Of a DNA stretch of 33,474 bases, positions 1 through 33,474 are shown one piece after another. A program made the translations under genes and the position numbers. The first letter of the stretch is position 1; every line of letters starts with the position of its first letter. Below the pieces are notes generated by a model. It saw only the letters and a program-made list of their open reading frames with translations. It was not told where the DNA came from and did not search any database. This stretch comes from Sphingomonas bacterium (lineage in GTDB: Bacteria; Pseudomonadota; Alphaproteobacteria; Sphingomonadales; Sphingomonadaceae): assembly GCF_028293085.1 (NCBI RefSeq), contig NZ_JAQGLC010000398.1, positions 1 through 33,474 on the forward strand. Reading direction: 5' to 3'.

Positions 1-782
1 TCGGCATTGGCGATGATGCGCCCAAGCGGGGTGCGGAGCGCCTGATCGAGCTGCGCGGCGAAGGCGTCGGTCAGGTCCTCGAGCGGTGGCACCCGGCGCG
101 CTGGCACAGCAGTCGCCGGCGCGTCGTCCATCATGTGCGCAGCGCCCACAAAGCCGGCAAAGGCGCCGCTCGCATCGGCGCGCGGCGTGGCGGACAGGCG
201 GACGGCGCGACCGGTCGCGCGGATCGACGCGCGCTGATCGTCGAAGCGCTGGTGCATCGCCAGCCCACCCAGGATCGGGAAGGCGCCCTCGCGATCCTCG
301 CCGAGCGCGAACAGCCGCGTCAGCGGCTGGCCGAGCATCGCGGCCGAATCGAAGCCGTATTTCGCGCCTGCGCTGATCGACAGGAAGGTGATGCGGAGCG
401 CCGAATCGGTCTCCCATAGCCAATCGCCCGAGCTGCGCAGGAAATCGCCGTCGCGCTCGCCCTGTGCCGCTTCCGAATGCCAGGCGGCGCGGGTGCGCCA
501 GCCGGTGATCATCAGCCGGACACCGGCGGCCTCGGGTTCGGCGCGGACCCACAATTCGACATCGTCGTCGCCGTCCGCCGCGACCACGCCGCGCGAGACG
601 AGGATGCCGAGGCGTTGCGCCAACCGGGTCAGCGTCGCGATCTGCGGAATTGCGACAGGCTGACCGACGCCGCCGCCCGCACGGGCGTTGAGATCGAGCA
701 GCCGCTGATCGGCCTCAACCAGGCGGCCGGCGCGATCGACCAGCCCGCGGACCGGGGGCAGCATGGGGTCGGTGACGTTCAT
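1..782 (-). CDS. PAS-domain sensor histidine kinase-like protein, partial (C-terminus beyond window)
   Basis: This leftward reading frame starts at an ATG at 782-780 and runs off the left edge after 260 codons, so the rest of the kinase core is not visible. A PAS-like domain lies at about residues 105-200, around a GDWLWETD motif that is common at the start of PAS sensor domains. Residues 241-260 form a HisKA H-box with the clear signature LRTPLGRII. The residue that should be the phosphorylated His is Gln247 (DQALRTPL instead of SHELRTPL). No signal peptide or membrane helix is visible, so it is probably cytoplasmic. The start codon overlaps the stop of the upstream DUF2336 gene by four bases (ATGA), so the two are probably translated together. 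A pseudo-kinase or a kinase with an unusual acceptor is inferred; the ATPase domain would settle it. Confidence 0.75.
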   Translation of the reverse strand, partial: MNVTDPMLPPVRGLVDRAGRLVEADQRLLDLNARAGGGVGQPVAIPQIATLTRLAQRLGILVSRGVVAADGDDDVELWVRAEPEAAGVRLMITGWRTRAAWHSEAAQGERDGDFLRSSGDWLWETDSALRITFLSISAGAKYGFDSAAMLGQPLTRLFALGEDREGAFPILGGLAMHQRFDDQRASIRATGRAVRLSATPRADASGAFAGFVGAAHMMDDAPATAVPARRVPPLEDLTDAFAAQLDQALRTPLGRIIANA

Positions 783-1891
783 GATCTTGTACCCCGCGCC
801 AGCGCGAGCAGCGCGGCACGATAATCGGGATGAAGCAGCAGCGGCGCGAGCGCCGCGCGGGCGCTGCCGGATGGGGTCGCGGCGATGCCGTCGAGCGCTT
901 CGGCGAAACTGTCGAGATCGCGGCGCGGGTCGGCCTCACTCAGCGCAAGCCCGATCCGCGCGATCGAATCGCGGCCAAGCTCGAGTGCACGCAGCACCAA
1001 CCATAGCCGGTCGGATGCGGGATCGAGCACGATCTCGCGCGCATCGGCATAGTCCAGGCCCAACGCATGGCCGATCAGCGCGACGAACAAGGACAGCCGG
1101 TGATCGTCGAGCGTTTCCACCAGCAGCGGAGCAAGTTCGTCAGCGCGCGAATCGAGCGCGGCGGCCAGGCGCATCGCCGACGCCTCCAGCCGATCGCCCT
1201 CGTCATGGGTAGACACGCTGCGCATGGCGGCATCGGCGAGCGCGCGGTCGAGAATCGGCAGGAAATCGCCGGCATCCTGGGCAAAGCGCTCGCGCAGAGC
1301 GGCCGCGACCCACCAGACGAGCCGGTGATGGAGCTCGGCGGGAAGATCGGTGCGAACCGCCATCGCCTCGGGATCGCCATGCCGGCGGCTTTCGGCCGCC
1401 AGCAGCGCCATCGCGGCGGTCGCGACGACGCCGTCGGGGTTCTGAATCAACCTGGCGAGCAGGCTGGCGCGATCGGGATCCTCTGGCGCCGACACGGGCA
1501 GCGCCTCGGCGAGTACATCCTGACGGACCCGGCCGACCAACTCACGCATCAGCTCGGTATCACGCAGGAGACCGGCCGATGCGAGGCGATCGACGATAGG
1601 AGTATCCGCCTTCGCCAATATCTCGGAAAGCTCCGGGGCATCGCGCGTCGCGAGCAATCGCGCCGCATGCTGTCGCACCGCGCCCTCGACGGCGGAAACG
1701 AGGCCGGCCAGCGCCAGGGTGAGCGCTGCGCGCAACCGTTCGTCGAGCCGTGATTCATCGGGCAGGAAAAAATCGTCGATCGCGAAGGACAGCCTTTCGT
1801 CGGCGCGCAGGTCCGCGGCCGCCGCGCGAGCGAGCAGCTGGCTGACCCCCCAGTGGGTGCCTTCATCCATGTCGCCATCATAGATCGACAT
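779..1891 (-). CDS. DUF2336 domain-containing protein
   Basis: A 370-residue, alanine- and leucine-rich, almost entirely helical protein without signal peptide or membrane segment. Its composition and helical repeat pattern fit the DUF2336 family of Alphaproteobacteria, whose biochemical role is not established. The acidic N-terminus (MSIYDGDMDEG) is followed by repeated helices rich in Leu, Ala, Asp and Arg. The stop overlaps the start of the PAS kinase-like gene by four bases, which indicates a two-gene operon and suggests that the two proteins act together. The start at 1891 is the first in frame; the internal ATG eight codons later is an alternative. A CtrA-like TTAA-N7-CTAA sequence lies 25 bases upstream of the start. 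Family assignment is from overall resemblance, not from a catalytic motif. Confidence 0.72.
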   Translation of the reverse strand: MSIYDGDMDEGTHWGVSQLLARAAAADLRADERLSFAIDDFFLPDESRLDERLRAALTLALAGLVSAVEGAVRQHAARLLATRDAPELSEILAKADTPIVDRLASAGLLRDTELMRELVGRVRQDVLAEALPVSAPEDPDRASLLARLIQNPDGVVATAAMALLAAESRRHGDPEAMAVRTDLPAELHHRLVWWVAAALRERFAQDAGDFLPILDRALADAAMRSVSTHDEGDRLEASAMRLAAALDSRADELAPLLVETLDDHRLSLFVALIGHALGLDYADAREIVLDPASDRLWLVLRALELGRDSIARIGLALSEADPRRDLDSFAEALDGIAATPSGSARAALAPLLLHPDYRAALLALARGTRS

Positions 1892-1915
1892 GCGCCTCGG
1901 CTTAGGGATTTGTCG

Positions 1916-1930
1916 TTAAGACCAGCCTAA
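1916..1930. promoter_or_regulatory. CtrA-like box TTAA-N7-CTAA upstream of the DUF2336 gene
   Basis: TTAA at 1916-1919 and CTAA at 1927-1930 are separated by exactly seven bases, a 7/8 match to the CtrA recognition sequence TTAA-N7-TTAA known from Caulobacter and relatives. It lies in the 35-base gap before the DUF2336/kinase operon, where a promoter is expected. The second half overlaps the end of the neighbouring gene. A single near-match can arise by chance, so this is a tentative site. Confidence 0.3.
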
Positions 1931-3132
1931 GGCTTTTCACGAAACGCCTCAATGGCGCCGCCGAGCGTCACTGCGGCATAGCCTCCGGCCGCGATCAGCG
2001 CGGCAAGCGGCTGCCCGAAAATCACGAAAGGCAGCATCAGGATCGGGTAGGCGGGCGGGCTCGCCCACCAGCGGCGTCGGATTCGGGGGATTCCCGCACG
2101 CTCGACCAAGGCGGCAGCGACAATCGCCGCCCCTGCCGCGATCCAGCCCGAAGCCGATTCCCGGCCGAGCAACAGGGCCGAAAGGGCGGGCACCGTCAGC
2201 ATGGCCGCTTGCTGAACCCGTAACTGTATCGCTTCGTCACGGAGGGCCGAGGCCATCGTCCCGATCCCGAGGCCGATCATCGCCACGATCGCCAGGGCCA
2301 GGCCAGCGATCGGCCATCCGAAATACAGCGCGGCGAACCCCCCGATCGCCGCGATTCCAGCGGACGCCGCCACGGCGACGCTGGGCAAGCCTCGCCCGAT
2401 CAGGTGCGGCAAGGCCAGCCGCGCGAGCGGCGCCAGGATGAAACGGTCTGCCCAGGGCACGGGAACGGGCGCCAATGCGGACAGGATCGCCTTGCCGCGC
2501 TCGGCGAGCTGACGCGAATCGCGCTCGATCCCATGCGCGCCGCCCGCCGCCCCCGCAGGCAATCTTATCTGCACCGCCCCCGCCTGCGCGGCGACGCGCA
2601 GCAGAGTCGACTGGAAATCATAGTCCTTCGGCATCGCCGCCACTTCGACGATTCGTTTGGGATCGAGCAGCGCGAGCCCTGCCCAGGCGGTCAGCGCGCC
2701 GACCCGCTCGAACCGGTTGTTCCCGCCCTGATCGCCGGTGACGAGCAGCGCATCGCCGATTTCGGCCGCCATCGTCGCCATCACCTCTCCGGTGGTCATC
2801 ACGCCGTCGGCGACGACCAGCACGCGTGACAGCGGATGCAGCTTTTCGAGCACCTCGGCAGCGGTGCGGACTGCGTCGACCGACACACCGCGCCGCCCGA
2901 TCCGGTTGATCGCGCCGAGCAATTCGGGGGTGAGTCGGGCAATGACGAGGATGATCTGCGACGCGCCCTCCGCGACGAGCAGCCGGGCTTGGAACTCGAT
3001 CAGCGTCAGCCCGCCGAACGGCAGGGTCGCGGCAAGCGTTCCCGGTCGGTCGTCGGCATCCTCGGTCGCGAAAATCAGCCCTGCCAGCATGATGGGGCTG
3101 TTAGGCGGAAGAACCGCCAATGGCAAAGGCAT
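1927..3132 (-). CDS. Membrane protein with nucleotidyltransferase-like N-terminal domain
   Basis: A protein of 401 residues in two parts. Residues 15-190 resemble the nucleotidyltransferase fold of sugar-phosphate cytidylyltransferases: a start strand (MLAGLIFAT), a PFGGLTLIEFQARLL segment like the 'P..g..lIe.q...L' block, and a VLVVADG strand. The glycine-rich nucleotide loop is not recognisable. Residues about 220-401 hold roughly six hydrophobic helices arranged like the membrane part of bifunctional IPCT/DIPPS enzymes, but the CDP-alcohol phosphotransferase motif (DGxxAR...D) is absent. It may be a degenerate relative that has lost catalysis, or it may have a different function. The start could be Met15 (position 3090), which would fit a nucleotidyltransferase N-terminus better; no strong ribosome binding site decides this. 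Confidence 0.55.
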   Translation of the reverse strand: MPLPLAVLPPNSPIMLAGLIFATEDADDRPGTLAATLPFGGLTLIEFQARLLVAEGASQIILVIARLTPELLGAINRIGRRGVSVDAVRTAAEVLEKLHPLSRVLVVADGVMTTGEVMATMAAEIGDALLVTGDQGGNNRFERVGALTAWAGLALLDPKRIVEVAAMPKDYDFQSTLLRVAAQAGAVQIRLPAGAAGGAHGIERDSRQLAERGKAILSALAPVPVPWADRFILAPLARLALPHLIGRGLPSVAVAASAGIAAIGGFAALYFGWPIAGLALAIVAMIGLGIGTMASALRDEAIQLRVQQAAMLTVPALSALLLGRESASGWIAAGAAIVAAALVERAGIPRIRRRWWASPPAYPILMLPFVIFGQPLAALIAAGGYAAVTLGGAIEAFREKP

Positions 3133-3200
3133 CGGAAATTGCGGTGAGTCGCCGGACGCGATTCACGCGTCACGTGCGCTCCGCCTGCTGTCGATCAGCC

Positions 3201-3494
3201 CTAAAGGCGCTCGACCGCGCGGCGCAGGCGGCGGAGCATGTTGAGGTCCTGGGGCTCGACCTCGGCCGCCTCGCTGGCGATCGCCATCAGGCGGATCGCA
3301 CCGAAGCTTGCGGCAAGCCCCTTCAGGCGCGCAGCAGCGCTGCGCCACTCCTCTCCACCACGGGCACGCTCGAGGCCGTCTAGGCCCCGTCGTACGCCGT
3401 CCAGAAAGGCTTCACGCAGCTCCGCGATCAGCTGGGGCTCGTCGCCCACCGCCGCCGCCAGCGTCGCATCGATTGCACCGGGATCATACGCCAT
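3201..3494 (-). CDS. Small Hpt-like (histidine phosphotransfer-like) protein lacking the phospho-His
   Basis: This 97-residue helical protein has the shape of a single Hpt domain. The Hpt signature AHxLKG...G...L appears as AARLKGLAASFGAIRL at residues 54-69, so the phosphorylatable His is replaced by Ala55 while the supporting LKG and Gly are kept. It therefore cannot act as an ordinary phosphotransfer protein; a docking or inhibitory role is possible but inferred. It lies on the minus strand and is divergent from the large coiled-coil membrane protein, with 81 bases between the two starts. No strong ribosome binding site is seen before the ATG at 3494. Confidence 0.6.
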   Translation of the reverse strand: MAYDPGAIDATLAAAVGDEPQLIAELREAFLDGVRRGLDGLERARGGEEWRSAAARLKGLAASFGAIRLMAIASEAAEVEPQDLNMLRRLRRAVERL

Positions 3495-3575
3495 GTCGTA
3501 TTTCTACTGGGCATCGCTTAAGACAAGGTTTCTCTATTCGCTTTCCGCGATGGGAAATCATGGTAAACAGCGGAA

Positions 3576-5879
3576 ATGAACGGGGGTTCGCGCATTATCG
3601 ATCTCAGACCGGGAAATGGCCCAGGGACGGGTATGGCCGCGCCTGTGGAAGAATCGCCGGTGCCTGATCCAGTTACGGTCGAGCCGCTCGAACTCCACGA
3701 CACCGTCGAGGACGAGGTGACGCACGGCAATCGCTGGATCGTTCCCACGCTTGCGTCGATCGTCTCGCTGGCCTGGATCGGCGGGATGCTCTGGTTCGCC
3801 TGGCCCACCCTGCAAACCGCTGCGCCAATCGAGCTGACCGGCTTTATTGCGGCACTGTGCGTCCCGCCCGCCCTGATCGGCATCCTCCTGCTGCTCGCCC
3901 TGCGCACCAGCACCGCCGAGGCGCGGCGCTTCGGCCAGACCGCGGAGGCCATGCGCGCCGAGGCCGCGAGCCTGGAGCGGACCGTTGCGACCCTGTCGCG
4001 CGCGATCGATATCAATCGCTCCAAACTGGCCGAACAGACAACCATGCTGATGGCGATCGGCGACGGCGCCGTCGCGAAGCTCGCAGGCGTCGGCAGCGAC
4101 ATGGTCGACCAGGTCACCATCGCCGACGAGCAGGCGCGGAAAGTCGCCGCCGCAGCGACCACTGCGGAAACCAGCCTGAGCGTTCTCCTCGCCACCCTGC
4201 CCAAGGCGCATGGCGAGACCGAGGGCCTGGCAAAGCTGCTCGAACAGACCGGCATCAGCGCGGGCGAGCATGCCAGCGCGCTCGACGCGCAGCTCGTGGC
4301 GCTGGCCGAACGCGGCCGCGAGGCGGATGCGGTTGCCGGCGGCGCCGCGCAGAAGCTTGCGGCGCACATCACCCGGATGGAATCGACCAGCGAGACGGCC
4401 GGGGCACGGCTCGAAGCGGTCACCGGAGAAATGTCGTCCGCGGTCGACGGGCTGCTCGGGCGCACCGCCAATGCGGTCGACGAGGCGCGCAAGGGCATCG
4501 CCGCGCAGGGCGACGCGATGCTGGCGATGCTCGGCACCAACCAGGCAGCGCTCGACCGCGCAGGCCACGACAGCGCGGAAGCGCTCGCCACGCGGATCAC
4601 GGCGATCGAGGAGATCATCGACCGCATCGCAGCCCGACTGGGCGAGCAGCGCGTCGCCAGCGAGATGGTCATCGGCGAACTCGATACCGGCCTCACCAGA
4701 GTCTCCCGCCAGATGGATGCGCTCCATGCGCAGGGCGTGGATCGCACCCAGACATTGGCCGCCTCGATCAGCGCGCTCGGCGGCTCGGCCGATGCGATGA
4801 CCGAGGCGCTGAAGACCGGCGACGCGATGGCGGTTTCCGCGATCGACAATACCGAAAGGCTCATGGCCGCGCTCGACGCCGCCGCGCGCGAAATCGACGA
4901 GACGCTGCCCGAAGCGCTCAACCGGCTCGACGCGCGAATCTCGGACAGCCGCCGGGTGGTGGGCGATGCCAAGCCGGAACTGCTTGCCCTCGTCACCGCC
5001 GCCGAAAGCACGCACGACGCGATCGAGGCGATCGCCCATGTCATCGCGGGTCAGCGCGACACGCTCGACAAACTGTCGAGCAAATTGCTCGAAACGCTCA
5101 ACAGCGGCCGTACCAAGGCCGATGCGCTGGGTGAGATGGTCGAGGAAACGATCGGCCGCACCCACCGCTTCGCCGAAGAGGCGGCGCCGCGTCTGGTCGA
5201 GGCGCTGTTGCGGGTGCGCGACACCGCCAGCGCCGCCGCCGAGCGGGCTCGCGAAACGCTCGCGACCGTCATCCCCGAGGCGGCCCTGGCGCTCGAAAAC
5301 GCCAGTGCCGAGGCGATGCGCCGCGCTTCGTCGGGCGCGATCGAGCAGCAGATCGCGTCGCTCATCGAGGCCGGCGACATGGCCGCCGAGGCCGGGCAGC
5401 GCACGTCCGAACGGCTTACGCGCCAGATACTCGCCATCGCCGATTCAACCGCGAAGGTCGAAAGCCGGATCGAGGATGCGCGCGCCGAACGCGAGGAAGC
5501 CGACAAGGACACCTTCGCCCGCCGCGTATCCCTGCTGATCGAATCGCTCAACTCGGCGTCGATCGACATCACCAAGTCCTTCTCGACCGAGGTGTCGGAC
5601 AGCGCCTGGTCAGCCTATCTCAAGGGCGATCGCGGCGTCTTCACGCGCCGCGCCGTGCGCCTGCTCGATACCGGCGAGGCGCGCGAGATCGCGAAGCTTT
5701 ATGATGACGACGCGGCGTTCCGCGAGCAGGTCAATCGCTACATCCACGATTTCGAGGCGATGCTGCGCGCGATCCTGGCGCAGCGCGACGGGTCGCCGCT
5801 CGGCGTGACCTTGCTGTCATCGGATATGGGCAAGCTGTATGTCGCCCTTGCCCAGGCGATCGAGCGTCTCCGCAGTTAG
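3576..5879 (+). CDS. Two-helix membrane protein with very long helical/coiled-coil tail (TipN-like architecture)
   Basis: A protein of 767 residues. An acidic N-terminal region of about 50 residues is followed by two hydrophobic helices (about 53-75 and 88-109), then some 640 residues of Ala/Glu/Arg/Thr-rich helix without Pro-rich breaks. The tail contains many short repeats of the type LxAAxxRxDE, as in apolipoprotein-like or methyl-accepting coiled coils, and ends with a small, more globular segment (about 640-767). No enzyme motif is visible. Two N-terminal helices plus a long cytoplasmic coiled coil is the layout of the alphaproteobacterial polarity factor TipN, and the neighbours are two-component-like genes; homology to TipN is inferred from architecture only. 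Its stop overlaps the convergent Hpt gene by four bases. An alternative start at 3633 (Met20) has a better ribosome binding site (AGGGACGGG). Confidence 0.6.
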   Translation: MNGGSRIIDLRPGNGPGTGMAAPVEESPVPDPVTVEPLELHDTVEDEVTHGNRWIVPTLASIVSLAWIGGMLWFAWPTLQTAAPIELTGFIAALCVPPALIGILLLLALRTSTAEARRFGQTAEAMRAEAASLERTVATLSRAIDINRSKLAEQTTMLMAIGDGAVAKLAGVGSDMVDQVTIADEQARKVAAAATTAETSLSVLLATLPKAHGETEGLAKLLEQTGISAGEHASALDAQLVALAERGREADAVAGGAAQKLAAHITRMESTSETAGARLEAVTGEMSSAVDGLLGRTANAVDEARKGIAAQGDAMLAMLGTNQAALDRAGHDSAEALATRITAIEEIIDRIAARLGEQRVASEMVIGELDTGLTRVSRQMDALHAQGVDRTQTLAASISALGGSADAMTEALKTGDAMAVSAIDNTERLMAALDAAAREIDETLPEALNRLDARISDSRRVVGDAKPELLALVTAAESTHDAIEAIAHVIAGQRDTLDKLSSKLLETLNSGRTKADALGEMVEETIGRTHRFAEEAAPRLVEALLRVRDTASAAAERARETLATVIPEAALALENASAEAMRRASSGAIEQQIASLIEAGDMAAEAGQRTSERLTRQILAIADSTAKVESRIEDARAEREEADKDTFARRVSLLIESLNSASIDITKSFSTEVSDSAWSAYLKGDRGVFTRRAVRLLDTGEAREIAKLYDDDAAFREQVNRYIHDFEAMLRAILAQRDGSPLGVTLLSSDMGKLYVALAQAIERLRS

Positions 5880-6286
5880 CTGAGAGCGCGGCGTCCGAAG
5901 GCCGGGCGACGTTCGACCAGCGGGTTCGATTCGCGCTCGAGCATTTCCAGCGTGTTCTCGAACATCGGGCGGAGCTCGACCACGGATTGCAGTGCCTGAT
6001 CGGGCGTGTCGCGATTCTCGACGCAGTCGCGAGCGATCGTCTCGATCTTCTCGGCAAGCGCGCCGAGCGGCTCGGCGCCGAACTGGCGGGCCTCGCCCTT
6101 CAGCGTGTGCGCCGGGATCACCAGCGCCGCTGCGTTCTGCGCCCGCATGGCCGCCTCGATCGCCGCGACGGATTTGACCCCGTCCTCCCGGAAATATCCC
6201 AGGATGCGCACGAAGCCGGCGCCAAGCTCACTACGAGCCCGCGTAAACGCCGTCCAATCAACCAGGCCCTGATCCTCAGATGACAC
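5876..6286 (-). CDS. Hpt domain protein (histidine phosphotransfer)
   Basis: A protein of 136 residues when started at GTG 6286-6284. That start is preceded by a near-perfect Shine-Dalgarno sequence (AAGGAGGAG, about 6293-6301 on the plus strand, six bases away). An in-frame ATG at 6313 lies upstream of the Shine-Dalgarno and would read through it, so it is probably not used. The Hpt signature AHTLKGEARQFGAEPL is complete, with the phosphorylatable His at residue 60. It should relay phosphate between a hybrid kinase and a response regulator; the partners are not in view. It is the only intact phosphorelay residue among the three such genes of this region. It converges on the long coiled-coil protein gene, with which it shares four bases at the 3' ends. 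Confidence 0.8.
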   Translation of the reverse strand: MSSEDQGLVDWTAFTRARSELGAGFVRILGYFREDGVKSVAAIEAAMRAQNAAALVIPAHTLKGEARQFGAEPLGALAEKIETIARDCVENRDTPDQALQSVVELRPMFENTLEMLERESNPLVERRPAFGRRALS

Positions 6287-6290
6287 CGTC

Positions 6291-6302
6291 GTCTCCTCCT
6301 TC
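6291..6302 (-). promoter_or_regulatory. Strong Shine-Dalgarno deciding a GTG start
   Basis: On the minus strand the sequence GAAGGAGGAGAC precedes GTG 6286-6284 by a normal spacing. It is the strongest ribosome binding site seen in the left part of the window and is the reason for choosing the GTG over the ATG at 6313. Confidence 0.7.
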
Positions 6303-6443
6303 GGGACCGGCAAGGCCGCGAAGTTGTTCAGCCTGCATACGCGGCTGGAGTAAACGATGCGTTGACGGGCCCTCCGAACAGGCTCCCGAAAAGGACAGGC
6401 AAATCAGAGACTAGGTAAAAGTACGTAGCTCAAAATACTTCGG

Positions 6444-7820
6444 CTACCGGTCGAACGGATTTTTCGGAGCTCGGAGCGTCAGTCGCACGGGCACGGCGCC
6501 AAAGCCCAGGTCGCGGCGGATGCCGTTGATCAGATAGCGCTGATAGCTCATCGGAAGCTGATCGACGCGCGTGCCGAACAGCACGAAACCCGGGGGCCGG
6601 GTCTTGGCCTGAGTCAGATAGCGGAGCTTGATCCGCTTGCCACCCGGTGCGGGCGGCGGGTTGGCCTCGATCGCCTTTTCGAACCAGCGGTTGAGCTCGC
6701 CGGTGCCGACACGGCGCGACCAGGCCTCACGCGTCTCGAACGCGACCTTGAGCAGCGTATCGATGCCCTTGCCGGTCGCTCCCGACACGGTGAGCAGCGG
6801 CATGCCCTTTACCTGGCTCAGCCCCTCTTCGAGCGCGGCACGGACGCCGTTGAACAGGCTCGAGGCGTTTTCGGCGATATCCCATTTGTTGAGCGCGACG
6901 ACGAGTGCGCGCCCTTCCTGCAGCGCGGCGTCGGCGATGCGCAGATCCTGCGATTCGAGCCCGCGCGTCGCGTCGAGCAGGAGGACGACGACCTCGGCGA
7001 AATCGATCGCGTGGAGCGCGTCGGCGACCGAGAGCTTCTCCAGCTTGTCCTGGACGTTGGCGCGCTTGCGCATCCCGGCGGTGTCGATCAGCCGGACCGC
7101 CCGGGCATTTCCGTCGGGATCGTGCCAGGTCCAGTCGATCGCGATCGAATCGCGGGTGATCCCGGCTTCCGGCCCGGTGATCAGCCGCTCCTCGCCGAGC
7201 ATGCGGTTGATCAGCGTCGATTTGCCCGCGTTGGGCCGGCCGATGATGGCGAGCTTCAGCGGCGCGTCGGGATTGTCCTCGTCCTCGTCTTCGGTTTCGA
7301 ACTCTTCGGCTTCCTCGCCGCCCTCGACATGGGGCAGCAGCGCCTCGAACAGCTCGACCAGGCCCTCGCCATGCTCGGCCGAGAGCGCGACCGGATCGCC
7401 AAACCCGAGCGACAGCGATTCCAGGATGCCGCTTTCGCCCGCCCGCCCCTCGGCCTTGTTGGCGACGAGGATGACCGGCGTCTTCGATCCGCGCAGCCAC
7501 CGCGCAATCTCTTCGTCGAGCGGCACAAGGCCGACCCGCGAATCGATCAGGAACAATGCGACATCGGCCTGGGCGACGGCCGCCTCGGTCTGAGCACGCA
7601 TCCGGCCGGGCAGCGAGGCCGCATCCTCGTCCTCGTAGCCGGCGGTGTCGATGACGCGGAATTCCATGCCGACCAGCGTCGCATCGCCCTCCCGCCGATC
7701 GCGGGTGACGCCCGGCCGGTCGTCGACCAGCGCGAGCTTCTTGCCGACGAGGCGGTTGAACAGAGTCGATTTGCCGACATTTGGCCGGCCGATGATCGCG
7801 ACCACGGGAAGTTTGGGCAT
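6444..7820 (-). CDS. der: Ribosome biogenesis GTPase Der (EngA)
   Basis: A protein of 458 residues with two tandem GTPase domains, the hallmark of Der. Domain 1 has the P-loop GRPNVGKS at about residues 11-18, a DTAGYED G3 motif and an NKAE G4 motif. Domain 2 has GRPNAGKS, DTAGMRKR and NKWD. An acidic linker (EEFETEDEDEDNPD) separates the two, and a C-terminal KH-like domain follows, as in the family. Der is a cytoplasmic GTPase needed for maturation of the 50S ribosomal subunit. It lies downstream of the YfgM-like and bamB genes on the same strand, the same order as yfgM-yfgL(bamB)-der in Escherichia coli. Length and motifs are complete. Confidence 0.97.
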   Translation of the reverse strand: MPKLPVVAIIGRPNVGKSTLFNRLVGKKLALVDDRPGVTRDRREGDATLVGMEFRVIDTAGYEDEDAASLPGRMRAQTEAAVAQADVALFLIDSRVGLVPLDEEIARWLRGSKTPVILVANKAEGRAGESGILESLSLGFGDPVALSAEHGEGLVELFEALLPHVEGGEEAEEFETEDEDEDNPDAPLKLAIIGRPNAGKSTLINRMLGEERLITGPEAGITRDSIAIDWTWHDPDGNARAVRLIDTAGMRKRANVQDKLEKLSVADALHAIDFAEVVVLLLDATRGLESQDLRIADAALQEGRALVVALNKWDIAENASSLFNGVRAALEEGLSQVKGMPLLTVSGATGKGIDTLLKVAFETREAWSRRVGTGELNRWFEKAIEANPPPAPGGKRIKLRYLTQAKTRPPGFVLFGTRVDQLPMSYQRYLINGIRRDLGFGAVPVRLTLRAPKNPFDR

Positions 7821-7850
7821 GGCGCGCCTTAGCTTGCTATGCCGCGTTCG

Positions 7851-7875
7851 TCACCCCGGACATGATCCGGGGCGA
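7851..7875. repeat. Intergenic palindrome CCCCGGA-N5-TCCGGGG
   Basis: CCCCGGA at 7854-7860 and TCCGGGG at 7866-7872 form a perfect 7-bp stem with a 5-base loop, embedded in CGTCACCCCGGACATGATCC. From memory, sequences of the form GTCACCCCGGACTTGATCCGGGG are a dispersed intergenic repeat in sphingomonads and some other Alphaproteobacteria. It sits in the 73-base gap between bamB and der. There is no T-run, so it is not a typical intrinsic terminator. Confidence 0.6.
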
Positions 7876-7893
7876 CGACAGCAGGGTCAGCGC

Positions 7894-9219
7894 TCAGCGA
7901 TAGGCCGAAATACGGCCCTTCTGATCGAGCACATAGAGCGTCGAATTGGCGACGATCGGCGGCAGGCTGAACGAATCGCCGCTATCGATCACCGTGCCGA
8001 CTTCGCCCGTATCGGCGGCCACCGCGGTGATCTCGCCCTGCGAGTTGGTCAGCAGAAGGCGATTCCCCGCCAGCACGGGGCCGTACCAGGTGATCGGGTT
8101 CTTGCGCGCCTTTTCGTTCCGATAATGGGTGAGCTGGCGGATCCAGCGCACCTTGCCTGTCGCGCGGGCAAGACAGACGACGCGCGCATCGTCGGTGACG
8201 AGGAACAGCCACTCGCCCGCGACCCATGGGGTCGAGATGCCGGCGAAATTCTGTTCCCAGATACGCTGGCCCGACACGATCTCAAGCGCGACCGTGCGCC
8301 CGCCCTGCCCGACCGCGAAGACCAGGCCGCGATCGATCACCGGATCGGCGTCGATATCGGCAAGCGACGAGACCGAGGTCGATATGCTCGATCGCGACAG
8401 CGCGTCCTGCCACAGCGAGCGGCCATTCTCGTAGCGATAGGCATTGAGTTCACCCGAGGAGAAACCCGCCACGACCGTGCCCTGGCTTGCCGCCGGAGCA
8501 GCCACGCCGAACACGCCCTGCGTCTCGAGCGAGCCGCTGCCGGTCCAGACGGTCGCGCCGCTGGCCTGCGACAGCGCGAACAGCTGATTGTCCTGGCTCA
8601 ATATGTAGAGGTTGCCGTTCGAGATCGTCGGCGCACCGCGCAACGGCCCGCCGGGCTTTACCTGCCAGACGATAGCGCCCGTCGTCGCGTCGAGCGCGGC
8701 GACGTCGCCAAGCCCGTCGGTCGCATAAACCTTGCCGTCGTCGAAGCTGACGCCGCCGCCGAAGCGGGCGCTTTGAGTCTTCTTGTCGCCCTTGGCGATA
8801 TTCGTCGCCCAGACCTGAGCCCCCGTATCCGCGGAAAAGGCATGAACATTGGCATCGACGTCCATCGCGTACAGCTTGCCGCCCGCCACCACTGGCGCCG
8901 CCGCCAGCCGCTGGCGATTCGAGCCGCCGTCGATCGACGCGGTCCAGGCGCGCGAGAGCGAGCCGCCAAGCGCGAGCTGGCCCATCGACTTGGCGGCATT
9001 GCCGCCCGGCTGCGCCCAGGCGTCATTCGCCTCGGGCGGGGGCAGCAGCACCTGCACGTCGGCCAGCGTCTTGTCGGCGGTGGCCTCGGTTTCGGCGACG
9101 AGGATCGGCACGCGATCGCCGAGCGTCGGTGTCTTCTTCTTGCCGCCCTTGAACACCCCGCAGGCGCTCAGCGCCAGGAGCGCGGCGAGCGCCAGCACCG
9201 CCCGATTCTTGTATATCAT
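7894..9219 (-). CDS. bamB: Outer membrane assembly lipoprotein BamB
   Basis: A protein of 441 residues with a lipoprotein signal peptide and lipobox LSAC (lipidated Cys20), followed by repeated PQQ-type beta-propeller blades (for example GAIVWQVKPGG, GATVWTGSG, GKVRWIRQL). This is the BamB fold, a scaffold of the BAM complex that inserts beta-barrel proteins such as TonB-dependent receptors into the outer membrane. Length is slightly above the E. coli protein (392 residues). Its ATG overlaps the stop of the YfgM-like gene by four bases, so the two are co-translated, and der follows. The start has a good ribosome binding site (GAGGAAAAG) inside the upstream gene. Confidence 0.93.
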   Translation of the reverse strand: MIYKNRAVLALAALLALSACGVFKGGKKKTPTLGDRVPILVAETEATADKTLADVQVLLPPPEANDAWAQPGGNAAKSMGQLALGGSLSRAWTASIDGGSNRQRLAAAPVVAGGKLYAMDVDANVHAFSADTGAQVWATNIAKGDKKTQSARFGGGVSFDDGKVYATDGLGDVAALDATTGAIVWQVKPGGPLRGAPTISNGNLYILSQDNQLFALSQASGATVWTGSGSLETQGVFGVAAPAASQGTVVAGFSSGELNAYRYENGRSLWQDALSRSSISTSVSSLADIDADPVIDRGLVFAVGQGGRTVALEIVSGQRIWEQNFAGISTPWVAGEWLFLVTDDARVVCLARATGKVRWIRQLTHYRNEKARKNPITWYGPVLAGNRLLLTNSQGEITAVAADTGEVGTVIDSGDSFSLPPIVANSTLYVLDQKGRISAYR

Positions 9220-9929
9220 TGCGCTTTCTTTTCCTCAGCTGGGCCGACAGCGTCGACGCCCATGGTGCCCGCGATCTGAACCGCTCGTTGGCGGATGGTC
9301 TCGGGCACGGTTTCGTCACTGGCGATCTGCCCGAACAGCGCCGCCGCCAGATCCGGCTTGTTCATCCGCAGATAGGCGACACCGACAAGCTCGCCCGCGC
9401 TGCCGAACCATGGACTGCCCTTGGTTGCCAGCGAACGCAGTCGATTGACGACGACATCGGGTTTCAACGTATCGAATTCGGCTGTGGTCTGACGGATCAG
9501 CGCCAGATCGCGCAGCGGCTGTCCGATCGAGGCATCGCCCGCGATCGCAGCGAACTTGGCGGCGGCGCCCTTCAGGTCGTCCTTCTCGAGCAGCAGATCG
9601 CCCTGGGTGAACAAAGCCATCGCGCGATAGCCGGCGATCTTCGAGCCCGCGAGTTCCTCCAGCGGCTTCTGCGCCGAGCCGAATTGCTGCGCGGCGATAT
9701 CGTCATAGACGACCTGCAGCTTCTCGCCCTGCTCGCCGGCGGTCTGCGCGCTGTAATGCTGCCAATAGAGGAAGCCGCCGAACGCGGCGAGGCCTGCGAT
9801 GATCGCGACGATCAGCCAGCGGCCGTAGCGGGTCCACATGCTCGCGAGCTGATCGCGGCGGAGTTCCTCATCAACTTCACGCAGAAATGCTTCGTCGGTA
9901 TTTGGCGTAACGGCCAAGTGCTGCTCCAT
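9216..9929 (-). CDS. YfgM-like tetratricopeptide membrane protein
   Basis: A 237-residue protein with a short cytoplasmic N-terminus, one membrane helix at about residues 36-56 (GRWLIVAIIAGLAAFGGF) and a periplasmic helical domain with TPR-like repeats. This is the layout of YfgM/TPR_21 family proteins, which sit in the inner membrane and accompany the Sec translocon and periplasmic chaperones. The position directly upstream of bamB and der, with a four-base overlap, matches the conserved gene order and supports the assignment. Confidence 0.85.
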   Translation of the reverse strand: MEQHLAVTPNTDEAFLREVDEELRRDQLASMWTRYGRWLIVAIIAGLAAFGGFLYWQHYSAQTAGEQGEKLQVVYDDIAAQQFGSAQKPLEELAGSKIAGYRAMALFTQGDLLLEKDDLKGAAAKFAAIAGDASIGQPLRDLALIRQTTAEFDTLKPDVVVNRLRSLATKGSPWFGSAGELVGVAYLRMNKPDLAAALFGQIASDETVPETIRQRAVQIAGTMGVDAVGPAEEKKAQ

Positions 9930-9986
9930 CGGGGCGGGGCTGGAAAGGCGCGGACCTTAGCGGTGGCCGCGAACAAACGGAAGGGA

Positions 9987-10847
9987 TCAATCCTTGGGCG
10001 CGTAGGTCTGTTCGGGACCTGGAAAACTACGCGACCGCACGTCTGCCGCATAGGTCTCAACAGCGGCGGAAATGCGGCCGGAAAGATCGTCGAACCGCTT
10101 CACGAAGCGCGCCGTACGCTCGAACATGCCGAGCATGTCCTCGGCGACGAGAACCTGTCCGTCGCACTGTGCCGAGGCGCCGATGCCGATCGTCGGGCAG
10201 GCGATTTTCCGGGTGATCTCGACAGCGATCGGCTCGACCACGCCTTCGATCACGATCGAGAAGGCGCCCGCATCGGCAACCGCGACAGCGTCGGCGACAA
10301 TCTTGGCCGCCTCCTCCGGGGAACGCCCGCGCGCGCCATAGCCGCCCAGGACGTTCACCGCCTGCGGCGTCAGCCCGACATGGCCCATTACCGGAATACC
10401 GCGCTCGGTGAGGAAGCGGACCGTCGGCGCCATCGCCTCGCCTCCTTCCATCTTCACGCCGGCCGCGCCGGTCTGCTTGAGCAGCCACGCGGCGCTCTCG
10501 AACGCCTTTTCCGGGGAAGCCTCATAGCTGCCGAACGGCATGTCGATGATCACCACGCTGTGATAGCTGCCGCGGACGACCGCCGCGCCGTGCGCCGCCA
10601 TCATCTCGAGCGTCACGGGCACCGTCGAAGGCAGGCCGTAGATCACCTGGCCCAGGCTGTCCCCGACCAGCAGCAGATCGCAGTGCGGATCAAGCAGCTG
10701 CGCGGTGCGGACGGTATAGGCGGTCAGCATCACCAGCGGTGTGCCGCCCTTGGCCTTGCGGAGCGCGGGGATCGTGAGCCGCTTCATCGGCGCCGGCGTC
10801 GGGTTCGCCCGGCTCGTCGAGGTATCGATCGTGAAGGTCGTGGACAT
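9987..10847 (-). CDS. panB: 3-methyl-2-oxobutanoate hydroxymethyltransferase
   Basis: A 286-residue TIM-barrel enzyme that adds a hydroxymethyl group from 5,10-methylene-tetrahydrofolate to 2-oxoisovalerate, giving ketopantoate, the first step of pantothenate and coenzyme A synthesis. Diagnostic segments are [28 protein letters not shown] (metal-binding Asp), [17 protein letters not shown] and IGIGAS. About 20 residues precede the usual PanB start ([15 protein letters not shown]), so Met21 (position 10787) is an alternative. It is a monocistronic cytoplasmic gene here; panC is not adjacent. Confidence 0.95.
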
Positions 10848-10922
10848 GGCGTGGTGTTAGCGCCGCAACAGCGCCGATGCCAGCCGCCGCCCACCACCAT
10901 TTGGTGATCATGTTCGACGCAG

Positions 10923-10951
10923 TTGACTCAATGTTAGATATTCCTTACATC
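10923..10951 (+). promoter_or_regulatory. Candidate sigma-70 promoter of the membrane protein/XRE operon
   Basis: TTGACT (10923-10928) and TACATC (10946-10951) are separated by 17 bases, 32 bases before the ATG at 10983. The -35 is good and the -10 is weak. The segment is notably AT-rich compared with its surroundings, which supports a promoter here. Confidence 0.3.
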
Positions 10952-10982
10952 GTGTCACATAGAATTGACGCTGGAGGCACGA

Positions 10983-11447
10983 ATGACGTTTCGGGAAAAG
11001 ATGCTGTGGGGCTCAATCGCCGCGACCATCGCGATATGGGGATGGTATTTCTGGGGGTTCCTGTCTGCCCTCGAAGGGCCCACCTTCAATGCCGGCGCGG
11101 AGTTGGGCAGCTTCATCTTCGCGATCGTGGCGCTGACTGTCGTGCAGATCATCGTGGCAGTCGTCCTGGCGATCTCCTCGCCCGCCGAGGCGAGCGCGCC
11201 GGCGGACGACCGCGACCGGGAATTTGCGCTGCTCGCCTATCGGCCTGCCTTCATCACGCTGAGCGTGCTGGTGGCGACGCTGACCGTGGTCGCGCCGCTG
11301 ACGATGGCGACCGCCCCGGCCTGGCTTGGTGGCAAGCCGGCCAGCGTCGTGCCGATCGTGATCAGCAACGCGCTGCTGCTGTCGCTGGTGATCGCCGAAC
11401 TGGTGCGCTCGGGCACGCTGGTTTTTCTTTATCGCCGGGGGAGCTGA
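10983..11447 (+). CDS. Four-helix inner membrane protein of unknown function (first of pair)
   Basis: The protein has 154 residues from the ATG at 10983, chosen for its GGAGG ribosome binding site (CTGGAGGCACGA). Four hydrophobic helices are visible. A polar loop after the second carries the motif SAPADDRDREFALLAYR, shared with the next gene (RAPADERDRAIAQRS). No known enzymatic or transport motif is seen. It is the first gene of a tight three-gene operon that ends in an XRE regulator, a layout also seen for small membrane protein/regulator pairs in many bacteria. Function unknown. Confidence 0.7.
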   Translation: MTFREKMLWGSIAATIAIWGWYFWGFLSALEGPTFNAGAELGSFIFAIVALTVVQIIVAVVLAISSPAEASAPADDRDREFALLAYRPAFITLSVLVATLTVVAPLTMATAPAWLGGKPASVVPIVISNALLLSLVIAELVRSGTLVFLYRRGS

Positions 11448-11448
11448 G

Positions 11449-11919
11449 ATGAACCGGGCAATATTCGAAGCCCATCCTGCCGAAGGAGGCGTTCCGTTTC
11501 GCGAGAAGAGCGCGTGGGTAGCGCTCGCAGCAATGGCGGTGGCCTATTCCGCCTATTTCATCGCAATGGCCCTCGCCCAGCGCAGCGGTGAGGAAAACAC
11601 CCTGCTGTTCCTGGGCTATTTTGCGATCGCCTCCGGTGTACGATTGCTGATCCTGTTCATCGGCACCGTCGCCATTGCGGCACGATCCGGCGGCGAAGCC
11701 CGCGCCCCAGCGGACGAGCGCGACCGCGCCATCGCCCAGCGCTCGGCCACCAAGGCCTATTACGTCCTGATGGCCGGGATGATCCTGGTCGGCATCGTCA
11801 TGCCGTTCAGCTATCGCGGCTGGTCGATCACCAACGCCGCCCTGTTGGCGCTCGTCGTCGCCGACATGGTCCGCTACGGCGCGATCATCGTCGATTATCG
11901 GCGGGGCTGGCATGGCTGA
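11449..11919 (+). CDS. Four-helix inner membrane protein of unknown function (second of pair)
   Basis: A 156-residue protein with four hydrophobic helices, distantly related to the gene before it: it has the same layout and the same polar loop motif APADERDRAI between helices 2 and 3. It starts one base after the previous stop, and its end overlaps the following XRE regulator gene by eight bases, so all three are surely co-transcribed. The conserved charged loop suggests a shared cytoplasmic contact, perhaps with the regulator; that is inference. No family name can be given with confidence. Confidence 0.7.
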   Translation: MNRAIFEAHPAEGGVPFREKSAWVALAAMAVAYSAYFIAMALAQRSGEENTLLFLGYFAIASGVRLLILFIGTVAIAARSGGEARAPADERDRAIAQRSATKAYYVLMAGMILVGIVMPFSYRGWSITNAALLALVVADMVRYGAIIVDYRRGWHG

Positions 11920-12124
11920 CACCCCGATCGCGAACCAGATTCGCACGCTGCGCTTCATGGCGGGCGAAATGACCCAGGCCGATCTCGGCGCGCGTATCGG
12001 CATGACGCGGCAGACGATCGCGGCGATCGAGGCGGGGAAATATTCGCCGTCGCTCGAGGCCGCGTTCCGCCTCGCCAGGGTGTTCGGCAAACCGCTCGAT
12101 GAGGTGTTCCAGTGGAAGGATTGA
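11912..12124 (+). CDS. XRE-family HTH transcriptional regulator (YozG-like)
   Basis: A 70-residue protein consisting of one Cro/C1-type helix-turn-helix. The recognition region MTQADLGARIGMTRQTIAAIEAG (residues about 19-41) matches the family pattern LTQEELAxxxGVSRQTIxxIExG, and it ends with the usual FGxxLDEVFxW. It binds DNA and probably autoregulates its operon. It overlaps the upstream membrane protein gene by eight bases. Small regulators of this type are commonly paired with membrane proteins of unknown function; regulation of the membrane proteins by this protein is inferred from the operon. Confidence 0.9.
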   Translation: MADTPIANQIRTLRFMAGEMTQADLGARIGMTRQTIAAIEAGKYSPSLEAAFRLARVFGKPLDEVFQWKD

Positions 12125-12136
12125 TGTCCTTCCCGG

Positions 12137-12571
12137 TCAGGCGATCCAGCCGCGCGACGCCGCGCAGCAGGCGAACCAGATCGCGAACGCGCCGATCAGC
12201 GCGATGACGACGGGGAACGGCACCGTCTTGCCGAAGCCCTTCTGCTTGATGATGTCGGTGGTCGCGAAGAGATAGCCGAACTGGAAGACCAGGGCGCCGA
12301 GCGACACGATGAACAGCGGATAGGCCCAGCCGCAGCGCAGCAGGAGGGCGAGGCCGCCAAGCGTGCCGGTGCCGACCGCGAGCGCGTAACAATAATTGTA
12401 CCAGAAGGGCAGCCTGGCGAAGAGCGCGCGATCATAGTCGGTCGCCCCGGGCATGGAATCGGCGCCGTGCCGGAATTGCTGGAAGCAGAACCAGCAACCG
12501 ATCGCGTTCCAGATCATCAGCAGCGCGGATATGATCCAGAACCAGATCGGCGGTTGAACCAGAGTCGTCAT
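12137..12571 (-). CDS. Four-helix membrane protein, paralogue A
   Basis: A protein of 144 residues from the ATG at 12571, chosen for its AGGGGAGGGA ribosome binding site; a longer frame upstream lacks one. Four hydrophobic helices are visible. It shares a distinctive block with the next gene on this strand: IGCWFCFQQFRHG, then TDYDRALFA, then WYNYCYALAV, then FQFGYLFATTDII. Function unknown; I recall similar short proteins loosely labelled 'sugar transporter', but nothing in the sequence shows this. It converges on the XRE operon with 12 bases between the stops. Confidence 0.7.
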   Translation of the reverse strand: MTTLVQPPIWFWIISALLMIWNAIGCWFCFQQFRHGADSMPGATDYDRALFARLPFWYNYCYALAVGTGTLGGLALLLRCGWAYPLFIVSLGALVFQFGYLFATTDIIKQKGFGKTVPFPVVIALIGAFAIWFACCAASRGWIA

Positions 12572-12920
12572 CGCATCCCTCCCCTTGTGATGAGGTGGCA
12601 GGCTGGCCCTTCCCTGACGGAAAGGCAATCGAGGCGAGGGCGCGAAAGCCCCGGATCAGTTCCTTGTAGCGAGCAGGGCAACAAGTCGCGAGTTATCGCC
12701 TCCGACACGCCTGCCTGTTCTGAAAGAACAGGGAGATATCAGGGATGAGAAGGAACCGAACGGATCGCCAGGCGCCGATCCGAATCGCGCACGACCGTAG
12801 CGCCACATCGTGACGGTTGAATCAAACCCGCCCGGGGCTCGCCGAAAACTCGTTCGGTTGCCCGTCGCTCGCAGGTGCGCCGGCGACAGGAGCAGCGCCC
12901 TGCCGCCGGATATCACCGGT
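12572..12920. other. Non-coding gap between the two paralogous membrane proteins
   Basis: A stretch of 349 bases holding no convincing gene. It contains the ribosome binding site of the downstream gene, a perfect 8-bp hairpin at 12714-12732, and GC-rich DNA on the right side. No promoter close to consensus was found. Confidence 0.5.
12714..12732. repeat. Perfect 8-bp hairpin CCTGTTCT-GAA-AGAACAGG
   Basis: The two arms, 12714-12721 and 12725-12732, are exact reverse complements with a three-base loop. No T-run follows on either strand, so a classic intrinsic terminator is unlikely. It may be a dyad for a regulator or a weak RNA stem between the two paralogous genes. Confidence 0.4.
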
Positions 12921-13358
12921 TCAGCGCAGCCATTCGTTGCGCTTCGCCAGCCCCGCGAACCAGACGGACGCGGCCCCGATCGCGACGATCACGATCGGAA
13001 ACGGCAGCACCGTCATCGCACCCTTGTGGGCGATCACGTCGGTCGCCGCGAACAGATAGCCGAACTGGATAACGGCCGCGACGAGCGAGACGATGAACAG
13101 GATCTTCACCGCCGGCGTGCGCGTGAGCAACCCGACCGCGCCGAGCAGACCGGCGATCACCGCGAGCGCGAAGACGTAATTGTACCACGCCGGCATGCTC
13201 GCATAGAGCGCGCGATCGTAATCGGTCGCGGGCCCCATCGCGTCCGGGCCGTGAATGAACTGCATGTAGCAGAAATAGCAGCCGATCGCGCTCCACAACG
13301 CAAGCACACCGCCAACGACATAATACCATACAGGGGGCTGTTCGCCGTCCTCTGTCAT
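12921..13358 (-). CDS. Four-helix membrane protein, paralogue B
   Basis: A protein of 145 residues from the ATG at 13358, preceded by GGAGGGGAGA as ribosome binding site. It is clearly paralogous to the gene at 12137-12571: IGCYFCYMQFIHG, TDYDRALYA, WYNYVFALAV and QFGYLFAATDVI align without gaps, and both have four helices. The conserved TDYDRAL segment between helices 1 and 2 and the Cys pair in helix 1 are the most striking shared features. Function unknown. The pair probably arose by tandem duplication. Confidence 0.7.
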   Translation of the reverse strand: MTEDGEQPPVWYYVVGGVLALWSAIGCYFCYMQFIHGPDAMGPATDYDRALYASMPAWYNYVFALAVIAGLLGAVGLLTRTPAVKILFIVSLVAAVIQFGYLFAATDVIAHKGAMTVLPFPIVIVAIGAASVWFAGLAKRNEWLR

Positions 13359-13455
13359 GACCTGTCTCCCCTCCATTGGTGAGGCGGAGAAACTGCGCCT
13401 TTTGAAAGCGGAAGGCAATTAGGGCTGGATCGGCTCTATCCCGCACTCATCCGGG

Positions 13456-13737
13456 TCACTCGACGGTCACGCCCTTCCAGAAGGCGAAGCGGCCCTTGAT
13501 CTCAGCCGCGGCGGGCAATGGCTCGGGATAATACCAGGCCGCGTCCGGATTGCGCTTCCCGTCCACGACGATCGACTTGTAGCTCGCCTCCCCCTTCCAG
13601 GGGCAGCGGGTGTGTGAATCGCTCGCCTCGAACAGTGCCATGTTCACGCCGTCGGGCGGGAAATAATGATTGCCCTCGACGACGATCGTATCATCGGATT
13701 CGGCGATGACGGTTCCGTTCCAGCGCGCGGTCGTCAT
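13456..13737 (-). CDS. DUF427 domain-containing protein
   Basis: A 93-residue protein matching the DUF427 family over its full length. The conserved block is WNGTVIAES near the start, then EGNHYFPPDGVN, then TRCPWKGEASY, then DAAWYYPEP, and a C-terminal FAFWKGV. The conserved Cys-Pro-Trp-Lys-Gly and Tyr-Tyr-Pro features are intact. The biochemical role of the family is not established. It sits just downstream of the YffB-like gene on the same strand with 15 bases between them, so they may be co-transcribed. Confidence 0.92.
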   Translation of the reverse strand: MTTARWNGTVIAESDDTIVVEGNHYFPPDGVNMALFEASDSHTRCPWKGEASYKSIVVDGKRNPDAAWYYPEPLPAAAEIKGRFAFWKGVTVE

Positions 13738-13752
13738 GATCGGTCCTCTCGA

Positions 13753-14103
13753 TTATCCAAGCCCTGCAGCAAGATAGACGTCGGGCTTGAAACCCACCAG
13801 CAATTTGCCGCCGGAATCGAGTACCGGCCGCTTGATCATCGACGGGTTCGCCAGCATCAGCGCGATCGCCTTGTCCTCGGTGATGTCGGTCTTGTCCGCA
13901 TCAGGCAGCGCCCGGAACGTGGTGCCGGCGCGGTTCAGCAACACCTCCCAGCCGACCACGCCCGCCCAGCGCCTGAGGGTCGCGGCGTCGATTCCGGCTT
14001 TCTTGTAATCGTGAAAATCATAGACGACGCCGTGCGCGTCGAGCCAGGTCCAGGCCTTCTTCATCGTGTCGCAGTTCTTGATGCCGTAAAGCGTCGTCGC
14101 CAT
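13753..14103 (-). CDS. yffB: ArsC/Spx-family reductase-like protein (YffB)
   Basis: A 116-residue protein with a thioredoxin-like fold of the ArsC/Spx family. The start TLYGIKNCDTMKKAWTWLD, followed by YDFHDYKK, LLNRAGTTFR and IKRPVLD, closely follows E. coli YffB. The single N-terminal Cys is kept and there is no CxxC. The family resembles arsenate reductase, but arsenate reduction has not been shown for YffB, and a glutathione-dependent thiol role has been suggested. It lies three bases downstream of the acetyltransferase stop, in a leftward run of small genes. Confidence 0.88.
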   Translation of the reverse strand: MATTLYGIKNCDTMKKAWTWLDAHGVVYDFHDYKKAGIDAATLRRWAGVVGWEVLLNRAGTTFRALPDADKTDITEDKAIALMLANPSMIKRPVLDSGGKLLVGFKPDVYLAAGLG

Positions 14104-14106
14104 CGC

Positions 14107-14526
14107 CTAATCCTTCAGAAACTTGCCGAGCGCCACCAACTCCTGCCGCTCAAATCCGAGTGCCGCGTAGAAACCGAGCGCCGCGACATTGCCGTCGCGG
14201 ACCATCAGCTGCATCTTCGGTGCCCCGCGCGCCCGCAGCCAGGCCTCCGCCGCCGCCATCAGCGTACGACCAATGCCATTCCGCCGGTGCCCGACCGCGA
14301 CCGCGAGATAATAGACCCAACCGCGATGCCCATCGAAGCCGACCATGATCGACCCGATAATCGCCTCGCCATCACGGACGATCAGGATGGTCGAGGTCGA
14401 TCCGGCGAGCGCCAACGCGAAATCGTCGCGCGGATCGTTCCACGGCCTGGTCAGGCCGCAGACTTGCCACAGGTCGATAACCGCGGCGGCTTCGCCGACG
14501 CCGGCCGCGCACACCCGATCGCTCAT
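14107..14526 (-). CDS. ypeA: GNAT acetyltransferase, YpeA family
   Basis: A 139-residue GNAT-fold N-acetyltransferase. It matches E. coli YpeA along its length: LWQVCGLTRPWNDPRDD near the start, a GFDGHRGWVYYLAV strand, the acetyl-CoA loop HRRNGIGRTLM, LGFYAALGFE, and the C-terminal LGKFLKD. The substrate is not known. The ATG at 14526 is chosen because it overlaps the stop of the metallo-beta-lactamase gene by four bases (ATGA) and gives the family's normal N-terminus; the frame stays open upstream, but that part is an artefact inside the neighbouring gene. Confidence 0.88.
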   Translation of the reverse strand: MSDRVCAAGVGEAAAVIDLWQVCGLTRPWNDPRDDFALALAGSTSTILIVRDGEAIIGSIMVGFDGHRGWVYYLAVAVGHRRNGIGRTLMAAAEAWLRARGAPKMQLMVRDGNVAALGFYAALGFERQELVALGKFLKD

Positions 14527-15413
14527 TTTCTTCCCGTCTGTGCCGCCAGATCGGCCGCGAAGGCGATCCTTGCCCTGGCCACGATCGTGCCGAGCAGCGC
14601 CCGATCGACGAATGCATTGCGCTGCCCCGCGTCGCGCCGGACCCGGCGGCCATGCACATCGGCCAGCTCGGGATGCGCGGGCAGCACCACATCGGCCCGG
14701 ATCGCCGCCATCCGGGCGAAGCTGGCGCGATAGTCCCCGACGATGCCGGGATAACGCCGGTTGCCGACCAGGCGATTGCCCGCGACGGTGAGGCTGCACG
14801 GGATCACGACCCGCAACGGCGTGCCGCGTTCGAACATCTGCAGGGTCCATGTCGTGCAGCCGGGTGTGTGGCCCGGCGTTGCATGCGCGACGAGCGTGGT
14901 GGCGCCGAGCCGGACGGTCTCGCCCTCGCCTATCCCCCGGTCGACAGCCGCCGCCGGGAAGTCGACCCCGCCGGTCAGGCTTTCGCCCGGCGCCTTTCCT
15001 GTCTGAACCGCGATCCTGTCCCCGGCGCCCACGATCAGCTGCGCCCCGCTATCGGCCTTCAGCCGGGCGAGGCCGCCGGCGTGATCGAAATGGGCGTGAG
15101 TGAGCAGCAGATATTTGATGTCGCGCATCCGCACGCCGATCGTCGCGAGGTTGCGTTCGATCATCGGCACGTTTGCGGCCATCGTCCCGTCGATCAGGAT
15201 GTCGCCGCGCTCAGTCTTGACGAGATAGGATGCGAGGCCCTCGCTGCCGACATAATAGATATTGCCGACGATCCGGAAGGGCGGGACGGGGCGCGTCCAG
15301 GAAGGCGGATCGAGGCTGGGCGCGACCGGTGACTGGGCGGCCGAAGGCGCTCCCAGCGCCACGGCCGCAGCGATCAGCGCTCCGCGCGGGCACAACTTCA
15401 TCGTCCGGGACAT
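14523..15413 (-). CDS. Subclass B3 metallo-beta-lactamase-like protein
   Basis: A protein of 296 residues from Met at 15413 (Met at 15401 and 15440 are alternatives), with a signal peptide ending near AAQS, so it is exported. It has the B3 zinc-ligand set: His106, His108, Asp110 and His111 in THAHFDHAGG, His182 in TPGHTPGCTTW and His247 in LPAHPE. The CSLT segment near 206 matches the B3 active-site loop. Enzymes of this subclass hydrolyse beta-lactams, often carbapenems, in the periplasm; environmental relatives such as those of Caulobacter do so as well. Activity and spectrum are not shown here. It overlaps the ypeA gene and follows the serine hydrolase by 75 bases. A non-lactam hydrolase of the same fold remains possible. 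Confidence 0.85.
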   Translation of the reverse strand: MSRTMKLCPRGALIAAAVALGAPSAAQSPVAPSLDPPSWTRPVPPFRIVGNIYYVGSEGLASYLVKTERGDILIDGTMAANVPMIERNLATIGVRMRDIKYLLLTHAHFDHAGGLARLKADSGAQLIVGAGDRIAVQTGKAPGESLTGGVDFPAAAVDRGIGEGETVRLGATTLVAHATPGHTPGCTTWTLQMFERGTPLRVVIPCSLTVAGNRLVGNRRYPGIVGDYRASFARMAAIRADVVLPAHPELADVHGRRVRRDAGQRNAFVDRALLGTIVARARIAFAADLAAQTGRK

Positions 15414-15488
15414 GGCGCCGGTGCCTATCACGAGACTCATCGCCAAGTCCAAAAAACACCGTCCCGGAAGTGAGGTAAAGGAGTGGCT

Positions 15489-16763
15489 TCAGTCCCCCGG
15501 CCCGCCGACATAACCAGGCCCATAGACGGCGGCGCGGATATCGTGATGCAGCGTTCCGTCGAACGGCGTGACCTGAACGAAGAATATCACCGCCATGTCG
15601 TTGGCCGGGTCCACCCAGAACAGGGTGGTCTCGGCGCCGTCCCAGAAGAATTCGCCGACCGCGCCGCGATTCTCCGCGGCGTCGCGTGGCTGCCCGGTGC
15701 GGACAGCGAAATCGAACCCGAACCCGACCGCCCCTTTGCCCGGCAGGAAGAAGCGCCGGGTGACGCGCGGGTCGAGCTGGTCAGTCGACATCAGCCGCAC
15801 GGTCGACGGCGCGAGGATGCGTACGCCCTCCAGCGTGCCGCGGCCGAGCAGCATGCGGGCAAAGCGCATATAATCGTCGAGCGTCGAGGCAAGGCCCGCC
15901 CCGCCCATCGTCAGGCGGCGCGGAGCGAAATTGAGCGCGCGCGTCTTTTCGTCGGGCTGGCGCACGAGCGCGCCGTCCGCCTGCTTCACATAGCTCGCGG
16001 CGAACCGCGCGAGGCGCTCGGGCGGCTGGGTCCAGCCGGTGTCGTGCATGCCGAGCGGATCGAGAATCGTGCGCCGGACATGCTGCTCGAAAGGCTCCCC
16101 GGTCAGATGCTCGACCAGCAATGCCTGGACATCGACCCCCGTGCTGTAGCTCCACTCGGCGCCGGGATCGAACAGCAGCGGCACGCGGGCGAGCTTGTCG
16201 CCCATCTCTTCGAGGCTGTTGGTCAGCGCGAGCGGGTTGATGTCGTGGAAGATGACGTCCGCCGCGGTGTCGCGCATGCCGTAGGAGAAGCCCGCCGTGT
16301 GCCGCATGATGTCGCGGATCACGATCGGGCGCGTGGGCGCGCGGAGGACGGGCTTGCCGTCGGCGCCCGTGCCGTCGATCACCTTGACCTCGCCAAAGGC
16401 GGGCAGATAGCGCGCGAGCGGATCGTCGAGGCCGAACTTTCCCTGTTCCCAGAGCTGCATCAGCGCGACGCCGGTCACCGGCTTGGTCATCGAGAAGATC
16501 TGGACGAGCGTATCGCGGCGCATCGGCCGGTGCGCCTCGCGATCGGCCTCGCCCGCCGCGCCGAAATAGCGTTCCGCGCCGTTCTGCCAGATCAGCGCCG
16601 ACGCGCCCGCCGCACGCCCGCCGGCGACCATCTGGCGGAGCGCCGCATCGATCCGCGCGCGATCGAGGGTGAAACCCGACACCCTGGCCGGTTCGCCCGC
16701 CCAGGCAAGGCGTGGCGCGGTCAGCCCCAGGACGATCGTCGCCAATGCGTTGCGTCGCTGCAT
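15489..16763 (-). CDS. Serine hydrolase of the beta-lactamase/EstB family, exported
   Basis: A 424-residue protein starting at the ATG at 16763, which has a good ribosome binding site (AGGGGAGAAG). A signal peptide (RRNALATIVLGLTAPRLAWA) targets it to the periplasm. The catalytic SxxK tetrad is Ser91-Met-Thr-Lys94 (FSMTKP), and the second motif is Tyr196-Ser-Thr (WSYSTGVD), which deviates from the YxN of true class C enzymes, while the C-terminal part has a WDG element as in EstB-type esterases. An esterase or peptidase role is therefore more likely than beta-lactam hydrolysis. Its promoter region is shared with the divergent GH16 gene and holds a LacI-type operator, so it may act on decorated glucans (deacylation); that is inference. 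Confidence 0.8.
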   Translation of the reverse strand: MQRRNALATIVLGLTAPRLAWAGEPARVSGFTLDRARIDAALRQMVAGGRAAGASALIWQNGAERYFGAAGEADREAHRPMRRDTLVQIFSMTKPVTGVALMQLWEQGKFGLDDPLARYLPAFGEVKVIDGTGADGKPVLRAPTRPIVIRDIMRHTAGFSYGMRDTAADVIFHDINPLALTNSLEEMGDKLARVPLLFDPGAEWSYSTGVDVQALLVEHLTGEPFEQHVRRTILDPLGMHDTGWTQPPERLARFAASYVKQADGALVRQPDEKTRALNFAPRRLTMGGAGLASTLDDYMRFARMLLGRGTLEGVRILAPSTVRLMSTDQLDPRVTRRFFLPGKGAVGFGFDFAVRTGQPRDAAENRGAVGEFFWDGAETTLFWVDPANDMAVIFFVQVTPFDGTLHHDIRAAVYGPGYVGGPGD

Positions 16764-16788
16764 TTCAGCTTCTCCCCTCGCGCTGACC

Positions 16789-16804
16789 TTGATAACGTTC
16801 ACAA
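16789..16804. promoter_or_regulatory. LacI-type operator TTGATAACGTTCACAA between serine hydrolase and GH16
   Basis: The 16-base sequence has 12 of 16 positions in palindromic agreement (TTGnnAACGTTnnCAA) around a central CG, which is typical of LacI-family operators. The first 14 bases recur exactly, in reverse orientation, upstream of the TonB-dependent receptor (24285-24298). It lies in a 121-base divergent promoter region and overlaps weak -10 candidates of both genes, so it could control both. The LacI gene at 32272 is the obvious candidate regulator. Confidence 0.65.
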
Positions 16805-16884
16805 GGCCGGCTTTACAATCGATTTAACCGATCCGTGTCTCGGGTCTACAGCATGTCCGGCATCGACCGGGAGAGGATAACGCG

Positions 16885-17712
16885 ATGAGCCCGCTCATCA
16901 TGCTGATGACCGCGCAGGCGGCGAGCCTGGCCGCGACCAATTATACGGTCGATGTGCCGATGAGGGCCCCCGTCTCGGCGCCGAACTGGGCCGATGAGTT
17001 CGACGGCGCGCAGATCGACCGCGAGACATGGCGGTTCGATACTGCGCGCAATGCGCAGGGCTGGTATAATCATGAGCTCCAATATTATGCCGACGCCCGG
17101 CCCGAAAACGTCAGGATCGAGGGCGGTGCGCTGGTGATCAAGGCCCGCCACGAGACGCTGCCCGCGCAGAGCGACTGGGGCGGACAGGCCTATACGTCCG
17201 CGAAACTCGTCAGCCGCAAAGCCTATGGCCCCGGTTTCTACGAAATCCGCGCGAAGCTGCCCTGCGCACGCGGCACCTGGCCGGCGATCTGGCTGTTGCC
17301 GGCGGGCGGATCCTGGCCCGACGAAGGCGAGATCGACCTGATGGAAATGGTCGGCTGGCAGGCGGAGGTCGTCCATGCGACGCTCCACACCGCCGCGTTC
17401 AACCATCGCCTGGGAACGCAGCGTGGCGCCGAGCGACGCGTGCCGACGAGCTGCTCCGAATTCCATCGCTATCAGCTGGACTGGGGCGCCGATGCGATCA
17501 CGATCGGGGTCGACGACCGCGCCTATATGCGCGTGAGGAACGACCAGCCCGGGGGCAAGGCCGCGTGGCCCTTCACGCGGCCGTATAATCTGATCCTCAA
17601 CCTGGCCATCGGCGGCGACTGGGGCGGCGCGAAGGGCGTGGACGACGCGGCGCTGCCGCAGCTGATGGCGGTCGATTATGTGCGCCATTGGCGGGGGGCG
17701 CCGCAACGATGA
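16885..17712 (+). CDS. Glycoside hydrolase family 16 endo-beta-glucanase (laminarinase-like)
   Basis: A 275-residue protein with a short signal peptide and one GH16 domain. The catalytic motif GEIDLMEMVG gives nucleophile Glu149, assisting Asp151 and acid/base Glu154 (ExDxxE, the arrangement typical of beta-1,3- and beta-1,3-1,4-glucanases). Substrate-cleft segments LQYYADARPENV, TWPAIWLLP and NLAIGGDWGG are also present, as in bacterial laminarinases. It is expected to cut beta-1,3-glucan chains outside the cell or in the periplasm. The start is preceded by GGGAGAGGATAACGCG. It overlaps the DUF6445-like gene by four bases (ATGA), and the GH55-like gene follows. Confidence 0.93.
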   Translation: MSPLIMLMTAQAASLAATNYTVDVPMRAPVSAPNWADEFDGAQIDRETWRFDTARNAQGWYNHELQYYADARPENVRIEGGALVIKARHETLPAQSDWGGQAYTSAKLVSRKAYGPGFYEIRAKLPCARGTWPAIWLLPAGGSWPDEGEIDLMEMVGWQAEVVHATLHTAAFNHRLGTQRGAERRVPTSCSEFHRYQLDWGADAITIGVDDRAYMRVRNDQPGGKAAWPFTRPYNLILNLAIGGDWGGAKGVDDAALPQLMAVDYVRHWRGAPQR

Positions 17713-18403
17713 GCCGGCCCGACATCATTGTTCACCACCTCGGGCGAGAGAAGCAGCCACTCGTCGTCATCGACAATTTCGCGCCCGATCCCGACGCACT
17801 CCGCGCGGCCGCGATCGCGGCCCGGTTCGGCCCGGCCCTGCATTACTATCCGGGCATCCGCGCACCCCTTCCGGCCGATTATATCCCTGAGCAGCAACCG
17901 GTCATTGCCGCGGTGCTGGCCGAGGTCTTCGGCCAGCCCGGTCCGATCCAGTTCATCGATGCGAGCTTTTCGATGGTCACGGCGGAGCCGATGGCGCTGT
18001 CGGTCAACCAGCGTCTGCCGCATTGCGATGCCTTTGCGGTCGAGCGCATTGCGCTGATCCATTATCTCTCGCCCGAAGGGGGCGACGGCACGGCCTTTTT
18101 CCGGCACCGCTCGACCGGCTTCGAGACGGTCGATGAGGCGCGCAAACCGATCTATTTCGATCAGCTCGGCGCCGAGATCCGTTACGGCGGCCCCCCCCCT
18201 TGGCCTATGTCGACGGCGACACGCCGCTGTTCGAACGCATCATGCTGGCCGAAGCGCGGTATAATCGCGCGCTGATCTATCGAAGCTATGCGCTGCACAG
18301 CGGCGCCATCACGCCGGGCGCGATGCTGTCGCCCGATCCGGCAAAGGGTCGCCTGACCGTGACGGGATTCCTCTCGGTCGAACAAACGCGGGAGAATCGC
18401 TGA
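17709..18403 (+). pseudogene. DUF6445-like 2OG-Fe(II) oxygenase-like gene, frameshifted at a nine-C run
   Basis: The gene starts at 17709 (ATGA overlap with GH16) and reads correctly to residue about 160. At the run of nine C (18191-18199) the frame shifts into an unrelated tail that stops at 18275. The expected C-terminus continues from 18200 in another frame (AYVDGDTPLFERIMLAE...IYRSYALHSGAI...) and stops at 18403. Ten or seven C would restore one 230-residue protein. The visible features are a HCDAFAVERIALIHYLSP block (HxD) and, in the shifted part, LHSG, which look like the iron ligands of a 2-oxoglutarate oxygenase; the distal His would be lost. DUF6445 genes commonly accompany TonB-receptor/halogenase clusters. 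A true mutation, phase variation and a sequencing error are all possible. Confidence 0.75.
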
Positions 18404-20181
18404 TGGGGGGTCAACCAACGAGGCGCTCGGTTGTGGCGGGATTGGCCGCCGCTGCGGTCGCGGCGACGATCGAACCGGCGGTGACATCGGCCGCGGCCCT
18501 TTCCGCCAAAATGCCGGATCCTGATCTCGGGCGGGACGTCCTGATCGTCGATCCGTCCATGCCGCCTGCGATGCTCCAGCAACGCCTCGACGCGATCTTC
18601 CGGTCGATGGAACGCGCGCACTTCTCCGATGCACGCCACGCGATCCTGTTCAAGCCGGGCCGGCACCAGGTCGACGTCAATGTCGGCTTCTTCACGCAGG
18701 TCGCGGGGCTCGGCCTACTGCCGGGCGATGTCGCGATCCATGGACATGTCCATGCCGAAGCGGACTGGGCCAAGGGCATGGCGCTGGTGAATTTCTGGCG
18801 CGGCCTCGAGAATCTGGCGGTCCGCCCGGCCGATGGCGCTGACCGCTGGGCCGTATCGCAGGCGGCGCCCTATCGGCGGGTCCATCTAAGCGGCGACCTC
18901 GTGCTGGACGATGGCGGCTGGTCGAGCGGCGGCTTCATCGCCGATTGCCGGATCGACGGCGTGATCCGCTCGGGATCCCAGCAGCAATGGTTCACGCGCA
19001 ACAGCGCAATGCGTGGCTGGCAGGGTTCGAACTGGAACATGATGTTCATGGGCGTCGAGGGTGCGCCCGCGACAAGCTTTCCGGAGCCGCCCTACACGAC
19101 TATCCCGAGCGTTTCCGTGATGCGGGAGAAGCCATTCCTGCACGTCGATGCGCAGGGTCATTGGCAGGTGTTCGTGCCAGCCGTGCGCCGGGAAGGGCGC
19201 GGCACCTCCTGGGGGGACGGGAAACCGCGCGGCACCTCGATTCCCCTGCCGCGCTTCTTCATCGCGCGCCCGGGCATGCCGGCACGGCAGATCAACGCGG
19301 CGCTGGCGCGCGGACGGCATTTGCTGCTGACCCCCGGCATCTACCGTCTCGACGCGCCGCTCAAGGTCGACCGTGCGAACACCGTCATCCTCGGGCTCGG
19401 CTTCGCGACCCTGGTGGCCGAGGGCGGCAGCAAGGCGATCGTCGTGGCGGACGTGCCCGGCGTATCGATCGCCGGGCTGCTGATCGACGCGGGGCCAACG
19501 CTCTCCCCGGTCCTGGTGGAAATAGGGCCGAGGGGGAGCAGCCGCGATCATCGCGCCAATCCGACCTTGCTCTCGGATATCTTCTTCCGGGTCGGTGGAG
19601 CGACCATCGGCAATGCGGAAACCTGCCTGGAGATCAACAGCCATCACGTGATCGGCGACCATCTGTGGATCTGGCGCGCCGATCATGGCGATCGGGCAAG
19701 CGGCCGCATCCATGTCGGCTGGGACGAGAGCGTCGGCAACCAAGGGCTGGTCGTGAACGGCGACGACGTGACGATGAGCGCGCTCTTCGTGGAGCATTTC
19801 CGCCACTACAACACGCTGTGGAACGGCGAGCGTGGACGGACCTGGTTCTACCAGAACGAGCTGCCTTATGACCCGCCCAGTCAGGCTGCGTACATGGCCG
19901 GCACGACGCGCGGCTGGGCCGCCTACAAGGTCGCCGACCGGGTGGACGATCATCAGGCCGTGGCGCTGGGCATCTATGCCAATTTCACCGCCGCCCCCGA
20001 TATCGTCGTGGAGAGCGCGATCGAGGCGCCGCGCAAACCGGGCGTACGGTTCACCAATGTCACGACGATCTCGCTCGGCGGCGGCAAGGGGACAATCGCT
20101 CATCTGGTCAACGATGCCGGCACGGCGGCAAGGCCAGGAGCGATCAGGCAGACGCTCGTCAGCTATCCAGCCCGGACCTAG
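18403..20181 (+). CDS. Secreted beta-helix protein, GH55-like ('coagulation factor 5/8 type' family)
   Basis: A 592-residue protein with a twin-arginine-type signal peptide (TRRSVVAGLAAAAVAA), so it is probably exported folded. The body has the repeated strands of a double right-handed beta-helix, with segments well known from actinobacterial secreted proteins labelled 'coagulation factor 5/8 type' or, wrongly, 'adenylyl cyclase': ILFKPGRHQVDVNVGFFTQV, DRWAVSQAAPYRRVH, VLDDGGWSSGGFIAD, FFIARPGMPARQINAAL, and YFYQNE-like WFYQNELPYDPPSQAA. Fold and context suggest an exo-acting glucanase comparable to GH55; catalytic residues cannot be fixed by eye. Its ATG shares one base with the stop of the correct frame of the upstream gene (TGATG), so translation is normally coupled and would be weakened by the frameshift. 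Confidence 0.75.
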   Translation: MGGQPTRRSVVAGLAAAAVAATIEPAVTSAAALSAKMPDPDLGRDVLIVDPSMPPAMLQQRLDAIFRSMERAHFSDARHAILFKPGRHQVDVNVGFFTQVAGLGLLPGDVAIHGHVHAEADWAKGMALVNFWRGLENLAVRPADGADRWAVSQAAPYRRVHLSGDLVLDDGGWSSGGFIADCRIDGVIRSGSQQQWFTRNSAMRGWQGSNWNMMFMGVEGAPATSFPEPPYTTIPSVSVMREKPFLHVDAQGHWQVFVPAVRREGRGTSWGDGKPRGTSIPLPRFFIARPGMPARQINAALARGRHLLLTPGIYRLDAPLKVDRANTVILGLGFATLVAEGGSKAIVVADVPGVSIAGLLIDAGPTLSPVLVEIGPRGSSRDHRANPTLLSDIFFRVGGATIGNAETCLEINSHHVIGDHLWIWRADHGDRASGRIHVGWDESVGNQGLVVNGDDVTMSALFVEHFRHYNTLWNGERGRTWFYQNELPYDPPSQAAYMAGTTRGWAAYKVADRVDDHQAVALGIYANFTAAPDIVVESAIEAPRKPGVRFTNVTTISLGGGKGTIAHLVNDAGTAARPGAIRQTLVSYPART

Positions 20182-20191
20182 GGCTGCCCTC

Positions 20192-20420
20192 GGCGCGATT
20201 CGCGTCCAACAAAAAGCGCGATTTCCGGCTGTTCCTGGCTGTTACGTCGACGAATTTTTTTGCTGGCTGTTATGTTGGATTTAGAGCCGGAATTTATGAG
20301 CCACTTTCAATTACTTAAATCCTTTCTGGCTGTTATCGGACAACAGCCAGCATAACAGCGAGGAACAGCCAGCCAAGCCGACTGTTTCGCCGGGAACAGC
20401 AGGCGCGGATTCGTCCAACA
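20192..20420. repeat. Repeat element: GGCTGTT/AACAGCC cluster flanked by imperfect direct repeats
   Basis: Four forward copies of GGCTGTT (20227, 20237, 20265, 20328) face two exact inverted copies AACAGCC (20342, 20364) and two partial ones (20354, 20395). The 18 bases at 20227-20244 and at 20353-20370 are inverted repeats with one mismatch. The centre forms a perfect 9-bp hairpin, CTGGCTGTT-N7-AACAGCCAG (20326-20350). Imperfect direct repeats of about 19 bases (GGCGCGATTCGCGTCCAACA at 20192 and GGCGCGGATTCGTCCAACA at 20402) flank the block. It fills most of the 373-base gap between the GH55-like gene and the MFS gene, and the rest holds nothing recognisable. A non-autonomous mobile or REP-like element is inferred. 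Confidence 0.65.
20326..20350. repeat. 9-bp perfect hairpin inside the repeat element
   Basis: CTGGCTGTT (20326-20334) and AACAGCCAG (20342-20350) pair perfectly around a seven-base loop. It lies between the convergent ends of the GH55-like and MFS genes, so it could also slow transcription, but no T-run follows. Confidence 0.6.
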
Positions 20421-20554
20421 GGATTCAGCGCTTGGAAAGAGCAGGACGGAGCCTGCGCAGCGATCCGTCCGGATCAAAGCTGCCACCTTTCGCTGCAGTG
20501 TTGAATCAAGGGGCATGACGCTGACGGCCATCCGCCATTGAAACTCGATTCGCC

Positions 20555-21778
20555 CTAATGCCGGCCGCGCACCCCGAGGATCGCGAGACCGCCGCAAAGG
20601 GCCAGCCCGGCGAGCGCGAGCATCAATGTGCTGAAATCGCGTGGCGTCGCGAGCGACCAGGTGAGAAGTGGGCCGAGAAACTGCGGCAGCGTGTTCGTCA
20701 GGTTGATCAGCCCGAGATCGCGGCCACGGTGGCGCGGATCGGGCAACAGCTGCATCGTGAAGGCCGCGAGCAAGGGCAGGAAGACGCCCGAACCGATCGC
20801 ATAAAGGCCGAACGCGATGGCGCCCATCGCCCAGCCATGGGCAAGGGCCATGCCGAGCAACCCGATGGCGGCGACCGCCGCGGCAGCCAGCAGGAACGGC
20901 TTGCGGCGATCGAGCCGGTCGGACAGGCGCCCGACCAGCACGGCGATCGGCAAAGGCAGCACGAACGATATCGTCAGCAGATGGCCGACGTGCCGCGCGA
21001 GATCGCGTGGTGCCTCGTTCGGGGTGATGCTCTCGAAATAATAGAGCAGGTAGAGCGACATAACCGCCCCGGCGACCTGGAGGAAGAGCCGCGTCCCCCA
21101 GGCGACGGCGAGGTCGCGGCGGCGCGACATCACTGCCTCGCGCGGTTCGACCACGATGGGAATCGGGCGTGCCCGCAACAGCAACAATGGCGTGACGCAT
21201 AAAATGATCGCGAGCACCACGATGGCAAGCTGGCCCGTCTCGTCGAGCGAGCCGATGCTCACCACGATCGCGAGCACGGTTGACGCAGCCGGGTTGGCGA
21301 GCGCCAGCAGTCCGCCGGCAAAGCCCTTCTGGGCGTCGGGAACCTCATCCGCCATGATCGCCCAGAGCGGCCCGAGCATCGCGTTGAGGGCGGTCTGATA
21401 GATGATCGTCGCCAGGACGATGGCGCCCGGTGTCGAAGCGGCGTCGATGAACGCGTAGGACAGTGCCGTGGCGGCCAGGCCGCCGCCTACCCAGCGGCGA
21501 CGCCCCCCGCCCGCTGCCACCGACCGGTCACTCGCCCAGCCGAACAGGATGTTGGACAGGCTTGCGGCGATCGCCCCGCTGACGACCGTGGCGCTCAACA
21601 GGCCGAGCCGGCCGTCGCCCGCAAGCGCTTCGATCTTCATCGGCAGCAACAGGGTCAGGAGCGGCAGATAGCCCATCACCCCACCGGCAATGGCGATGGC
21701 GAAGATCAGCAGGAAGCCGATCGAGCGATGACCGTCGTGCGGTCGTGCCGCGAGTGCAGGAGCGAAACGAAATGCCAT
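20555..21778 (-). CDS. Major facilitator superfamily transporter
   Basis: A protein of about 407 residues from the ATG at 21778; a TTG at 21817 would add 13 residues and cannot be excluded. About twelve hydrophobic helices are visible. The loop after helix 2 carries the MFS signature LFGWASDRSVAAGGGRRRW, and the repeat in the second half is VGRLSDRLDRRKPF. It is an inner-membrane transporter, 58 bases downstream of the GH3 beta-glucosidase gene on the same strand (20 with the TTG start), so it probably imports the glucose or short gluco-oligosaccharide released in the periplasm. The substrate is inferred from the context, not from the sequence. Confidence 0.88.
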   Translation of the reverse strand: MAFRFAPALAARPHDGHRSIGFLLIFAIAIAGGVMGYLPLLTLLLPMKIEALAGDGRLGLLSATVVSGAIAASLSNILFGWASDRSVAAGGGRRRWVGGGLAATALSYAFIDAASTPGAIVLATIIYQTALNAMLGPLWAIMADEVPDAQKGFAGGLLALANPAASTVLAIVVSIGSLDETGQLAIVVLAIILCVTPLLLLRARPIPIVVEPREAVMSRRRDLAVAWGTRLFLQVAGAVMSLYLLYYFESITPNEAPRDLARHVGHLLTISFVLPLPIAVLVGRLSDRLDRRKPFLLAAAAVAAIGLLGMALAHGWAMGAIAFGLYAIGSGVFLPLLAAFTMQLLPDPRHRGRDLGLINLTNTLPQFLGPLLTWSLATPRDFSTLMLALAGLALCGGLAILGVRGRH

Positions 21779-21836
21779 CCCCGGCGCGACCTTGCGCCCG
21801 TCGGCGGCGATCGGCAACAGGCCGGGCGCCGTCAGG

Positions 21837-24101
21837 TCACTGCTTCATCGTCGCGCGATCGAGCATCGCCGTCGAGACCGTCGAGCGATCGGCCGCATCG
21901 CGCGCCAGCGCGACCCGGTACCGACCGCCGGCGATCCGCCAGCCGGGCAGCTTCACGTCATAATCGGCGACGATGCGCGGTTCGGCGGTCAGCGTCACAT
22001 GGCGCACCTCGCCGGGCTTCAAGGTGACGCGGGTGAACGCGGCGAGCCGCATCGGCGCTTCCGATCCCTCGCGCGTGACGTACATCTGCGGTACGTCCGC
22101 ACCGGCGCGGCGGCCGGTATTGACCACATCGAACGACACGCTCAGCGCCTTGCCGCCGGTCACGACGACGTGCCGATAGGCGAAGCTCGTGTAGCTGAGC
22201 CCGTGTCCGAACGAGAATAAGGGCCGTTGGCCTTTCTTCTCATACCAACGATACCCGACATCGGCCCCCTCCACATAGTCGACCGGGAAGCTCCTGAGCT
22301 GATATTTGCCCCCGCTGCCCGGATCGGCGGCGGCCTGCGCCTCGAGCGAGGTCAGGGTGTCGAGCCCGACCGGTGCCGGGCGTGGCGCCTGCGACGCCGC
22401 CGCGAGAAAGGTGATCGGCAGGCGTCCGGACGGATTGACCCGGCCGGTCAGGATATTGGCGATCGCCTCGCCGCCACGCTGCCCGGGATACCAGGCCTGG
22501 ACCACCGCCGGCACCGATTTCAGCCACGGCATCAGCACCGGACCGCCGGTTTCGAGCACGGCGATCGTCCTGGGTTGCGTCGCGGCGACCGCCGCGATCA
22601 GCTCGTCCTGGCCGTCGGGCAGCGACAGGTTCGGCACGTCCTGCGCCTCGGTCGTCCACTGGGTGGCGAAGACGATCGCGATATCGGCGGTGCGGGCGGC
22701 TGCGGCTGCGGCCGCGACGTCCTTCCCGTCGACAAAGTCGATCTGCGCCAGCGGCAGGGCGGCGCGCAGCGCCTTGAGCGGTGACGAGGCATGATAGGTG
22801 TATCGCGCGAACGACATTGCCGCGCCCGACGTCAGCGGGATCTCGACCGGTGCACCGCCGACCGAGCGCACCTGGCTCGATCCGCCGCCCGACAGGACAC
22901 CGAGATCGGCGCGCCCGCCGATCACGACGATGCGCTTCGCGGTGCGCGCGAGCGGCAGCGTGCCGCGGTCATTTTTCAACAGGACGATTCCGGCTTCCGC
23001 CGCGCGCTGCGCCACCCCGGCATGCTGCGCATAGGGGATCGGCTGCACTATGGCCGGCACCGGCGCGTCGTACAGGCCGGTTTCGATCAGCCCGGTCAGG
23101 TAGCGCGTCACCATGTCGTCGAGCCGCGCCATCGGCACCTTGCCCGATGCGATATCGGCCTTGAGCCGGTCGCTGAAGAAGATGTCGCTGTCGAGCTCCT
23201 GGCCCGATTCCTGGTCGAGCCCCGCATTGGCGGCCTTGGCGGTCGAATGGACCCCGCCCCAATCGCTCATCACCCAGCCGCGATAACCCCAGTCGCGCTT
23301 CAGCACATGATTCAGCAGAAAGTCGTTCTCGCAGCCCCAGTCGCCATTGACCTTGTTGTACGAACACATGACCGAGCCGGGCTTCCCGCGCTCGATCGCG
23401 ATCTGGAAGGCGAGCAGGTCGCTTTGGCGCAGGCTGGCCTCGTCGATCCGCGCATCGAGCACCATCCGCCCGGTTTCCTGCGCGTTGAGCGCGTAATGCT
23501 TGATCGTCGACACGATGCGGTTCGACTGCACGCCCGCGATATGGGCGCCCGCCATACTGCCCGCGAGCAGCGGATCCTCGCCGAGATATTCGAAATTGCG
23601 CCCGTTCCAGGGATCGCGCGTCAGGTTGACGCCGCCCGCGAGCAGCACATTGAACCGCTTGGCGCGCGCCTCCGCGCCGATCATCGCACCGCCGGCGCGT
23701 GCGATCTCCGGGTCGAAGCTCGCCGCCGTCGCCAGGCTGGACGGCAGTGCGGTGGCGACGTCGCCCTTGCGCTGCTCGACCTGGTTGGCGACGCCGAGCG
23801 ACGCATCGCTCTCGCGCACGAGCGGCACGCCCAGCCGGGGCACGCCATCGATATGACCGGCCGAAGGAATCAGCTCATTGGCCGTCTTGCCCTTGGCCCT
23901 TGGCGGGAAAAGTCCGTGCACCAGCCCGATCTTTTCGTCGAGCGTCATCCTGGCGACGATCGCTTGTGCCCGCATACGGGCATCCCCGCGAACGGGCTTC
24001 CCGACCGACGCGCGCTCCGGTTCGCGGGCAAGACCCGTCGCCGCACCCACCAGAGCGAAAACCGACACTGCGGCCAGTGCCCCCTGTAACCTTTTCGGCA
24101 T
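21837..24101 (-). CDS. Glycoside hydrolase family 3 beta-glucosidase, exported
   Basis: A 754-residue protein with a signal peptide (residues 1-25) and the full GH3 layout: TIM-barrel domain with KHYALNAQE at 201-209 and the nucleophile Asp280 in VMSDWGGVHS; a second alpha/beta domain starting near GIVLLKNDRGTLPL; and a C-terminal fibronectin-III-like domain beginning after PLFSFGHGLSYTSF. It should release terminal glucose from beta-gluco-oligosaccharides in the periplasm. An AGGGAATCGGG ribosome binding site precedes the ATG. The MFS transporter follows on the same strand. The gene is divergent from the TonB-dependent receptor, with 241 bases between the starts containing the LacI-type operator. 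Confidence 0.95.
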   Translation of the reverse strand: MPKRLQGALAAVSVFALVGAATGLAREPERASVGKPVRGDARMRAQAIVARMTLDEKIGLVHGLFPPRAKGKTANELIPSAGHIDGVPRLGVPLVRESDASLGVANQVEQRKGDVATALPSSLATAASFDPEIARAGGAMIGAEARAKRFNVLLAGGVNLTRDPWNGRNFEYLGEDPLLAGSMAGAHIAGVQSNRIVSTIKHYALNAQETGRMVLDARIDEASLRQSDLLAFQIAIERGKPGSVMCSYNKVNGDWGCENDFLLNHVLKRDWGYRGWVMSDWGGVHSTAKAANAGLDQESGQELDSDIFFSDRLKADIASGKVPMARLDDMVTRYLTGLIETGLYDAPVPAIVQPIPYAQHAGVAQRAAEAGIVLLKNDRGTLPLARTAKRIVVIGGRADLGVLSGGGSSQVRSVGGAPVEIPLTSGAAMSFARYTYHASSPLKALRAALPLAQIDFVDGKDVAAAAAAARTADIAIVFATQWTTEAQDVPNLSLPDGQDELIAAVAATQPRTIAVLETGGPVLMPWLKSVPAVVQAWYPGQRGGEAIANILTGRVNPSGRLPITFLAAASQAPRPAPVGLDTLTSLEAQAAADPGSGGKYQLRSFPVDYVEGADVGYRWYEKKGQRPLFSFGHGLSYTSFAYRHVVVTGGKALSVSFDVVNTGRRAGADVPQMYVTREGSEAPMRLAAFTRVTLKPGEVRHVTLTAEPRIVADYDVKLPGWRIAGGRYRVALARDAADRSTVSTAMLDRATMKQ

Positions 24102-24258
24102 CCCGATTCCCTTCGCAGCGCCGCTTGCCGGTAGAGCCGGTGCGGCTATATTTCTTGGTGGCGACCAAGCGCGAGGTCAGCGTGAAATTGATATAATTAC
24201 CAATTTTCACAATGATATAGGCAGATATCACCTGCCCGCCACCGTTCAGCGAACCAAC

Positions 24259-24275
24259 TTGACAACGATCGACAA
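24259..24275. promoter_or_regulatory. Possible second, degenerate operator
   Basis: TTGACAACGATCGACAA resembles the operator form TTGnnAACGTTnnCAA with one extra base and one mismatch, and lies 25 bases from the good site at 24283-24298. Its first six bases are also a perfect -35 hexamer (TTGACA), so either reading is possible. Confidence 0.3.
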
Positions 24276-24282
24276 ATTTTGC

Positions 24283-24298
24283 AAGTGAACGTTATCAA
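24283..24298. promoter_or_regulatory. LacI-type operator upstream of the TonB-dependent receptor
   Basis: The sequence AAGTGAACGTTATCAA carries, on the opposite strand, the exact 14-mer TTGATAACGTTCAC found at 16789-16802. It ends 44 bases before the receptor start. A possible promoter, TCGACA (24269-24274) and TTATCA (24292-24297) with 17 bases between, would place the operator over the -10. The divergent GH3 gene could be controlled by the same site. Confidence 0.65.
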
Positions 24299-24342
24299 CA
24301 AGGTGTGGGCTCAACCGCACTGTATAAATGGGGAGAGGATAT

Positions 24343-27336
24343 ATGCGCCGTTTCTCGGCTCGCGTGCTGTCGCGATTGGTGATTGGGGCCTCGGTTCTGG
24401 CGATTTCCGCCGTCTCCGGCGTCGCCGAGGCACAGGAAGCAACCACTCAGGATCAACCGGCCGGAGCAGCGGCGCCCGATGACGCCGACATCGTCGTCAC
24501 CGGCATCCGCGCCAGCTTGCGGGAATCGCGCGACATCAAGCGTGATTCGCAGGGCGTGGTCGACGCGATCTCTGCCGAAGACATCGGCAAGTTCCCCGAC
24601 ACCAACCTCGCCGAATCGCTGCAGCGCATCACCGGCGTGTCGATCGACCGGTCCAATGGTGAGGGTTCGCTCATCACCGTCCGCGGCTTCGGCCCCGAAT
24701 TCAACCTCGTCACGCTGAACGGCCGGCAAATGCCGACCTCCACGCTGGGCGACGGCGGCAGTGCGCCTTCGACGCGCTCGTTCGATTTCGCCAACCTCGC
24801 CTCGGAAGGCATTTCGGCCGTCGAGGTCTACAAGACCGGCCGCGCCACGGTCGAATCGGGCGGCATCGGCTCGACGATCAATATCCGCACCCCCCGGCCG
24901 CTCGACCGGCCCGGCATGCGCGGCAGCCTCTCGGTCAAGGGCGTGTATGATTCGTCGCGCAACGAGGGCAATCCGATCACCCCGGAAGTCTCCGGCATCT
25001 TCAGCACGACCCTCGCTGACGACCGTGTCGGCATCCTGCTGACCGGCGCCTATCAGAAGCGCAAGGCCAGCGTGAACCAGGCCAATGTCGGCTGGCGCGA
25101 CGGCTATCTCGGCAACGAGAATAACTGGGGCTCGCTCGCTCAGCCGGGCGACCCGCGTTACGCCAACATCACCAACCACCCTGACCCCACCGATGTCTAT
25201 CAGGTGCCGCAGAACGCGTCCTACGATCTCAACGACATCAATCGCGAGCGCATTAACGGTCAGCTCGTAGTGCAATTCCGTCCGGTCGACTCCCTCACCG
25301 CGACGCTGGACTATACCTATTCGCGCAATACGGTTGAGGTGCGGAACAGCAATGTCGGCATCTGGTTCAACCATAACGACACGTCGAGCGCCTGGACCGA
25401 CGGTCCCGTCGCCGGGCCGGTCTTCTACACCGAGCGTTTCGGCGTGAACGAGGGCAAGGACCTGTCCTATAGCGGCTCGCTGACCGCCAACCGTACCGAG
25501 AACAAGTCGATCGGCGGCAACCTGACCTGGAAGGCGCCGGGCGGCGTCACCATGGAGCTGGACTATCACCACTCCACCGCCGAATCGAAGCCGACCAACA
25601 AATATGGCTCGAGCGTCTCGGTCGGCAATGCCGTGTTCGGCATCGCAAGCCAGACGATCAATTTCGATCATGACCTGCCGGTCCTGTCCTACAACATGAA
25701 TCCCGGCATCAATGCGCTCAATGCGGCGCTGATCACCCCCACCGGCAACGCCTTCCGCAACGCCTATTTCCGCGACCAGATCGATCAGGTGCAGCTACGC
25801 GGTCATTACGACCATGATGGCGGCTTCCTCGACAGCCTCGATTTCGGCGTGTCGTTCATCAAGAACAAGGTCCGCTCGGCATTCGGCGTGATCCAGAACG
25901 ACACCTGGGGCGGCGCTGCGCCGGCGAGCTATATTCCGGACGACATCTTCCATCAGGTGTCGTTGCCCGACAAATTCCCGGGCCTCAGCCAGGCGGGCAT
26001 GATCCAGAGCTTCTACGCCTTCGATTTCGAACGGATGGTCACACTGATCGACACCAACACCGCAGCGCACCCGTCAGCGGTGTGCGGCGGCGACGGCGAC
26101 TGCCTGGCCACCTTCACGACCGATCGGCGCATCACCGAAAAGACCCTGTCGCCCTATTTGCAGATCAATACCGGTTTCGACGTCGGCGGGCGCCGGGCGC
26201 ACTTCGTCGCGGGTGCGCGGTACGAGCACACCCAGGTCGACTCCTCGGCTTTGGTGCCGGTCCCGACCGCAACGCGCTGGGTCGCCGCGAACGAATTCGG
26301 CCTGGTCTTTGGGGGCGGCAGCGCCTTCACCAGCTTCAAGGGAACCTATCAGAACTGGTTGCCTTCGGCCGATTTCGACATCGAGCCGTTGGCGGGTGTC
26401 AAGCTGCGGGCATCCTATAGCCACACCATCACGCGCGCCGATTATGCCAGCCTGCAGGGCGGCCGGACGCTCGATCAGCTGTTCCGCATCGGCGGCGGCA
26501 CGGGCAGCCAGGGCAATCCGGGCCTGATCCCGTACAAGTCCAAGAATATCGATCTGTCGGCGGAATGGTATTACGGCCAGGACAGCTATGTTTCGGTCGG
26601 CTATTTCCACAAGAACGTGTCGAACTTCCTCTCGACCACCCGCGTCGATACGTCGGCATTCAACCTCAGGAACCCGGGCTCCGGCCCGCGCTATGCCGCC
26701 GCGATCGCGGCACTGGGCGCCAATGCCGCCGCGGTCGATATCCGGCAATATATCTTCACCCACTACCCCGCCTCGACCGTTCAGACCGGCGTGGACGCCA
26801 ATGGTTATATCACCGGCGACATTCTCGGCCTGCCCGAGGACAATCTGCTGAACTTCCAGATCACCACGCCGACCAACAGCAACCAGACGGCCAATATCAG
26901 CGGCTGGGAATTCGCGGTCCAGCACAGCTTCTGGAACACCGGCATCGGTACGATCCTGAACTACACGATCGTCAACGGCAGCGCGGTCTACGACAACACG
27001 AAGCCGTCCAGCGTTGCGCAATTCGCGCTTGTCGGTCTCAGCAACAGCGCCAACGCGGTGCTGTTCTATGACAAGAAAGGCATACAGGCGCGCGTCGCGT
27101 ATAACTGGCGCGACCAGTTCCTGCAGGGCGGGGGCCCCAACCCCACTTATGTCGAAGCTTATGGCCAGGTCGACGCGAGCGCGAGCTACGAGTTCATCAA
27201 GGGCTTCACCGTCTTCGGCGAGGTCATCAACCTCACCGGCTCGGGGCGGCGTGCCCATCTGCGCTCTGATCGCAACGTGACCTTCGTGTCGCCGGGCTAT
27301 GCGCGCTATGCGGCGGGTGTCCGGTTCGCGTTCTGA
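24343..27336 (+). CDS. TonB-dependent outer membrane receptor (Xanthomonas/Caulobacter type)
   Basis: A protein of 997 residues from the ATG at 24343, preceded by GGGGAGAGG; an earlier in-frame start lacks support. A signal peptide (about 1-31) is followed by a TonB-box-like segment (ADIVVTGIR) and a plug domain with DISAEDIGKFPDTNLAESLQRITG-type features (seen as AISAEDIGKFPDTNLAESLQ), VRGFGPEFNLVTLNGR and VEVYKTGRATVESGG, all typical of the TonB-Xanth-Caul family. The rest is a 22-strand beta-barrel that ends in the classical C-terminal Phe (YAAGVRFAF). It takes up large substrates across the outer membrane with energy from TonB. The glucanase neighbours suggest beta-glucan oligosaccharides as substrate. 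It is followed by a terminator and the halogenase/SapC operon. Confidence 0.95.
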   Translation: MRRFSARVLSRLVIGASVLAISAVSGVAEAQEATTQDQPAGAAAPDDADIVVTGIRASLRESRDIKRDSQGVVDAISAEDIGKFPDTNLAESLQRITGVSIDRSNGEGSLITVRGFGPEFNLVTLNGRQMPTSTLGDGGSAPSTRSFDFANLASEGISAVEVYKTGRATVESGGIGSTINIRTPRPLDRPGMRGSLSVKGVYDSSRNEGNPITPEVSGIFSTTLADDRVGILLTGAYQKRKASVNQANVGWRDGYLGNENNWGSLAQPGDPRYANITNHPDPTDVYQVPQNASYDLNDINRERINGQLVVQFRPVDSLTATLDYTYSRNTVEVRNSNVGIWFNHNDTSSAWTDGPVAGPVFYTERFGVNEGKDLSYSGSLTANRTENKSIGGNLTWKAPGGVTMELDYHHSTAESKPTNKYGSSVSVGNAVFGIASQTINFDHDLPVLSYNMNPGINALNAALITPTGNAFRNAYFRDQIDQVQLRGHYDHDGGFLDSLDFGVSFIKNKVRSAFGVIQNDTWGGAAPASYIPDDIFHQVSLPDKFPGLSQAGMIQSFYAFDFERMVTLIDTNTAAHPSAVCGGDGDCLATFTTDRRITEKTLSPYLQINTGFDVGGRRAHFVAGARYEHTQVDSSALVPVPTATRWVAANEFGLVFGGGSAFTSFKGTYQNWLPSADFDIEPLAGVKLRASYSHTITRADYASLQGGRTLDQLFRIGGGTGSQGNPGLIPYKSKNIDLSAEWYYGQDSYVSVGYFHKNVSNFLSTTRVDTSAFNLRNPGSGPRYAAAIAALGANAAAVDIRQYIFTHYPASTVQTGVDANGYITGDILGLPEDNLLNFQITTPTNSNQTANISGWEFAVQHSFWNTGIGTILNYTIVNGSAVYDNTKPSSVAQFALVGLSNSANAVLFYDKKGIQARVAYNWRDQFLQGGGPNPTYVEAYGQVDASASYEFIKGFTVFGEVINLTGSGRRAHLRSDRNVTFVSPGYARYAAGVRFAF

Positions 27337-27373
27337 CACACGACCAGAGCAACCGCGCCGGACTTTTCGGGAA

Positions 27374-27402
27374 GGGCATCCTAACGCTAGGGTGCCCTTT
27401 TC
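27374..27402 (+). terminator. Intrinsic terminator/attenuator between TonB receptor and halogenase operon
   Basis: GGGCATCCT (27374-27382), loop AACGCT, AGGGTGCCC (27389-27397): a nine-pair stem with one G-U pair, followed by TTTT (27398-27401). It lies 37 bases after the receptor stop and 31 bases before the next start. It would let the receptor be made in large excess over the downstream enzymes. Confidence 0.75.
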
Positions 27403-27432
27403 GGCCGCTGAAGATAAGGCGGTAGGGGCGGT

Positions 27433-29019
27433 ATGGAAGACGGGCGGCGACCAGTGGAAACGATCATCAACAAGGTCGTGATCGTCGGCGGGGGGACTGC
27501 CGGATGGCTCACGGCCTGCCTGATCGCGGCGCGCGCGAATCCGGCCGCCGAGAGGCCGATCAGCGTGACCCTGATCGAATCCCCCGATATTCCGACGATC
27601 GGTGTCGGCGAGGGAACGTGGCCGACGATGCGCGGAACGCTGGAGCGGATCGGCATCGCGGAAGCCGAATTCCTGACTGCCTGCGATGCCTCGTTCAAGC
27701 AGGGCTCGCGCTTCAATGGCTGGCTGACCGGCGCGGCGGACGACCATTATCTTCATCCCTTCACACCGCCGGTCGCCGGCGATCCGCGCGATCTGGTCGC
27801 GGCCTGGCAGGCGGAGGCTGCCGGTCGGCGCTTCGCGGATGTCGCCGGCCCGCAGCCAAAGATCTGCGCGCTCGATCTCGCGCCGCGCCAGCGTGCGATG
27901 CCCGATTATGCCGGGGCGCTGAACTATGCCTATCATCTCGATGCCGGAAAACTCGCCGCGCTGCTGGCCCGGCACGGATGCGAGCGGCTCGGCGTGCGCC
28001 ATCTGCGCGATCACGTCACGCAGATCGACATGGCGGGGAGCGGCGACATCGCAGCGGTTCGCACGCGCGCCAACGGCGCGGTCGAGGGTGATCTGTTCAT
28101 CGATTGCACCGGCCACGCGGCGCTCCTGATCGCCGGCCAGTACGGCGTCCCCTTCATCGACCGGGGCGGCGAGCTGTTCAATGACCGGGCGCTCGCGGTG
28201 CAGGTGCCGGTTGCTCCCGACAGCCCGATCGCCTCCCAGACAGAGGCCACCGCACATGCAGCGGGCTGGATCTGGGACATCGGCCTGCCGACGCGGCGCG
28301 GCGTCGGCTGTGTCTATTCCTCGCGCCATGCCAGCGATGACGAGGCCTCGGTAACGCTCGAGGCCTATCTGCGCCGGGCGATGCCGGGGCTCGGCGCCGA
28401 TCTGCCATCGATCCGCCGATTGTCCTTCTCGTCGGGCCATCGTGCGCGCTTCTGGGAACGAAATTGTCTGGCGATTGGCCAGTCGGCTGGCTTCCTCGAA
28501 CCACTCGAGGCGTCCGCGATCGTCATGATCGAGCTGTCGCTTGGTGCCCTGCTCGACAATTTCCCCGCGACGCGCGACGTGATGGCAGTGCACGCCGAGC
28601 GGTACAACGATCTGTTCCGCTATCGCTGGGATCGCATCGTCGATTTCCTCAAATTGCATTATGTCCTCAGCCGCCGCGACGAACCCTATTGGCGCGACCA
28701 TCGCGACCCGGGCAGCATCCCGGCCAGACTTCGCGACCTGCTGAGGATCTGGCGGTATCAGCCGCCCTCGGCGTCCGACTTTCCCGCGATCGACGAGATC
28801 TTCCCTCCCGCCAGCTATCAATATGTGCTGTATGGCCTGGGATTTCCTGCGCCGATCGGTGGCCCCATCATGACTGACACGCGGGAAGATGTGATGACGC
28901 AGCTTCGCCAGGCTGACCAACGGGCCCGTACGCTCGCTGCGAGCTTGCCGACCAACCGCCTGTATCTCGATGCGCTCCGCAAGGGCAGCACGTCTCCTGC
29001 CCTGGAACGGATTTCCTGA
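27433..29019 (+). CDS. Flavin-dependent tryptophan halogenase-like protein 1
   Basis: A 528-residue protein of the tryptophan halogenase family. The FAD-binding motif is [12 protein letters not shown] (residues 15-26). The catalytic Lys of the family corresponds to Lys89 (ASFKQGSRF), and the assisting Glu to Glu359 ([10 protein letters not shown]). The halogenase motif WxWxIP is altered to Trp279-Ile-Trp281-Asp-Ile-Gly-Leu-Pro. The substrate is unknown; family members encoded beside TonB receptors in Caulobacter-like bacteria include indole brominases, so halide oxidation is possible but unproven. It is the first gene of a tight operon with SapC, the cupin-like gene and halogenase 2. A GTG at 27454 is a less likely start. 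Confidence 0.88.
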
Positions 29020-29020
29020 A

Positions 29021-29737
29021 ATGGCCGACCACGCGATTCTTACCGCCACCGCGCACCGCGATCTGCGAATCCAGACCGGCCGCGCACCGGAACTGGGCGA
29101 CGCCGTCATGTGCTGCATCACCGTTCCCGACGAGTTCCGCCAGGTCCAGGACGACTATCCGATCCTGTTCCGGCTCGATGCCGAACGCGACAATTTCACC
29201 GCGCTGGCGATGTTCGGGTTCCAGAATGGCGAGAACCTCTATCTCGACGGCGGCCGCTGGGATGCCGATTATCTGCCCCTCGCGATCGATATTCAGCCAT
29301 TCCTGATCGGCGGGTCGGCGACCGATGACGGGGAAAAGCAGGTCCATGTCGACATGGCCAGCCCGCGGATCGCCAACGGCGAGGGCATGCGCGTGTTCGA
29401 CGAGGATGGGCGGCCGACGCCCTATCTGGAGACGATCACGGAGAAGCTTGGCGCGCTGGACGCGGGATATCGGGGATCGCAGGCCTTTTTCGCGGCGCTC
29501 CGCCGTCATGCGCTGCTCGAACCGCTGACGCTGGAGATCACGCTGGACGACGGATCGACCAACCGGCTGGTCGGCTTCCACGTGATCGACGAGGAACGGT
29601 TGCGGACGCTCGATGCGGGAGTCCTCGGCGATTTGCACGAGGCGGGGCATTTGATGCCGATCTTCATGGCGCTCGCCTCGCTCGGCAAGCTGCGGGACCT
29701 GATCGCGCGCAAGAACCGGCATCTCGGCCATGGCTGA
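29021..29737 (+). CDS. SapC family protein
   Basis: A protein of 238 residues from the ATG at 29021, one base after the halogenase stop. It fits the SapC family: a strand-rich start (HAILTATAHRDLRI), LDAERDNFTALAMFGFQNGENLYLDGGRWDADYLPLAI, and a C-terminal helix LASLGKLRDLIARKN. SapC was first named after a Campylobacter surface-layer-related gene, but its biochemical role is not established. In alphaproteobacteria and Xanthomonas it regularly lies beside TonB receptors, halogenases and cupin-like genes, as here. No signal peptide is seen, so it is cytoplasmic. It overlaps the next gene by eight bases. Confidence 0.87.
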   Translation: MADHAILTATAHRDLRIQTGRAPELGDAVMCCITVPDEFRQVQDDYPILFRLDAERDNFTALAMFGFQNGENLYLDGGRWDADYLPLAIDIQPFLIGGSATDDGEKQVHVDMASPRIANGEGMRVFDEDGRPTPYLETITEKLGALDAGYRGSQAFFAALRRHALLEPLTLEITLDDGSTNRLVGFHVIDEERLRTLDAGVLGDLHEAGHLMPIFMALASLGKLRDLIARKNRHLGHG

Positions 29738-30761
29738 GGCCGATCCCGGCATCTTCAGCGCGATCGCCCCGATTCCGGAGGTGACGGTGAACGGCGCCGC
29801 GGAGCTGGACGTGCGACTGCGCGGCGCGGATCGTCCCTTCGTCGTCCGCGGCCTGGTGGCCGACTGGCCGCTGGTCGCCGCCGGTCGTCGCTCGGGCCGC
29901 CAGGCGCGCGACTATCTGCTCGGCCTGCACCGTGACCGGCCCTTCACCGTCTCGGTTGGCGAGCAAGGCAGCGACGGGCGGATGTTCTACGACAGCGCGA
30001 TGGGCATGAATTTCCGCACGATGCGCGCAAAACTGCCGGAGATTTTCGCCCGGATCGACATGATCGAGGACATGGACGCGGCGCTGCCAATCTATCTCGC
30101 CTCGATCGACATGCACGAATATTTCGACGGGCTGCACGAAGCGAACCATGTCGATCTCGGCGATCGCACCAGCCTTGCGAGCATCTGGATGGGTACGCGC
30201 ACGCGGATCGCGGCGCATAACGACGTGCCCGACAATCTCGCCTGCGTCGCGGTCGGCCGCCGCCGCTTCACGCTGTTCCCGCGCGAGCAGTTCCGCAACC
30301 TGTACCTTGGGCCCGTCGACAATACGCCAGCGGGCCGCGCGATCAGCATGGTCGATTTCCATGCGCCCGACTTTTCGGCCCACCCGCGGTTCCGCGAGGC
30401 TCTGACACATGCCCAGACCGTCGAGCTGGACGCGGGCGACGCGCTCTACATTCCGGCCCTGTGGTGGCACCATGTCGAGGGGCTCGCGCCGTTCAACATA
30501 CTCGTCAATTACTGGTGGCGCGAAACGCCGCGCTGGCTCGGCCAGCCCCAGGACGCGCTCAACCATGCGCTGCTGGCGATCCGCGACCTGCCAGACGACC
30601 AGAAGGCCTATTGGCGCGACCTGTTCGACTATTATGTGTTCGCCAATAGCGACGAGGTCACAGCGCATATTCCCGAGGCCGGGCGCAGCGTGCTCGCGCC
30701 GCTCACACCCGAGAGCGCGGGCCGCCTCCGCGCCTATCTCCTGAGGCAATTGAGCCAATGA
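29730..30761 (+). CDS. Cupin-like (JmjC/FIH-type) 2-oxoglutarate-Fe(II) oxygenase-like protein
   Basis: A 343-residue protein of the cupin-like (Cupin_8) family related to JmjC/FIH hydroxylases. The iron ligands are visible: His163-Asn-Asp165 (AAHNDVPDN) and His247 in the usual IPALWWHHVEG segment. LFPREQFRNLYLGP and VDFHAPDF are also typical of the family. It should use iron, oxygen and 2-oxoglutarate to hydroxylate a protein or small molecule; the substrate is unknown. It has no signal peptide. The overlaps with SapC (eight bases) and halogenase 2 (ATGA, four bases) show tight co-expression. Confidence 0.88.
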   Translation: MAEADPGIFSAIAPIPEVTVNGAAELDVRLRGADRPFVVRGLVADWPLVAAGRRSGRQARDYLLGLHRDRPFTVSVGEQGSDGRMFYDSAMGMNFRTMRAKLPEIFARIDMIEDMDAALPIYLASIDMHEYFDGLHEANHVDLGDRTSLASIWMGTRTRIAAHNDVPDNLACVAVGRRRFTLFPREQFRNLYLGPVDNTPAGRAISMVDFHAPDFSAHPRFREALTHAQTVELDAGDALYIPALWWHHVEGLAPFNILVNYWWRETPRWLGQPQDALNHALLAIRDLPDDQKAYWRDLFDYYVFANSDEVTAHIPEAGRSVLAPLTPESAGRLRAYLLRQLSQ

Positions 30762-32266
30762 CCGACGGCATTCCGCATCCGCGACGCATCGTGATCGCCG
30801 GCGGCGGCACCGCCGGCTGGATGGCGGCGGCGGCGATCGCGCGCACGCTGGGCCGGACGGTCGATGTGACCCTGGTCGAATCCGACGCGATCGGCACGAT
30901 CGGCGTGGGGGAATCCACGATCCCGCCGCTCGTCACCTATAACCGCCTGCTCGGCATCAACGAGGCCGAGTTCATGCGCGCCACCCAGGCGACGTTCAAG
31001 CTGGGCATATTGTTCGACGACTGGAAGAATATCGGGGATCGCTATTTCCATTCCTTCGGCCTGACCGGCAAGGATCACTGGTCGGCCGGCTTCCAGCATT
31101 TCTGGCTATATGCCCGCACCAAGGGATATGAGCAGTCCTATGACGATTATTGCCTGGAGCTGATCGCGGCGCTGCAGGGCAAGTTCGCGCATCTCCCGGA
31201 CGACGGGATGAACTATGCGTACCAGCTCGATTCCACGCTGTATGCGAAGTTCCTCCGTACCATGGCGGAAGGCGACGGCACCAAGCGCGTCGAGGGCAAG
31301 ATCGCGCAGGTCGATCTCGATGGCGAGAGCGGCAATATCGCCGCGCTGGTGCTGGAGAACGGCACGCGGATCGAGGGCGACCTGTTCCTCGATTGCACCG
31401 GCTTCCGCGCGGTGCTGATCGAGCAGGCGCTGCACGCAGGCTTCGACGACTGGACCCACTATCTGCCGTGCGACAGCGCCATCGCGCTCCAGACGGAGAA
31501 TGTCCGCCCGCCCGTCCCCTATACCCGCGCGATGGCGCATGATGCCGGCTGGCAATGGCGCATTCCGCTGCAGCATCGCAGCGGCAACGGGATCGTCTAT
31601 TGCAGCCGCTATCTGACGAAGGAAAAAGCCCTCGAACGGCTGCTCGGCAATGTCGAGGGCGAGGTGCTGACCGAGCCCAATGTCCTCCGCTTCACCACCG
31701 GCACGCGGCGGCGCCAATGGTATCGCAACTGCATCGCGATCGGCCTGTCGGGCGGCTTCATGGAGCCGCTCGAATCGACCAGCATCCACCTGATCCAGCG
31801 CGCCGTGTTGCGGCTGATCCGGATGATGCCGCTCGGCGAGATCAGTGCGCGCGACGTGGCCGAGTTCAACGCTCAGCAGGACGCGGACGCGCTGCAGATC
31901 CGCGACTTCCTGATCCTCCACTACAAGGCGACCGAACGCCGCGACAGCCCCTTCTGGCGCCAGTGCGCGGCGATGCCGATCCCCGACACCCTCAGCCAGA
32001 AGATCGAGCTGTTCCGCGAGACCGGCCGGGTCTTCCGCAAGGATGAGGAATTGTTCGCCGAGAATAGCTGGGTCCAGGTGATGATGGGCCAGGGCATCAC
32101 GCCGCGCTCCTATCATCCGATCGCCGAGAAGCTGCCCGACGAGGAGCTCGCCAAGCTGCTCGGCACGATCCGGGACAATGTGACCCGCACCGTCGCCGCA
32201 CTGCCCGAGCACGGCGCCTATGTCGCCCGCTATTGCGGCGCGTCGACCCAGACGGCGCGAGGCTGA
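30758..32266 (+). CDS. Flavin-dependent tryptophan halogenase-like protein 2
   Basis: A 502-residue flavin-dependent halogenase family member with the complete motif set: FAD-binding IVIAGGGTAGWM near the start, catalytic Lys81 (ATFKLGILF), the halogenase signature Trp265-Gln-Trp267-Arg-Ile-Pro (WQWRIP) and Glu339 (FMEPLESTS). It diverges from halogenase 1 and is closer to the canonical motif set. It starts inside the cupin-like gene end (ATGA). The LacI gene starts only five bases after its stop, so all belong to one transcript. No substrate can be read from the sequence; partner flavin reductase is not encoded nearby. Confidence 0.9.
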   Translation: MTDGIPHPRRIVIAGGGTAGWMAAAAIARTLGRTVDVTLVESDAIGTIGVGESTIPPLVTYNRLLGINEAEFMRATQATFKLGILFDDWKNIGDRYFHSFGLTGKDHWSAGFQHFWLYARTKGYEQSYDDYCLELIAALQGKFAHLPDDGMNYAYQLDSTLYAKFLRTMAEGDGTKRVEGKIAQVDLDGESGNIAALVLENGTRIEGDLFLDCTGFRAVLIEQALHAGFDDWTHYLPCDSAIALQTENVRPPVPYTRAMAHDAGWQWRIPLQHRSGNGIVYCSRYLTKEKALERLLGNVEGEVLTEPNVLRFTTGTRRRQWYRNCIAIGLSGGFMEPLESTSIHLIQRAVLRLIRMMPLGEISARDVAEFNAQQDADALQIRDFLILHYKATERRDSPFWRQCAAMPIPDTLSQKIELFRETGRVFRKDEELFAENSWVQVMMGQGITPRSYHPIAEKLPDEELAKLLGTIRDNVTRTVAALPEHGAYVARYCGASTQTARG

Positions 32267-32271
32267 GACAG

Positions 32272-33339
32272 ATGGCACGGCGACGGCAGACCGTCACGAT
32301 CAAGCATGTGGCCGCCGATGCCGGCGTATCGCTCCAGACGGTCAGCCGCGTGATCAACAAGGAGCCGAACGTCCGGCCCGAGATGACGCTGCGGGTCCAG
32401 GCGTCGATCGACAAGCTCGGCTATGTGCCGTCGATCGCCGCGCAGCGCATGAGCGGATCCCGCTCCTATCTGATCCTCGCGCTGAACGACCGCGAACGCA
32501 CCATTGCCGGCTGGCGCAAGCGCGAGGGCACCGACTGGGTCGATCAGATGCTGCTCGGCGGCATGCTCACCTGCGCCGAGCATGGCTATCGCATGATCGT
32601 TGAGCTGGTCGACACGCATAGCGACCATATCGAGCGCGAGCTGCTCGGCGCGATCGCGGCGCTGCAGCCGGACGGCGTGATCCTGACGCCGCCGCATTCG
32701 CAGAACCCGATCATCATGAATCTTCTGGAAGAGCAGAAAATCAGCTTCGCGCGGATCGGCTCCCTCGCGGAGGGGCCCGGTTTCACCCTGACGATGGATG
32801 ACGGGGGGGCCGCACGCATGGCTACCGAGCATCTGATCGGGCTCGGCCACCGCAGGATCGGTTTCATGACGGGCTCGCCCGAATATGAGCTCAGCGCCTG
32901 GCGCCTCGATGGCTGGCGCGGGGCAATGGAAGCGGCGGGCCTGGAGACAAGCGGCCTGCTGGCGGAAGGCGATTTCAGCTATGGGTCGGGTACAAGGGCT
33001 GCAATCCAGTTGCTGGAGAGCGCCGCACCACCCAGCGCAATCATCGCATGCAACGACCAAATGGCGCTGGCGACGCTGGAAGCAGCTCGCGAGCGGGGCA
33101 TCGAGGTGCCGCGCGATCTTTCGCTGATCAGCTTCGATGACACGCCGATCGTCCGCTTCACGCATCCGCCGCTGACCGCGATCCTGCAACCGATCGCGGA
33201 CGTCGTTGCACGCGCCGTCGAACTGGTCATCGCGGATCAGGCCGGACGCGAGGTCCCCGACACACCGAGCGTCGTTCCGATGACATTGGTGCTGCGCGAG
33301 TCCACGGCGGCGCCCGGGCCTTCGAGGATCGAGCGGTGA
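32272..33339 (+). CDS. LacI-family transcriptional regulator 1
   Basis: A protein of 355 residues from the ATG at 32272. The N-terminal HTH (TIKHVAADAGVSLQTVSRVIN, about residues 9-29, plus the hinge region ending near MSGSRS) is canonical, with a periplasmic-binding-protein-like sensor domain after it (for example EHLIGLGHRRIGFMTG, ACNDQMALATLEAARERGI, DLSLISFDDTPIVRFTHPPLTAI). It probably represses the locus by binding the TTGnnAACGTTnnCAA sites at 16789 and 24283 until a sugar binds. It follows halogenase 2 directly and may thus be autoregulated with the operon. A longer upstream frame is not a plausible start. Confidence 0.93.
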   Translation: MARRRQTVTIKHVAADAGVSLQTVSRVINKEPNVRPEMTLRVQASIDKLGYVPSIAAQRMSGSRSYLILALNDRERTIAGWRKREGTDWVDQMLLGGMLTCAEHGYRMIVELVDTHSDHIERELLGAIAALQPDGVILTPPHSQNPIIMNLLEEQKISFARIGSLAEGPGFTLTMDDGGAARMATEHLIGLGHRRIGFMTGSPEYELSAWRLDGWRGAMEAAGLETSGLLAEGDFSYGSGTRAAIQLLESAAPPSAIIACNDQMALATLEAARERGIEVPRDLSLISFDDTPIVRFTHPPLTAILQPIADVVARAVELVIADQAGREVPDTPSVVPMTLVLRESTAAPGPSRIER

Positions 33340-33364
33340 CAGCCCGAACCGAGGAGCTCGGCGC

Positions 33365-33474
33365 TTGAACCAGCCGCCGCCTCGAGGGCAGCGAAGCGTT
33401 GCGACCATCAAGGATGTCGCGCGCAAGGCCGGGGTGTCGGCGATGACGGTTTCCCGCGTTCTCAACGGGGAAAA
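33365..33474 (+). CDS. LacI-family transcriptional regulator 2, partial (C-terminus beyond window)
   Basis: The first 36 codons are visible, from a TTG at 33365 that has a GAGGAG ribosome binding site eight bases before it. They encode a short leader and a clear LacI helix-turn-helix (TIKDVARKAGVSAMTVSRVLNG). It is related to, but different from, the regulator just upstream. The gap to the first LacI gene is 25 bases, so the two are in tandem and probably co-transcribed. The target and ligand cannot be seen. Confidence 0.85.
   Translation, partial: MNQPPPRGQRSVATIKDVARKAGVSAMTVSRVLNGE

Follow-up and report, generated by a model that had tools for sequence, protein, structure and literature searches.

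Probable operators of a predicted glucan regulon

Does an exact repeat shared by two divergent promoter regions 7.5 kb apart in a Sphingomonas genome mark the operator of a single regulator, and if so, which neighboring genes would that regulator control? In the window (the whole stretch of DNA analyzed, 33,474 nucleotides), TTGATAACGTTCAC occurs exactly at 16789-16802 (+) and 24285-24298 (-), as a first-pass annotation of this DNA had reported, and shuffled sequence is expected to give 0 such occurrences. The same annotation saw the AACGTT core in an operator-like palindrome nowhere else in the window; the window indeed has just two AACGTT hexamers, one at the center of each site. Its description of the second site as part of a palindrome TTGnnAACGTTnnCAA had to be abandoned; the actual letters are AAGTGAACGTTATCAA, two mismatches away, and this asymmetry is the usual form of the TonB-proximal site among relatives. 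Our preferred reading, to which we give a probability of about 85%, is that both sites are operators of the LacI-family regulator encoded at 32272, predicted to shut off genes for the uptake and digestion of beta-1,3-glucan (laminarin-type) as well as its own gene, with a glucan-derived sugar releasing the repressor. The features of the locus are as follows.

14523..15452, minus strand: subclass B3 metallo-beta-lactamase (above the NCBIfam cut-off), downstream of the serine hydrolase
15489..16763, minus strand: serine hydrolase (PF00144); relatives give no support for its membership in the regulon
16789..16804, plus strand: operator 1, TTGATAACGTTCACAA, flanked by the serine hydrolase (-) and GH16 (+), the top-scoring site of the window
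16812..16817, plus strand: TTTACA, candidate -35 of the GH16 unit, 7 nt past operator 1
16885..17712, plus strand: GH16, laminarinase-like
18403..20181, plus strand: 592-aa protein matching solved chains 4pew/4pex (E 7e-182)
20555..21817, minus strand: MFS transporter
21837..24101, minus strand: GH3 enzyme, divergent from TonB
24188..24212, plus strand: TTGATA...TTCACAA, likely remnant of a distal operator, apparently decayed
24259..24264, plus strand: TTGACA, predicted -35 of the TonB operon, 18 nt ahead of operator 2
24283..24298, plus strand: operator 2 (TonB-proximal), AAGTGAACGTTATCAA, which overlaps the TonB operon's predicted -10
24343..27336, plus strand: TonB-dependent receptor (TIGR01782), first gene of the TonB operon
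27433..29019, plus strand: tryptophan-halogenase family gene 1
28970..29737, plus strand: SapC (PF07277)
29730..30761, plus strand: Cupin_8 gene
30758..32266, plus strand: tryptophan-halogenase family gene 2
32272..33339, plus strand: LacI-family regulator whose gene closes the TonB operon, 5 nt past the halogenase; both operators are its predicted binding sites

The enzymes that speak for a glucan regulon are the laminarinase-like GH16, the 4pew-like protein (we take 4pew/4pex to be a GH55 exo-beta-1,3-glucanase), and GH3. The operators had been placed correctly between their flanking genes, the gene starts less precisely: the likeliest ATG is at 16763 for the serine hydrolase and at 24343 for the TonB receptor, and a serine hydrolase start at the GTG inside operator 1 appears less likely than the ATG at 16763, judging from the sequence. 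Operator 1 thus lies 80 nt ahead of the GH16 ATG and 25 nt ahead of that of the serine hydrolase. Each operator is a 16-mer with the AACGTT core, upstream of a start codon, and has the form of an even palindrome with a central CG, which the available text of PMC4052901 gives as a feature of LacI-family operators.

The proposed genome-wide search for the motif had a mixed outcome. In the 5 Mb assembly, whose 401 contigs leave parts of the genome uncovered, GTGAACGTTNNCA is restricted to the two window sites and the sole exact TGNNAACGTTNNCA is at 16790, but TGNNAACGTTNNCA with at most one mismatch is found at 17 places versus 25 for a control pattern. The bare palindrome with one mismatch is therefore at background level, and what is distinctive is the exact sequence together with its conservation. 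Further candidates in this genome were set aside. A third candidate site (C280:25843, TTGATAACGCTCACA) has a glycosyltransferase, a dehydrogenase, and an acetyltransferase as its nearest family matches and no glucan gene; the GH3 (best 56%) and the acyltransferase (best 32%) that match genes at remote sites in the nearest complete-genome relative, G047, are not placed in the regulon here by any exact site. The contig of that GH3 carries another LacI ~230 bp away. Beyond the present genome, many Sphingopyxis loci, for example, carry TTGATAACGTTCAC ahead of a GH3-family gene.

Conservation and promoter layout

Conservation of the motif in orthologous loci of related sphingomonads, which the first-pass annotation had named as a check, was clear. 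The best 80 sphingomonad LacI loci (1.52 Mb) hold 148 sites, 146 of them at most 350 bp upstream of TonB, GH3, MFS, halogenase, or LacI matches, whereas 12 control cores gave 0-8 matches each; at least one site is present in 73 of these 80 loci and none in the other 7. The proximal site is found in all 72 distinct TonB-receptor promoters compared. Our sequence comparisons thus strongly support the LacI operator as a marker of the glucan regulon.

The gap between a TTGACn hexamer and the proximal site is 17-18 bp in 67/74 TonB promoters, and 61/71 have A at the second position of the presumed -10, so that a bound repressor would cover the -10. In the window, operator 2 lies 18 nt past TTGACA, in the place of the -10, so LacI bound there would keep RNA polymerase from the TonB operon; as lacI closes this operon, the regulator would also repress its own gene (negative autoregulation). 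Operator 1, just upstream of a candidate -35, may control GH16; another sphingomonad locus (L241) has the operator, 7 nt, and then TTGACA ahead of its GH16. Release of LacI by a glucan-derived sugar would then switch on the uptake and digestion genes. In this scheme, we infer binding, the direction of control, the inducer, and looping.

Operator pairs at whole-turn spacing

In 47/74 TonB promoters the proximal operator is preceded, at a distance of 45-91 bp and near whole-turn spacings, by a second one; 17 others carry pairs 17-18 bp apart, an arrangement of Sphingopyxis and some Novosphingobium, and 10, including that of the window, have a single site. The spacing test left out the single-site promoters, the 17-18 bp pairs, and two more (47 to 45), and used clade units from a quick tree with clades within 3 bp merged. 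Across the resulting 22 units the operator-operator spacing is periodic (R 0.805 at 10.9 bp; 0/100,000 simulations as high), with phase peaks near 55.6, 66.5, 77.4, and 88.3 bp. This suggests that the pairs in relatives serve a repression loop or a face-to-face contact of two repressor dimers. The other reading, to which we give appreciable weight but less than even odds, is that the whole-turn spacing comes from face-to-face contacts made with polymerase or the divergent GH3/MFS promoter rather than from a repressor loop. It gains from the nearness of the distal site to the divergent gene and from the regulator itself, which has 5 residues past the aligned part versus 26 in E. coli LacI and so lacks the C-terminal tetramerization tail of lac-type looping repressors; looping would need another contact. 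On the other hand, the distal site is kept where the divergent gene is MFS, not GH3 (e.g. L164, L167, L174, L189), operator-ATG distances show no period (R 0.19 and 0.18), and the phase is ~1 bp off the lac-loop optimum of ~78.5 bp given in the accessible part of PMC5081198.

In the window the distal site looks broken: the element at 24188..24212 exceeds an intact site by 9 bp and has the third-best score in the window, far below the real sites, so single-site control is expected there. A bolder proposal, which we regard as doubtful, is that a tail-less LacI closes loops of four to eight helical turns at the glucan-uptake promoter across Sphingomonas, that loop length evolves in whole turns only, and that the genome studied here is a natural loop-breaking mutant with one operator at TonB and the second 7.5 kb off at the laminarinase, beside a serine hydrolase and a B3 metallo-beta-lactamase possibly drawn into glucan control.

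Which genes belong to the regulon

The first-pass annotation joined all four transcription units into one regulon, which is too strong. Membership of the TonB operon, LacI included, is well supported by sequence conservation, that of the GH16 unit fairly supported, and that of GH3 plausible; the operator nearer GH3 in relatives looks broken in the window. Apart from L241, which has the window's layout, a site precedes GH16 in 3/15 relatives' GH16 units (a count that leaves out the locus-edge rows L164, L167, L172, L173, L174, L189, and L212 and also L153, which is the same contig as L055), and none was found ahead of GH16 in G047 (L052, L122). In 34 of the best 80 loci, a GH16 homolog immediately precedes LacI in the same orientation. 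For the serine hydrolase/metallo-beta-lactamase pair, inclusion in one four-unit regulon is unlikely. Position favors it, operator 1 ending 25 nt before the serine hydrolase ATG, a distance equal to that from site to start at the GH16 of L068. The relatives do not: serine hydrolase orthologs (61-77% identity) in 7 other same-genus genomes are encoded outside the LacI locus, and the 11.5-16 kb around them contains neither a site nor a lactamase; 2 of these 7 genomes lack the LacI ortholog, and L241 has the site ahead of GH16 without a serine hydrolase.

The probable regulator

The product of the gene at 32272 has the N-terminal HTH and periplasmic-binding-like sensor of the LacI family (PF00356 and PF13377, above cut-off). 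Its orthologs, of 347-374 residues, occur in 33/60 same-genus genomes at 54% identity or more, and the recognition helix VSLQTVSR is shared by 31/34 of them, the remainder differing at L. The motif follows the presence of this ortholog. GTGAACGTTNNCA has 64 matches (58 places, symmetric sites counted once) in 30 of the 33 LacI-bearing genomes, 3 having no exact match, versus 11 matches in 9 of the 27 without the ortholog; controls gave 9 and 7, respectively. The tails CACA, CTCA, CCCA, or ATCA account for 53/64 matches in the former and 1/11 in the latter. Binding by another LacI, be it the second one at the contig end or a paralog elsewhere in the genome, is thus improbable. The genome does have 10 LacI matches, and a second LacI starts next to the 32272 gene at the contig end (~33374 onward), as one also follows the first in QA11 (L147); its recognition helix is, however, VSAMTVSR, and by tblastn a second LacI lies directly downstream in 1/80 of the best loci (L147) and in 0/34 loci with ~2 kb downstream (less in L055), though the motif is present there. 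That the shared 14-mer is a chance repeat, which the background level of the one-mismatch palindrome in this genome might suggest, is refuted by the zero expectation for an exact repeat and by conservation across LacI loci and TonB promoters.

Relation to known systems

A description of a sphingomonad beta-1,3-glucan LacI regulon was not found in the open-licence papers searched. For the switch-on of beta-1,3-glucan use in sphingomonads, our analysis offers a precise predicted operator, names a regulator, and proposes a promoter layout that can be tested. If phased pairs mean looping, ~45 natural promoters form a loop-length series from 45 to 91 bp for a LacI-family repressor without the known tetramer tail, and how such tail-less repressors loop becomes directly testable.

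The lac half-site is GTGAGC, from which the half-site GTGAAC here differs by one base. The E. coli lac operon (LacI, O1/O3) shares with this locus a LacI-type HTH, an even palindrome with a central CG, and an operator over the core promoter, and with the relatives a second operator at whole-turn spacing, the peaks falling near the 78.5 bp lac optimum (PMC5081198, as far as its available text goes). Unlike lac, the regulator here has no C-terminal tetramer tail, the regulated locus is a TonB-dependent glucan locus, and the regulator sits inside the regulated operon. Caulobacterales likewise have alphaproteobacterial LacI-family regulators, BglR1-3 and GluR, whose predicted targets are genes for beta-glucosides or glucose (Ravcheev et al. 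2014, PMC4052901); sphingomonads are not mentioned in the accessible text of that paper. SuxR of Xanthomonas campestris, for which mutants showed de-repression, resembles the regulator proposed here in being a LacI-family repressor whose targets, all at one locus, include a TonB receptor, an inner-membrane transporter, and a sugar enzyme, but that locus is for sucrose, and operator pairs or phasing were not found in the available part of its description (PMC1790865). Tandem LacI-family sites at 13, 22, and 32 bp have been read, in the available portion of PMC4052901, as cooperative binding of two dimers at whole-turn spacing; the pairs described here differ in spanning 45-91 bp within one regulator group, with 17-18 bp in Sphingopyxis and some Novosphingobium.

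Gene content of the locus

Family searches assigned the genes of the locus as follows.

Minus strand: serine hydrolase and subclass B3 metallo-beta-lactamase (a pair)
Plus strand: GH16, DUF6445 and a 592-aa protein
Minus strand: MFS and GH3
Plus strand: TonB receptor, halogenase-type gene, SapC, cupin, second halogenase-type gene and LacI (32272..33339), in that order

We infer that the substrate is beta-1,3-glucan because the 592-aa protein matches chains 4pew/4pex, which we take to be a GH55 exo-beta-1,3-glucanase, over its full length and the GH16 matches laminarinases. Among the matches listed, the closest LacI loci are from Sphingomonas sp. (84-86%). The metallo-beta-lactamase (14523-15452), downstream of the serine hydrolase, exceeds the NCBIfam cut-off. 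At a C run within DUF6445 (18190-18200), the listed frame stops early and another appears to go on, seemingly a frameshift or sequencing error. Nested inverted and direct repeats of the GGCTGTTA type lie between the 592-aa gene and MFS (20227-20376).

A conserved putative LacI operator

The two sites, operator 1 (16789..16804) and operator 2 (24283..24298), are a conserved putative LacI operator of the glucan locus. The 14-mer reported in the first-pass annotation is exact at both positions and unexpected by chance, and the only two AACGTT cores in the 33-kb window fall one per site; the outer TTG/CAA symmetry that it gave to both is absent from the second. In the own assembly (5 Mb, 401 contigs), exact TGNNAACGTTNNCA occurs at operator 1 alone, and GTGAACGTTNNCA was found, among palindrome matches with up to one mismatch, at the two window sites alone. 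At one mismatch, the palindrome is no commoner in this assembly than a control pattern (17 versus 25 places).

The best 80 of at least 265 confirmed LacI candidate loci contain 148 sites; for 146 of them, a TonB, GH3-family, MFS, halogenase or LacI match begins no more than 350 bp downstream, and none falls inside such a match. Seven of these 80 loci have no site, and twelve other six-base cores with the same flanks gave 0 to 8 each. Loci that show a TonB ortholog together with its promoter number 50 among these 80 and 23 among the 34 of another LacI locus set. With identical promoters removed and the window added, 72 distinct TonB promoters remained; the proximal operator, over the predicted -10, is conserved in all 72, and TTGAC stands at -35 distance in 71. 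Its left outer arm reads AA, AT, TA, GA or AG, not TT, and, with a 17-bp spacer, A occupies position two of the would-be -10 in 61/71; this would account for the imperfect palindrome at the second site.

Across 60 same-genus genomes, motif and regulator occur together. A LacI ortholog is present in 33 (54% identity and up counted; next matches at most 42%), and 30 of these carry GTGAACGTTNNCA, with 64 matches at 58 places, symmetric sites scoring on both strands; the 27 others hold 11 matches in nine genomes. The control pattern gave 9 and 7, respectively, and the tails CACA, CTCA, CCCA or ATCA follow 53/64 matches with the ortholog versus 1/11 without. Exact GTGAACGTTNNCA is absent from G004, G046 and G051, carriers of the most distant LacI orthologs; in these genomes GH3 is preceded by imperfect sites of the AACGTT type. 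LacI orthologs are also borne on large plasmids of Novosphingobium and Sphingobium (5/72,556 records). Another gene of the LacI family, with VSAMTVSR as its recognition helix, starts at about 33374-33474, interrupted by the contig end, and a second LacI likewise follows the first in QA11 (L147:11160-12179).

Extent of the putative regulon

In G009, G037 and G042, only MFS adjoins LacI, and a diverged TonB-halogenase locus away from it has GTGAACGTTAACA ~100 bp in front, an arrangement that would fit control in trans, as expected. G047 and G011 each have the motif before one acyltransferase and one remote GH3 gene (L112:6322, L115:6658, L113:6350, L116:6600), suggesting a wider regulon in some species.

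For the GH16 unit, TTTACA follows operator 1 after 7 nt, and in one relative (L241 and L149, the same genome) TTGACA follows the operator before GH16 after 7 nt (L241). Of 15 further GH16 units in relatives, 3 are preceded by a site (L061, L068, L069). In 34/80 loci, LacI comes directly after a co-directional GH16 homolog, and 30 of these loci have a TonB match farther upstream in that orientation; there, given this order, GH16 would share the TonB operator.

The serine hydrolase, which the first-pass annotation had included, is left out of the predicted regulon despite an ATG 25 nt from operator 1 (similar to the GH16 site distance in L068), because its orthologs in seven other genomes are unlinked to the LacI locus and lack both site and lactamase in the surrounding 11.5-16 kb, and because the best 80 of at least 265 LacI loci hold just one 26% match to it (L162) and one 36% lactamase match (L187).

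Paired operators and comparison with known systems

A second site is present in 64/74 TonB promoters, at 17-18 bp in 17 (Sphingopyxis, some Novosphingobium and other sphingomonads) and at 45-91 bp in 47. In the window, its place holds TTGATA-12 nt-TTCACAA (24188..24212), 9 bp too long and scoring -2.2 where the intact sites reach 24.8 and 26.1, which we read as a probable broken distal operator. The 45 long-spaced pairs used on the tree are spaced at 45 bp (1), 55-58 (11), 65-68 (17), 74-77 (6) and 87-91 (10). With tree neighbours at most 3 bp apart merged into 22 units, the spacing is periodic at 10.9 bp (R 0.805; 0/100,000 uniform draws as good), and distinct spacing values alone give R 0.73 (p 8e-5); no comparable period emerges when the distance to the ATG is taken from either operator.

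The fitted peaks (55.6, 66.5, 77.4 and 88.3 bp) lie ~1 bp off the series of optimal lac-loop lengths around 78.5 bp (PMC5081198), and LacI-family sites at 22 and 32 bp, whole turns, were earlier read as cooperative binding (PMC4052901). Contact across the paired operators, by loop or dimer-dimer, is something we only infer, because this repressor, unlike that of lac, is missing the lac tail. The conserved putative LacI operator otherwise belongs to a known kind; the phased pairs are the surprising part.
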